Notes under the pieces: model-generated
What the model saw: the letters and a program-made list of their open reading frames with translations, nothing else
Databases searched by the model: none
What the model was told of the DNA's origin: nothing
Translations under genes and position numbers: made by a program
Assembly (NCBI GenBank): GCA_014621425.1
Contig: JAANBB010000062.1
Location: forward strand, 82,517 to 146,516
Direction: 5' to 3'
Origin: Cylindrodendrum hubeiense
Lineage: Eukaryota > Ascomycota > Sordariomycetes > Hypocreales > Nectriaceae
DNA length: 64,000 nt
Part shown: one piece after another, positions 1-64,000 of the stretch
How positions within the stretch are numbered: the first letter of the stretch is position 1
Layout of the letters: each line of letters starts with the position of its first letter

Positions 1-2057
1 AAAGATAATAATAATTATCTGAACTGGTTAAGTATTAAATACCTATAAGTCCTAGGATATAAGATAATTATTATAATTAAGCTAGAAAAGCGGATAAAGA
101 TAATAAAGTTATAATCTTGTGGATTTAAGGGTATTCTTATTAGTTTTAAAGGAAGATATCTATATTATATCTAGGATCTAAACATAAAATAGGTTTACAC
201 TATCTTACACACTATATTCCTTGAAAACCTATTAATATTACCTAGCTATAAGATAATGAGATTAAGGTCCCCTAAGATAGTTAGGTAGATTTAAATAATA
301 GAGCTTAAGATAAAGCTAGTAAGGGTAATAAACCGGGTTATAAGTATAGTTATGACCTTATATTAAGACCTTAACCTAAAGACTATATATAAGGTCCTCG
401 AGCTCCCTGATAGAATAACCTAGAGAGAATTAGCCTACCTAGAAATAAAGGTATTATTAGATAAGGGTATTATTAACTTCTTACCTTACACTATAATATT
501 AATAGGAAGGTATCTCTTAATAGTAAAATAGGTATTAAAATATAAGTGTAATGAGTATAATAAGATAATAAGGTATAAATCAAGACTTATAGTTTAAGGT
601 TTTTAGTAATATAAAGATATTAATTATAATAAGATCTTCTTATCTATAATAAGATTAGTCTCTTAATATATTATCCTAGCCTATATAATTTAATATAACT
701 ATAGACTTATATAGATAAATATTATAATTATCTATCTTAATAGAGACCTTAAAGAAGATATCTATATAGAGTTATTCTTATTATTTAATAATTTCCTCTA
801 TAATCCTTAATATAAGTATTATATTAAGAAATAAGATTATAGAGATAACTATATTATCTAGTTTAATTAGGCCCTCTATAATCTTAAATAAAGTGGTTAG
901 TAATAGTAAAAAAAGCTTAAAAATAAGCTCACTAAGCTAGGCTTTAAATAACTAAAATTAGATATTATAATTTACCTAGATCCAGAATGAGGGATTATTA
1001 CGGTCTCCTATATAGATAATCTGATTATAATTATAGTAGATAAAGGTATAGAAGAATATTATTACAAGTAATTAGGTTTTAATCTTGATATTAAAAGACT
1101 AGGCTTTCTACACTTTTTCCTAGATATTATAATTATAATTACTAATAATAATAATATTATCCTTATATAGACTAACTATATGAGGGATATCCTTAAGATA
1201 TTCCAGATAACTAATTATAAGGTAATTTTAATCTTAATAGATCCGGATATCTACTTAGAGATAAGAAAGAATATTAAGTTAAGTTTATGAGGGCTAAAAG
1301 AGATATATATAACCCTTATAGGGAAGCTTAACTATCTAATTATATAGATAAGACTAAATATTATCTTCCTAATAGGATTATAGGTACATTTTATAGCTAA
1401 ACCTAATAAAGTTTACTATAAGTTAGTAAGGTATATCCTATATTATCTTAAAGGGAATCTATCCTAAGGTATCTACTATTGCAAGTAACTATAAGAGACC
1501 TATAGTAATCTTTACAGGCTCTATAGGTATAGTGATTCTGATTATACTACTAATCCTGATATCTTGCGATCTATAGCCAGATATATCTTTATAATAAATA
1601 GGACCCTGATCTTATAAGCTAATAAGAGATAACTAATAGTCGTGAAGTTAATTATAGAGACTGAATATTATAGGATATTAGCTATAATATCAGAGATAGT
1701 GTGGATTAGGAGCTTTATAATCGAGTTAGGTATCCCATTAACCTTACTATTAATAATCTTCGTGGATAACCAGAGCTCTATCAAGCTAGCTTATAACCCT
1801 AAGTACCACACCCATACAAAGCACATTGCTATATATCACCACTATTTACAAGAGGCTATTGCTAACAGAGACGTTAAGATATAATATATCAGTACTGACG
1901 AAATAGCTATTAACGGGCTTATAAAGCCACTGGCCAAGAAGAAATACAAGGAATTCATCGGCCTCACGGACATAACTTTCTAGGAGGCCAGAAATACTAG
2001 AAATAAAGAGATTGAGACCGAATTAACCGTAATCAGAATACTCTGTCAGGTATACTA
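1..2057 (+). mobile_element. Decayed Ty1/Copia retrotransposon, pol 3' part (RT and RNase H)
   Basis: This very AT-rich stretch is full of TAA and TAG codons, but conceptual translation still shows Copia pol order. Around 530-720 is the reverse transcriptase core resembling the Copia 'yk-ARLV-GF-Q-DY-E-F-PV-R' block. Near 1000-1020 is YIDN in place of the catalytic YVDD. Around 1320-1460 is the 'GKLNYL...RYLKG' segment. At about 1530-1884 is RNase H, where YSDSDY, ETEYY and VDNQSSIKLAYNP are followed by TKHI. The last 80 codons of RNase H (1642-1884) are still open. The C-terminal tail runs to about 2057 and is followed by a purine-rich tract (TTGGGGGAGAG) like a polypurine primer site. The stops and the D-to-N change fit C-to-T/G-to-A decay, so the element is dead. 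Its 5' end lies outside the window. Confidence 0.85.
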
Positions 2058-2785
2058 AACTTGGGGGAGAGTATTGCGGGCCACAAGATCATGTGGGGGA
2101 CCCACGAAGCATCAAGCCCGATACCAGACTATCAGATAGGGCCGGTTAGGGCTAATAGGAATACCACCACTATATTTAGCTGTGCGGATACTGCTAGTAG
2201 CTTGAATTGACCACCAATACATCTCTCTGAGTCCAGACCTATTGTGACGACCCCCGTAACAGTTGCAGCTACCTACCCTACACCTAGGGGCGTGGTGCCT
2301 TTTGGTGCATCTGGACAAATACGCCTAACTGAATAGCTATATAGACTTTAAGATAAAATAAAAGTATCTATTTGATTGCATTGTATAAATTTTTTAAAAT
2401 ATTTATCAATTCGCAGAGCCTTACGTCTTTTGCTTTTACGTCATTCTTAATTAAACATATCTGAAAAGGAAACTCGGCTTACATCTAACACAATATGTTC
2501 TACACTTACAATCACCAACTTAAATCTCCCTATACTGTATACTTTATGATCTCTGTAGAATGGTATCCGATTCATCCATAAAACCGAAAATTGTGTGCAG
2601 ATAGGTTCTTGGTGAATCTGCCAGCTGCTCATGAAAAAAGGATGGAGATGCGTAGCTGCCAGTGTTTCTGTCTACGTCCTGCATGTAATATTCATAGAAG
2701 AAAAATGCATTTGTTCAATTAGCTAGAGTAGTTGCATCAGACGTAGGTCCAAGGTCTCAATGAGATGCTGAATTGGGAGGGTTAA
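2058..2785. other. Intergenic; possible start of the Copia 3' LTR
   Basis: No gene is seen. The first about 270 bp, after the polypurine-like tract, have higher GC than the element body and could be the 3' LTR. I cannot prove this without the 5' LTR, which is outside the window. From about 2340 the sequence is plain AT-rich intergenic DNA up to the stop codon of the FAD oxidase. Confidence 0.4.
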
Positions 2786-4796
2786 TCAAACCCTACAAAG
2801 GCGACCATCACTTTCCTCCTCCCAACTCTCACTCCCCACACAAGGTGTACACCACAGGACATCTTTCGGATCGACCTCGCGTTTGATTTTGAGAAGGCGC
2901 TTGTAGTTTTCTCCCCAGAACGTTTGCTGCCAGTCTTCCTCGAATGGAAAGCCCTAAGCCACATCGTTAGCAGGATTCTACCTACTGTGATATAAGTCAA
3001 GGGTTACACACCTCATTCATATACGAACCACCACCAGGCGTGAGATCGCGAAGGGTCTCGAATCTGTCGTTCAAAATTTTCCTGGTTTTCTCTGCAGCTG
3101 TTTCATCGAACGGAGGGTACCCCCACCCCAGCCAGGTGACTGCCCATCGTTAGCATTTTGTTTCACGGCTTGAAGTTGATCAAACATTGTGCTGGTGATG
3201 TGTACTCACGCGCATGAATGTACGCCGTTCGCCATGCCGGATGAACAGCATTTCCTCCGCCACGGGGCTTGGCTTCATTGACTCCCTTCCCAGCAACCAT
3301 GTACGTCCCCAACCAACCATCGTTGATAAGAATAGGTTTGAGCGCATCGGCCAGTGCGTCCAAATCGTTGGTCAGAGTATTCTTATCCAGCAATCGCGAT
3401 ATGAGATAGAACGAACCGCCAGCCGAACCGTCATCGAAATTCTCCTTGTACCAATCCATGAATGAGTCAAACGGTTGAGTGAGGACCACCAGGTTAACCT
3501 GCCCCGGCCAACGCTCCTGGATAGTTTCGTTCAGTGGCTGAAAGATTTCGTTGATTTCGGCCGTATCCTGGGTATCTAGTATGATGGTTTTACCCATCAG
3601 ACCAGCAACTCTGTCTGGAAGGCCTGGGAGCGGGACAGGTGGTGGCGAGTCCACCGTGGCTAGTAGATAGCCTGATAAGCCGGAATCCGACAGGTAAGGG
3701 ATCTGAGAAATGGCCCAGGTGACGAGATCCAAAGTAAAGGGGGCTTGAGGAATAGTAAATATCATAAAGGAAACCATGGTGAGCTTTTTGGGTGGATGCG
3801 TCTGGATCGTGATCGAAGTAAGAACTCCGAAAGTCGACCCTCCTCCCTGATAACGAGCGTTAGTAGACGTGCAGCCCGGATTACTACGAAAGATTTGCAA
3901 CACTTACACCACGTATTGCCCAGAACAAGTTTGGATGCCGATCTTCGTTAACCGTGAGTATCTCACCGCCAGGTGTGACGACCTCCATCTCCAGCACATT
4001 GTCTGCCGCAAGCCCATAGTGAGGGGCCAGAATTGAGTGGCCACCTCCCGTCACAAAACCGCCCAGCGAGACGGTCTTGCTTCCGCCGCCTACAATATTG
4101 CGGCCGTGTTGGTCAGCAACCGTGTAGAGATCGACCATTCTTGTTCCAGCTCCCGCAGTGATGGCATCGCCTTGTATGGTCTTGCCTGATCCAGCAAGTT
4201 TGAAATGGCCATTGTGGTATTTGATCTTGTTGAGGTGATGTGTCCAGATGGAGAGAGAGCCTGGCCCGACTGAACGCCCGAGATAGTCATGCCCGCTACT
4301 CCTTACAACAAGGCGAACATTCTTTTTCCGGCCTATCCATATAGTTGTCAATTGAGATTGTTCATTTGGAATGTTTCAAGCCTTACTGACCGAAGTCGAC
4401 AGCAGCTTTGACATGCTTCGCCGTAGTAACATTAACTACATACGAAGGATAGCCTGCTCCACTGCAAGAAAAGTCATCGATAGGGAGACAAGTGTAATTT
4501 GCCCAGAGATCCCACATCACAGAGACTGGATCCTCAGCATGAAACTCAAAGGTCCTCCAATCCTCTCGAACCTTGAGGCATTTGTCTTCATTGTAGTTAG
4601 GCTGCTCCTCGTGACAGACGCCGCCAGGCGGTACTGGCTTAAGGAGTCTGCCTTCCACGGTCTTATTAAACTGAGACCACCCATGGCTTGATGGCCATCC
4701 TGGATCTCCTGGGAACACCTTGCAGCTCTCTCCGAGAGCTGTTGTCCATACCAGAGTTTGTGCGCAGAGCGCGAGGAGAATCTTGGATGGGATCAT
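2786..4796 (-). CDS. Secreted berberine-bridge-type FAD-linked oxidase
   Basis: Five exons (4796-4391, 4332-3908, 3846-3210, 3139-3012, 2953-2786) join in frame to 587 aa. The protein begins with a signal peptide ([20 protein letters not shown], cleavage near residue 20), so it is probably secreted. A PCMH-type FAD-binding domain follows, with [10 protein letters not shown] (the His expected to bind FAD covalently), the LSIWTHHL motif typical of fungal isoamyl-alcohol-oxidase/MreA-like proteins, and [10 protein letters not shown]. The C-terminal BBE segment is [20 protein letters not shown]. The family oxidises alcohols, sugars or biosynthetic intermediates with O2. It is the outermost gene of the polyketide locus and could modify the PKS product, but secreted family members also act on plant or fungal metabolites outside the cell. 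The first intron uses GTCAGT rather than the nearby GTAAGG, because only that choice keeps the reading frame. Confidence 0.85.
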
Positions 4797-5613
4797 GTTG
4801 ATGTATTGAGAGAACCACTATGCTTTACAATACTTTGAAAGTATTTATAGCAAATATGGCGTGGTGGTCGTCTTGACATATCTATGTCAGTCACATCCGT
4901 AGTGAATGGTTGTAGTGTCACCTTGACTCGCACGCCAAGCTGCAGTGAGCAATAATACTAGGAATTAGATCCTACCGCATCACGGTGCGCGTCCCGAAGG
5001 GGGGGTGGGGGGGTGTTGATCCACAAATCACTAAGGCCCGTGTTGTATTCCTCAGGAAAAGGAGTTAGGTAGTATTTGCTATCCATTTAGATTATAGCGA
5101 GAATAACGGGTAAAAGAGTTGAGCCCTCGACATTAGGCTATTTATGCATCTCAGCAACGGCGTCTGGGCCGACGGCGCCGCTCCCGTAGGATTGCTGCGG
5201 CGCATTGCGCTGCAGCACGGCGCAGCCTGCAGGTTCTCAGTCTTACATGCGTGCCACACTATTACATGCGCCCGTTGTGATGTTACTGCATACTGTAAGC
5301 TACAGAACGGCCCTTAGTAAACACAGACCCTGAAGCCCTAGACCATGACAATATCCATTGAATACAGGGTCTAGCTTCAGTCGCGTTGCGGTAACTCCTG
5401 ATTTTCATCAATACCAATGGACTCTTCTTCTCCGTATGTTATTTAAAAAAGTCTATACATCTTCTACTTTGCAATAAAAGCTATCGCCATCTTGGTTCTA
5501 ATATCAGCGTGGCGCATACGCCTCAACCTGAATCCAACGACTTAGACATATAATCTTCTTCAAAAACTTGAACCTTGAATCTTCGTCTGGCCCCTTCGGA
5601 AAAAGACACTCAA
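4797..5613. promoter_or_regulatory. Shared promoter region of the FAD oxidase (-) and DHA2 transporter (+)
   Basis: This 817-bp divergent intergenic region holds no gene. It contains a G-tract at 4999-5013 (two runs of seven G separated by one T) able to form a G-quadruplex, and a GC-rich patch at about 5160-5235 made of CGGCG/GCGCAG words. A shared promoter would allow co-regulation of the two genes. Confidence 0.5.
4842..4849 (-). promoter_or_regulatory. TATA box of the FAD oxidase gene
   Basis: TATAAATA on the minus strand, 46 bp upstream of the ATG at 4796. This is a good match and a plausible spacing for a gene with a short 5' UTR. Confidence 0.5.
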
Positions 5614-7715
5614 ATGAACATGGAGCCGGATAGAAGAGACAGTTTAGAGATTGGCGCACAGCCTGAATCAAATGTTGACACCGAGACAGCCGAGAACAGC
5701 GACAAGGGCGTCGAGCATCATGCCAAAGGGACGTCTGGGAGCTCTCCAGTAGACCCCGGAAGCGAAAACCCCATCAACCAGATGACGACTAATGATGACC
5801 CTGCGACTCATCAATACGCGACACCGCGAGAGCTTGCCCTCCTGTCAACAGTATTCACCGTTGCCACCTTTATGATAGCTATAGACGGAAGTATTCTCGG
5901 TAAGAAGACTCCAGTCTTTGCCTCCATCTGAAAGTAAATAGCCATAGCTAATCAAGTCTAGCTACGGCCATTCCGAAAATAACAAGTGATTTTAGTCGAC
6001 TCGATGATGTACCGTGGTACGGTAGTGCATATCTCCTGACAGAAATGGCATTCCAGCCTACGTTCGGTCGCCTGTACAGCCTGTTCGACACCAGGTTTCT
6101 CTACTTGGCCTCCATTTTGATCTGTGAGTTATTCCGATCCGATTTAGCCATGTTCATGTGTATGTTTGCCTAATATGCTTGCTGTAAAGTCGAGGTAGGC
6201 TCGATTTTGTGCGCTGCCTCGCCGAACTCGGCAGCATTAATCACTGGACGAGTCATCTCCGGGACGGGAGCTGCCGGGCTGCTCTGTGGAAGTCTGGCAG
6301 TATATGGAACATCAGTTCCTCTGCGGGCTAGGCCGTTCGGGATGGCTCTTGTTACGAGCATGTACGGCATCGCGGGAGTACTGGGACCGACTCTTGGAGG
6401 ACTTATTACGGATACTCCTCGACTTACTTGGCGGTTCTGCTTCTGGTATGGCATTCCTTAATGGCTACCTCTAAATATGACACCATAAATCTAACGGGTA
6501 ATAGGATCAATCTGCGTAAGTGATCGGTTGCCAGCATCTAACGAAATACTGTCTAATCGTCTGTGTAGCGTTTGGGGCTGTGACATTTGCCATTGCATTC
6601 AAAATCTTGAAAGCGAAGACACCAATCTATGGGAGACTCTCGCTGCGTGAGAAGTTGAAGAGACTCGATCTCCTCGGCGGGTTCTTGCTCATAGTAGGCC
6701 TGGTGGCACTCTTCTTTGCATTGCAATGGGGAGGGAGCAGATACCCGTGGTCCGACCCGAGGGTCTACGCATGCATTGTGGTGTTTGGAATACTCATATC
6801 GGCATTCGTATGGCTACAGGTAACCAAGAAAGAAGAGTAAGGAAGTCCTACACGCAGCGAATTATGATATCCAGGGCTGACCAGACCAAAAACAGGGCTA
6901 CGATCCCTACGCGAATCCTCTCGCAGCGTACGGTGGCCATCAGCTGTGTCTTCAACATGCTCATGTCCATGGCACACAACACGCACATGTACTACCTAGC
7001 CTTCTACTTCCAGGCCGTACTGGGGACGAATGCCGTGACATCGGGGGTACGCTGTCTCGCGTACGGAATCCCATGCAGCATAGCCATCATCATCACGGGC
7101 GCATGTATCAGCTCCAAAGGCTACTACGTCCCCTTCATGTGGTTGGGGTCCAGCATCTTCATCGCCGGGTGCGTGCTACTCCATGAATTGGACATTGATT
7201 CCTCAACAGGGAGGTGGATCGGCTTCCAGATCATCAGCGGAGCTGGTATCGGGCTCGCAGAGCAAGTCCCGTTCATTGCCGTGCAGGTGGTCCTCCCCGA
7301 CGACGACATGCCGACCGCGTGTGCCTTGGTCATCTTCTCTCGCTTATTCGGCGGCGCGGTGGGTCTCAGCATCGCCTCTAACCTCTTCTCCGGAGAGCTC
7401 TTCCGGCAGCTCGCGGGAGCGCCGGGAGGGATCGACGCCAACGCCATCAAGGATGCAGGTGCGTCGGATTTGGAGAGCGCGGTACCGGCGGCTGTGTTGC
7501 CGTTGGTCCGAAGGGCTTTCGGTTACGCCGTCTCTAGGGCCTTCATCCTGCCAATTGTTGTGGCTGCAATCTCCTTGATTGTGAGCTTTGGGATGCAGAG
7601 ACGATGGATTCCGGACGATCGGGTACAGCCGGCACCAGACGCCGAAGTAGCAATAAATCTCAACACACCTGAAGCTGCATCATCGGATCAGGGACAGGGC
7701 GAGAAGGCTGTGTAG
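5614..7715 (+). CDS. DHA2-family MFS drug/toxin exporter
   Basis: Six exons (5614-5899, 5962-6123, 6190-6445, 6505-6515, 6569-6836, 6896-7715) give 600 aa. A hydrophilic N-terminus of about 80 residues precedes about 14 predicted membrane segments. DHA2 marks are FMIAIDGSILGTAIPKI in TM1, WYGSAYLLTEMAFQPTFGR around motif A, ALITGRVISGTGAAG, and FWINLPFGAVT. Exon 4 is only 11 nt long but is needed to restore the family-typical FCFWINLPFGA. The ATG at 5614 is preferred over one at 5575 because the first upstream residues look like UTR, although both are in frame. Close homologues export polyketides or other toxins. It shares a promoter with the FAD oxidase and converges on the PKS, so export or self-protection for the polyketide is the likely role. 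Confidence 0.9.
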
Positions 7716-8032
7716 ACAGAATTTAGAACCTTGAATAGAGAGAGATATCCCGAGCTGACGGCCTGGTATTTTTGTGTCCGTCAACTCGAGCGGTATTTGT
7801 AAGCCGAGGTCCAATCCCACGGAGAAGAAGATGGGAAGCAATATGACCGATTCTTTGAAATTGGCGATGATACATATTAGTGTGAACTGTCTATGTATAT
7901 GAAGCTAGTTTATTACTTTTAAAGTATCAACATGCACAAAGAACTTGACTTGCAAAGAGAAGTAACGCCATTGTAGGGTCTAAGGAGTGCTATGAATAGT
8001 CATGGGGAAACAAGTATGACATAAAATCCATC
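7716..8032. other. 3'-3' spacer between transporter and PKS
   Basis: 317 bp between two convergent stop codons. I see only untranslated AT-leaning sequence and no RNA gene. Confidence 0.6.
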
Positions 8033-11000
8033 TCATGCCGCATCCATCAACGTCTTCATCACCAACGAAGCACGTTGCAAACAGTCCGCCCACGCAGTCA
8101 CCTCTTTTTTGCCAGAGACGACCGAGAAATGTGATCTGAAGAAAGACAACACTGTTAGCTTCTTGTAAAATATATGGTTAGGAAATAATTCTTGCTCACC
8201 CTGCATCAGTGACGTAGTACGTCATCCAGAACTTCTTTGGGTTCTGCATGATGAAACAAGACTCGGGAGAAAGACCATCTGTATTTGAGAACATCTGGTC
8301 CGGCTCCACTGTCTTCTCGTAGAGCGGATTGTTGAACAGATCGGGTATCTCTCCAGCCTCCTCTGCGCAGATCTCAAGGGCCCTGAGAGTACGCTGGTAG
8401 CAGTGGCCCATAAACGCATCTCTGATGGTCTGGTTCCGAGCTTCAGCAGCTTCAAGCATTACCTCAAACCGTTCACGTGCCGGTAGGCTCTCGTCGTCTG
8501 CGATGGTACAAAAGTGCGCAGTAATTGGCGTGTTGACTTGCACGATATCTGGTCGACCTTTGTGGTAGTGAGACATAGAGATAGCCTCCCAGGATTGGGC
8601 GTTGTAGCCGTAGTAATAGTAGTTAGCGAGCAGACCCATGAGGTCAAAGATGCCTTTGATGGGAAGATGACGATCGAGTAGGATATCCTTTCCGAACTCA
8701 GAAAGAACGATGTCTCTGTATCCGAATTGGGTAATGTCTTCCTCGAATCGCTGCCGCACATGATGGATGCGCTCATCAATGGCCGGTGTTGTCTTGAGTG
8801 TGAATTCTCTGGGTACCTCGACAACGCCATTCGCGTGTCCGTTGACCTGCTGCATCGGCTTGTAAGTCATTATACCTTCAACTATGACAGTCTGCATCGC
8901 AAAGAGAGTCATTGCCTATAACGAATCAATTTTCTAGCTTCAAAAGGGGGGAACGAAGGAGCAGTAAGACTAACATCAATGCAAGTGTGCTCCACATATG
9001 TGCCAGAAGTCGCGTTTTTGCACACCACAAACGCGATGGACTTGTCCACCCACCGGTTGAAACCTTTAAGCATCATCATGTCCCTGATTCGGTCCTCTGC
9101 ACAGGTAGGTTCTGTATCGTCGAGACAGACAAGGAAAGCAGCAGCTTCTACCATGTCGATGGTTTCTCTGTTGGTCACGTCAAGCTCCATCAAAGCTTCC
9201 CGGCTCTATTATGTGTCAAATAATTAGTAAGAGTACACAGCAGCAATTATGGTCAACTAGACTGGGTTAAACATACCTCGGCCCAGGAAGTGCGATCGTC
9301 AGAACTAAGAATACTCGTCCAGCTGTCTTCAGTGACTTCGCGAATCAAGAGGGAATTGAACGTCTTCGTCAGCGCTTCGACTGACACATTCTCATCTCCG
9401 TCTGTGAGCATCACTTTGAAGATGTGTCCACGGTGGAGCACCGCCATATAATCATTACCAGGGAACTTTGCCATCCGATCGAAAGGAACACCGGGCAAGC
9501 GAGCAGTGTTGAAGATATGCTGCCAAAGGTCGGTGCAGTTCGCCCTGAACATGTACGTCATGGGCTCCCATCGGCCTGCCTCGAGATCTTGCTTCGATTG
9601 GAAGGCGATGCTGGCAATTAGAGCTGCCCGTTCCGCTTGAGTATGACCCATCTCCCCAAGCGGATGGAATGCCATGAAATTGTTGAATGGTGCGAGCGGC
9701 ATGCGTCTCTGTAGGTACATACTCTGCAGGAAGTAATTTTCCTGCCAATTTTCGATCTCGGGGTTGTGAGCCTGCTCGTAGAGGCAATCGTAGTACTTCC
9801 GACCCACACTTCCCGGCTTTCTAAACTCTACCACATCCCTCTCCAGAGTTTGGAATTCCTCAGGGGAGAAGAAAATTCTTGATTTGTCGAGGTAGTCGTC
9901 GAGCATAATATTGAAGTCAACAAGAGGAAGCTTGCTCAAGGTCTTGGACGCTCGACAGCAATCGAAGTCGTGATTTGCGATGGGACTCTCACTTTCAATC
10001 GTCGGTTCCAGGGCTTTATCGATGCCGTTGGTGTCTTCCTTTATCATGACGACTGTTTCAGTGTTTTGAGAAACAAGCTTGGATCTGAGAATTATGGTCT
10101 TGGCCAGACTCGCGATATTGAGAGCATCCAGAACCTCGGATGTTTGCAGCGTTGTCTGGAAAGTCCGCACAAGGAAGTTCTTCAACTCTATAGCGACAAG
10201 AGAATCGAGACCAAAACTCTCCATCGGAACATCCGGACTGACGTCCTCGACTGGGCAGGCGGTGAACATCGCAAATCGCTGGCAAATGCCATTGACGACA
10301 ATACTTTCGACTTCCTCAGGGGTAGTTGCTTGTTGAATCAACTTGCCAATGTCGGTGGCGGCCTCTTTTGTCACCTCCCCTTTTTGCTCAAGGTAAGGAA
10401 TCTGGCTGAACATGGGATTGGCAAGGCCGGCCTCATCATGGACCCCCTCCATCGACTTTCGGTCGAATCCAAGAATCAACTGGTGGAGGCTATCATTGGC
10501 TGCCTGTGGACTCATGGCGTAGCTCAAGACCGTGAAGACTTCTTCAAATGACATGAGAACTGATCCCCGTCGCATGACCTCTTGCTGTGCAGCAGGGAGT
10601 GACGTGATTGCCAAAGAGCCGTCGACTGCACCCAGATTCAGAGCTATGTATCTGCAACTTGAAGTCTTTTTGCTCTGAGCGAAGGCATCCTGGTAGGCGT
10701 TGCCAACTGAATAGTTGGATTGTCCAGACTTTCCGAGAATGGCGGTAATGGATGACAGCATGATGAAGAAGTCGAGAGAATTAGAAGTCCCGAAGGCATT
10801 ATCAAGGTTTCGAGTTCCTTGGACCTTTGGCTTGATGGCTGTCATGTAGTCGTCGAGAGACATGATTTCGAAAGGATGATCCTGGAGATATGATTAGTTA
10901 CACTGCAGTAGGTCAGAACTTGGGATGGAAGCATACCCTTAGAACCATTCCTGCATGGATGACTCCTCTTACTTGGGGAAGGTTTTCCGAACATTCCGCA

Positions 11001-14000
11001 GCGGCTGATCGGACTGAGTCTTCATCGGTGACATCACAGCCGATGATATGTAACTCTGATCCTAGGGCTCGCAGTTCTTCCTGGAAGGCCAGCCGGTCTT
11101 CCTCTTCGAGCTTCCGCCGAGACAACGTCACCACATGTCCCGCGCCATGGACAGCTAAGAACTTAGCAATTCTTCGTCCGAGATCTCCGAGGCCCCCAGA
11201 GATTACGTAAGTACCATTCCTCTCTAGGCAGAGAGGTTGTGGGCGCGCCATGGTCAACTTGACTTGCGTCTGATCGTTACAAACGAGAACAACCTTGCCG
11301 GTATGCTTTCTGGACTGGATCAGACGGAAAGCCTCCTCGATGTTACCCATGGGCATGGTTGTTATGGGAGCCACGGCTTGCAGAGTACCATCCTCGAACA
11401 TGGAAAGTACTTTGTCGAGTGTCTCTCGCATCTTAACTGGCTTGAGTCGGGCTAAGACTGTCAGGTCCACCGCGGCAAATGTGACGCTGCTGTCAAAAGG
11501 CACCATGCTGATTTCATTCTTCCGATAGATGTCAGACTTTCCAATTTCGACAAAGGTTCCAAGTGGTGCAAGAACTGCAAACGAGTCATGAAGCGATTCA
11601 CCTGACAACGAGTTCAGGACGCAGTCGACACCCTTGTTGTGGGTAAGCCGCAGGATGCCCTGTTTGAACGTCCGAAGCCTGGACGAGAAGATGTGGCTTG
11701 GCGGAATGTTGAAATTGTCGATTAGTACCTGACGCTTTGCGCTGCTTCCCACGGTGCAGAAGATCTCGGCTCCAATGTTCTGGGCAAGCTGGATGGCCGC
11801 CTGACCGACACCACCGGAAGCGGCATGAATCAGGATAGTCTGTCCCCTCTGAAGGCGAGCAACTTCGACGATGCAGTGGTACGCCGTGCAGAAAATGACA
11901 GGGATGGACGCGCCGACAGAGAATGGCATTGTTTCCGGAAGGTGAGAGCTGAAGGTTCCGTTGATGCGTGGATGACTCGAGAAGGGCTCGGCAAATATAC
12001 CGCATACGCGATCTCCAACGCTGAACTTGTCCACGACAGCAGAGCCCACCTTGCGAACAATACCGGCACACTCACCTGCCATGGTGACACCAGGCACCAT
12101 CTGTCCCATGGCGATGAAGACGTCCTTGAAGTTGACGCCGTAGGCTTTGGCTTCAAGCTCTAGCTCAAACGGTCCAAGGGGCTTCGAAGGAGTTTCGTCG
12201 TCCACGAACCGAAGACTGCTCAGGAGTCCCGGCGTCTCAACCTCCAGCCTGAGTGGTCGATCCGCTTGTTGGAAAGGCCCAGTTTCCATGTCTTGGGAAT
12301 AGACGGCCTTCTTCACCCAATCATTAAACTTGGCATCAGCGTGGACTCTGGGAATGAGGAGCCGGCCGTCGCTGAAAGTGTACTCATCCTCATCGGAGCG
12401 TTCCACGCTGTTCGGGGTAACAAAGGACCTTGAAACGATATCCCAGAGCCAAGAGACCATGGCTTCTGGGCTGGACATGACGTCGTCTTGTACATTGACA
12501 GTGACGAATCGCATACCCTCATTTTCTCGTCGCACGACTCTGGCGAGGCCAGTAATCATACCCTTGGCCGGGCTGTAGACATCTGCGCCGCTTGCTTGAC
12601 AGCTGATCCACAGCACGCTCTTTGCTTTAGTGACGAGCGAGACAATTTGAGTGAACTTGTCGGCGGTTGGTGAAGCAAGGATGGGGTCCGCCATATTATC
12701 AATGACGACGTAGATTGATTCAACGTTGACTGGTTCAGATGACCAGTCGCCTGAAAAGCAGGGAAATCCTAGACTTGTCATCTGTGACGTTATTGAAGCA
12801 GCAAGAGAAGTGAACTCGTCGTCTGACTGAGACTGGCAGATAATGCGGACGAGAGGGAAATCTTTTCGTGAGGTAGGTTGCGCATCAATGGCTCTGGCGA
12901 CAATCATGTGGGATCGTGCGGCAAGGCTATCATGATCGGGTGCCACACCCTGGAAGCCATTTCGCTCCAGGCGTGCACGCCAGTCGTCCTCTGACGAGAC
13001 AGCAATGTCGTCAAGTCTATCTTTGATTGGTAGTGCACCGAGGACCAGTCGTCCGTTGGGTTTCAAGAGCTTTCGTGAGTTAGCCAGGCTCTCATCGATG
13101 GAGTCTGTTTCGTGAAATGTGTCCGAGGCGATGATGAGGTCGTAAACGCCTTCTTGAAACCCTTGTTCCACTAGATCCTTCGAAATATCAAAAATCTTGC
13201 TATCGACACGATCCACCCACTTCTGAAGCAATTTCTTGCCTTCCTCCAAGGCGTCGCTGTGTGTGTTGGTGTAACAGTATCGATCGATCAATAACCCTTC
13301 TGGACGATCAAGTGCTTGGATCAATGGCAGTGCCACGCCGCCTCCAGTCCCGGCTCCCACTTCCAAAATTTTCATGTGCGGTTGCTTAAAGGCTAGAAGT
13401 TGAATATACTCCAACAACTGGGGCTGTTCACTTCCTTTCTGAAGTGGAAGAAGATCGACATCGGGTTGCCATTCGAGAGCATAGCTCATCTTGCGATGAA
13501 ACGGAAGTGTACTCTCGTCAACTGGCGCCTCGCCAATCCCGCGAAGAGATCCTCCGCGAATACTGATGACCGGCACCAGGGGCTCACCTTCAGCCACTTC
13601 TTCAAACACCATGATCTCAATACGAGCAAACCGAAATCCCTTTTCGCTCACAGTGGTGGCCGCGACCCATTTGGTTCCGGGTTTGCTGCCGATATTGTAG
13701 TTGATGGTCAACTCGTCCATGCTTGTAGGCATCACAGGACCGTTTCCAATATTTCTTCGGTACAAGGGAATTCCCAGCTGGAAGACGGCATCGAAAGAAG
13801 CCGGGTGGATAACATGCGGCTGCTGGTGCTGCCGAGGCATCATACTCGCCACGTCGGGGATGCTAATTTCAGCGATACCCCCATCCGAGCCGATCTGTGC
13901 TGACTGGATACATGTGAAAGTAGGACCATACACATTGCCGTTATCAGAAAAGTTCTTGTAAAGATCTTCGCCGGTAAACTTTGTGTCGCATGCATCTATG

Positions 14001-17000
14001 ATGTCTTGGAGGTGCTTGAGGCGGCTCGAGGTTGTCATGTTCTCTTCACGAACGCCTTCGACTTCGTCCTCTTTGGACACCCACTCAAGCATGATATCTC
14101 CAGAACAATGTTGATGCCATTCATTCTCCGGGGATAGAGCCATGATGCGAAAAGTCTCCCACGTGCGGTCGACCAAGTGTCTTGCGGGTTTCAACGTGAG
14201 GAGAACTTCAACGTCGGATGTCAGCCCATCTGAGCGTCGCTCGGGGATCATGATTGACTTGGAGAATGACAGGTTTTTCAGATGGACTTGAGAGATGACG
14301 CCCTGGATCCGTCTATCGGTGCTAATTTGATGCATTGCCTCTATAGCCATGCAGATATACGCTGAGGCAGGATAGATGGCAAAACCATCGACAACATGAT
14401 CTCTCAGCCACGGCAGGCTGTCGACGCCAAGAAAGTTACGCCAAGTGGGCTCCTGAACAGTGGTTCCAGGGACCCGCAAACCCAGGAGATCATGTGGTGG
14501 GTGCGCTCGGAAGCGATGCTGCTTGCTGAGGTTCGACTCGTAGAGATAGCTTGTGGAGTGATCCCAAGGGTATGGAGCAAGATCATCAACCAAGGCAGCA
14601 GGCTTTGTTCTATCTTGTCCACCCAGTGTCGCCCGCAATGACACTGGATATCCAATCTCGAATAGCTTGCCTGCTGTCTCCAGAAGACCGATAACAGCAT
14701 CGCGGCCTCGCACCAGGGTGGGAAAATAGTTGAATTTGAAGCCATTCAAGTCGAGACCCTTGATGGTCTGTCTGACAGGACCAGCCAAGGCAGCGTGTGG
14801 GCCAACCTCTGTGAACAGAGTGAATGGTGCCGGCTCAATACCAACAAGCTCTGTGCGGCAGAGGAGTTCCAGAGCGTTGCCGAAACGAACTGGGGATACC
14901 AGGTTGTTAACCCAATACTGGGCATCGAAATCATCAACCTTTTCTGCAACGAGGACAGACGAGTAAAACTTGATGGCAGGGTTTGGCGTGCGCGCCTTGA
15001 TGTGCACGATGGACTCGAGGTACTCGGCAGCAACTTTCTTCATATGATGAGAGTGATAAGCCGTATCCACCTTCAACTTGCGGTTGAAGATGGACTCTTC
15101 ATCAAGAATCTGTTTCAGCTCATCAATAGCAGCCTCATCTCCAGAGATGGTTGTGCTGACGGGAGAGTTGACACACGCAACGCAGACCAGCCCCTTCCGG
15201 GTCTGGTCAATGTACCTCTTCACATCGTCTTCGCCCAAGCCGACGGCCATCATGGCACCTCTGCTCGAGATGACACGTGCGCAGGCCTGTGACATGAAAC
15301 CACGCCTATATGATATCTCGAGCGCTGTTTCATGATCCAGGGCCTCCGCAGCATAGGCCGCAGCTATCTCGCCACTGCTGTGACCGATAACATAATTGGG
15401 AAAGACGTGGAAGCTCTTGAGGAGGTCCACCAATGCGATCTGTATGGCCGTGGTAGACGGCTGAGAGATTTCAGCCTCCCCAACTCGCGAGCTATGCTCA
15501 TCTTTGGACAGTTCGTCGATCAGACTCCATTCTGCCCCGAGTTGTTTCAGGATCTTATCTGACTGGAGCATAGACTCTCTGAAAAGCGGCTGTCTTGTGG
15601 TAAGCTCCCGACCCATGGCATGCCACTGTGCTCCCTGACCCGTGAAGAGAAATACAGAGCGGAAACTGGTCATGGCCCTGGTGATGCGGGGTTTCTGGCC
15701 GAGCAGAGTGATGAGCTCTTTGTGGCTAGCCACTGCCGCACTGAAGCGAAAGTGCATCTCTGATCGACGTGTTGAGAGAGTGTAAGCAAGGTCGGAGAAG
15801 GAAGATGAATTATTATGAGAAGAGACCCAGTTTTGCAAGTTGGACACCATAGTTTGCAAGGAAGCCTCAGACCGAGCCGACAAAACGAAGAGCTGAGGGC
15901 CTTGTACACCTTCGGTCTTCACGTTGGCAGTGTCACGGTCCGACTGGTTCTCATTCAGTCCGTTGGTCCCGTTAGCTGCAGGGTCATGAGAAGTCTTCTC
16001 TTGTATAGACTTGGTTGTTTCCTCTACCTGACCATTAGTGCCATTCGTGTCTTTTGAATGCCCGTTGGTGCCATTGGTTCCGTTTGAATACCCGTTGGTG
16101 CCATTGGCTTCCTTTGAATGCCCATTGGTGCCGTTGGCTTCCTTTGAATGACCATTGGTGCCATTAGTTTCGTTTGAATGGCCGTTGGTATCAAAAGCTT
16201 CCTTCGAATGCCCATTGGTGCTAATGGTTTCGTTTGAATGACCGTTGGTACCAATAGCTTCCTTTGAATTCCCATTGGTGCCATTTGACGTCGTTGAGAC
16301 TGTGACCTTTTCCTGTTCCTCGTAGGTAGATGGGGCCTCCAAGATGACATGGGCGTTGGTCCCGCCGTAGCCGAAAGAATTGACAGACACTCGCCGGGGA
16401 CCACTTGACGAGGGAAGAGGAACCATCTCAGTCGCAATCTTTGGGTAAATAATCAGCAGTGGTACAGGTAATATGAGATCCTTCTCGCATGATTCATACC
16501 TTAATATTCCGCTCCTCAAGATGCAGGGTAGGCTTGGGCTTGATGAAGTCAACGTTGGGCGGGATTACTCCGTGCTTCAATACCAGGATTGCCTTGAGCA
16601 ACCCTGCGACACCACTTGAAGCTTCAAGATGCCCGATATTCGATTTGATAGAGCCAACATATAGATCTTCCTCACGTTGGCCTCCAGGGCAGAAGACTTC
16701 CGCGATGGATGCTATCTCCGCACTATCGCCTGTAAATCCGTTAGAATCTGTCCATGGGGGTTCAAGGGAAAGAGAAAAGAGAGAGAAAGAGAGATGGTTC
16801 CATACCAGCTTGGGTTCCCGTTCCGTGGGCCTCAACATAGCATGTATCTGCTGGGTCAAGGCCGGCATTTTTGTATACAAGTCGCATAAGATTCGCTTGA
16901 GAGACGGGATTGGGGAGCGTCAGGCCTGCTGTCTTGCCGTCCTGATTCAAGCCAGTGCTCCTGATGATGGCATGTACTTTGTCCCCGTCACTGACCGCAT

Positions 17001-17923
17001 CATCAAGACGCTTCAAAATAAAACTGACGACACCCTCGCCTCTTGCGTATCCAGTGCCGCGGCTATCAAAGACGTAACATTTACCATCCGGGTTTGTCAT
17101 TCTAAGCCGATGTAATTAGCTGATGTTCGTAGTGGAAGTCAGGTGTTCACTTACCCGACACTGCTCATGGGGATAATCTGATCAGGGGTGAGAACCAATT
17201 GGGTGCCGGCAACAATGGCCATCTTTGACTCCCCCGCTCGGAGTCCATGACATGCCTGATGCAAGGCCACCATGCTTCCTGAACACCCAGTGTCCACTGT
17301 GCTGGATTGGCCCTTGAGATCAAAGACGTATGATATCCTGTTGGAAAGGATTGCAATCCCGGTGCCGATCATGTGGGCCTTGGGTGTTTTTGCTGTGTCC
17401 TTGTAACCCATACGTTCGAAGCTGCAAGCGCGCATGTTAGTCTGATGTCACAGCGTGGGGCGAGGTGGGTTGGATTGCTTGGCTACATAGCCCGCTCCCA
17501 CATAACACTAAGACGAACCACTTACTCAGTAGCATAAGCTCCGACATGGACAGAGGTGTCAGAGCCTTTAATTCCCGCAATCGTTTGCCCAGCATTCTCG
17601 AGGGCCTCGTATGTTGTCTCCATCAGGATGCGTTGTTGCGGATCGAGACAGTGGGCTTCATGAGGGTGGATATTGAAAAAGCGTGCATCAAAAGCATTGA
17701 TATCTTGATCCAAGAAGTAGAGACCCTTGAAGTTGACGGCCTCCTTAGCCTCAGGGTCGGGGTGATAGAACGAATCCTTGTTCCATCGGTCTGCGGGAAT
17801 CTCACGCCAGCCACTTCGGCCCTCGGAAAGCATGTCCCAGAGCTTGTCCGGGTTGTCTGAACCACCAGGCAGACGACATGCCATGCCAATGATGGCAATG
17901 GGACTTGGGCTTAGCTCAGTCAT
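8033..17923 (-). CDS. Highly reducing iterative PKS with C-terminal carnitine-acyltransferase-like domain
   Basis: Nine exons (17923-17526, 17421-17155, 17101-16806, 16729-16500, 16438-10937, 10881-9277, 9205-8975, 8915-8200, 8135-8033) join in frame to 3,115 aa. The start at 17923 puts [13 protein letters not shown] near residue 10. Domains: KS (Cys179 in [25 protein letters not shown]), an Asn/Gly-rich repeat linker, AT (GHSSGE, about residue 748), DH ([10 protein letters not shown], about 1076; DAVFQ), methyltransferase ([10 protein letters not shown], about 1420), ER ([15 protein letters not shown], about 1934), KR ([10 protein letters not shown], about 2141; GQSNYSVGN), ACP (FGLDSL, about 2455), and cAT from about 2540 to the end. 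All catalytic motifs look intact. The cAT domain has a candidate catalytic His2839 in VEHTCID and a GRPDIV segment where carnitine/choline acyltransferases have GRxxxI. Studied HR-PKS-cAT enzymes (Trichoderma virens Tv6-931) release the chain by transesterification to polyols, and I infer the same here. The KS pocket DTGCSGS differs from the usual DTACSSS. Confidence 0.95.
16020..16290 (-). repeat. Coding 30-bp minisatellite in the PKS KS-AT linker
   Basis: About nine imperfect 30-bp units encode decapeptides of the form [10 protein letters not shown]. Units ending SKEA alternate with units ending SNET, giving a partial 60-bp higher-order period. It lies in frame between the end of KS and the start of AT, a disordered stretch where length change should be tolerated. 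Confidence 0.95.
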
Positions 17924-19492
17924 GTTCGTGACCAAGAAAAGAATTTCAAAGGAGATATTTTGAAGAGAACCTAACAAGTAAAAACGGCAGCGGGCCAAGA
18001 TTGATCGTAACTTAGTTTTCTTGGGCCAAGCTTAATGCTACAGAGAAGATTCCACATGGGAACACGGCTATTTAATACAAACTAGACACTATCTGGCTCT
18101 GGATTCAGTCATCACTAGCATGCGGCAGTTGTGATCTCAATATCCATGTTGAACTTGAGCTCGACTCTACAAAAAGCGCGCACCGGCTGGAGCGAGGACT
18201 GACAGTTCCTGCTGAATCACTAATTCCTGCTAACGTAAAAGCAAGCATTGATGGCGAGCCACGTCAGCTCTCGGGAACACAGGAGTTGTCGGGATACGGG
18301 CGAAGGATCCGTGACCTTAGACACATATTGTGCCTCACAGGACTGATACGGCAAAGCAGTAAGACTCATATTGGGATAGTCGCGATCCTTCACGGCCCAG
18401 ACCGCGAAAGGAGCCTGAGTTGAAGTTGATAAGCATTAGTCGGACGACATATCCATGTTGTGGAGGATGCCGTGAATCCTTCACATCGATAAATAATATT
18501 ATTGCCGCAAATTGATCCCGAAGATTCCGAACCATGTCGACCCTACATCTCCTGAGATCCGGACCTAATGACAACAACATGATCCTAATGGTGTGGCGTG
18601 TGTGTATTGTACGACTCTGTAATCTCGAGGGGACAAGCACACGGTTGAAATGTGATGCAGTGCTTCGGTAATTTCTCGTCCCGTCGAACCAAGGTGGTTA
18701 GTAGCAAGTCTCCCGAGCTCCATTCGGCGGAAACCTGCGCAGTTGATTAGAAGAGCCTCGCAACGTGATCATGGGCAGGGCGCAAGGCGTGCGGCGCGCG
18801 TCTATAGTGGTGTTGGTTCGCGGATATGCAGACGCCTTGCCGGACGGCACAGCGTGCGCAGCACTCAACTCCGGCCTTCCTGAGGCCAGCTATCTGTCTG
18901 CATCTCTCACTCTCCTCATCACACATATTGCAGACGCCATATTTACCCCTGTCAGCAGGGACACCCCTCGTCTCTTCTACATGCACCACGACGTATGTGC
19001 CTTTAACTTGCGGCTCCCGCTCCGCGCTCTGGGCTGGTCCCCATGGGGAAATCATCCGATCTCCGGGTAAAGTGGAGCTTCGTATTTAGCCAAATACTCC
19101 GCGCCACCAACAACGGCCGCAGGACCAACTCTGATTGAGGTTGCGTCCTGATTGCCCGGGAGTCGCTTCCGCCCCGACACGCATTCAAATGCACTCTCGG
19201 GTCGCACGGCCGGATCCAAGGGGAGCCAGCCGAGGAGGGAGCTCAGGCATGTCTCGCACTCGACTGCGACCCAACAAAGTGCTCAGCACAGCAACCAACA
19301 GACCGGCAAACACAGGAGCCAACAAAGTCTCGCACCCATTTCCAATCTACCGGTATCGTTATTTTCCCTCAAGCGCTTGACTCTTGACTTGTCGATAGTT
19401 TTAAATACGGGCAATCAGGAAATCTTTCATTCTCACTCTAACTAACTTCTCTTCTTCATCCAAACCCCGTATCTCGAGCGACTCGGTTCAAA
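17924..19492. promoter_or_regulatory. Divergent promoter region of the PKS (-) and RTA1 gene (+)
   Basis: 1,569 bp without a credible ORF. The half near the PKS is of mixed composition, with TTTAATAC at about 18069 as a weak TATA candidate. The half near the RTA1 gene is GC-rich and has TTTTAAATA about 85 bp before that ATG. No local transcription factor gene is present on this side. Confidence 0.5.
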
Positions 19493-20609
19493 ATGTCGGC
19501 CCCCGACGGCTACATCGAAGGCTTCGTCTGCACCCTGGACACATGCTCCGTAGAGCAATGGGGCTACATTCACTACCGGCCGAGTATTCCCGGGAATGTC
19601 GTCTTCCTGGCCATCATGGCCATCCTTGCAATCTGTCAACTCTATCTAGGCATACGGTACAAAACGAGGGGCTTCATGATAACCATGTGCCTTGGCTTGT
19701 TGACAGAAACCCTTGGCTACGTCTCCCGGGTACTGATAAATGGGAACCCGTTCAGCAGGGACTACTTCTTGTGGTATCTCATCACTCTGACCATCGGTCC
19801 CGTCTTCATCGCGGCCGCAATCTACCTGACTCTCGGGCGGATCGTAGTGGTTCACGGGGAGTCTATCAGTCGAATCAAGCCCCGGACGTACACCACATTT
19901 TTCTTGGGATGCGACATCATTAGTCTGGTTGTTCAGGCCGTCGGTGGAGGCATCGCTGCATCTACGCCTCTGACCAATCCACACATGGTACTACACACAA
20001 CCCCCCTTAGCCAACGTCGCAATACGATTGCTCTTGAAGGTTATGCTGACAATTTGACACTTGTAGATCGATGTGGGAACCAACATTCTTGTCGCAGGTC
20101 TCTCGATTCAGGTCGCTTCTCTATTTGCATTCTCCGCCAGCAGTCTCGAGTTCTTTTGGCGCGTGAGAAAGAACCCCGACCTGTGCAACCCCGAGTTCAC
20201 CGATCTTGTCAACAGCAAACGGTTCAAGATGTTCCTGATTGGTATGTATTAGAGATCCAACATCACTTGTCCTCCTAGATTGTTGACAACTAGCAAAGCA
20301 ATCTTTGGCGCAACGGCATGCTTGTTTATTCGAACCCTTTTCCGATCCGTCGAGCTGAGCGAGGGATTCAAGGGAGAGCTAGCCAATAAGGAAGTTGAGT
20401 TCATGGTCCTCGATGGAGTCATGGTTATACTAGCATCTATGCTCTTGACTGTCTGTCATCCGGCATATGGCTTTGGAAAGAGGTGGAACGAGGCTGGATT
20501 CCGATTCCGTACTTCCAAGGCCAAGGTCGATCAGGAAGAAGCCTCGGAGACAACTGCTCCTGGCGGCAGCGAGAAGGTGGAGCCAGGGACATCTGCTGAG
20601 AGGCTGTGA
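19493..20609 (+). CDS. RTA1-family seven-TM membrane protein
   Basis: Three exons (19493-19987, 20067-20241, 20299-20609) give 326 aa. The protein has about seven hydrophobic segments and the RTA1 family features YRPSIPGNVVFLAIMAI, GYVSRVLINGN, FFLGCDIISLVVQAVGGG, and the late VFWRV-type loop followed by RTLFRSVELSEGFKGEL. The C-terminus is a charged cytosolic tail. RTA1-like proteins (yeast Rta1, Rsb1) sit in the plasma membrane and are linked to resistance to sterol analogues or toxic lipids and to flipping of sphingoid bases. Next to a polyketide locus it may protect the producer against an amphiphilic product, but this is inference. The third exon needs the acceptor CAAAG at 20298 to keep frame. 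Confidence 0.9.
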
Positions 20610-21095
20610 CGGCGAGGATCTCAGCCGCTTTCCACTTCGGGCAGGAAACGGAGAAAGAAAATGGACTTGGTCGGTCCCTTTAACGAGGTATGGAATTGGG
20701 ACACACAGATCAAGGGATGCGTGCGAGAATTAAACACACGTCTACAATTGTTATTCATAGCTAGTCTAGTTTTGCATAATATCCGAGTATATTGGTAACC
20801 AAGATTATCGCATCACGGCTCGATTCGAACCTGTAGACTCCTCTTAAACTGTCCCATCTCCTTGTCGCCTCACTCAACCTCAAGGGTATTGTCTAACTAA
20901 AATAGCTACTGGCGGTCCATCAGTAAATGTACATTTTTACTATACACGGTGATTTGAAAAGTCCTTCGACCTTTCTTCATCCTACAGTTCTAAGGTCGGA
21001 GGCGACCATATTACTTCAACACGTATTTAAGGTATGCACTGTTCAATCTCATCTCAAGAAACATGCTTCTATTCCGTCATATATCTGGCCTTACC
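20610..21095. other. Intergenic, 3'-3' spacer
   Basis: 486 bp between the RTA1 gene and the stop codon of the first Gfo/Idh/MocA gene. I see no gene. A B-box-like word at about 20820-20830 does not sit in a tRNA fold. Confidence 0.5.
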
Positions 21096-22235
21096 CTACT
21101 TTAGCTGAACATGAACGGGCTTGCCCTCAGCAGCACACTTGTAAATAGCCGATACCACACCAAAGTTGAACTCGAGCCTGCTCCTGGAAAGAGCCAGACT
21201 CTCGCGGCCTTCGATCAAGTCAACAAAGGAGAGCAAGGGACGTTGGTTTGCATCCTCCCATCCGAAAGCAGGGAACTTCTCCTCCCTAGCATCAACCTTG
21301 CCATCGACATCCGCATAGTGTACGAGCTTGAAGCCTTCCTTTGCCTCGTCGACTTGGTCCTTGTAGTCAAAAGTCGGGACCCATTCCCACGTCAGAGCTC
21401 CAGTCGTGCCGTCGACATTCAGAGCAACCTGAGGGTCGCCGTGGAAACCGCTCGCTCGCTCCCAATCAAACGGGACGACGGTACCATCCTCCAATGTCAA
21501 TGTCAGGGTCGCGCCAGCATGTGTCTCGACGGATATGGGAGGCTCGGATGGATCGGCACCGGTCGTCGGCGTGGCCAACCAAGCATTATTGACTGTGGCG
21601 GCGACGGGGCGGAGGACGTCGAAGAACATGGTGAGATCGTAGACGCCCCAGTCGAAGATGGTGCCCCCGCCAGATTTCTTCTTGTCCAAAAACCATTTGC
21701 TCGATGGTTGGTACTCGATCCCAGCGCGAGATCGTGGTTGGCGGTTGATGAAGCGGGCGTGGTAAACAGAGCCAATTCCTCCCGTCTCGATCAATTGACG
21801 GGCGCGGTCCAAGGCTCCGTTGCCGAGATAGCGAAAGCTGCATTCTCCAAATATCCGACCGGAGCTATCAGCAGCGGCTAGCATCTCAGCCATCTCTATC
21901 TCGGATGTGGCAAGAGGCTTTTCGCAGAGGACATGGCGGTTGGATTGAAAAGCAAGGAGCGTCGCCGCGTGGTGCAAGCATGGAGGCACGGCAATCACGA
22001 CTATGTCGCGCTGCTGCCCTGCAGAACTGGCGAGCATGGCCTCAGCATCCTCATAAACTGTAGCTTTGGGGAACTTGGCGAGCAATGCTTCTCGGGCATT
22101 TCTCGAGGGGTCGGCGGCAAACAGCTGGACATCATGCCCTAGGCTTTCCGCCGCAACGCCATGTCGCCATGCTATAGACCCAGCGCCGTACAAGTATACC
22201 CGCCATGGTGCAGTCGTTTCATTAACATCAGTCAT
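21096..22235 (-). CDS. Gfo/Idh/MocA-family NAD(P)-dependent oxidoreductase (first of three)
   Basis: A single-exon gene of 379 aa. The N-terminal Rossmann fold has VYLYGAGSIAWRHG (glycine-rich NAD(P) loop) and IVVIAVPPCLHH. The family signature CEKPL holds the conserved Lys of the catalytic region. Then come GECSFRYLGNGALDRARQL and GGGTIFDWGVYDL, the Gfo/Idh/MocA C-terminal beta-sheet region. Members oxidise or reduce sugars, inositols and related polyols. The substrate cannot be read from sequence. It is divergent from the next gene, which belongs to the same superfamily but is only distantly similar, so this is not a recent tandem duplication. Confidence 0.88.
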   Translation of the reverse strand: MTDVNETTAPWRVYLYGAGSIAWRHGVAAESLGHDVQLFAADPSRNAREALLAKFPKATVYEDAEAMLASSAGQQRDIVVIAVPPCLHHAATLLAFQSNRHVLCEKPLATSEIEMAEMLAAADSSGRIFGECSFRYLGNGALDRARQLIETGGIGSVYHARFINRQPRSRAGIEYQPSSKWFLDKKKSGGGTIFDWGVYDLTMFFDVLRPVAATVNNAWLATPTTGADPSEPPISVETHAGATLTLTLEDGTVVPFDWERASGFHGDPQVALNVDGTTGALTWEWVPTFDYKDQVDEAKEGFKLVHYADVDGKVDAREEKFPAFGWEDANQRPLLSFVDLIEGRESLALSRSRLEFNFGVVSAIYKCAAEGKPVHVQLK

Positions 22236-23091
22236 CTTGAAGAACAGTGTGTATAACCGACGGAGAAGTTTACCAACATCAAACTTGGAGAAGAGTCGAT
22301 CTTTAGCCAGTCATCTTGCGGAGGAGCTAGAGTCAATGGCAACATTGGAAAATCTAAGTGCAATGCAAGCTCACCCAATCCTTCCGGTTGAATCTCCGGA
22401 TTCAACTGAAGTTACTGTAACAATCTCAATTTACCCTTGGCAATCCTTCCCGGTTCCCGGGTGATGCACTTTACATGACTCCTTGATTGTGCATTCAGTG
22501 ATTTCTAATTATTGAGTTTTTATTTAGCACCGCGCGCCTAATGCGCGACTGTACTGTGCCACAGGGACTGAAGACGGCGGGCCGTCGATGCGTATTTTCG
22601 ATGGCACGCCCCTTGCTTGGGGGTTTAGACCTGATATTGAGGTTCGGGCAGCCGTATGCCGGATGCATATGCATACCTGTGTAGCCGATGATGATCAACG
22701 CACGTGCCATGCAAGGATCTTGCGTATGTTGGCCAGTGAGCCCTCGGCAATCTACGTGACAGCATAATACGGTCCGTTTTGCCGGTCGTTCAACGTGACA
22801 TTGCAGCGGACTCGAATCCTTCCGGAAATAAGAACTCGGTGCTGCCACCTCATGAATTGGGGGCGAGATTGCAGGTTACAAGCTGACATTGAATGATCTA
22901 GACCTCATCCAACGGATGCCGTGCTTCCGTAATGCCGATGATACATTTTGATAATTGAGTAAGTCATCTATGTACTGTTGGATACTATGGCATCCGCCTC
23001 CATCTCGGCGTGATGATATAAAGAGCGACCCAGCTTTCATCAGACAGCTTAAAACAAAATTCCGTATTCGGTGCTGTACTCACTCGCAAAC
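22236..23091. promoter_or_regulatory. Divergent promoter of two oxidoreductase genes
   Basis: 856 bp between two divergently transcribed Gfo/Idh/MocA genes, with no ORF of coding character. It contains a short GC palindrome-like patch (about 22530-22550) and a TATA box for the plus-strand gene. Confidence 0.5.
23017..23022 (+). promoter_or_regulatory. TATA box of the second oxidoreductase gene
   Basis: TATAAA 70 bp upstream of the ATG at 23092. Confidence 0.45.
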
Positions 23092-24415
23092 ATGGCTGAA
23101 GCATCTAACGGTAATGAATCTCGAAAGGTCCTCAAAGTCGGAATCATCGGTTTGGGAGAAGTCGCTCAGGTTTGTCTTGAATCTCATGTTATCGAATTTA
23201 TATTCACACGATACTAATAATCTTCCATCCCAGGTATCTCACATTCTCGTGTTGAACAATCTCTCTAGTTATTATCGTATCACGTATATCTGTGATGTGT
23301 CTCAGCAAGCCCTTGAGCACTGTAGCAAGAAGGTTGTTGGAGGAACGCCCAAGACGACGTCAAGTCCCGAAGAACTGATTGCTTCTCCCGATACTGACGT
23401 CGTTGTCATCTGCAATGTCAACGCATTCCATCCTTCACAAGCGATCCTGGCGCTTCAGCACAACAAGTATGTGCTGGTCGAGAAACCGCTCGCATTGAAC
23501 TATCGCGACCTTGATGCTATCATCGCCGCAGAGCAGACCTCGGAGGCGAGGGTCTTTGTAGGATACCAGAGACGATATGCCGAGGCGTTTCTAGATGCCT
23601 TGGAGGAGGTCGGAAGTATGGACAAAATAGAGTACATACGGGTCAGAGGTATGTTTGCAGTTTACCCATATTTTCCACAACAAGCATCTGACACTGGAAA
23701 GATATCATCGGGCAAAACAGCTCGTTTGTCGATCAGTCTGGCACGTTCCCTAAGAAATATACGGACTTCTCAAAAGAAGCCGCTGCAGATATGCACTCGA
23801 CCGAGGAAGAGATGGTCAAGGCAGCACTCATTGACGAATTTGGAGTTGAGGCAACAGATGAGTCAATGACACTGTATAGGTTATTCACAGGGTACGTTGC
23901 GGTACTGACCCACCCCGGTCCGTGAAGTAGAAGCACACATCGCTAACCTTTGACGCTCACCTCCCAGACTTGGCGTTCACGATTTCTCTGCTTTGCGGGA
24001 GATGGTTGGTATGCCCTCACGAGTTATTGGCGCGTCCCTCGGGTTGCCAATTTGGAACGTGCTGTTCCAGTATAAGGGCTTTCCCGTCATGTACGAGTCA
24101 GGCATCATTGATGTCCCCAGGTTCGACTGTCACATCGAGATTTACTCTCGAGAAAAGATCGTGCGCGTTGAGTACGATACCCCATATGTGAAGGGGCTTC
24201 CTGTCACTATGACCATCAGAGAAAAGCTCGATAGTGCCAAGGGCGACGGCTACCAGGAGCGCACGGTTAGGAAGACCTACGAGGATCCTTTCACGCTGGA
24301 GTTTCTGGAGTTCTATCATTGCGCGACGAAGAAGAAGTGCCCAAAAACTTCGGCTGTGGATGCTCGGGAAGACCTGGACTTTATTAAGATGATCATGCAG
24401 GCTTCCTACTCTTGA
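23092..24415 (+). CDS. Gfo/Idh/MocA-family oxidoreductase (second of three)
   Basis: Four exons (23092-23169, 23234-23648, 23702-23891, 23968-24415) give 376 aa. The Rossmann loop is KVGIIGLGEVAQ. DTDVVVICNVNAFHP, VEKPLALN (family VEKP signature) and VFVGYQRRYAEAF follow. The C-terminal half carries GVHDFSALREMVGMPSRV, the conserved His-Asp region of this superfamily. The family dehydrogenates sugars or cyclitols with NAD(P). Similarity to the first oxidoreductase is limited to general family motifs. It shares a promoter with that gene and faces the third oxidoreductase. Confidence 0.88.
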
Positions 24416-25028
24416 TAATTCTTCACTTGAAGTTCTGCGCCTTGGTTCGACTTCGGGTTAAGAAACAAATATAATGAACTTTACCATAATTTAGCATTTA
24501 AACAGAGTTCCCTTTAAGGCTGTTCCTGCTTCTAGTCCATATGAAGTCCGTTATGTGGATTTAAAAGTGTCTTTTTACCTATTTTAACATCAATAGAGAA
24601 TTCATTATGATAGGTAAAATGCTTCCTTGTATATGGGTGGTTCTCTGACGGGAAATCCGCTGGGAAGGAATAATATGGCCTTTTTAGGTCATATCTGCGC
24701 TGGTCAATGTTAGCAATGCACACAGGTTATGCCGAATTTAACCGGGAATGGTATTCCATCGTGTGGTACAACAGCGCCTACCCTACAACATTTGCAATTT
24801 TCGCCTCATCATGGTCCCGGGATCACTACAATGTATGATGTTTCTCTTTGTAACTAATGTGAAGAACACTTTCCTTATCCTATGGAGGCACCGTATGCAT
24901 TTACAGTACGCATTCAAGACATTATTGCCACATTGCATAGACATTTATTTTGAAGCAGAATACATTTGGTCACTTAATTAGCTGCTGTTCTTTCGTACCG
25001 ATATTAATCGGACTCGTACTGAGTGCTT
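24416..25028. other. Intergenic, 3'-3' spacer
   Basis: 613 bp of AT-rich DNA between convergent oxidoreductase genes. Short ORFs here have no coding character. No RNA gene is seen. Confidence 0.5.
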
Positions 25029-26209
25029 TCAGTTTTCAACTATTCCGGTCAGCTGTTGGTGGCGCACCAAAGCATCATCAAACGATGGCAAGCTCTTAAT
25101 GTCGCCATCTGCAATGCTCTCATATACCGCGCCGACGCTTCTGGCCAGAACAGGCAACTCTTCCTGCCACTCTTTCCAACCCCATTGTACCGTTTCAACC
25201 TCATCGGTTGCGAAATCGTGCACTTCTATAGTCACAGGGCCTGAGTATGCACTTGCATGCAATGCTGTCCCATCCTGAGCTATCAAGCGGATCTCTCCTT
25301 TCTCGCCATTTATAGTCCAGACCAAGGCTGGATCACCTTTGAAAGGTTGACCGCGTCTGAATCGGAGGAGCACACTGGCCCCCTCTTGGCTTGTGGCGGA
25401 CTCAGAGAGTGTGCCAACTGTGAACACTAGGTCGGGAACGTCGGACTTGACCGTTTCGATGACCTTGTTCGTTGCGGGGTCGCGGATTCTCACATTGGGC
25501 CTCTGTATCTGAACACGACCCTTGAAGTCGCTGAGTTCGCCCAAGACATACTGCACTTGATCAAACACTACATTTGTTAGAAATATCACGACAAGCATTG
25601 GGATGCGAACTCACGATGTCCAAGGCCGATTGTGACGATATTCCCGCCAATAGCCTTCTCGGTGAAGTACTTCAGCCCTAAAGGCAGCAAGTCACGGTCT
25701 ATTGAGCCGCCTGCCGCATGTATTTCACTGCTCAAAACCCGGCCAATTCGGCTTTGTTGCAATAGCTCGCGAAGCTTGACCACGGGTGGAGCACTGCGAC
25801 CTTGAAGACCGACAATAGTTTTGCTTCCGCTTTCTCTGGCAGATTTGGAGAGGTCTTCTGCATGAGCACTATCTTGGGCGAGAGGCCACTCCACGAATAC
25901 CGTCTTTCCAGCTTTGACGCTGGGCAAGGCGGTGCCGTAATGGACGTCCACTCGAGTGCACACGACCACAAATTCAACGTCGTTGTCCTTAGCCAGTGAT
26001 TCAGGGTCACCATACGCCCTGGTTTCCTTTGGCAGGTTGTAGTGCGCAATGGATTTGCGAGCAGCTTCGACGCTCGAGTTGCAAAGGGCTACAATCTCGT
26101 ATCGGGATCGGCCACGGGCAGACAGCAGATACGGAAGATGTGCGTTGCTAGCCCACGAGGTTTTGGCGGATGCCGAGAGGCCGACAATAGCGGTACGAAT
26201 AGGAGCCAT
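25029..26209 (-). CDS. GAL80-like Gfo/Idh/MocA-family oxidoreductase (third of three)
   Basis: Two exons (26209-25615, 25567-25029) give 377 aa. The N-terminus MAPIRTAIVGLSASAKTSW has the modified NAD(P) loop of the Gal80p/fungal 'oxidoreductase family' group. VEWPLA stands where typical enzymes have EKPL, again as in Gal80-like proteins, so the usual catalytic Lys is replaced by Trp. The joined segment GHLFDQVQYVLGEL is the conserved C-terminal domain region. Yeast Gal80 uses this fold as an NAD(P)-binding repressor rather than an enzyme, but many fungal paralogues are uncharacterised. The function is therefore either an unusual oxidoreductase or a nucleotide-sensing regulator. The start at 26209 is chosen because upstream in-frame residues have no family similarity. 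Confidence 0.85.
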
Positions 26210-27976
26210 CTTGAGGTGCTGGTACTTAATACAGAAAGCAAATGTTCTTGATCTGTGGTTTGTGCAATTGAGGCGGGAGTATCGGTCGCTTATAGGGTCT
26301 TGATTGAGGGGGTAGAATGATGCAATCATGGCATGGGTGATTTCTAATCAAGCATTTGTCATGCGCGCGTGGCTTCAATAACGTCAACCATCGCAATGCG
26401 ACGTGGACTTGTACCCCACTTAGTAGCTCGGAAACATTGTCAGATTGCCGAATGAATTTCGCCCTTTCTGGTTCCAGACTTAAGATCATTCTTATAGAAG
26501 AATTTCCTTTTACTTCCATAACATTTAGCTATATAATGTAAGTTTATTTTATTTGCGGGCCGATAGAAACAAAAGTTGGTACATAGATACCATATTCCTA
26601 CTTACACGAATTAAGTACAGGCTAAAATATAATAATTGTATACAAATCTTGGAATAACAAATTCTAATAAAATGAATTTTATTCAACTGCTGAAAAAAAA
26701 AGGATTCCAGTCAGTGGTTTGTGCATCACTATAACTGTTCTTGAGAAGATTCTGTGCGACTTAGATGGATAAGCTTTGGATAGTCGTAGGGAGTTATGAG
26801 TAGTAGCAGCATTAAGTGCAAACAGAAGAGATTTGGAATTTTAGAACGGTAAGATTTAGCAGCCGGCTACTGAGCTGCATTGGTGTTCCAACCGATACAA
26901 GCTCATGTGTACATAGTAGTTCAACTTATAATTTGGGCCCGTTTGAGACCGTGGATGAGCCCAATCTTCCATACACTACCCTAGATCAAAGAGCCGGATT
27001 TTCCCCGGACTTTTTCACAAAATATTGTTAATATTGTGCTTATGCTGGAGATACTCAGAATTTTGATTATTGTTCGTCAGGGGTCAAGTGTTGGTCTGCC
27101 TTGAACCTGTGGCGTTAGATTTGCCGCATCGGCTTTCACGCAGGAACACTGAGCTGAAAGATCATGGGGCTGAGACGGCCGAATTTAGATAGAACTAGAG
27201 ATAATGAGCAGCTGAAAGAAACGAAGGATACAGTGGAAAAAGTTATGTTTTCGGACTAGGTTGCCGCTACAACTACTGTACAGGTAGGGTATTCAATAGT
27301 CTCGCTCGAAAGGAGTCTAGGTTGGCCGCTACCGATAAGCTCAAATCGTGACCGCAGGCAGAGCAGTGTCTTGACAAGGCCCTGTAGGGCTAATTCGAGT
27401 CTTGTTGTTTCTAATTCAAGATTTTTAACTTGGACGTCTACCGGGATTTGTAGACTTCGTTTTCTTGCGGTTGCGACTCTGGTTGTTGAGGTTATAGAAA
27501 TAGTCGGCAATTGACACCGTTGCCAAGGCGCTAAGTCGTGTGGTTCAGCAATCTCCCCCATGAGCTAAATAGCCGCTGGTGTCCCATTACCCCTGAATTA
27601 TTTGGCCCTGTTGAGATCATTCTCCACTTGGGGCGACTTTAATCGAGACTATTTGTGTTTAAATACGGCACTCCACAACAACAAGTGAAAAATGCACTGT
27701 TCTGATGGCCTCAGTGGTTGAAGGCCGCCATGGCTTTACGCTCTTTCGTATGCTAAGCCTTAGACGTTGTTTACTTAGTCCGTGTGGCTGTTGTGGGCTG
27801 TTTTCATACGAAGCGAGTCGACGATATGCCACGAGGTCTACGCCTGGGCTCAAGTTAGGGGTTGGTTCGTCTCGTCTTAAAGACACTGCCGCGCGCCGTT
27901 AGTTAGCCTATGATTTCGTTCTGACTCGATCGCATTATCAAGTTTCGGAAACCACTGTGTTGGCCCCGGCATCAAA
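26210..27976. other. Gene-poor AT-rich intergenic region
   Basis: 1.77 kb with no ORF that looks coding on either strand. It contains an A-run at about 26692-26701 and low-complexity AT stretches. It is not as strongly TA-biased as the transposon relics at the window edges. Confidence 0.5.
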
Positions 27977-30797
27977 ATGATGACAATCAAGTCTATTGTC
28001 GTTCTTGCTGCATTGAGCTTTACTCAGGTGAATGCTGGTCCTTGCAAAGTTTCCTCGTACGCACTCGACACGACTGGATTTAGTACCCTCAGCGCTGCTA
28101 CATCGGGCTCTGACGCAACCACCCTCACAAATTCCGAAACAGCTGGCTCGAGTACGCTCAGCAGTGCTACGTCAGACTCCGACGCAACCACCCTCACGAG
28201 TTCCGAAACGACTGGCTCCAGTACCCTCAGCTTTGCTACGTCAGACCTTGACACGACTGGTTCCAGTACGCTTCGCGTTGCTACATCAGGCTCCGACACA
28301 AGCACCCTCGCGAGTTCCGAAACGACTGGCCTCTCTACTGCTGAGGCTTCGCCAAGCTGTGTGGATGAGTGTGCTCGTGGGGTTGCGGGAACCAACCTGC
28401 CGCCTGCAGTGAGCGCTACTCGCCTGGCTCAGTGTTTCACCTATCTCAGGTCGACCGAGACACCAGTAGCTTCGTGAGTGCGATGCAAAATCCTTTGCTC
28501 TTCTTTGGCTGACAGTGTATAGAACGGAATATGTCACGGAAACCGAGTACAGCACCTTCATAGAAGGGAGCACGACGACGACAGCTGTCCCTCCCGCAGG
28601 CAGCAGTCTTAAGAAGCGTGTGATACCCGTAACCACACGTTCGCTCCCTACATATGCCGGCGCATGTCCCGAAGAATCAGACTACCGCAGCGCCTGCTTT
28701 TGCATTGGGGCATCGGTCACCACGTACATAGAAGTAGCCGACACCGTCACCTCCACTGTCATTTCTACGTCGGTTCTCACGTTGCCACTCGACAGCCCGT
28801 CACTTGTGCAAACGTCGTCCGTAGAGCTTCCCACCAACGCCGACTGGCTGTCAGACTACGCGTACTACGAAGTCGAACTGCCAACATTCGCGGAAACCGC
28901 GGCCCCAGAGTTCACATTCGCCCCTGCTGAACCGATCGAAAAAGACTGCGTCGTAGATGCGTCCAATTCTGCTGCTGAATTCGTAAGTTGACATCGCCAG
29001 GGAAATATTTAGCTAACATGCCGTCCAGTATCTTCTTGATGGAGGCATTGGTTACTTGATCAATCGAAATGGAAAGCCTGCCCCCCCTGCGGCTCCTACC
29101 ACTGAAGCCGAGGCGATTGAGAGAGGCGATTTCTCAAACTTTAGCCTCTGACTTATCGATTCGAGAAACCTTCGGATGGGCCTTCCGGGTAAGGATACCA
29201 CCGATAATATGACTATCTACCAGTCCGCTGATGTTCTTCCAGTATTTACGACGTGGTTCTAGTCGATGGAAATACAAAACTCTACATTGCGAAAAAGGCT
29301 GATAGTGGAGAGGTTGTGTTCACCACTCAATCCACACACGGAAGCGTCCAAAACAATCTCATCACCACAATCTTCAGTGTCTCTTGTGGTGGAGAGATGG
29401 AAATCGTCGTAGATAATACATCCTACAAGTGGCGATCCACCGACGATGGGTCAGAGCTTATCGTTGCTGATGGAACAAACCACGGGACTATTGTCCTTCT
29501 ACCCAAAGATGCATTTACGCCACTTGAAACAGTGCCGGCACCGACGCCGAAGATGCGTCGAACGTACGCCGCGGAAGGTTCGGCACCACGCTGCCCGAAC
29601 CGTCCGGCAGATATCATTGCTACTCTGAAGTCCGGAGCTCGAGGAAATAACCCTAATGGCTGTGGATCGGACAACGGCATAGGATCATACGTTCCAGACT
29701 GGAATTATGGCACATGTTGTGATGGCCATGACAACTGCTACGACGAGTGCTCAGAGACATTTGAGACTTGCAATGATGTCTTCCTCACGTGCATGAGGGG
29801 GAAATGTAATGAATTATTGGGTAGCATTTGGACGTGGTGGGTATGTATCACTCCATCATCTTTCCCGTTGGACTCTGAACTGACCTGTGATACCTCAGCT
29901 CTGGCCGGCTTGTCGTGGCACGGCTGACTTCTATTACACCGTTGTGAGTGCGAGCCCAGGAGTTGAAGCCTTCAATACGGCGAATCGAGAAAGATGCGAG
30001 TGTACGAAGTGTCAGAAGTCGGTGCCCCCGAAAAAGGCAGGCATTGCCCAGGGCATTTGCAGCGTCAATGGTCAACCCGCCTGTACCATTCTTCGAGGTG
30101 ACGACAACAACAACTGCGGGGGGTGCAACTACTCCTGCCCCTCCAAGACGCACTGTTCCAGCGGAAATTGTGCTTGTAGTGAAGACCGCTGTGGGAATGT
30201 ATGCCTCAGCTTCCTGACGCATCCTCGCAACTGCGGCGGATGCGGTAATGTTTGCTCGAGCGGCTATTGCTATCAAGGTACCTGCTGGGAACCACCCGCG
30301 GTTATAGAGCAATGCTACCCAACAGAAGCTGTCACCAACGGCCAATTTGCTGATCCTTATACTCCATGGACCTCAACCCGCATTTCAGGGATTGGACTTT
30401 CAACCAAGTCCCCTGGTTTAATTTCTTGGAACGTCACCCCAACGCTAAATTTAGGGCGTCTCAATTTGTCCACATCTGCCCCGGGGCCAACTACGAGATC
30501 TCGATTACTATGTCGCGTCCTGACACCTACGCTAATGTTGCTCCTTGTCCCACGAAAATAACGCTAGGTGGTAGAGTAATTGTGGAGAATATTCCAGTGG
30601 TGGATCACTTGGCCCGCTGGATCTACGTTGATCAAGCTTATGGATATGGCCCCTATCAAATTGCTGCATTCAATGTAGGCGATGCGGGCACTTCAAAAGG
30701 AGAGAACTTTGCTCTCAATGCCGAGCTTGTCATTTCTACCACATGTACTGAAACCGGCCGTGTTGGGATCAATTCAGTTAGCATCTATGCTGTTTAA
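27977..30797 (+). pseudogene. Secreted phospholipase-A2-like protein, apparently broken
   Basis: Segments 27977-28473, 28523-28982 and 29029 onward join cleanly and encode a signal peptide, a Ser/Thr-rich repeat tract and a Cys-containing domain. Then an in-frame TGA stops translation at 29149-29151. Family-like coding resumes in another frame from about 29244 to 29840. It includes the phospholipase A2 core CCDGHDNCY (Ca-binding and catalytic His-Asp) in a group-XII-like Cys-rich context. A good intron (29841-29898) leads to a Cys-rich segment with repeated NCGGC words, and then the frame changes again near 30440-30455 before a C-terminal beta-rich domain ending at 30797. No intron choice I tried removes the stop and both shifts while keeping the conserved stretches. 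A 47-nt gap at 30408-30454 with a weak donor could explain the last shift. The gene is either recently inactivated or affected by sequence errors. Confidence 0.6.
28070..28335 (+). repeat. Ser/Thr-rich imperfect coding repeats
   Basis: Four to five imperfect units with the core GSSTLSxATSxSDATTL follow the signal peptide of the phospholipase-A2-like gene. They resemble O-glycosylated stalks of cell-wall or secreted fungal proteins. The DNA units are similar enough to suggest tandem duplication. Confidence 0.8.
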
Positions 30798-33621
30798 TTT
30801 GTCGCACCTTGCAAGGAATTTAATCATGTACATGGTCAATAGATGATTTGGATGATATTTCAGAAGAGGTGTATGGTGCCCGAGAGTCTGTCGCATCCGT
30901 TAATAGAGATCTGAAGAAACAAGCTGGTATTCTTTAGCGAATAATGGGCCTAGGGCTCGTATTAATCCCTCAATATACTAGAAGTCTCGCATAAGTGAAG
31001 AAATTAAGTTTGAGGAGAGAGCCACCAGGCACGGAAATGTGTTTCTGCAGATCCCAAGCTCGAGGCTGCATTCAGGCGTGGCTGAAGACAGCTAGAAGTG
31101 TTGGACCTTAATGTGATAGGCCGGCGAAATGCAGGAAATATCGTCGTAACGTGGTAGAGTCAATGGATGGAACTCATGAGTGTGCAATGTGATGATGCTA
31201 AGAGGTACTCGGGGTTAACTAGCACCGGACTACTAGTTTCGTTAGTCTCTCTTGAAGTGATGGGCTGCTCTACTTATTTATTGGAAGATGGCGCGACTTT
31301 CCCTTATAAAGACAGGTATGTATTTTGTTATGACAATATTAATTCTCGCCAGCACATAATGCTTTTTATATAGATTATTCCGCTAGGAATGAAGTACCTC
31401 TCACATACTTGCGATAATCACTAGTAACATTATGTGCTGTCTGATATACATAAAAATAAAGAAACCTTCCATTATAATTAATGGTACGCCTGATGATAAC
31501 ATTTATTCCATTTCCATGTATTCTCATTGGATCATCGCCCAACTCTTACATGTTATCGTTGTGGGCGAGAATCACGATTGGCAACTTCAGACAAACCTTC
31601 ACTGGTATGCCGCCAAGTACTGTTCATAAATTTGGGTCATTTAGCATGTGGGCCTGGACCCTTGTCTCGGGGCATACTTCGGTCCAAGTCGTCTCATTAG
31701 TGGGGTGAATGATCGTATTCGGCGGATTCGTAATAAGGAATGTGTATCGAGGTGTTCATGTTTGCGCTAGAACGAACTCTGAGCTCTCATTTCTATTGCT
31801 TCGGGCCATGGTGGAATATGTTCCATGACGGCGACGCTGGGGAACAGAGCGCTTTTGTAAAATGAACACGTCAGAGACAACAGAAGTGATATGGTCCCTA
31901 TTCGATTTTGCATTCAACAATGGAGAAGTAGAGACTCCGAAAGGGGATGAAGCCAGAGTACCCATATGTACTAGTGGGGTATTTATGCATATTGACGTGC
32001 CGTATCTGTTGGAGGCCAGCTTAACGCGGCATTTTTTTCGATCAGAACTACAGCTGGACAATAGTTTATGCTTCTACCTAGAATGATTAATAATTGTTAA
32101 ATCGGCATTAGGTGGAGTGCAGCCGATAAGTGAACCCCGTGTCGTGAGAAAGTTCATGCAGCATCAGTCATCAAAGAAACAAAAGAAGCCACTTTATGGA
32201 AGAAACGTGCCAGTTGGGTTGGAAACATGCGACGCTTTCTTCATGTTCAAACATATATCCTTGGACAAAATCGCATGATTTCAACGGTAACGTTTCATTC
32301 AGGCCACGCTTCGCAGACTCTGCTGCATCAAATGACCTTACTAGTCGGGTTTGATCCGTGTTCTTCCATTCATTGATCAATGTTTTTCTTACTTGTCCGG
32401 CAATGGTATAACTGGAGCCACTTGAATATGCCCAATGGGCTCCAAGCGCATGGCCCTTCCGTATAGGAATGCCCTCGGGTGGTAATGTCCCACCCTGGTG
32501 CCCGGATCCCGGATCACCATGTGGTCAAATGTGGCGTGCAGGACGGATGCGATGAAACACTAAATCGTACGGCACAAGGATGAGAATCACATATTCTGCG
32601 GGATTTTCAAGAAGAATTCGGGAGTTGGGCTTATCTTGTTACAGAAGCGCTCCGGGTTCTCTTCGTTACAAGCCCCAGTCATACCAAGCTGCGGACATGG
32701 GAGAAAGAAGTTGATACTTCGCTTTGATGGGCAATGGGACTAATTGGCCTATTGGCATTTCAATTGCATTCACTTGCAGCTTGAGAGAACGGTAAAATGA
32801 ATCTGAGGATGCTTGAGTAATCAAATACAGGGAATTTGACCGCCACTGAAAACAGAAAAGCTACGCGGTTACGCAATGCGTGTGATTGTGAAGATCCACC
32901 TGGGTTCCCTGCTCAAGTGGAAATAAAGGTAAGAACAAACACTTGTGTCCGTTGTTGTGGGGTGGTGGAGATATTTTATCCTGCTGCCTGCTCGGCTCGT
33001 CATAGATCACCCGGGAGTTAAACGCTGCACGAGTTAAATTCTCACTTTTTGTGGGTTCTGCGACGTCATGGACTCATTTAGCTCCTGTTGTTTTGGTGAA
33101 AGCTCACTCGCTGATCGCCATAGTTGAGCCGCGTGCGGCTGAAGACTTTGAAGAATGTCCCGAACGTCGAAGTCGAACAATTCGGAAATGGGATTCTCAA
33201 TCAGACAGGTCTCAGAGTGAGGTGAATGATAGCGACCAGATCAATATTTCATTCCCCGCGAATGCATCCCGCATCTCACCCACAAACGCGGGAAATTGAC
33301 GAGTTTGAGCGGTCTTGCTCCGTAATGGCGCCGCAGATCGGCCGGATAACACGGCTCGTTTGCGGCCGCGATTCTCCACAGGCGCTCCCCATGACGGCCC
33401 CGCGGAATGCCATGTCTCTCACGCTTCTGTGGAAACCGGATGATAGCTAACGTACAGTGATGTCAATGTGGGTTTGTCGCTGGATCGCAGAGCTTTTTTG
33501 CCGCCGACGGCGTTTTCAGGAATTGTCGAGCCGTTAAATATCAACTGTTGACCCGCGAGTAAATGGAGTATTTCCTAAGAGATGGTTTGTACTGCAGATC
33601 AATTGATTCCCCTTTTCGACA
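30798..33621. other. 2.8-kb gene desert
   Basis: No ORF over about 75 codons with coding character, no tRNA and no recognisable transposon domain. Composition is AT-rich to about 32.4 kb, then more mixed towards the MFS promoter. The final about 600 bp probably hold the promoter of the gene at 33622. Confidence 0.5.
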
Positions 33622-35593
33622 ATGCCGACCCATTTCTCAGAAGACCCTCCCCAGGTCATCAATCATGAAGACCTGGAAATTGCCAATGACAGGCTTGAAG
33701 GCTCCGGCAATGACTCCACCCCAGATGTAGTACATGAAGTACGCGGTGGAGGACTGGAAAAGCTCCAGAAGCTTGGGACGCACGACAAATACGAAATCAC
33801 CGAAGATGACTGCTACGAACAGCTTGGCTTCAGCTTCCCATCATGGAAGAAGTGGTATATCCTTACCGTCATCTTCTGGGTGCAGGTCTCAATGAACTTC
33901 AACACATCGCTCTACTCCAACGCCATCCCAGGCATCGCCGAAGAGTTCAGCGTCAGCGAGCAAGCAGCTCGATGCGGTGCCATGATTTTCCTGGTCTTGT
34001 ATGCCTTTGGTTGTGAGCTTTGGGCTCCCTGGTCTGAGGAGTTTGGACGATGGCCTGTCCTTCAGCTCTCTCTGTTCCTCGTCAACATCTTCCAGCTGCC
34101 CGTGGCGCTGGCTCCCAATTTTGCCTCCGTCATGGTCGGTCGAGCTCTCGGTGGCCTGTCTTCCGCCGGTGGCTCCGTGACCCTTGGCATGATTGCAGAT
34201 ATGTGGGAGGCAGACAACCAACAATACGCTGTTGCGTACGTCGTCTTCTCTTCCGTTGGTGGATCCGTGCTAGGACCAATCGTCGGAGGATTCACCGAAG
34301 AATATCTTAACTGGAGGTAAGCTATTTTCTCCTACAATTTCCAGAACAAATACTAATATGATGCTAGATGGTCCATCTGGATTCAGCTCATCCTCGGAGG
34401 GTTCGTGCAAGCAGTCCACTTCTTTACTGTTCCCGAGACTCGCACTACCATTATGATGAACCGAATCGCCAAGAAGCGCAGAACGGAGACCAATGCCAAC
34501 GTCTGGGGACCTGACGAGCTTGTTCCCTTCCGGGATCGCTTCTCAGCAAAGGAAATCATTATCACATGGACGCGCCCATTCAAAATGTTCCTCACCGAGC
34601 CCATCGTCCTCGTACTGTCGCTACTTTCCGGCTTCTCTGATGCCCTTATCTTCATGTTCATTCAGTCATTCGCCCTTGTTTACAAGCAGTGGGGCTTTTC
34701 TACCGTTCAGATTGGCTTGGCATTTATTCCGATTGGAATTGGCTATCTGTTTGCTTGGCTTATGTTTATCCCTGCCATCCGACGAAACATCAAGGAGCGC
34801 GCAGCGAAGCCGAATGATGAGCGGGCTCAGTACGAGTCACGGTTATGGTTTCTCCTGTACACAGTCCCTTGTCTACCGATCGGTCTGATTGGATTTGCCT
34901 GGACCATCCAAGGGCCCCCTATCCATTGGGTTGGTTCTATGATCTTCGCTGGTATTGTTGGTGTCGCCAACTATGCCATCTACATGGCAACCATTGACTA
35001 CATGATCTGTGCCTGTAAGTTCTTTCCTCACCACTTAATTCTCTGTACGCTTTCTGACCTCGAAATTAGATGGACCCTATTCAGCCTCAGCCACCGGTGG
35101 TAATGGATGGGCGCGAGACTTCCTAGCTGGTGTTCTGACTGTGCCTGCCTTGCCATTTTTCCAAAACATCGGGAAGGAAAGCGGTAGGAACTTGGAGTAT
35201 GCGTCGACTATCCTGTTTTGTATATCCTTTGTCCTCGTCGCAGCGGTTTACGCCATCTACTTCAACGGACCCGCTCTTCGTAAGCGTTCGCCGTTCGCCC
35301 AGAAGCTCGCCGTCGCTCGAACCGAACATCAGAACGAAGGTCACCGTGGCAGCATCGCGAATGACAGAAGCGGAAGTAAGTTTTCTGTCTCCTTGAAACT
35401 TGATGCACACAATTCTAACCGGATGATAGGCTCGACTGCCACTCCTGACATGTCAGAGCGACCTGGAACCAACCGCACATACAGCCAGCAACAGCGCTTT
35501 TTCGGCGAGAGTCGTGTGACTCCTAAGGGAACTCCTCGAGGAACCCCTTCGGCGAGCCGTGCCAATAGCATAGCCAACATGTCTAGAAAATGA
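33622..35593 (+). CDS. DHA1-type MFS transporter (polyamine/multidrug, Tpo/Flu1-like)
   Basis: Four exons (33622-34316, 34368-35014, 35070-35375, 35430-35593) give 603 aa. About 90 cytosolic residues precede 12 membrane segments. Family marks are WKKWYILTVIFWVQVSMNFN in TM1, YAFGCELWAPWSEEFGRWPV (motif A region), GRALGGLSSAGGSVTLG, SSVGGSVLGPIVGGF (motif C), and WRWSIWIQLILGG. The C-terminal tail is rich in Ser, Thr and Arg. Relatives export polyamines, fluconazole and other cationic drugs at the plasma membrane. The neighbours do not point to a specific substrate. Confidence 0.9.
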
Positions 35594-35789
35594 AGAACCC
35601 AAGGAGGGTGGAAAAGAATTGGTGGACGTGGTGGTATAGAAGATAGATCGAGCAGTATACCCCGAGCGCGGACATTTAGATTAGAGTATCAATTTACTAG
35701 TGTTAAAACGAAGTCACTATAGAACAATGATGATGCTTGTCACAAATCTGTTCCCCCTTACTTAGTCCTTTCTACTCCTATTGTCAAAG

Positions 35790-36931
35790 CTATGCGATGC
35801 TGACTTTGTCAAACTTGGCTACCACGTCGTTAACGGGTGCTTCCGACAAAAGCTTTGCAAGTCTTTCATCCAACCATCGTACATCGTCCATATTTCCGGG
35901 CGGCCCTCCAGCCCAATGACCCCAGATTGAGGGATAGACATCAAGCTCTCCTACACCCGGGCTCATACAAGCCACTTCATATTCCGAATCCTCGGGACTA
36001 TTTATCGTCAGTTTGTTTTCGAAGATATCATGAGAGATTCTTACGGGAAGTAAAGGTCGGTTTTGGATGGAAGCACCAAAGTCTTTGCCTTGACCGCTGC
36101 CATCGCCTTTTCGAAATTGCCATTGTATGGCTCTTGCTTGCTGACATCTCCGCTCTGCCATGTATGAAGCATGACAAGTAAATTCTCGGGGTCTTTCTTG
36201 AGAGCCCAGCCCTCCCAGAAAGTCACCATAAAGTCTTCCAGATCCTTGGCACCATAGAACTTCTTGTGTAGCTCTTCTCGGTAAAACGCCTGTGAGAAGC
36301 CCCAGCCAGCGTAGCCGCGGCCGAAAGCCTTCAAACCGATCTCTTTCTCGCTGTCAGACCAAGTTCGGTTCTCTTTACCAGCGGTTTCGACGCGTCCCCC
36401 GGAACTCCCAGCCGAGGCAACGCCTTTCGCAGCAAGCAGCGCAGATTTGACGCCTTCGAGGAACACTTGGTTGTGGAGGGAAGTCCGAGCAGAGCCACAG
36501 AAAGGAACGCAGATATCTATGAAATCCGGATACTGTGTCGCCCATTGGAATGACTGACCGGCCCCCATTGACCACCCAGTAACGGCCCGTAGATGTTTCA
36601 CTCCAAGTTCATCGAGTAGCAGGCGTTGAGCCCTCACATTGTCGAAAAATGTGACATCAGGGAACGGGCTAATATCCGAGTTGGAAGGGCTGATGGACTG
36701 GCTGTTTCCAAACAGCGCCGGGATAATTATGAAGTAATTCTTGGGGTTCAACGCCTTGTCTTCTCCGACGAGCCATTCATTGTCGGATATGGTGCCGGAG
36801 TACCATGAAGGGTACAGGATTGCCGGGAGCGATGATTCGCCAAAGGTTTTGTAGGCGATCCAGGCCGCAGGAAGCTTCCCGCCGCCTTGCAGATCGAAAT
36901 CTCCGAGGACAAACTTCTTGACTCCGTCCAT
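35790..36931 (-). CDS. MetX-like alpha/beta hydrolase (homoserine O-acetyltransferase family)
   Basis: Two exons (36931-36045, 35997-35790) give 364 aa. The fold and the triad are visible: nucleophile Ser in GWSMGAGQSFQWA, acid Asp in SKTDLYFPPED, and His near the C-terminus in SIWGHWAGGPPG. GNSQSISPSN is the family's oxyanion/substrate loop. Canonical homoserine acetyltransferases have GGSMGG and are longer, so this belongs to the fungal 'homoserine acetyltransferase family' paralogues whose acyl donor and acceptor are unknown. It could act as a hydrolase or acyltransferase. The gene is divergent from formamidase with an 869-bp spacer. Confidence 0.85.
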
Positions 36932-37800
36932 TTTCGAAGGCGTGTGAAGCGGTTGGGGGTCTGTTGAGTGCGATTGTATCTGTCTTTCCTTTTGATTCCG
37001 AGATGAGTCTCGTGAGACATCTAACCCCGCACGCGCAAGAATTTGGCCCGTGTCAAGCCGGCCTCGCCAACGCGGAACGAACGCATCAGAGGCCGGAATG
37101 AAAGTATAAAGGTGCCCGTGTTTCCAGGCTAGATCGGCAATTGGAAGGATGAACTAGTTGCTGCAAGTATTGGCTGCAGCACCAGTTCCCGTAGCTGTAG
37201 TGGGGATCGCAAAGCAGGGGGAGGGGGGCTTGTAGTGATAGCCAGTGATAGCTGCATGATAGCAACACGCAAGGGAGATAACAGAGATGCCGCAGTCGCC
37301 GCAGTCCCCTCGCTCACTGACCCTGTCCAGCCGCCCAAACGCTGCGGCGACTGCGGCGCGATTGTCACAGATTGTCCGTTATCTGGCATTCAACTCCACT
37401 AAAACGAGGATGAGGCTCAACTATCCTGAACACCAAGGTTCAGTGACAGCGATTCCATGTCTAACAGAGCATATCCCTGTCCGATAAGGAAGTCGTATCT
37501 CAGACCCCGTGTTCTAGACATACGTAAGGGCCTCTGGCGAGACGACAACAAAGCGTGCATCATGCACCATCACTCTAAAGGCAGGTGGGGTACCATCTTA
37601 TCACAAGCTTGTGCAACACTATCGCCCCGTTTTAGGTCGGCCCGGCCTCATCGTCCTATTGAAGCTTACGGGAGCGGCACATCGTCTTAAGCCGCCATTC
37701 AATCGCGGGGTAGATACGCCCATCCGTCTCACTTAAACCTTTCTGGTCAATCAACTTCTTGAACAATACTTTTCCAGAAATACCTAGCTTAAACGACATC
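36932..37800. promoter_or_regulatory. Divergent promoter of the MetX-like (-) and formamidase (+) genes
   Basis: 869 bp without a gene. The middle carries a 16-bp perfect inverted repeat (separate entry) and a purine-rich stretch near 37218-37230. GC content is higher than in other spacers of the window. Confidence 0.5.
37289..37357. repeat. 16-bp perfect inverted repeat
   Basis: The left arm GCCGCAGTCGCCGCAG (37289-37304) is exactly the reverse complement of the right arm at 37342-37357, with a 37-bp spacer. Each arm is itself built from GCCGCAGTC/GCCGCAG direct repeats. It could be a hairpin or a pair of regulator sites. Confidence 0.9.
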
Positions 37801-39390
37801 ATGCCTGGCAAAATCCGAACCGCTGTGACCGTTGATCTGGATCGCCCTGCTGAGGAGCAGCCCTATCTCCATGTAAGCACATGGTGGTGAGGAATTCAAG
37901 CACGAAGTACGCACAGAATACTGACCTCATACCAGAATCGATGGCACCCTGACGGTAAGACCTTCAACATCGACCGATCATCCCGGCAGCGACTAATGCA
38001 TTGTGCCTTCTCAAGTTCCCTTCTGCGGTACAATTGAAGATGGCGAGACCGTCAAGATTGAATGTGTCGATTGGACTGGTGGTCAAATTCAAAACAATGA
38101 CTCCGCAGACGACGTCTTGACGGTGGATTTAAGCAAGATTCACTATCTCTCTGGACCATTTGAAATCAAGGGTGCAGAGCCTGGCGATGTGCTCTGTGTC
38201 GAGATCCACGACGTGCAGCCCTTCGAAGACCACCCGTGGGGATTCACTGGCGTTTTTCACAAGGACAATGGCGGCGGATTTTTGGACGAGATTTATCCCC
38301 ATGCGTACTTACCAATCTCAACAAGAAAGAGGTGACCATCCGCTAATACTTGGATAGTGCAAAAGCCATTTGGGATTTCGAAGGCATTCATTGCACCTCC
38401 AGACACATCCCAGGTGTCAAGTTCGCCGGACTGATCCATCCAGGCATATTGGGCTGTGCTCCTTCGCCCGAGATCCTCGCCGAGTGGAATCGCCGCGAGG
38501 CAGAGCTCATCCAGACTACAACTCTCACACGAACTGTCGCAAACCCACCTCTAGAGTTGAATGTCCATGCTGGCTCAGCCGATGCGGCCGCCGCAGCAAA
38601 GGTCGCAAAGGAAGGTGCGCGAACCATTCCGGGGAGACCGGAGCACGGTGGAAACTGCGATATCAAGAACTTGTCTCGCGGTAGTAAGGTATACTTGCCA
38701 GTCCACGTCAAGGGCGCCAAGTTTAGCGTCGGAGACTTGCACTTCTCTCGTAAGCTGATGATTCCTCTTTCGGTATATGAAAGTCGTAGCTAACCAGAAA
38801 CCAGAGGGCGATGGAGAGATCTCGTTTTGTGGTGCAATTGAGATGGCCGGCATCATCACTGTGAACTGCAGAGTCATCAAAGGAGGCCAGGCCCAGATGG
38901 GCATGGTCAACGGCTGTTCCCCCATATACATCCCCGGACCTGTCCAGCCTCAGTTTGGCCCTGGCAGGATGATCTTTTTCGAGGTACACCTTCCTTGCAT
39001 GTGCAATGAGTCAAAAGATGAGACTAACATCGGTGTCACAGGGGTTTTCGGTCGACGAACACGGCAAGCAGCATTACCTGGATGCAACAATTGCGTACCG
39101 CCAGAGTTGCCTCCGTGTCATCGAGTACCTCAAGCGGTACGGGTACAATGACTATCAAATTTACTTACTCCTTAGCTGTGCGCCCGTCGAGGGCCACATT
39201 GCTGGCATCGTCGATGTAAGTGCCGCCTTTCCTTTGGAGGACTAGAATACCCGCTAACTTGTTATTTTAGATCCCCAATGCCTGCACGACCCTCGGGTTG
39301 CCAATGGACATCTTCGACTTTGACATTCGACCAGAGGCGCCAGTGTCAAAGATGGACCGGGGAGCCTGTCTAATTTCTGTCAAGAAATAG
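37801..39390 (+). CDS. Formamidase/acetamidase (FmdA/AmdA family)
   Basis: Seven exons (37801-37872, 37936-37954, 38016-38304, 38358-38749, 38805-38983, 39042-39215, 39271-39390) give 414 aa, the usual family length. Exon 2 is only 19 nt and encodes NRWHPD, conserved in formamidases. Other marks are VKIECVDWTGGQI, GPFEIKGAEPGDVL, HIPGVKFAGLIHPG (conserved His), GRPEHGGNCDIK (conserved Gly/Asn metal-site region) and GEISFCGAIEMAG. The enzyme hydrolyses formamide to formate and ammonia in the cytosol, often under nitrogen control. In isocyanide-producing fungi formamide-type products arise when isocyanides are hydrated, so its presence 13 kb from an isocyanide synthase is notable, although general nitrogen scavenging is more likely. 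Confidence 0.93.
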
Positions 39391-40009
39391 TCAACAAGAC
39401 TCTACCTGAAGTTGGGATTAGTGCAAAATTGTATCTAGCTGCGATAATTCTGAATCAAACAACCGTCAGTCTGAAAGGTTGCTTGCTTACCTTTATTGGA
39501 TCAGAGACTTCCAACAGTTGTGATCGGCGAGATGGAGCCCGTGCTGCCTGCGGAGCTTCTGGAGTCAGTGCCAGGATGTAAACCTCCCATCATTCAATTC
39601 AGCGATACACAGCCATCTACCCTAGTAGGTTCAATGCAGTTTGCCGGGTTGATCCATTCGATTACATGTCATGTAGTCCATGTATGTCAGGCACCCCCAC
39701 AGGGATTGGCTGGAAAATGAATGTGAAGCCTTTCAGCAGGGATTAAAGGGGATCCATGTCAATAGCAACCGATTGATGATCAAACAAGATATTCCATGAG
39801 TTGGTCCGAGCTACATTTCGGCATCTATTGCGACAATGGTTCCCCCTCTCATCGCACCGATTGATTACCGTACCCTCGGCAAATGACGTATCTTAGCCCG
39901 AATTCAATTGGGCCGACGACAACCGATATCGCAGTTCAACCGAAGCGCTGACTCTAAAATTTTGCATCATCATCCATCCTCGTACTCAACGGAGGCTATC
40001 AAGTTCACA
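39391..40009. promoter_or_regulatory. Intergenic region with the thioesterase promoter
   Basis: 619 bp without a gene. The 3' UTR of formamidase is followed by the upstream region of the thioesterase. A 74-codon ORF at 39496-39720 lacks coding character. Confidence 0.45.
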
Positions 40010-41056
40010 ATGTCCATGTTCGTACGCCTTCCGCATGCCGTACGCCGTGTGGTGCCGACGGTTCCACTGCGCACGTCAATTGCGCCTAACGTGACAGCCA
40101 CGACGCGTCAATTCCACTCAACGCGCCCCGCTCAGAAGAGCCACAACCCTCGTTGGCTCTCAGACGTAAAAGCACGGCTGAAGCGATGCCAAGAGCTTGA
40201 TATCGCGCCTCAGCAAGTTCAAAAGGCAAAAGAACTATCCAATTATGTCCAGAGCAATTGGCTGGAGCTGCTAGCCGGAGAGGAAGGGTTTCTGACCGGG
40301 AAAGAGTGGAGAGGCCTTGATAACCACCAGGTGACTTGGGGTGATATGGTGAGTTCTGTCTGAGCCTTGAAGATTGATGATTCCCTATTCTCTCAGATTT
40401 TAACAGATTTGGGTGACAGGATAGCATGGTGAGTGCTCCAAGAAAGCCCCAGCCCTAATACCAACTGACAATGCCACTATAGGGTAAATACTCTCAACCA
40501 CCCCATCCCGCTTCACTAACCGCCATCTAGGACACGTGAATAATGTCATGTATAACAAATATGCCGAAGCAGCCCGGGTAAACTGGCTGCGTAGCTTTGC
40601 AGCGACATCCGATCCGGATCACCGACAACAGTGGGTTGAACTGATGACGCCTCGAAGCGTGGGCCTCATCTTGAGAAGCATCAAGACTGATTACAAATTC
40701 GTAAGAGATAACATCAACATGGATAACGCACACGTTCTAACAATTTTCAGCCAATGGACTTCCCTGATCGGACCACTGTGCTCCATAAGCTTATTTCCCC
40801 TCCTAACTACGATTCCGATCACGTCTTGCTTGAGGCCGTCATTCTATCTGAGCGACACCAAAGACCCGCGGCCAGGTGCTTCGAGGATATTGTCGTTTTT
40901 AACTACAAGACTGCGAAAAAGACACCGTTGAAGGGCTTTATGGTTGATGAACTTCGAAAGACATTCGAGAAGCAGGAGGCGAGCAAAAAAGAGTGCGAGG
41001 ACAAGATTGAGAGCATTATCAAAGCTGTTGAGCAAATAGAGACTTCAGCAGCTTAG
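40010..41056 (+). CDS. Mitochondrial 4HBT-type acyl-CoA thioesterase, with 9-nt and 1-nt exons
   Basis: Five exons (40010-40348, 40420-40428, 40483 alone, 40531-40700, 40751-41056) give 274 aa. The N-terminus is Arg/Ser-rich and lacks acids, with an RQFHSTRP cleavage-type motif, so mitochondrial import is likely. The hotdog core motif WGDMDSMGHVNN only appears if a 9-nt exon (DSM) and a single G are spliced between introns of 71, 54 and 47 nt. All three have good donors (GTGAGT, GTGAGT, GTAAAT) and AG acceptors, and the last two have CTGAC/CTAAC branch points. Without the single G the frame meets TGA. The family hydrolyses acyl-CoA thioesters, and the conserved Asp/His-Asn-Asn lies in that motif. 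Its 3' end is 113 bp from the convergent MCT gene. Confidence 0.85.
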
Positions 41057-41169
41057 ACAATCGAGACGAAGGGATCAAATTTTGGCCTATCACTAAAAAT
41101 AGCGAGAATCAATGAATTGAAGTAAAACTTAATTTTATGTGCAGATTAAACAATATTTTAGCAAGTGGT

Positions 41170-42586
41170 TCAGAACTTGGTTCTAATATTCCATCCACCA
41201 CCTACGCCTCTGGCCACGATGAAAGCAGCAAGGGCTGCCACATAAAGAGCTCCAGCGAAAATGATAAGACCCTGATATGAGCCGTCGTTTTCCTCTAGAA
41301 TTGCGCCTGCAATAGGAATACCGGTTAATGCACCAAAACTGGCTATGAAGAAAGTTGTGCCGCTTCTTTTTCCATAATCTTCGATCTTGCACACTTGGCC
41401 TATGCAAACTGGTGTTAAACTGATGGCCGCACCAGACCAGAATCCATACAGGATGGTGAAAGAGGTTGTCATGGTTTGATCTCCTTCTGCGGTGTACCAC
41501 AAAGCCAAGGTCAACGTGGAGCATGTCACGGCTGTTACACACACTGTATTGAAGATGCCAAATCGATCAGCGACGTAGCCTGGCAAGGCGCGGCCAGGGA
41601 TGCCCCCGACGCTTAATAGCGTGTTAAGGAGGTATGCCTGTGTTGGTTTGAATCCATGGTACAGAGCATATGACGATATGTATGTGTATGGGATGAAGAC
41701 GGCGAATTCAATGAAGAATATTGCCAGTGTAGTAGTCGCATACTTGTAGTCCGATAGCGCTTTGAGGTCAATCGACGACCCCGCTTTCTTGTTCGGGGGT
41801 AATCGTTTGCGCAAGAATAAGCATGCGAGAACGCCAGAAATTGTAAACATCAAGGCGATGACACGGATGGCCCAAGGGAATCCGATTCGGGGTGCCAAGT
41901 ATAGAATGATAAGTGGGAAAATGATTCCTCCAGTACCACCAGCTGTGCATGCGATGCCAGTTGCGAAGGCCCGGCGTTTCGAGAACCAATGCCCAATAGC
42001 TGACATGCTGGGATTGAAGAGGAGGGATGCTGAAATGCCACCAACAACGCCAAAGGACAGGAAGACCTGGTAAAACTCTTGAAGAGGAGTCAGCAAGAAG
42101 AATTAGACAAGTGCCAAATGAACCTACCTTTTGAGAAGCTGAGGAAGATCATGGATGCTACCATTCCGATAGAGCCAGGAATGATGATTAATTTGATGTC
42201 GTGGGCATCAAAAATAGGACCTTCAAAGACAGTTAGCAATACACGATAGTATTCGGGGAGGAACGTGACTCACCAACTTGAGCTCCGCAGAAATACAGGA
42301 AGAAGCCATAGGCTCCAAATATCCAGCCAACAGTGGACTCTGGCATGCCCGCCAACTGATCTTCCAGCACCCAAGCCTGAAGAACGGCGAGGGTGTTGAG
42401 AAGACCCATGGACGAAACCATGGCGCACCAGGCCCCAAACACGACCAGCCATGCCTCCTTACCGCCTTCTGGATATCCATTATCTTCGACGTCAGAGAAA
42501 TCTGCTTCGGTAAAGACAGTTTGGTTAGCATTGGCGTCTACGAAAGTCCCACCCTCCGGGGACGGGGGATTATTTCTTGATGCCAT
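41170..42586 (-). CDS. MCT-type MFS transporter (monocarboxylate/riboflavin porter-like)
   Basis: Three exons (42586-42274, 42220-42128, 42077-41170) give 437 aa. The N-terminus is polar and ends in YPEGGKEAWLVVFGAW, the motif that opens TM1 in fungal MCT/Mch proteins (PDGGxxAW). It is followed by ESTVGWIFGAYGFFLYF, FNPSMSAIGHWFSKRRAFA (loop 4-5 RRxLA motif) and VADRFGIFNTVC. About 12 membrane segments fit. Members carry carboxylates, riboflavin or secondary-metabolite precursors. An alternative in-frame ATG lies at 42721, but 42586 fits the usual family start. Confidence 0.87.
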
Positions 42587-43124
42587 TGCTGTTTTTGAAC
42601 TTGAAGAAGGAGGATGGAGGGTTCTTCCTGGGGGTTTTGGGGGATATGGTCCTTGAAACGCGCTAGGTGCATTGCTTTGACCTTCACAGATAGCAATGGT
42701 TAGTGTAGATAGAGGGCGCAATCAGTGGGCGAGGGGAACTCGTCCGATACGGAAGGCAAGTTTCTGGCTAAGGGATCCACATTGTGAATCACACTACACT
42801 ATTTGGGCCTGGCTCGTGAAGATCCTGGGGTCGGTACATGTTGGGTATTTACGACGTGAGGCTTTATGTCCTGGGGTATTTACGACTTGAAGTCTTTGGG
42901 CCTTTGGATCTTTACGGGTTTGGGTCTTTCTTTTGTTAGGATTAATTCGCAGGCTTAGAACAACTGGCGTGTGTGATGAGTGACTTAAAAACCCGACGTC
43001 TCAGATGTAGATCCGGCATTTCAGTAGACTGGGAATGGCGGCCTAGCTTAGCCCTTAATATACAGAGGCTGACTAATTCGTGAAGATTACTGATGTATCT
43101 CGGAGCCCCCTCCCGAGAATGAGC
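42587..43124. other. Intergenic with short direct repeats
   Basis: 538 bp without a gene. At about 42835-42930 there are imperfect repeats of GGGTATTTACGACxTGA and TTTGGG(C/T)(C/T)TTT. The region must hold the MCT-gene promoter and the 3' UTR of the Dal5-like gene. Confidence 0.45.
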
Positions 43125-44773
43125 TTACAAATTGTATCTAAAGGACTTGTTCTCGCCATCGGTCATATCCTCCAACCCGTGACTAATTTCAGGTGCACCA
43201 TAGAGCCTGTCGCGAGTCTTGTTTTCCCGGGCCAGCATGAGACGAAGACCCAGAGACACAAACACACAAACCGCGAAGCAAATCATGATGCCGATAAAAC
43301 TTTTATCATACCGAGGAGCGTATTTGCTAGAAAGCAGTTAGTTGGTGTTGAGAGACGATGGATAATATGAGCTTACGCATTGAACATGAGCGGCCCTACA
43401 ATGTTACCGAGTGAGTAGCCGATGAATGTACCGGCGGCATATACGGATTTCTTGGTATGACCTGCAACATTGGATGTGCCCAACCCGATGCATTGCACCC
43501 ACGCGGAAGAAAAGAAACTGATCAAATAAAAGCCGACAATTCTTCCAGCTCTCTTGGAATCAGGAAGTTGCCATCTAATAAACGGTAAGTGTCTGTAAAC
43601 GTCTTGGATATGGAGATTGCTTACATTAAGGCGCAACCAAGAATAACGGGAGCGCATGCCCCAACAACAACGTATAGTCGTGAATTCGGAACGGTTCTTC
43701 CCAAGTAACCGCTTCCCAACACACAGATGAATGCCATGGCTCCGATCGGAAGGTTGAGCAACAGGGACGTGAATGTGTCAAAGCCCATGTCATTGAACAC
43801 AATGCTGCCAAATGTGGTTACCGCACCAGAGCCGGTGCAGGAAACGATGGAGATCACCATTATCCCCCAGAGTTGGTAGTCCACCATGGCTTCTTTGAAC
43901 TGGTAGGACTTGAACTCCTTGTTTTCAGACCCAGCGTTGTTTCCCCGGACTCTTTCGAGTAAGAGCCTGCGCTCGTCTTCGGTGAAGCCTCTAGCATTCT
44001 GAGGGCTGTCGGGGAACAGCCACCACAACGCGATCCCCCAGATGAGGGTGGCGATGCCAGCAATGAGATACATGTACTGCCATGGTTGCATTGATCCGCC
44101 GGTTATGTGCCCAAGGCCGTAATTGATCAATGGACTGACGAGGAGGGAGCCGCCACTGAACGAGTACCACAAGCTGGAGCGCATCACCTGTTCGGAGTGG
44201 GTGTACCAGAGACCCACTACAAGCATGAAGATTGGCGAGACTCCAGCCTCGATGAGTCCAAGGAAGAACCGATTTACGAGCAGTCCTGCGTAAGAAGTAC
44301 AGGCCGGCGTGCAGAGAATGACGACGGACCAGCAGATGCAAATGGCCGTGCATACAATGCGGCTTGGGTAACGCTGGGCGAGGAACGAGATCGGGTAGGT
44401 CCCGACGATGTAGCCGAAGTAGAAGATGAGGGACACCCATGAGTACTTCAGACCATCTGTGAGGCCCAAGTCATCTCGGAGGCCGAAGATGGCGGCTTGA
44501 CTGAGGATTGCCTTGTCATAATATTGTAAACTGTACGTAAAGCACATCTTCCGCCTGTCAGCATGAATGGGCTTCGGACAAAAGCCAAAAGTATGAACTC
44601 ACAACAGGCATCAGCCGCCAATCAATCTTCCGTAGAAGTCGCTTGTTGGTTGCTTCATCGAGCTCCAGCACCTCCCCACTCAGTTGCGATCTGGGGTAGT
44701 CCTGGCCCTCGGCGTGGGGTTTGTCTCCCACAGTCGCGGCGGAACCCGCCTTTTCGGGGTGTTCCAGAGACAT
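43125..44773 (-). CDS. Dal5-type MFS permease (anion:cation symporter family)
   Basis: Four exons (44773-44603, 44547-43625, 43574-43377, 43326-43125) give 497 aa. Family marks are the pre-TM1 segment KRLLRKIDWRLMPV, YYDKAILSQAAIFGL (DKxxL-A), KYSWVSLIFYFGYIVGTYP, RFFLGLIEAGVSPIF, WYTHSEQVMRSSLWYS, and NVAGHTKKSVYAAGTFIGY. About 12 membrane segments are present. Dal5 relatives import allantoate, vitamins, carboxylates or amino-acid derivatives. The last exon, coding for 67 residues, is needed to complete TM12. Confidence 0.9.
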
Positions 44774-45229
44774 GATAGAGTTCGACCCGAGAGAAAGCAA
44801 GAATCAGGAGGCCCAAGGGAGGATGATCCTCCGAGCCAGGAGCTTGCCGGACATTGCGTGGGTTTTAAACATCCGAATTTTCATTTGCCCCAGACATTAC
44901 CCCGGATTCCCCACTACTCCAAGAACCACCCGACACTCAATTGCGACGAAGCGCCCAATCATCAGGCCATTGAGTCCCGGGGATTAAGAAAAAGCGTCCT
45001 TCCGATGCCCCGACACCGGCAACATCTCCACAATTATCCGACCCGAGGAGCCGCTACCAGACTGCTTTGGGAATATCCGACGGCAGGGTGAGCAATGAAT
45101 TATGAACATATTATTTATTTATGCGCGATTACGATTTCTTGAATGAGGCAAAAATAAAGTTGTTGCCAAATACTCGGGTTCTATAACTAACAGTGTCTAT
45201 GGTCGCGGAACTATGTACAGGAAAATAAT
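44774..45229. other. Intergenic boundary between transporter block and isocyanide locus
   Basis: 456 bp without a gene: promoter of the Dal5-like permease and 3' flank of the reductase. It is a natural candidate for the left edge of the isocyanide gene cluster. Confidence 0.45.
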
Positions 45230-46590
45230 CTATAGCCTCCATTGCTTCAACCATAACGCCATCCATTCGGTCCCTACCGGATTCAAAGACGCCATGGTCT
45301 TGCTTCTGGTTGTGGAGACCTCTGTTGCCAATGGAGGCATCATCGCGCCATCGTTCTCCTTAGCGTCAAGGGACGCAAAGAAGTCCAGCAACTTGACACC
45401 AGGATTCGACTCCAGGTCTGCTCCTTGCTCTGAGAGGCGCAGAGCGTCGACCCATTGGCTCCAAGAAACGATGTCCCCCGAGCTGATGCCTACCAAATTC
45501 GCGACCGTGGGGACCAGTTCTGACCAGTTGACCGAATGGGGGTTCACGGCGTGATATACAGAGAGGGGACTGGTCTTCCCAGACGTTTTCTTAACATGGG
45601 CACCCAGAGACGAGTCTTTCTTCACCCCGTTGGCCACAAGGGACAGCTTATCTGACGAGTAAGCAGGAGGTTGTGTGACACCACTCAGTTCTAGAATGAT
45701 TTCAGATAGAAGATCGACCGGGACCCAATTAATCTCATCCATCGAACCGAGATCGGATGGAAGCAGGCCGATATGCTTTGAGCTTGCGATGATCTGAATA
45801 GACATATCCTTGATTAGTTCTCGTATAAACCGATAAAGGATGTTGGAGGTAGTGACATACAGTAGGAAGCCATTCTTGCTTGCCCCACATGCCACTGTCT
45901 TTCAATACAGGCCCAGCAATTTGTCCAACGCGGCAGATGGCCGCTTTTTTGTGGTTCGAGAACTTGACATGCTCCTCGATAATGAGTTCACAAATATGCT
46001 TTGAAGCACTGTATCCGCCAAGATCTGGCGATAGTACGTGGTTTGGACGCTCAGGAACAGGGTCAGATGATGAGACATGGCTGACGGTTCCGATAGTCGA
46101 TACAAATAAGAATTCGACTTCACGTGGGCTGTCAAGACAAAAGTCCAGCAGATGTCTCACACCCCTTATGTGCGGCTCAAACGATGAAAGATCCCAGTTG
46201 AAGTTCACCGGCCATTGATTATCTAGGAAGCAAAACATTAGTGACAAATGCATCGAATTAGAAGGCGGGTTAATGAAACTCACGGATGATATGTGTGGCC
46301 TCCCGAAGCAACTGAATATACTTTTCCTGGCTTAAGCCAAAGCCAGGCTGTGACAAATCGACATGTAGAAACTCAACCCTATGCTCATCCCAGTCGGTGT
46401 CTAGTCCTCGAGTCCCGCTGACGTCTTTCTGTCTGGTCCGGCCATCCTCAGCACGGTTGAGACAGTATATCTTTTTCACATGCCACTGGCTCGTGAGGGA
46501 GTCGAGCAAGTATGAACCAAGGGAGCCTGTGCTTCCTGTCAGGATGACCGTGGCCGAGTCGGCATTATTTTCGTCGCTAACAGTGTGCAT
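45230..46590 (-). CDS. Free-standing thioester-reductase-like extended SDR
   Basis: Three exons (46590-46284, 46222-45861, 45793-45230) give 410 aa. The protein matches the reductase (R, NAD_binding_4) domain at the end of NRPS-like adenylate-forming reductases: GSTGSLGSYLLDSL (NADPH loop), KIYCLNRAEDG, HNQWPVNFN, FVSTIGTVSH, GGYSASKHICE (YxxxK catalytic pair), CRVGQIAGP, EWLPTIIASSKHIG and MDEINWVPVD. No A or T domain is attached, so it would act in trans on a carrier-bound acid or be a truncated offshoot. It sits beside the isocyanide synthase and A-T enzyme genes, whose carrier lacks its own R domain. A role there is inference. Confidence 0.85.
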
Positions 46591-47243
46591 TTTAGACGGG
46601 TTTGGCTGTAAAGAAATCACTTGAGTTTGGATACCATGTAGGAACAAGATAGAAGGCGAACGGACGGGGCATATGGTCGTAAATTCGATTAAGGGAATTG
46701 CAAGGAAACAATGTTTTTGGAAGTCCTTGACTAAGTCCTAATGCGAAGACGTGTTCGGTCCGTTTCTGCAGGGTAGCAATGGCCCTTCAGAGACTTTCCG
46801 CATCAATCTGGTATTTCCGTGGCTGGTCGGAGTTTGACTAATTCGTGCCTCCGATGCGTGTGATGACAAACTCCATGTCCGCCAAGTAAGCTGACGATAA
46901 CTCCGAGTGTCTCTTCAGTTTCGGACGTCCTGATGCGGTTCGGAGCTATTTGCAGGCGGTGCACGTAGCTCGCTTATGTTGCCACCTCAGTTGCGGGGCT
47001 TCCGAGGGCGCGCTCTAGTCGTTAGTTCAATAGGTAAGCTTACCCAATGTCTCACTCTGTGCCGTCCTAATGTAACTGCCGAATGGGCATAGGCCATATC
47101 TGGCCAAAACCTCAACGGGCGTATAGCCACGACTATTTAGGTACACGTAGCTAGACTAGGGGCTAGGACTTAAGATATCACTGCTCCTCCTCCTTTTGGC
47201 CTTACAGTGGATCCTATTCCTTAAATCATTTTCAGTCATCATC
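46591..47243. promoter_or_regulatory. Divergent promoter of the reductase (-) and SDR (+)
   Basis: 653 bp without an ORF of coding character. The shared promoter suggests joint expression of the two oxidoreductases. Confidence 0.5.
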
Positions 47244-48193
47244 ATGGCGTCTTATTCTTTCCTCATTACTGGTGCCTCGTCAGGCCTCGGGCTTCAGCTG
47301 GCGGTCGAGGCCCTGAAAGCGGGTCACTCGGTTGTGGCTACGGCACGTAATCCCACTACGGCCGCACAAAACCACCCGGAGGTAGAGGAGCTAGGTGGCA
47401 GTTGGTTCCAATTGGACGTAACACATGCCAACACCAAAGAGCGCGTGGCCGAAGTTGTGCGGGAGAAAGGCATCAACGTGCTGATCAACAACGGGGGCTA
47501 CGGGATCCTCGGCAGCCTTGAGGACACTGGGTTTGTTTTCCCCCGCACGTCTTGCGTATCTTTTTGACATGTGGCTAAACTTGGAACAGAGAAGATGAAT
47601 TCGCACAGCAAATGGATGTCAATACATTTGGTACCATGCGCTGCATCAAGGGCGTTTTGCCCCACTTCCGCTCGCTTGGGAAAGAGGGTAGTCCTACCAT
47701 CGTCAACATTGGCAGCATTGTCTGCCTAACTCCGTTCCCCGCCACAACCGCATATGCAGCATCAAAGGCGGCCGTGGAGGGTTTGTCAGAAGCCCTTGCA
47801 ATGGAGGTGGGGCCTTTAGGAATCCGCGTCGTGCTGATTGATTTCGGCATTTTCCGGACTAGTTTCCTGCACAGCTTCACGAAGCCCAAGGCTGGACTGG
47901 GAGAAGCATATGTCGGGGGATCCGTGGATGGAACTGTCTCATTTTTGGAGAACCTCGCTGGAAAGCAACCTGGTAATCCGATTCTGGCTGCTAAGAGAAT
48001 CGTCGAAATTGTTGATGGAACAGGACTGGCAAAGGACATTACGGAACAGGGCTATGGCCCGGCCCTTAGAGTCCCTCTTGGAAGCGACTCCTTCCGCGGC
48101 GTAACAGCCAAGGTCGAGGCCATGGAAGAGGTGAAGAAACTGGAAACACTTTCATGTAGCACAGATTTCGACCAGGACGCCACCACAGCCTAA
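47244..48193 (+). CDS. Classical short-chain dehydrogenase/reductase
   Basis: Two exons (47244-47530, 47590-48193) give 296 aa. The cofactor loop is TGASSGLGLQLA, then ATARNP (Arg suggests NADPH), INNGGYG (usual NNAG has become NNGG), NIGSIVC (catalytic Ser) and YAASKAAVE (catalytic Tyr and Lys). Fungal members reduce ketones or oxidise alcohols on small molecules, including secondary metabolites. It shares a promoter with the thioester-reductase-like gene. The intron donor is GTTTGT, chosen because it restores DTGEDEFAQQMDVN, which aligns with the family. Confidence 0.9.
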
Positions 48194-49715
48194 ATATAAC
48201 CATAGTCATACCAAATACACATGTTATAGCCTGGAGTATTTATTTGTTCGCAAATTGGGGAAAGGTTTGGAATTAGTGCTAAGTCGTAGATGTCAATGGT
48301 AAGACAACGAAAGCTTAAATATGACGCATCCTACCAAGACGCGTTTTAGGCTTGTGTATTGTTATTTCAGGCTATAAAGTCGAATTTAACCGGCAGCTCA
48401 GCTATGTGAGGAGCCTAAGCGATGGCTGCTCAAAAGTCCCAATTTGGGCTGCTATGGGGACAATAGGCTGCTTTAGCAACTCCATGGAGGAGGAAAGAAG
48501 CCCCCGAAAGAGCGCGCCGCAGGCAGTTTCGCTTACTCCTGTTTAATGATAGATTTAGCTGGCATGAGAACTAGTCACTTGGCATCTCAGCCCTAGCCCG
48601 TACATATACTACCAATTAGCATGTGCGTACCGAGGATGGCCCATCCGATGCAGGGACCCTGGCGTGGGATCATGCGGCCCGGCGTATCCGGTATCCGGTA
48701 TCCGGTGAACTCCCCAGATTCGGCACATAATCCGCAAAGGTACAGGATCGGATCCAGGGCATCGGACTCCGGTAAGGCAACAGCCATCGAGGAAGGATGT
48801 AAAGGATTTGGTCGGAATCCTACGGACCCTCTAAACGAACACTGCTTATATCTAACGTCTTCTCCTGCCCTTGGCACCTCTCGATTTGGACATAGACTAT
48901 TCCCAATACAACGAACATTTGTGAAAAGTGCACATTAAATATCCTCTTCGACAGCGTCATCGAAAAATGCCACCAAATTCAAGTGCCGATCGCTCCAAAT
49001 GCGGACCGTTCCGATCCGGAAAATTCTTGACGCGTCAGCGGGAGATGCAGTCAGCTTATCTATAAGATGAGGCCCCTCCCAGCGGACCCCAACGAGGCGT
49101 TTTCTCTCTTATCCTCTCAAATATACCCGCCTCTCATGAATAGTATTGGTGAAAATCCGCGTGGGCCAGTTGAAGGAGGAGCTGGCCGACAGGGGCAATC
49201 TTACGCAATCTTTACGAGCAATGGTAAGCCAGCAGCCAGCTTAGTAACGTACTGGCAGCTCAACGATTGCTTGATGAGAAGGGGCGTATTCTCACATATT
49301 TGTTGACTAGAGTTTGGGAGTCGAGTCTACGTGGAGGGCTGAGTGCTTCATAAGAGGCAGGTGACTCAGGTGGCTGTGCGACTAGTCGCCGGTCCAGCCG
49401 TATCCCCGATGACATGATCCCGCCCTGTAGTGACGCTTAGCTTCTTCTACCAGTGGCTTTTGTAATGTGCCCCCAGGCGCGTGGCGTAGTTTAGGTATGC
49501 GGCGTAGCTAGGATTGTAGAAATCTCCTGCTGGTGGCAATCTCGCTGTTTTACATGCTACAGTACCAACATTACCTGCCTAAAGTAGCCTGAGTGATTTC
49601 TCAGTGTCCCGGACAATTATCTTATCTCGTACATCGTATCCTTTCTTCCAATTTCCTCCCCTGCGAATATACACCAGTGAACTACAAGCGGAGAGGCGAA
49701 ATATCTTGTTTTCCT
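48194..49715. promoter_or_regulatory. Long upstream region of the Zn2Cys6 regulator gene
   Basis: 1,522 bp without a credible gene. A 105-codon ORF at 48621-48938 lacks codon structure or homology. A triple GTATCCG repeat lies at 48684-48704. Confidence 0.45.
48684..48704. repeat. Three tandem GTATCCG heptamers
   Basis: Perfect head-to-tail copies. Each junction reads CCGGTATCCG, a CCG-type half-site arrangement of the kind bound by Zn2Cys6 factors, about 1 kb upstream of such a factor gene. Confidence 0.8.
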
Positions 49716-51257
49716 ATGTTCGGGACGTTGAGCTATGATCGTGATGGTCAAGAACCCGTCTTCGAGGCAGACGGGACATTACCAAACACCACATCTGGCA
49801 CAGAGTCAACTAGACGCGGAACGACAATCCACAAAGCATGCGAACTCTGTCGGGCACGCAAGGTAAGTGATACTGGATCCATAATTCCCTAGGTCTGTGC
49901 ATCGCTCATCATCTCCATTGTTCCGCAGCTTCGGTGCAGTGCGGACCCATCCGGATGCGACCGTTGCAAAGCGTCTTCGAACACCTGCAAATATCCTCCG
50001 AGAAACTTCCGAGACGGGAGAAGACGTCGATTGACCTCGCGAGCCAGTGCAGGCACCAGAAGTCCAGGATCCTTGGCAGCTGACAGTGCCACATCAACCG
50101 ATGGTGACGTTCGTGGAGGCAGAGACTTCAGCCAGCTGGACTGGCAGAGCGCTTCAAGTTCAGCCGGGACTGAGGAAGAGGCACAGCCTTTGTCGACCAA
50201 CAAATTTCCCGATACAAAATATGGGCTTGGTCCTAACCAAGCGGAGACCTTCCCGGGTGGCAGCTACATGCTCAGTATCCCCACCGAGTATACTGTCAGT
50301 GACCCTTTCGAACTTCCCTGGGAAGCCAACCAGGCAGTACATACAAAAAAGACATCGAGTCTAGACGAGCTGCCTGATCTCTCTCTTCAGTGTGAGTGAA
50401 GTTATTCCATTTCCGTTAAAATCCAACATCATGGCAGCACGGGACAAAGAAAGATTTATTGATTCCTCTGCATCTTGCACATTACGTGGCAACTGTACTG
50501 ACGCGCAACTTCCATAGCATTTGAAGATTTCTGGAAATTCACTTCAACGCTCAATACGTCTAATTCTAACAATAATCCAACTTGTCTAAAGCCACCCGAT
50601 TCGCTTTTTGGTTATGAGTGGTCTGAGAGCGCCTTCGAAACCACTCCGGAGTTGTCTGCACCCTTAATATCCCGTAGCAACTCAGCTGAGGTGTCCAGAA
50701 CACCCGCACGAATGGCTGAGACAAATTCACACAACGATAATAATTATTGCCAGTGCCTTAGCCTCGTTGCCAGTCTCATAGAGAAGGTCGAGACTCAAGG
50801 CGCGAAGCCGGACACGAGTATCGACGAACTGCTAGAAAGCTGCAGAGAGCCTCTAAGGCAGAGAAAGACGCTTCTGGCCTGTCCCCGTTGCAAATCACGG
50901 TCCGAGTACATTCTCCTTCTTACTATGTTGGTCAAATCGCTCAGTGTTGTGTGCCATGGCTTGGTGCAGCGATACATACGCGGCCGACTTGAAGGCAGCC
51001 ACGAGGAAGTGCGCGTAGGCGCGTACTTTGTCAATGATTCGGCTGAAAGGTTCACGGTCATAGAGGCCCTGATTGCGGCCAAATTAAATAGTGTGCACGA
51101 CTTTCTCACAGATGTGAAAGTTCGAGCAAGGAACTGGGAGGGGCATTCGGCTATTTTGATTCAGGTTGAGAAGCGTATCAAGGATTTGAAAGCCCTTATG
51201 TCAACTAGTCAGCGCCAGGTTTTAGGTGTTAATAAAAAAATTGAAGTCTATTCCTAG
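49716..51257 (+). CDS. AflR-like Zn2Cys6 transcription factor, likely cluster regulator
   Basis: Three exons (49716-49862, 49929-50391, 50518-51257) give 449 aa. The first intron falls inside the zinc cluster and is spliced to give CELCRARKLRCSADPSGCDR, followed by CKASSNTC. This is C-x2-C-x6-C-x6-C-x2-C-x6-C, a complete binuclear cluster near residue 43, with a basic linker after it. A Ser/Thr-rich middle is followed by a C-terminal region resembling the AflR regulatory domain (CLSLVASLIEKVE; LLACPRCKSRSEYILLLTML; VRVGAYFVND). AflR-type factors control secondary-metabolite clusters by binding CGG-type sites. It lies between the SDR and the isocyanide synthase, so it is the best candidate for a pathway-specific regulator. 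The start at 49716 gives a compact N-terminus; an upstream in-frame ATG at 49593 exists. Confidence 0.9.
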
Positions 51258-51664
51258 GTCATCACTGCTTTTAAGTGCAGGTCGTGCATCGTGTTTGTGG
51301 TGGTGGGTGGACCGGCGTGTCGGAGGTAAAGTCACAATCTGCAACTAGTATATCCGTAGCGGCATATCAGTTCAGACCTCCGTAGGAATACGTGCTATTG
51401 GGGGCTATAATTGGGGTTTCAGTGAGACAGTGTTACTACTGATAAATTGGTAGAGAACACATCACAATATCTGCCTTGTCTTGGTTGCATGAGGAGAAAC
51501 ACAACGCCAGCAGAACATGGCAATGATCAATGGAGGACCCCAGTGGCATTTCAGCCGTGTGTCGGATCAACTCCTCCCCTTCCCTTACACCTGGCCTACG
51601 CGGTCATGAAGCGATTCAACGTCACCTCCATCCATCAAGTGGGGATAGCCTCACAGCTACTACA
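51258..51664. other. Spacer between regulator and tRNA gene
   Basis: 407 bp without a gene. Contains the regulator 3' UTR and tRNA upstream sequence. Confidence 0.5.
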
Positions 51665-51746
51665 GCGTGATTGGTTTAGTGGTAAAATTCTCCGTTGCCA
51701 TTCGAGCAACGTCGGGGAGCCCTGGGTTCGATTCCCAGATCACGCA
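51665..51746 (+). tRNA. tRNA-Gly (anticodon GCC) with an 11-nt intron
   Basis: The acceptor stem GCGTGAT pairs perfectly with ATCACGC before the discriminator A at 51746. The D arm has GGTTTAGTGGTA (A box). The anticodon loop TTGCCA has GCC at 51697-51699. The stem CTCCG/CGGGG contains one G-U pair. The T arm CTGGG-TTCGATT-CCCAG is perfect and holds the B box. An extra 11 nt at 51701-51711 follow A37, the canonical intron position, leaving a mature body of 71 nt. It ends 272 bp from the isocyanide synthase stop codon. Confidence 0.93.
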
Positions 51747-52018
51747 GTAATCATGACCTAGAAATAGGTCCATCCTTTTTGACTTTTTGGCAGATAGTAG
51801 GATCATTCAAATTCGTGGCATGCCAGCTACATAGATAGACAGGCACATGACATGCGAAGTTACATAAGGGGACATTGAAGATCAAGTAGGGCAATGAGAA
51901 CCAAGAGTCTATTGAGATGAAGAAAGGTGCGTAGCTATCCACCGTGGAGAAGCCATTCTAGATGTATCTTGAAACAGAAATGAAACAAACTTGCTCAAAC
52001 TCCATCCATGATAATGAC

Positions 52019-53303
52019 CTACTCTGCCTTTACTTGGTTGTCGGCCTTTACTTGGTCGTCGGCCTTTACTTGCTCATCGGCCTTTACTTGCTCATCGACC
52101 GTCTTCTCCTTGAAGTAACTAGGTCGACCATCCTCGTAGACGATTTCCATGTTCGGGTCATCCTTGAAATCACCCATCGGTGAGCTCATCCACTCACCAT
52201 CCGCCATCAAGGCAATGCTGCAATGCCACGGCGTCGTGAAACCGGTCTTGGTGTTGAGCAGGCTCATAGACACCTTATGCTCGCCGGTGGATTGATGGAT
52301 GGAAAGGCGCAGGTGATTGGGGAAGGCGGACTTGCATGCTCCAGCAAAAGCCTATTTGGAAAGAGTGTATTAGCATCATGCCGAGATCTTGCAGACAGAG
52401 GTAAAATCTCTGAGGTCTGTGGTGGGAAAATGGAAGTGTACGTACATATCCTCGGATCAACATCTCCTTGGCAAGGAACTTCACGTTCTTCTTGTAACTC
52501 TTGACTGACCGGCCATTGCCAGCTGGGAAGACATGCTGCAAGTCGGACTCGAGGAATCTTCGATAGCCGCGATAGGTCATCAGGGTATCGGGCTTAGTAG
52601 CAATCTCGTGGTCAATATCCAAGTCGTCTTTGCCATATTTGTTGAGGAGGTGTCGGCGGAAGTTGGTAGCGTTGGCGACATAGGTGATCTCCTCTAGCTT
52701 ATCCGGGAGAGGGAAATGAACCATATCTCGTAGGCGAGAGAAGTCGATGTGGTCGAACCCCTTCTCGACAGCCATTGCGCGGAGAGCTTGACCATAAGCC
52801 CAGACATCCTTGTCCGGAATGCTCAGCAAGTCTATCAATGCGAACAGAATAAATTAGCAAGAAGGTGTGAATGAATTTGCTTAGCGGTGTTAGTACGTAC
52901 CATTGTAGACCAGGCCATCTGAGATGATGGTGAGCTTCGCACCAGGTGCGTATACTTCTCCGATGCGAGTACACATGGTATTCAAACGCTCCATCGCCAA
53001 CTCCTCAGCCTTGTCAGGCAATGTGCCGAGCACCTTGTAGACTCTGTTCGCTGACTTGAAAGGGAATGCGGGTAGGCACATCTCTACTTGCTTCCCAACC
53101 ATGACGAACTCATCAATAACAGAGAGGAACTTAGGGATGCCAGCTGAAAGCCTATCGACGCTGTCGTCGAATTTGTTGAGGGCGTACTCATAGATGATGG
53201 ACAAAATCTTGGCAGAAGTCTCTGTAGCCTCCTGTACCGCCTGCGACGTCTTTTCTTCGGAGGCAATGCTCTTGATGTCTGAGATGGGGGAAAGAACCTG
53301 CAT
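52019..53303 (-). CDS. Isocyanide synthase, DIT1/PvcA family
   Basis: Three exons (53303-52901, 52831-52446, 52351-52019) give 373 aa. The protein matches the pyoverdine/dityrosine biosynthesis family: LTIISDGLVYNDLLSIPD, VWAYGQALRAMA, FSRLRDMVHFPLP, MTYRGYRRFLESDLQ, KFLAKEMLIRGYAFAG and FPNHLRLSIHQS. Members convert the amino group of an amino acid to an isocyanide (isonitrile) in the cytosol using ribulose-5-phosphate. Fungal examples are XanB/CrmA-type proteins, and yeast Dit1 is a relative. No dioxygenase or second enzymatic domain is fused. The C-terminus ends in four VKAD(E/D/N)Q-like repeats not seen in the family. The gene is divergent from the A-T-acyltransferase gene, a strong hint that the two act together. 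The substrate amino acid cannot be read by eye. Confidence 0.9.
52027..52098 (-). repeat. Four 18-bp coding repeats at the isocyanide synthase C-terminus
   Basis: Tandem units of CCTTTACTTGxTCxTCGG (plus-strand view) encode VKADEQ, VKADEQ, VKADDQ and VKADNQ just before the stop codon. They form an acidic, flexible tail. Confidence 0.92.
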
Positions 53304-54229
53304 GGTGGGCGATATAGGATGGATAAAATATATTGAGGAGGAGTAGGAAGCTGATTGTTGCAAGTGAAGTGTGGAGCGAGTTGTAGAATGAATCCAGTTG
53401 GGGAACAGGTTAGGCTATATAGAAGTTCGCTCTACTGAAAAACTATCCGTCCAGAAAGAGCGCGAGGGAACAACTTTGCTTGAGTGACGATGCCTGACAC
53501 TGACAAACACTGCGTGTCTGCATGCCACAGTAACACCGACACAAGGCTATCTCCGCGCACTGTTACACAATACCAATGGCAAAATCCCCTAATGTCCGAG
53601 GCAGCGTAAGCCCTGAGGCCCGACACAGCCCCATAGCACGGCGAATACTCTCAGCAGCGTTTGCAAACGCCTCTGAGAATCTATCGATGTCTCGGTCACC
53701 TAGCTGCCTTCGGCCTCTCCGCCTTTCGGCACGGCAGCCGATTGCGGACTTTGCACCAGGCTGCAGCATGTCAGCCTTATTTGCGCTCCGCCAGATCATT
53801 TCTGAGTGCCGTAGCGGAGAGCGGTCAGCTTATTGCCGGTCACGGGATCTGAGATCAGCTTACACTCGGAGCACCGAAAAGAGTACGGCCCGCATTGCCG
53901 CTTTGGGACAGGCATAGCATCGGGAGAATTTATTTCGCCATCAACATTGGTAATTCGAAGAGTTGAGGTTCTCCGAGAGATCCTCAATCTCCATTGGGTA
54001 CGGAATCCCCGGCCTGCGGATATTATGAATCAAAGGACGGAAAAGGACAGCATACCTCCAAGCTATGTGGCGTCTTTCCATATTGTATTACTTAAGGCGA
54101 ACCAGTACCTTGTAACTAGTGTTTGGAATTTGCAGTGAATCACATCTCTCTAACTCTAGACAATTCTTTTTGGGAAAGTCTGCGATTTCTTTGCTTTCTT
54201 TAGTATCTTTAGCCAGATTCGCAGCAATA
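53304..54229. promoter_or_regulatory. Bidirectional promoter of isocyanide synthase (-) and A-T-acyltransferase (+)
   Basis: 926 bp without a credible gene. Near the synthase it has a TATA-like CTATATAG (53415-53422). The middle is rich in CGG/CCG words (about 53600-53760), candidate Zn2Cys6 sites. No match to a named copper or iron regulator site can be claimed by eye. Confidence 0.6.
53415..53422 (-). promoter_or_regulatory. TATA-like element of the isocyanide synthase gene
   Basis: CTATATAG on either strand (palindromic), 112 bp upstream of the ATG at 53303. Confidence 0.4.
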
Positions 54230-57200
54230 ATGGCAGCTTCAGAGGACTACGGCAAGAGGCTGATCCCTCAGATCCTGGATAGCCTTGCCGCTGCCGATCC
54301 AGATCGTATCATCTACTCAGTAGCAAAATCTTCCAATATTTCCGAGGGCTTGAGACACGTATCTGCTCGCAGTTTTGCCAAGGCAGTCGACAAGACAGCT
54401 TGGTGGTTGCATAACCAGCTTGGAAAAAGCACAACATTCCAGACAGTGGGCTACATCGGACCTCGTAAGTTGGACAAATCCTGAAGCCTCGAGATATCCG
54501 TGCGCTAACTATACAAAGATGACCTTCGACACATTTTGTTGACCTACGCGTGCATCAAAGCCGGTTACACTGTAAGTAGCGACAATAACTCTTCAAGCAA
54601 AGTTGAAGGCATCCCGGCTTACATTTTCCCTACAGGCTCTGTTCCTTTCCCCAAAGAACAGCATTGACGGTGCTTTGAATGTCCTTAAGAAGACAGACTG
54701 CAACATTTGGGTGCAGCCTAGCGAGCAGCCGCGTCTCCCTCAGGTTGACGAATTTCTCCGGCATCGATCTTTGAAGATTCTGGAACTGCCAGTGATAGAT
54801 GATCTTCTTGATGCTGAAACAACCGAGCATTACGCTTATGATAAGACATGGGAGGAAGCGTCCCAAGACCCCTTCTGCGTCCTGCATAGCTCGGGATCCA
54901 CCGGCTTGCCAAAGCCCATCCCATGGTCACATGCTCTAATAGGCACCATGGATGCGGTGCGGTTACTTCCACCTACCGAGGGCGACAATGGAATGCTTCC
55001 TTGGACATCAGAGTGGAAGGAAGGCGATCGAATATACTCGTCATTCCCCATGAGTCATGTACGTCCATCTTCCTCAGTCGTATTAAAGACATGTTGGCTA
55101 ATCGCATACTTTTCCAGGGCGCTGGTGTTATCATGGATATTCTCATTCCCTCGCTCTTCGGCATGCACTGCATCCTGGGACCAGTGGGTGTCATCCCCAA
55201 TATTGGCCTAATAGAGTCTCTCGCAGACCATGGGAAGATTGACGTCTGGAGCATGGTTCCATCACTCGTCGATGAGCTGGGTGAGACTTCTGACGTCTTG
55301 GCCAAGTTCAAGTCGTCGAAATTTATTTGCGCGTCTGGTGGTAAGTCTTACATTCTGTTCCGTCGTTGATATAGCGCTAAAATTCCTCCTCAAGGCCCGA
55401 TTAGTCCCATCAGTTCCGCAAAGGTCAACAAAGTCATTCGTGTGCTTAATTTAACGGGCACAACTGAGGGTCTCTTCATCGGCAATCTTCTTGTCGACAG
55501 GGAGGACTATTTCTACTTCTCCTTCCACCCATACTCCGGCTTCGAGTTCAAAGAGGTAGAGCCGGGGGTGTATGAGCATTGGATGCATCGCGACGACAAG
55601 TTGTCTCTTTTCCAGGGCATTTTCCACACGTTCCCCGACAAACACGAAATCAATATCAAGGACTTGTACGTCAAGCACCCAACGAAGCCTTATCTCTGGG
55701 CCTACAAGGGAAGGAGCGACGATCTAGTTGTCCTATCCAACGGTTATAAAATATCGCCATTGGATACGGAAGCCTTCATCACCACACACCCTGCAATTAA
55801 TGGTTGCCTCGTCGTAAGTCATCCCATTCTGGCTCCTAAATCATAAGTAAGTAGCAGTCTCGGCTCACAATATTCTACAGGTCGGAACCGGAAAGCCCCA
55901 GGCTGCCCTGCTAATCGAATTGAAAGACCCCTCAACAGCAAATGAGGAGCTCCTCGAGAGCATCTGGCTTACAGTAGAAAAGGCCAATACCTCGTCTCTG
56001 CATAAGAACCAGCTGCACAAGGATTACATCATGTTCGCAGAAGCAGACAAGCCCTTCATACGCACAGACAAAGGAACAGTCAAGCGAAGTGCCACTGTGA
56101 CAATGTACGGCGAATACATTGATCGGTTTTACAACACAGCATCAGGTGATTCGGACACAGATCTTTCGATAACTGTTGATACAACTTCAATCGAATCAAT
56201 CACAAATGCTGTCCGTCATATCTTCACCTCCATGTTACCCGCATTCGAACACGCTTCGGTGGACACAGACATCTTCAATCTCGGGCTCGACTCCCTCCTG
56301 GTATTCCGCGCTATTCGATCTCTTCGGACAGCAATGGGGTTATCAGATCAACTGGCTCCACGACACGTGTACGCAAACCCCACCATGGCCAAGCTCTCTG
56401 CTGCCCTTGCACAATTGGTGGCCGGAGCGAAAGCGACAAATGGAAGAAGCTCGGAGCTCGATGAGAAGTTGGCAAAGATGAAGGAGCTTCTGGGCAAATA
56501 CAAGTCACGACAGTCGCTCAAGCTCAACGGGTTTGACCTGATCATGCCTAAGCTCTACGTCAAAATGATGGTGTACATCCCTCTGCGTAAAGACATCAGC
56601 TTCGAGCAAGCTTTTACTGGATTGCAACGGGGCTTTGCTCGCACGCTTGAGCTTATCCCATCCCTCGACACAAAGATTATGCGCTGCTCGGAACAAGAGG
56701 CTGGGTATGTTAAGGGCCACCTCCGGACCGAATTCCAATCTCCTCCATCACCACCATGGGACAACGATATAATGGGCTCTTCTTCTGGCCCAAGACAGCT
56801 GGCTTACAGGGATCTCTCGCATATTCTTCCGTCATTCGAAGAGCTACGAGATGCTGAGTTCTCGCCCTCAGCATTTAAGGACGAACTTGTCCTCGAAGTA
56901 CCATGGTTTCCGACGTTCCCGACCGATATCATGATTGCACAGGCCAACTTTGTTGAGGGTGGCTGTCTGCTTGCCATGGGATTCAGTCATCCGTGCTTCG
57001 ACGGGATGGGTGTCGTGACGGCTATGAGAGTCTGGGCCGAAAGCTGCAGGTACATCCAAGGCGACAAATCAGCAACATGCAGCTGGCTAGACCCGGAGAG
57101 CATGAATCGCAGCCTACCCCAAGTACTGTGGGAACAAGAAGGGTACGCCCGACCTGTTGAGGAGATAGACCCCGCCACATGGGGATTCCTCGGATTTGGA

Positions 57201-58067
57201 GCACCCGAGAATCTGGAAAATGGAGAAGGTAGTGTCAACGGCACAGCCAAGGTTGATACAATGCTTTCACCTTCTACTCTCCCTCCCGCTCCTACTCTTC
57301 CTCCCTCGCCCGTTCTCCCTCCTCCAACTACCGACGAGGATCGTCACTTAGAGTCAAGCGTTTTCCACATCTCAGCTGAGAATCTAGAAAAGCTGAGGCA
57401 AGAAGTGATTGCTGATCCGGAGGCCAAAGGCGTGACCTCAGTTAGCGACATCGTGCAAGCCTTGTTCTGGCGCGCCTCGATCAGGGCACGATATCTTGTG
57501 GAGAAAGAGCTCCAGGGAAAGAAGTTTGGACCCGATGCCATCTCAATTTTGGAATTGCCGATTGACGGCCGCCCGTACTTTTCTCCTTTGCTGCCTTCTA
57601 CATATATGGGCAACCTGATTGTGATCAATCGACCCTATATGCCCGTTGAGACACTCTGCTCGCCCGAGACAAGCATTGGACGCATCGCGCTGGTCATCCG
57701 CGAAGCAGCCAGCCGCATCAGACCACAGCTTGTACATGATTGCTTCACGCTTCTGCAGACTGTTCCTGACTACGACAAGCTGAGGTACGCATTCATGCGA
57801 CTTGATGGAGTGGACACCATGATCACGAACATGATGCTATTCCCGACGAGCGAAGTGTCATTTGGTACTGAGTTCTTCGCAAATGGAGGAGCTCCCGACG
57901 CCGTGCGACCGCTGACAGACGGCTTCAACACGGGGTTCAGACTAGATTTCATCCTCCCCATGCGCAAGGACGGCGGTGTTGAGCTCCAATTTGGACTCTT
58001 TTCCGAAGAGTTGGAGAAGTTGATGGAAGATGAAGAATTTGCCAAATATGCCACACTCATGGGATGA
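54230..58067 (+). CDS. NRPS-like enzyme: adenylation, thiolation and BAHD-type acyltransferase domains
   Basis: Six exons (54230-54464, 54519-54571, 54636-55058, 55118-55340, 55395-55813, 55881-58067) give 1,179 aa. The adenylation domain has VLHSSGSTGLPKPI (A3), LTGTTEG (A5), YKGRSDDLVVLSNGYK (A7/A8) and RTDKGTVKRSA with the catalytic Lys519 (A10). The carrier domain has NLGLDSLLVF with the phosphopantetheine Ser589. From about residue 660 a PF02458-type transferase begins, with catalytic HPCFDG (His821-x3-Asp825) and a later FGTEFF segment in place of the usual DFGWG. A Pro-rich insert (about 57270-57335) lies inside this domain. There is no condensation or reductase domain. The enzyme should activate a carboxylic acid, hold it as a thioester and pass it to an alcohol or amine. 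Given its divergent partner, the isocyano acid is the obvious substrate (inference). Confidence 0.9.
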
Positions 58068-58440
58068 ACTCGGGCGCTGGAAATTAAGGCCCCAACCCGG
58101 ATGGAATGGCCCCTGCAACCGCCACAGCGGAACACCTTAGACAAGGCAGCACTGGTGAGACCTGGTATTCAACATAACCAGGCATAACATTTACTGTAGC
58201 TTTAGTAGGTGCATTGGAAGGCGTATTTGAACTTGTTTGTTACATAGCAAAGCCAATAGAAGATTCCCAAGATACTATGTTCGTCTGAATGACAGGCTGC
58301 ACCCAAAGCAAACATGCGTTTAAAAAGTGACTCCGCCACGCCGTCTGACTCATTAAATGAGCGACAGTATTTAATAGAAACTCTGCCACAATTGAAAGAC
58401 TAATTCAACAGTCCAGTTATTTTACAGGCGCAAAGCCAAG
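58068..58440. promoter_or_regulatory. Spacer with the D123-like gene promoter
   Basis: 373 bp between same-strand genes. No gene. It holds the 3' UTR of the NRPS-like gene and AT-rich upstream sequence including TATTTAATAG at about 58369. Confidence 0.45.
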
Positions 58441-59379
58441 ATGAAGCTCCATATCATCGACTTCAACGACGTGCAGCTAGATCTAGACACTGGCGTGCCG
58501 ACAAACGTCAACACAAATTTTCACACGGCCGAGGAGGCGCCAGACCTTGCGATTCCTACCAACGTGCCGTATTCTTACGACAGATGGCTTCCGTTGGTCT
58601 TGCGATCACGCGGCCTTCTCGCTTCTGCTGTGCAAACTGTCTCTCTTACGCGCGCGCAGGTTCGGGTTGTCGTAGAAGCTGCTGGGGCATCCGTCCATAC
58701 CCGCGTGCTGAATCGAGCATATGCAGAAGATCTCCAAGACGAAGTGCATCCTGCCTTTAAAAGCCTGTCATTCCCACAAGAAGGGCTTTTCATGCGGTTG
58801 GGAGCGTGCTCTCCAAAGGACGGCACGCAAGCAATTCCAGGACAAATGTCTCTGCACTCAGTTGATGACATCATTCTCCGGCTCACCACATCTGCAAGGG
58901 CTACGGGCACGCTCGGCAACATGCTAAACAGCGATGCGCAAGAAATAAAAATATTCTTTCTGCCATTCGACTCGAAAATGAGAACCGAGAAAGAGTATCG
59001 CGTGTTTTGCGTCCCGGGATCGCTGCGGATGAGCGGTGTTAGTCAATACCGGTGGCACAAACCCTGGATGTTTGCGGACAAAATAAACGAGCTGGAATTG
59101 ATTGCACAGCGAATCCTGAATGGCATCCAAGATGTGCACGCCAAAATTCTCAAGGATTTACGCGACAATGAGTCGAATGAAACGGACGATCTACTTCGGA
59201 CGCAGGGCTTCACGTTCGATGTCATCTATGACGGGGAGAGAGATCATTGCGGGTTGATTGAGCTCAATACGTTTGGAGTGAGGAGCGCGTGTGGCTCGTG
59301 TCTCTTCCAATGGGTCAAAGACCGAGACTTGCTCTACGGGAATGACGTTGAGGACGTGGAATTCCGCGTTGCTGTGTAG
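58441..59379 (+). CDS. CDC123/D123-like ATP-grasp protein
   Basis: A single exon of 312 aa. Three blocks match the D123 family: MRLGACSPKDGTQ (family RLxxxSPKDA), KEYRVFCVPGSLRMSGVSQY followed by RWHKP (family EFRxFV...ISQYD), and CGLIELNTFG followed by GSCLFQW (family IDxNPF...LLFxW). D123/CDC123 proteins have an ATP-grasp fold. The housekeeping member assembles eIF2, but this copy is divergent, intronless, and has Glu-Leu-Asn-Thr where the family has Asp-x-Asn-Pro at the metal site. Sitting between the NRPS-like gene and an exporter, it may be recruited as an ATP-dependent ligase for the pathway. This is inference, since ATP-grasp ligation by D123 proteins is not proven to my knowledge. Confidence 0.75.
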   Translation: MKLHIIDFNDVQLDLDTGVPTNVNTNFHTAEEAPDLAIPTNVPYSYDRWLPLVLRSRGLLASAVQTVSLTRAQVRVVVEAAGASVHTRVLNRAYAEDLQDEVHPAFKSLSFPQEGLFMRLGACSPKDGTQAIPGQMSLHSVDDIILRLTTSARATGTLGNMLNSDAQEIKIFFLPFDSKMRTEKEYRVFCVPGSLRMSGVSQYRWHKPWMFADKINELELIAQRILNGIQDVHAKILKDLRDNESNETDDLLRTQGFTFDVIYDGERDHCGLIELNTFGVRSACGSCLFQWVKDRDLLYGNDVEDVEFRVAV

Positions 59380-59865
59380 AGCGACTATGTAATTAATTGC
59401 GCGGAGGTATATCTCAAAGCAGCGAGTTGAACTTGAGTGCCAAGTTACAGGGGATTTCCAGGCGATCTCCGGGGGATTAGTGGCAACAAATAACAATGAC
59501 TCAGCCACTCAGAATAGCCGGCAGCTCCACCCGTCCGTTACATGTCTCGCCGCGGCGGCTTACGCGCCGTGGCGTCTCACCTCTTACGCAAGGAGTAACT
59601 AATGTCAGCACGCTGCTGCACAATGCTGCGGCACAATGAAACAGGACGGCCAGTGGCTTGCTGCTTGTATCCGCAGGCCGTCGGAGTTTGCGGTACGAAG
59701 TGCGCCCGAGCGGCCACGTCGCTCGCGGTTGGGCTGACCGATCTCCCCTAACATTCCATGCCCCAACCCTCTATCGCTCATCTCTTTCCGCCATTTCTCC
59801 CCCGCCAATGGATTGCCGGATACCTATCGTTTAACGCGGACATAGTAGTAGGGACAGCACTCATC
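59380..59865. promoter_or_regulatory. Upstream region of the MFS exporter gene
   Basis: 486 bp without a gene. It contains a GC-rich interrupted palindrome at about 59549-59575 (CGCCGCGGCGG ... ACGCGCCGTGGCG), possibly a regulator site. Confidence 0.45.
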
Positions 59866-61666
59866 ATGGCGATACCCGATCCGGATCGCAAGGACTTGGC
59901 CGGCCCTGAAGCTGAGCGCTTGGTCGATCGCAAGAGTTTGTCTGACGCCGACGACGAGAGCATCAGCGAGGGCCGCCATGACGGTCCTGTGGGCGACGAC
60001 GCGGGCGAAGAGACGCGGTTTCTGCCCATGGATATTGCGCCCGACATCGTCCCGCAAAAGTCCAACCAGCGCTACGTCATCCTCATGTGCGTGCAGTTTC
60101 TCTTCATCATCGAGTTCAGCATGTTCATCATGGAGCCGCCGCTGCAAGAAATCATGGAGGACTTTGTCTGCCATACTGTCTATCCAGACCACCGCACGGG
60201 CGTGCCGCAGGAACCGGACACCCGCTGCAAGAATCCCGACGTCCAGGGGACGCTTGCCATGGCCCGCTCGTGGATGATGTGGGTCGGGATGCTTGTTCGT
60301 AGGTTACTCCATTGTTGGCTCTCTGTCTACTGTATCATCGCTGATTGACTATTGCAGCTTTGCTCGTGCAGATCCCCTATGGCATCGCTGCAGACAGGTA
60401 TGGTCGTCGCCCAGTCCTGTTTCTTGGGCTTTTCGGTCTTGTCCTCGGAACGGTATGGAACATGATCGTGTGTACGTCAACTTCCTTCCATGGCTTCCCT
60501 GATCAATCCGCTGACCCTATTCGACAGTGTATCGGCCAGATGTATTCTCCATCTGGCACCTCCTTCTTGGATCCATTCCTACACTCATTGGAGGCGGCGT
60601 GTCCGTCGTTGGCGCTATAGTCTGGACAATCCTATCTGACTCCATCCCCGCCGCCAAGCGAACCTCTCTCTTTTATCAGTTGCACGCCATGATGCTCATC
60701 CTTAGTGCGGCCGCTCGTCCTGTCGCGGCCTGGCTGCTCAGTATCGATCCCTGGCTGCCAATGTGGATTGGCCTGGGCGCCCTTGTACTAAGCTTGTTCT
60801 CGTCTCTCCTCATCCCCGAGACGCTGCAGCTCCGCACGATAGCCGATGACGAAGTCCGCCAATTTGAAGAAGCAGATGGTCACCAGCTGGGAGACGCTGA
60901 GCTGTTAAAATCGAAACAAAGTGTACTGCAGACGGCATGGAGTACGTCGAAACAGGACTTCTCCCGCGTTTGGCAGTTCATCTTTGGATCAAAGAATCTC
61001 CTGCTTCTTATTGTCGCATACGGTCTATGCTATCCTATCGATATCGCCTTCGAAATGAATATGCTGCAGTATGCCACCAAGCGATTTGGCTGGGACTGGT
61101 CTACGGTAAGCCAAAGTAACTTTGATCACTGTAGATTCCATTCTAACTGGTACTAGGCGACATACTTTACTACCATCTCCAAGGTCACCTCTGTCATCGT
61201 CCTTCTCGTGTTCTTACCCCTCGCTTCTAGCCAGGTCACCAAGCGCTTTAACTTGGAGCCATTATCCAGAGACTTGTACTTGTCCCGTGGCTCCGTCCTC
61301 TTTATTGTCGCTGGCAATGTCCTCACGGCAATTTCAGCAGTGCCTGCGCTGCTGGTAGTGTCTCTTATTGTCCTCAGTATCGGCAACGGATTCCAGCCGC
61401 AACTCCGTGCGCTACTAGCTGGACTTGTAGAGCCACAAACTCTGGCGACTTCAAACACAGCCATTGCAACAGTCGAATCGCTGATGGGTCTATTCAGCGT
61501 CCCGGCACTGGGCTGGCTGCTCAGCAAGGGCATCGAACTCGGGGGTTTCTGGATGGGCTTACCCTTCGTGATGACAACTGGTTGTGCGGTGTTAGCCACC
61601 GGGGCCATGTTTGTTTTCAGAATCCCTCGGGGGTTTGTCCAGGCTGAAGGACGTTACGATCACTAA
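59866..61666 (+). CDS. MFS exporter of the isocyanide locus
   Basis: Four exons (59866-60298, 60358-60471, 60528-61105, 61157-61666) give 544 aa. An acidic N-terminus of about 70 residues precedes about 12 membrane segments. Marks are QRYVILMCVQFLFIIEFSMF in TM1, PYGIAADRYGRRPVLFLGLF (motif A), GGGVSVVGAIVWTILSDSI and PETLQL at the end of the first half. It resembles fungal MFS proteins found in secondary-metabolite clusters. The long loop after TM1 contains Cys residues (FVCHTVYPDHR, TRCKNPD), common in this subgroup. Same strand as the NRPS-like and D123 genes. Export of, or tolerance to, the isocyanide product is the probable role. Confidence 0.88.
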
Positions 61667-62330
61667 GAGCAGAAACCGATTGCGTCGATGGGTAGCGCAT
61701 TAACATCCAGCGTCATTTTCGAGCAGGTTCTTGATATGGGAGTTTTGGCTGGGAGGAGAATAACAGAAGGCGTTCAGAGTGCATAGTTAAGCGACTCCAA
61801 AATTGGAGCACAAGAGATCAGCCGTGATTAAAGCGCATAGACAGCACACTTGGATCAGTATCCGAGTTTTCATAACCATTATCACAAATATGGCAACTGT
61901 ACTAAAGTGTCCCTACTTGCACGCATTAGATACACCTTTTCTGGATGATTTCTGCTATCTATATTATCTCCCATCTTGTATGAATGCGCGAGGGTGATAA
62001 AATTCATTAAATTTTATCGTTCATCTGCAATTGAAGATGTTACTAGGGGGGTCTCGTCATTTCACTACAGCTCAACCCCCCGTTCGTCCCTCACGGGGGT
62101 CATTGACTAGACAAATGGCTAGCGACTTAACAAGCTAAGAATAGTACCTAAAAAATAGGTATACAGACTAGTAAAAATTAGGTATCTATGTTTACTAAAA
62201 TAACTCTCTTACATGCAACAGCGTATGCCGCTTTTGGCGTCATGACGCAGCCGCAACAGCAACCCCACATCACCATATCCTTCAATTAATAGTATCACCA
62301 AAAACACTATAACTTCAAACCACCATAATA
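61667..62330. other. Intergenic; hairpin at 62077-62099
   Basis: 664 bp without a gene, becoming AT-rich towards the transposon relic. CCCCCGT at 62077-62083 and ACGGGGG at 62093-62099 form a 7-bp stem with a 9-nt loop, and an AGGGGGGTC word lies at 62045-62053. These could belong to the terminal region of the adjacent pogo-like element. Confidence 0.4.
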
Positions 62331-63085
62331 TTATGAGTTCTTTATCAAATCGTGATCAGAATAATGTATTTAGTAGTCCAGAGCCAGGGCTATTAGCAGT
62401 ATAAAAATGGATTTGCCCTCGTTCTGGAAAGCCTAATTTCTCGCGTTACCATGAAGGGAATCTTGAGACTTGGACTCTTGCTGTAGCAGATCTCTTCCAG
62501 GAGGGCTTTTATCCTTCCGCAGCTAAGGCAGTAAAAGAGCTTAAGATCCCGTATAGCAGGCTCTGGTCTCGTCTTAGCAGAGCGAAGTCTATCACTCAAA
62601 ATGGCGGGAATAACACTCTTTTGACCGATACTCAAGAGCAAGTGTTATTATATTGGGCATATCACCGCATTATATAAGGGTATTATATTTAGCTATGATC
62701 TCTTCAATATAATGCTAATACCATTTTAAAGGTATATGACTGGCCTTAGATTATATTATATAGATAGGTTAGATATTTTATGAAGTATTAGAAAAATATC
62801 TTTTATATAAAGAAGTTAGTTACTTGAGATATAAAGAGAAAAGTGATATAAGATCGTGCCCATATCAAGGCTTTTTACTATAGCTTTGAGTAATTTATCT
62901 ATGAAAATAGTATTAAGCCTGAGAATACGTGGAATTTTAATAAGACTAGCTTTATAATTGGATATCTTCAAAAAGGTATATTTATATAGACTTTTTGAGA
63001 AATTAAATAACCTGTCTTAACTAATATATATACTATAATCTCTATAACTACAGTTAAGTCGATTTTAGCTAGTAACCAGTCTAGC
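62331..63085 (+). mobile_element. RIP-decayed pogo/Fot1-like DNA transposon remnant
   Basis: An ATG at about 62333 opens a short frame interrupted by a TAA at 62401. The next stretch reads as a CENP-B/pogo-type helix-turn-helix (AVKELKIPYSRLWSRL, then LLTDTQEQVLLYWA). Downstream the DNA becomes extremely TA-rich. At about 62910-62970 translation gives PENTWNFNKTSFIIGYLQKG, which corresponds to the pogo/Fot1 catalytic block whose consensus is NFDETGF. D-to-N, E-to-K and G-to-S are all G-to-A changes, as RIP would produce. The 5' part is much less mutated than the 3' part. The element cannot be active. Confidence 0.8.
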
Positions 63086-64000
63086 TATTAGGAAATACGG
63101 AACTTGTTTCATTGCCGAACTCGCGTATGATTTTTGAAAACAGTGACATGGCACAAAGTGATGATGTTGATGAGGCCGACGATACAATCAAAGCCAACTT
63201 TGAGTTTGAGTCCATGCACGATGTGTCAGAGAATGGTCGGTTACTGTTTGGTGTGTGAGACTCGCTGCCCGTGCCAAAGCTGTAAGATGTTAGTGGCAAA
63301 CTTCATACGAGTGGCGCAGGCAGTGGAAATTGCCATTGAAGGCCTATATGCAAAACACGATGCTATACTGTATCTCGATAAAGCGAGACAGCAGATGCCA
63401 GATTCGCGGTCCTACATTAAAGTATAAAGCATATTCGAGATAGGGTAGCTGGGAACTGATTCACGAACAGGAGACGTGTTCGAGATGCTTGGTCAGATTA
63501 GCTCACCGCGACGATGCCACGCGTACGCGGCTCCGGGCTTCCGGCCATGTGAAATCCCATCCCATTGCACCCGAGAAAAAGCACTATAGGTCAGGGTGGT
63601 TGTCGTTTTTTTCACCGGCGCTTCCCGCATCTGAGGGCTGGTTATCTTGGTGTAAATTACTCCAATCCCACTTTTCGCGGCCGTCGTGCCACGCAAGGGC
63701 CAGCATCAAACCATTGCTCCAAGTCACCTGCATCCCACGAGCCTCGGCAGCGACTGCAGACAGGCTAGACCGCAAACTGGTTGGCTGCGGCTAAATCGAG
63801 CTGGGGGGGCAGCGCGTGCTAGCGAGAGCCAGCGAGTGCCAACCGGGAATAAGGGAGGCCGAATGGGGATACATCGAGGTCTATCGGCTGCTGCCTGCTC
63901 GTCCCGTATCACCTGAGCTCATCAAACGGTCCGATTAGTAGAAACCGGTAAGCCCCAGACACACCCTACATCTTGGCTTGGCCGGGGGGCTGGTCGTGGC
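63086..64000. other. Right-edge region with gene-like debris
   Basis: Base composition returns to normal abruptly at about 63085. From 63100 to 63426 two overlapping frames show coding-like text: an acidic stretch with DMAQSDDVDEADDTIKANFE, then CPCQSCKMLVANFIRVAQAV in another frame. They cannot be joined into a gene and I do not recognise them. The rest to 64000 has only short ORFs. It may be the 3' remnant of a gene interrupted by the transposon and the upstream region of a gene outside the window. Confidence 0.4.

What the first reader, a model, noticed from the sequence alone, without database searches (positions are those of the whole stretch)
45230..61666. Putative isocyanide gene cluster with a split CrmA-like architecture
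An isocyanide synthase gene (52019-53303) and an A-T-BAHD gene (54230-58067) are divergently transcribed from one promoter. From established knowledge, A. fumigatus CrmA joins an isocyanide synthase module to an NRPS-like module in one polypeptide. Here the modules are separate, and the neighbourhood adds a free thioester reductase, an SDR, an AflR-like regulator, a D123-like ATP-grasp protein and an MFS exporter. This gene set, read as one pathway, would make an acylated or conjugated isocyano acid and may be an undescribed variant.
Basis: partly seen in the sequence, partly recalled or inferred. Interest (0 to 1): 0.92.

Follow-up and report, generated by a model that had tools for sequence, protein, structure and literature searches.

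The report
Split fungal isocyanide synthase gene pair
A nectria-family fungus carries a real two-gene unit that should make and attach a reactive, metal-binding isocyanide; it is a separate-gene relative of the known CrmA enzyme, of an architecture already in print, and the genes around it are not shown to belong to it.

Summary
The window is from Cylindrodendrum hubeiense. An isocyanide synthase (ICS, 52019-53303, minus) and an A-T-BAHD enzyme (54230-58067, plus) lie head to head and keep the expected motifs. They align with the two halves of A. fumigatus CrmA (64% and 57% identity), and differ strongly (30%) from the genome's own ICS with a P450 neighbour.

The architecture is not new: Nickles et al. 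2023 describe a separate ICS beside a crm-type NRPS-like gene in a Fusarium-specific family (GCF 8). This genome also holds a second split pair and a fused CrmA. A rooted ICS tree suggests that separate genes came first and CrmA's fusion is nested, with some weak branches.

Two points go further. The window's clade is separate from the Fusarium proteins. One member of it (P0025) is fused, perhaps independently of CrmA.

The wider "pathway" is unsupported: none of five flanking genes has a match near the genome's other ICS loci, the D123-like gene is apparently unlinked in most species checked, and the copper and AflR motifs scanned are absent from the shared promoter.

The parts
52019..53303 (-). 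Isocyanide synthase, single domain, 3 exons, 373 aa
   Evidence: PF05141 341 bits; PvcA 3e59 E 3.9e-33; 90 of 90 highly conserved ICS columns kept
53304..54229 (.). Shared intergenic region between the divergent ICS and A-T-BAHD genes (926 bp); no TGTGCTCA, TTTGCTC or TCGN5CGA site
54230..58067 (+). A-T-BAHD NRPS-like enzyme, 6 exons, 1179 aa (G7Z17_g4414)
   Evidence: Pfam; identical to P0001; GLDSL carrier serine and HPCFD BAHD motif
58441..59379 (+). D123/Cdc123-like protein, one exon, 312 aa; probably a bystander
59866..61666 (+). MFS transporter, 4 exons, 544 aa; possible exporter, membership untested
   Evidence: PF07690 72.7 bits; model
49716..51257 (+). Zn2Cys6-type regulator with a weak AflR match, 3 exons, 449 aa; membership untested
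51665..51746 (+). tRNA-Gly (GCC) lying between the regulator and the ICS gene
47244..48193 (+). Short-chain dehydrogenase, 2 exons, 296 aa; membership untested
   Evidence: PF00106 140 bits; model
45230..46590 (-). Free-standing thioester reductase-type protein, 3 exons, 410 aa; membership untested
   Evidence: PF07993 105 bits; model; best own-genome relatives lie in longer open frames

Best explanation
The core is a two-gene, CrmA-type isocyanide unit. The free ICS turns an amino acid, most likely valine, into the 2-isocyano acid. The A domain of the second protein then adenylates that acid, loads it on its own carrier domain, and the BAHD domain passes it to an alcohol, giving an isocyanide (or N-formyl) ester. 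The hand-over from ICS to A domain happens in trans instead of inside one protein. Shown: both enzymes keep their motifs, are homologous to the two halves of CrmA, are neighbours here, and appear co-located in many fungi. Inferred: substrate, order of steps, ester product. The alcohol may differ from CrmA's mannitol, because the T and BAHD domains have diverged more than the A domain. The separate-gene state is probably older than the CrmA fusion.
For: ICS (314 of 373 aa, 64%) and A-T-BAHD (1180 columns, 57%) align to the two halves of A. fumigatus CrmA P0077. ICS keeps 90 of 90 columns that are at least 97% one residue in 108 rows, itself among them. The A-domain motif blocks compared agree almost letter for letter with CrmA; identity by domain is A 67%, T 50%, BAHD 53%, and the carrier serine and HxxxD are present. 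Eight pairs have consecutive locus tags (read from the tables). Rooted ICS tree: the CrmA clade (100/99) is nested among separate ICS lineages. CrmA yields valine isocyanide, and its deletion abolishes mannitol-type esters (PMC9381783: abstract and sections 6 and 11 read).
Against: No expression or product data. No MacA-type motif in the shared promoter, so CrmA-like copper control is not supported; but 0.03-0.11 sites are expected by chance and the genome's own fused crmA also lacks TGTGCTCA, so this says little. Seventeen positions separate the window's three-row ICS clade from CrmA ICS domains, so valine is not certain. Backbone branches of the ICS tree are partly weak (81/66, 88/86), and three single-domain rows (P0179, P0200, P0211) lie inside the fused clade, as fissions or cut gene models.
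Confidence: 0.72

Rival explanations
1. One reading: all seven genes are one pathway, in which the free thioester reductase releases or reduces the carrier-bound isocyano acyl group, the SDR and D123-like ATP-grasp enzyme tailor it, and the MFS exports it.
For: The genes lie within about 16 kb. The D123-like gene has the contig length of the window's ICS or A-T-BAHD orthologue in two Dactylonectria species. The second split pair also has an MFS downstream.
Against: None of the five flanking genes has a match in the 5-21 kb fetched on each side of C779, C777, C154 and C1; the MFS beside C779 is thus no close relative. The D123-like protein has another contig length in 7 other species or genera where it and an ICS or A-T-BAHD hit were listed. 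A tRNA and about 0.8 kb separate regulator from ICS. No AflR-type site and near-chance shared words, with small excesses towards the MFS upstream region. The enzyme already ends in a transferase, so a reductase is not needed for release.
Confidence: 0.15
2. It is a member of the Fusarium-type GCF 8, so the acyl acceptor might be a terpene alcohol.
For: GCF 8 has the same split architecture, and most published ICS clusters with both an NRPS-like and a terpene synthase gene belong to it (PMC10153163 sections 20-21).
Against: On the A-T-BAHD tree the window lies in an 18-row clade apart from the 25-row clade that holds the Fusarium oxysporum and graminearum proteins. No terpene synthase among the 20 window proteins or frames scanned with Pfam, of about 57 frames of 150 aa or more. 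That this Fusarium clade is GCF 8 is my inference; the terpene acceptor is my guess, not the paper's.
Confidence: 0.08
3. The ICS is a Dit1-like enzyme for a spore-wall or tyrosine isocyanide, and the A-T-BAHD neighbour is coincidental.
For: Single-domain ICS, as in Dit1; several database hits carry the name DIT1.
Against: ICS is 64% identical to CrmA's ICS half but 30% to the ICS on C1, which has a P450 nearby. Many apparent co-located pairs, and the genome has a second pair.
Confidence: 0.05

Closest known systems
CrmA of Aspergillus fumigatus (ICS-A-T-transferase; PMC9381783)
   Same: Same four domains, 64% (ICS) and 57% (A-T-BAHD) identity, motifs kept
   Different: Two genes, head to head; T and BAHD domains more divergent (50%, 53%); no MacA motif in the promoter. 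Homologues of crmB, crmC and crmD were not searched for
GCF 8 of Nickles et al. 2023 (Fusarium; PMC10153163)
   Same: Single-domain ICS co-located with a crm-type NRPS-like gene
   Different: Another genus; Fusarium proteins form a separate A-T-BAHD clade; no terpene synthase in the frames scanned
Second split pair of the same genome (C779, A-T-BAHD P0062)
   Same: Head-to-head ICS and A-T-BAHD, 69-81% and 59-67% identity by piece, an MFS downstream
   Different: Another sub-clade; no match to the window's D123-like, reductase, SDR, regulator or MFS in 21 kb on one side and 12.7 kb on the other
PvcA (3e59) and bacterial isonitrile synthases (9dhm, 9dh4)
   Same: Same family by sequence, E 4e-33 to 1e-30
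   Different: Bacterial; 9dhm and 9dh4 are named tyrosine/tryptophan type by the depositors

Membership tests
CrmA-type ICS-NRPS-like system | ICS domain of the CrmA branch | tested here: met
   with CrmA and its split relatives, apart from the C154 and C1 ICS types
CrmA-type ICS-NRPS-like system | A, T and BAHD transferase domains with intact motifs | tested here: met
CrmA-type ICS-NRPS-like system | All four domains in one polypeptide (crm GCF as published) | tested here: not met
   two divergent genes; it may work like CrmA but is not a crm fusion
CrmA-type ICS-NRPS-like system | Copper-starvation induction through MacA | tested here: inconclusive
   no TGTGCTCA or TTTGCTC in the 926-bp promoter; the motif is from Aspergillus, and the genome's own fused crmA has one TTTGCTC only
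CrmA-type ICS-NRPS-like system | Makes valine isocyanide and its polyol esters | not testable with these tools
   no metabolite data
GCF 8 (split crm-like cluster of Fusarium) | Single-domain ICS next to a crm-type NRPS-like gene | tested here: met
   definition read in PMC10153163 section 20
GCF 8 (split crm-like cluster of Fusarium) | Groups with the Fusarium proteins | tested here: not met
   separate starred clades; that this Fusarium clade is GCF 8 is inferred
GCF 8 (split crm-like cluster of Fusarium) | Terpene synthase in the cluster (reported for many members) | tested here: inconclusive
   none among 20 window proteins or frames scanned, of about 57 frames of 150 aa or more
Dit1 dityrosine type | ICS with a Dit2-type P450 neighbour | tested here: not met
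   no P450 among the frames scanned; the ICS on C1 does have one
Dit1 dityrosine type | Groups with named Dit1 proteins | not tested
   no named Dit1 sequence was in the trees; the C1 ICS served as a stand-in
D123/Cdc123 | Pfam D123 over the curated cut-off | tested here: not met
   22.6 against 24 bits; the copy at C553 scores 362; blocks nevertheless align

The most novel reading that the evidence does not exclude
ICS and A-T-BAHD are an ancient separable pair that was fused in the same order at least twice: once for CrmA, and again within the window's own clade (P0025). This fungus keeps one fused and two split versions that feed the same isocyano acid to BAHD domains with different alcohol acceptors, so it offers natural material for testing why the fusion arose and what it changes.
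Probability: 0.35. Interest if true: 0.55.

Novelty: new member of a known kind. Interest (0 to 1): 0.4.

Why it matters
Isocyanides bind metals and can be antimicrobial, and CrmA is the enzyme of this type whose products I found described. A free ICS and a free A-T-BAHD protein can be expressed one by one, which would show directly which half makes the isocyanide, whether the A domain activates it, and what alcohol is esterified. The hit lists also show the separate form in many genera, lichen fungi among them (lichen status recalled from genus names), and surveys that kept only hits of 1000 aa or more (PMC9381783 section 33, passage) pass over single-domain ICS genes.

Tried and rejected
Copper control: TGTGCTCA (passage in PMC6514546) and TTTGCTC (recalled) are absent from the shared promoter and from the upstream regions of C779, TR/SDR, TF, D123-like and MFS; one TTTGCTC upstream of the fused crmA. 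AflR control: TCGN5CGA (recalled) occurs 10 times in the window against 14.8 expected, none in a cluster promoter. Shared 10-mers between promoters are near chance, with small excesses that come mostly from overlapping words (ICS/ATB with MFS upstream 4 against 0.8; TR/SDR with MFS upstream 3 against 0.6). Dit1-like identity disfavoured. D123-like as a core gene not supported. No close solved structure for the D123-like protein by sequence (best E 0.52). I ran no structure prediction, and the A-domain pocket was compared by motif only.

One AU test (p 6e-95) is not used: its group left three single-domain rows of the fused clade outside. A like test (p 5e-12, 22 fused rows held together) is replaced by the tests. 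The tree labelled P0090 as split; one search shows a cut fused protein, so later counts use 62, not 63. Free-standing was judged by length (up to 1300 aa); a few hits on contigs under 4 kb (P0053, P0098) could be cut fused proteins too. FastTree put P0019 (Lojkania) outside the CrmA clade; the IQ-TREE A-T-BAHD tree put it inside (98*), so I do not claim it as a further fusion.

Literature: searches. crmA with isocyanide and Nectriaceae: 0 papers. Isocyanide with Cylindrodendrum: one paper, passages read. Isocyanide synthase with lichen: 11 papers, six seen in the listing, none opened for this question, so I cannot say the lichen pairs are undescribed. Passages only were read of PMC5974471 and PMC12751119.
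Full report
What is there. The window is C579:82517-146516 of a 47.5-Mb genome. Its A-T-BAHD protein is identical to G7Z17_g4414 of Cylindrodendrum hubeiense on a 146,516-bp contig, the length of C579, which names the organism. The ICS gene (3 exons, 373 aa, 52019-53303 minus) and the A-T-BAHD gene (6 exons, 1179 aa, 54230-58067 plus) translate without stops through plausible introns and score above Pfam cut-offs. They face away from each other across 926 bp.

Relation to CrmA. The ICS aligns to residues 18-331 of A. fumigatus CrmA at 64% and the A-T-BAHD protein to residues 420-1577 at 57%. The 90 ICS columns that are at least 97% one residue across 108 rows, the window among them, are all kept. 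The A-domain motif blocks that I compared agree almost letter for letter with CrmA; the carrier serine (GLDSL) and the BAHD HxxxD motif (HPCFD against HCCLD) are present. Identity by domain is 67% (A), 50% (T) and 53% (BAHD). From the A domain I infer the same or a similar acyl substrate; from the BAHD domain, possibly another acceptor. Both are inference, and 17 positions set the window's ICS clade apart from CrmA.

How common the split is. Of the best 120 hits to the A-T-BAHD protein (667 passed the threshold, and only 7990 candidates were scored), 57 are over 1300 aa and 63 are not; one of the latter, P0090, is a cut fused protein, which leaves 62. By exact contig length 21 of the 62 share a contig with a listed ICS hit. 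Adding the window and C779, where the DNA shows the pair, gives 23 of 62. Contig length is a proxy, and only 120 of 549 ICS hits were listed, so 23 is a lower bound. Eight pairs have consecutive locus tags (for example FDECE_102/103, MMC26_002878/002879, NX059_005570/005571; tables). For Dactylonectria macrodidyma only the close ICS, and for D. estremocensis only the close A-T-BAHD protein, was listed, so the pair is not shown to be complete there.

This genome holds three versions: the window pair, a second head-to-head pair on C779, and a fused CrmA on C777 (P0029), plus ICS genes on C154 and C1. The C1 ICS lies near a P450 and an RTA1 gene, as a Dit1/Dit2 locus would, and is 30% identical to the window's ICS.

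History. On the A-T-BAHD tree of the 120 rows (FastTree) most fused proteins form one clade and the split ones several. The window sits with Ilyonectria and Dactylonectria (100*), then with Trichoderma arundinaceum, Paramyrothecium and P0025 (100*), apart from the 25-row clade with the Fusarium oxysporum and graminearum proteins. The ICS tree has 82 rows picked by hand from the 120 ICS hits, the fused proteins and the genome's own copies; its bootstrap had not settled. It is rooted on C154, Monosporascus and Penicillium sequences. Separate ICS lineages branch first and the CrmA clade (27 rows, three of them single-domain) is nested (100/99), but some backbone branches are weak (81/66, 88/86). 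P0025, a fused 1580-aa protein without a named source, falls in the window's clade in both trees (91/90 for that fork in ICS). Forcing it into the CrmA clade costs 209 log units for A-T-BAHD (p 7e-6) and 50 for ICS (p 0.088, not rejected) (the group was chosen after seeing the trees, and the A-T-BAHD test used a simpler model on 50 of 120 rows). Its linker lacks the motif shared by several CrmA linkers, but so do those of P0019 and P0061, which lie in or beside the CrmA clade, so the linker is weak support. P0025 could also be an artefact of assembly.

What is known. Nickles et al. (PMC10153163; [quoted passage not shown] So the split architecture and the direction of change are in print. [quoted passage not shown] In the searches named in Tried and rejected I did not find the Nectriaceae clade of the window or a second fusion described; for the lichen pairs I saw listings only.

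The wider cluster. tblastn of the seven proteins (E 1e-3) against the stretches fetched around the other ICS loci found only ICS and A-T-BAHD (first with less sequence). The stretches reach about 21 and 12.7 kb from the C779 pair, 15 and 20 kb from C777, 16 and 11 kb from C154, 16 and 6 kb from C1, the last two up to the contig end. The D123-like protein (252 hits over the threshold, 120 listed) has the contig length of an orthologue of the pair in two Dactylonectria species and another length in Thelonectria olida, T. arundinaceum, Paramyrothecium foliicola, Trichoderma viride, Thozetella, Fusarium kuroshium and Coniochaeta. For T. viride, Thozetella, F. kuroshium and Coniochaeta only the ICS was listed, and the two Coniochaeta proteins may come from different species. 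The linkage in Dactylonectria may be plain synteny.

Verdict. A real and apparently intact unit of a known kind: a split CrmA-type pair in a clade that I did not find described.

Noticed in passing
P0025: A fused 1580-aa ICS-A-T-BAHD protein without a named source groups with the window's split clade, not with CrmA. Possible second fusion.
   Followed up: partly
window 52026-52097: An 18-bp unit repeated four times encodes the charged tail of the ICS; the repeat is absent from the tails of the seven relatives' ICS viewed.
   Followed up: partly
L010 1166-7266 (C779): Second head-to-head ICS/A-T-BAHD pair in the same genome, with a TRI12-type MFS downstream; the deposited protein P0062 (1033 aa) seems to start inside the gene, as matches to the window protein begin further upstream.
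   Followed up: partly
window 52019-53303 and 58441-59379: No deposited C. hubeiense protein for the window's ICS is among the 120 listed hits, and the D123-like protein is listed without a source, so the public annotation may lack both.
   Followed up: no
window 8199-18031: A highly reducing polyketide synthase in several frames (AT, DH, methyltransferase, ER, KR, ACP) with a C-terminal carnitine-acyltransferase domain, about 34 kb from the ICS; probably a separate secondary-metabolite locus.
   Followed up: partly
window 21099-26347: Three frames with GFO/IDH/MocA-type oxidoreductase matches within about 5 kb.
   Followed up: no
window 29232-29924: Frame with a sub-threshold match to secreted group XII phospholipase A2 (30.4 bits, cut-off 34).
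   Followed up: no
L014 (C1) 2455-9879: A distant ICS (30% identical) near a P450 and an RTA1-type gene, which resembles a Dit1/Dit2 locus.
   Followed up: partly
L013 5764-6828 (C154): A further single-domain ICS of another type (51-55% identical by piece); its cluster was not examined.
   Followed up: no
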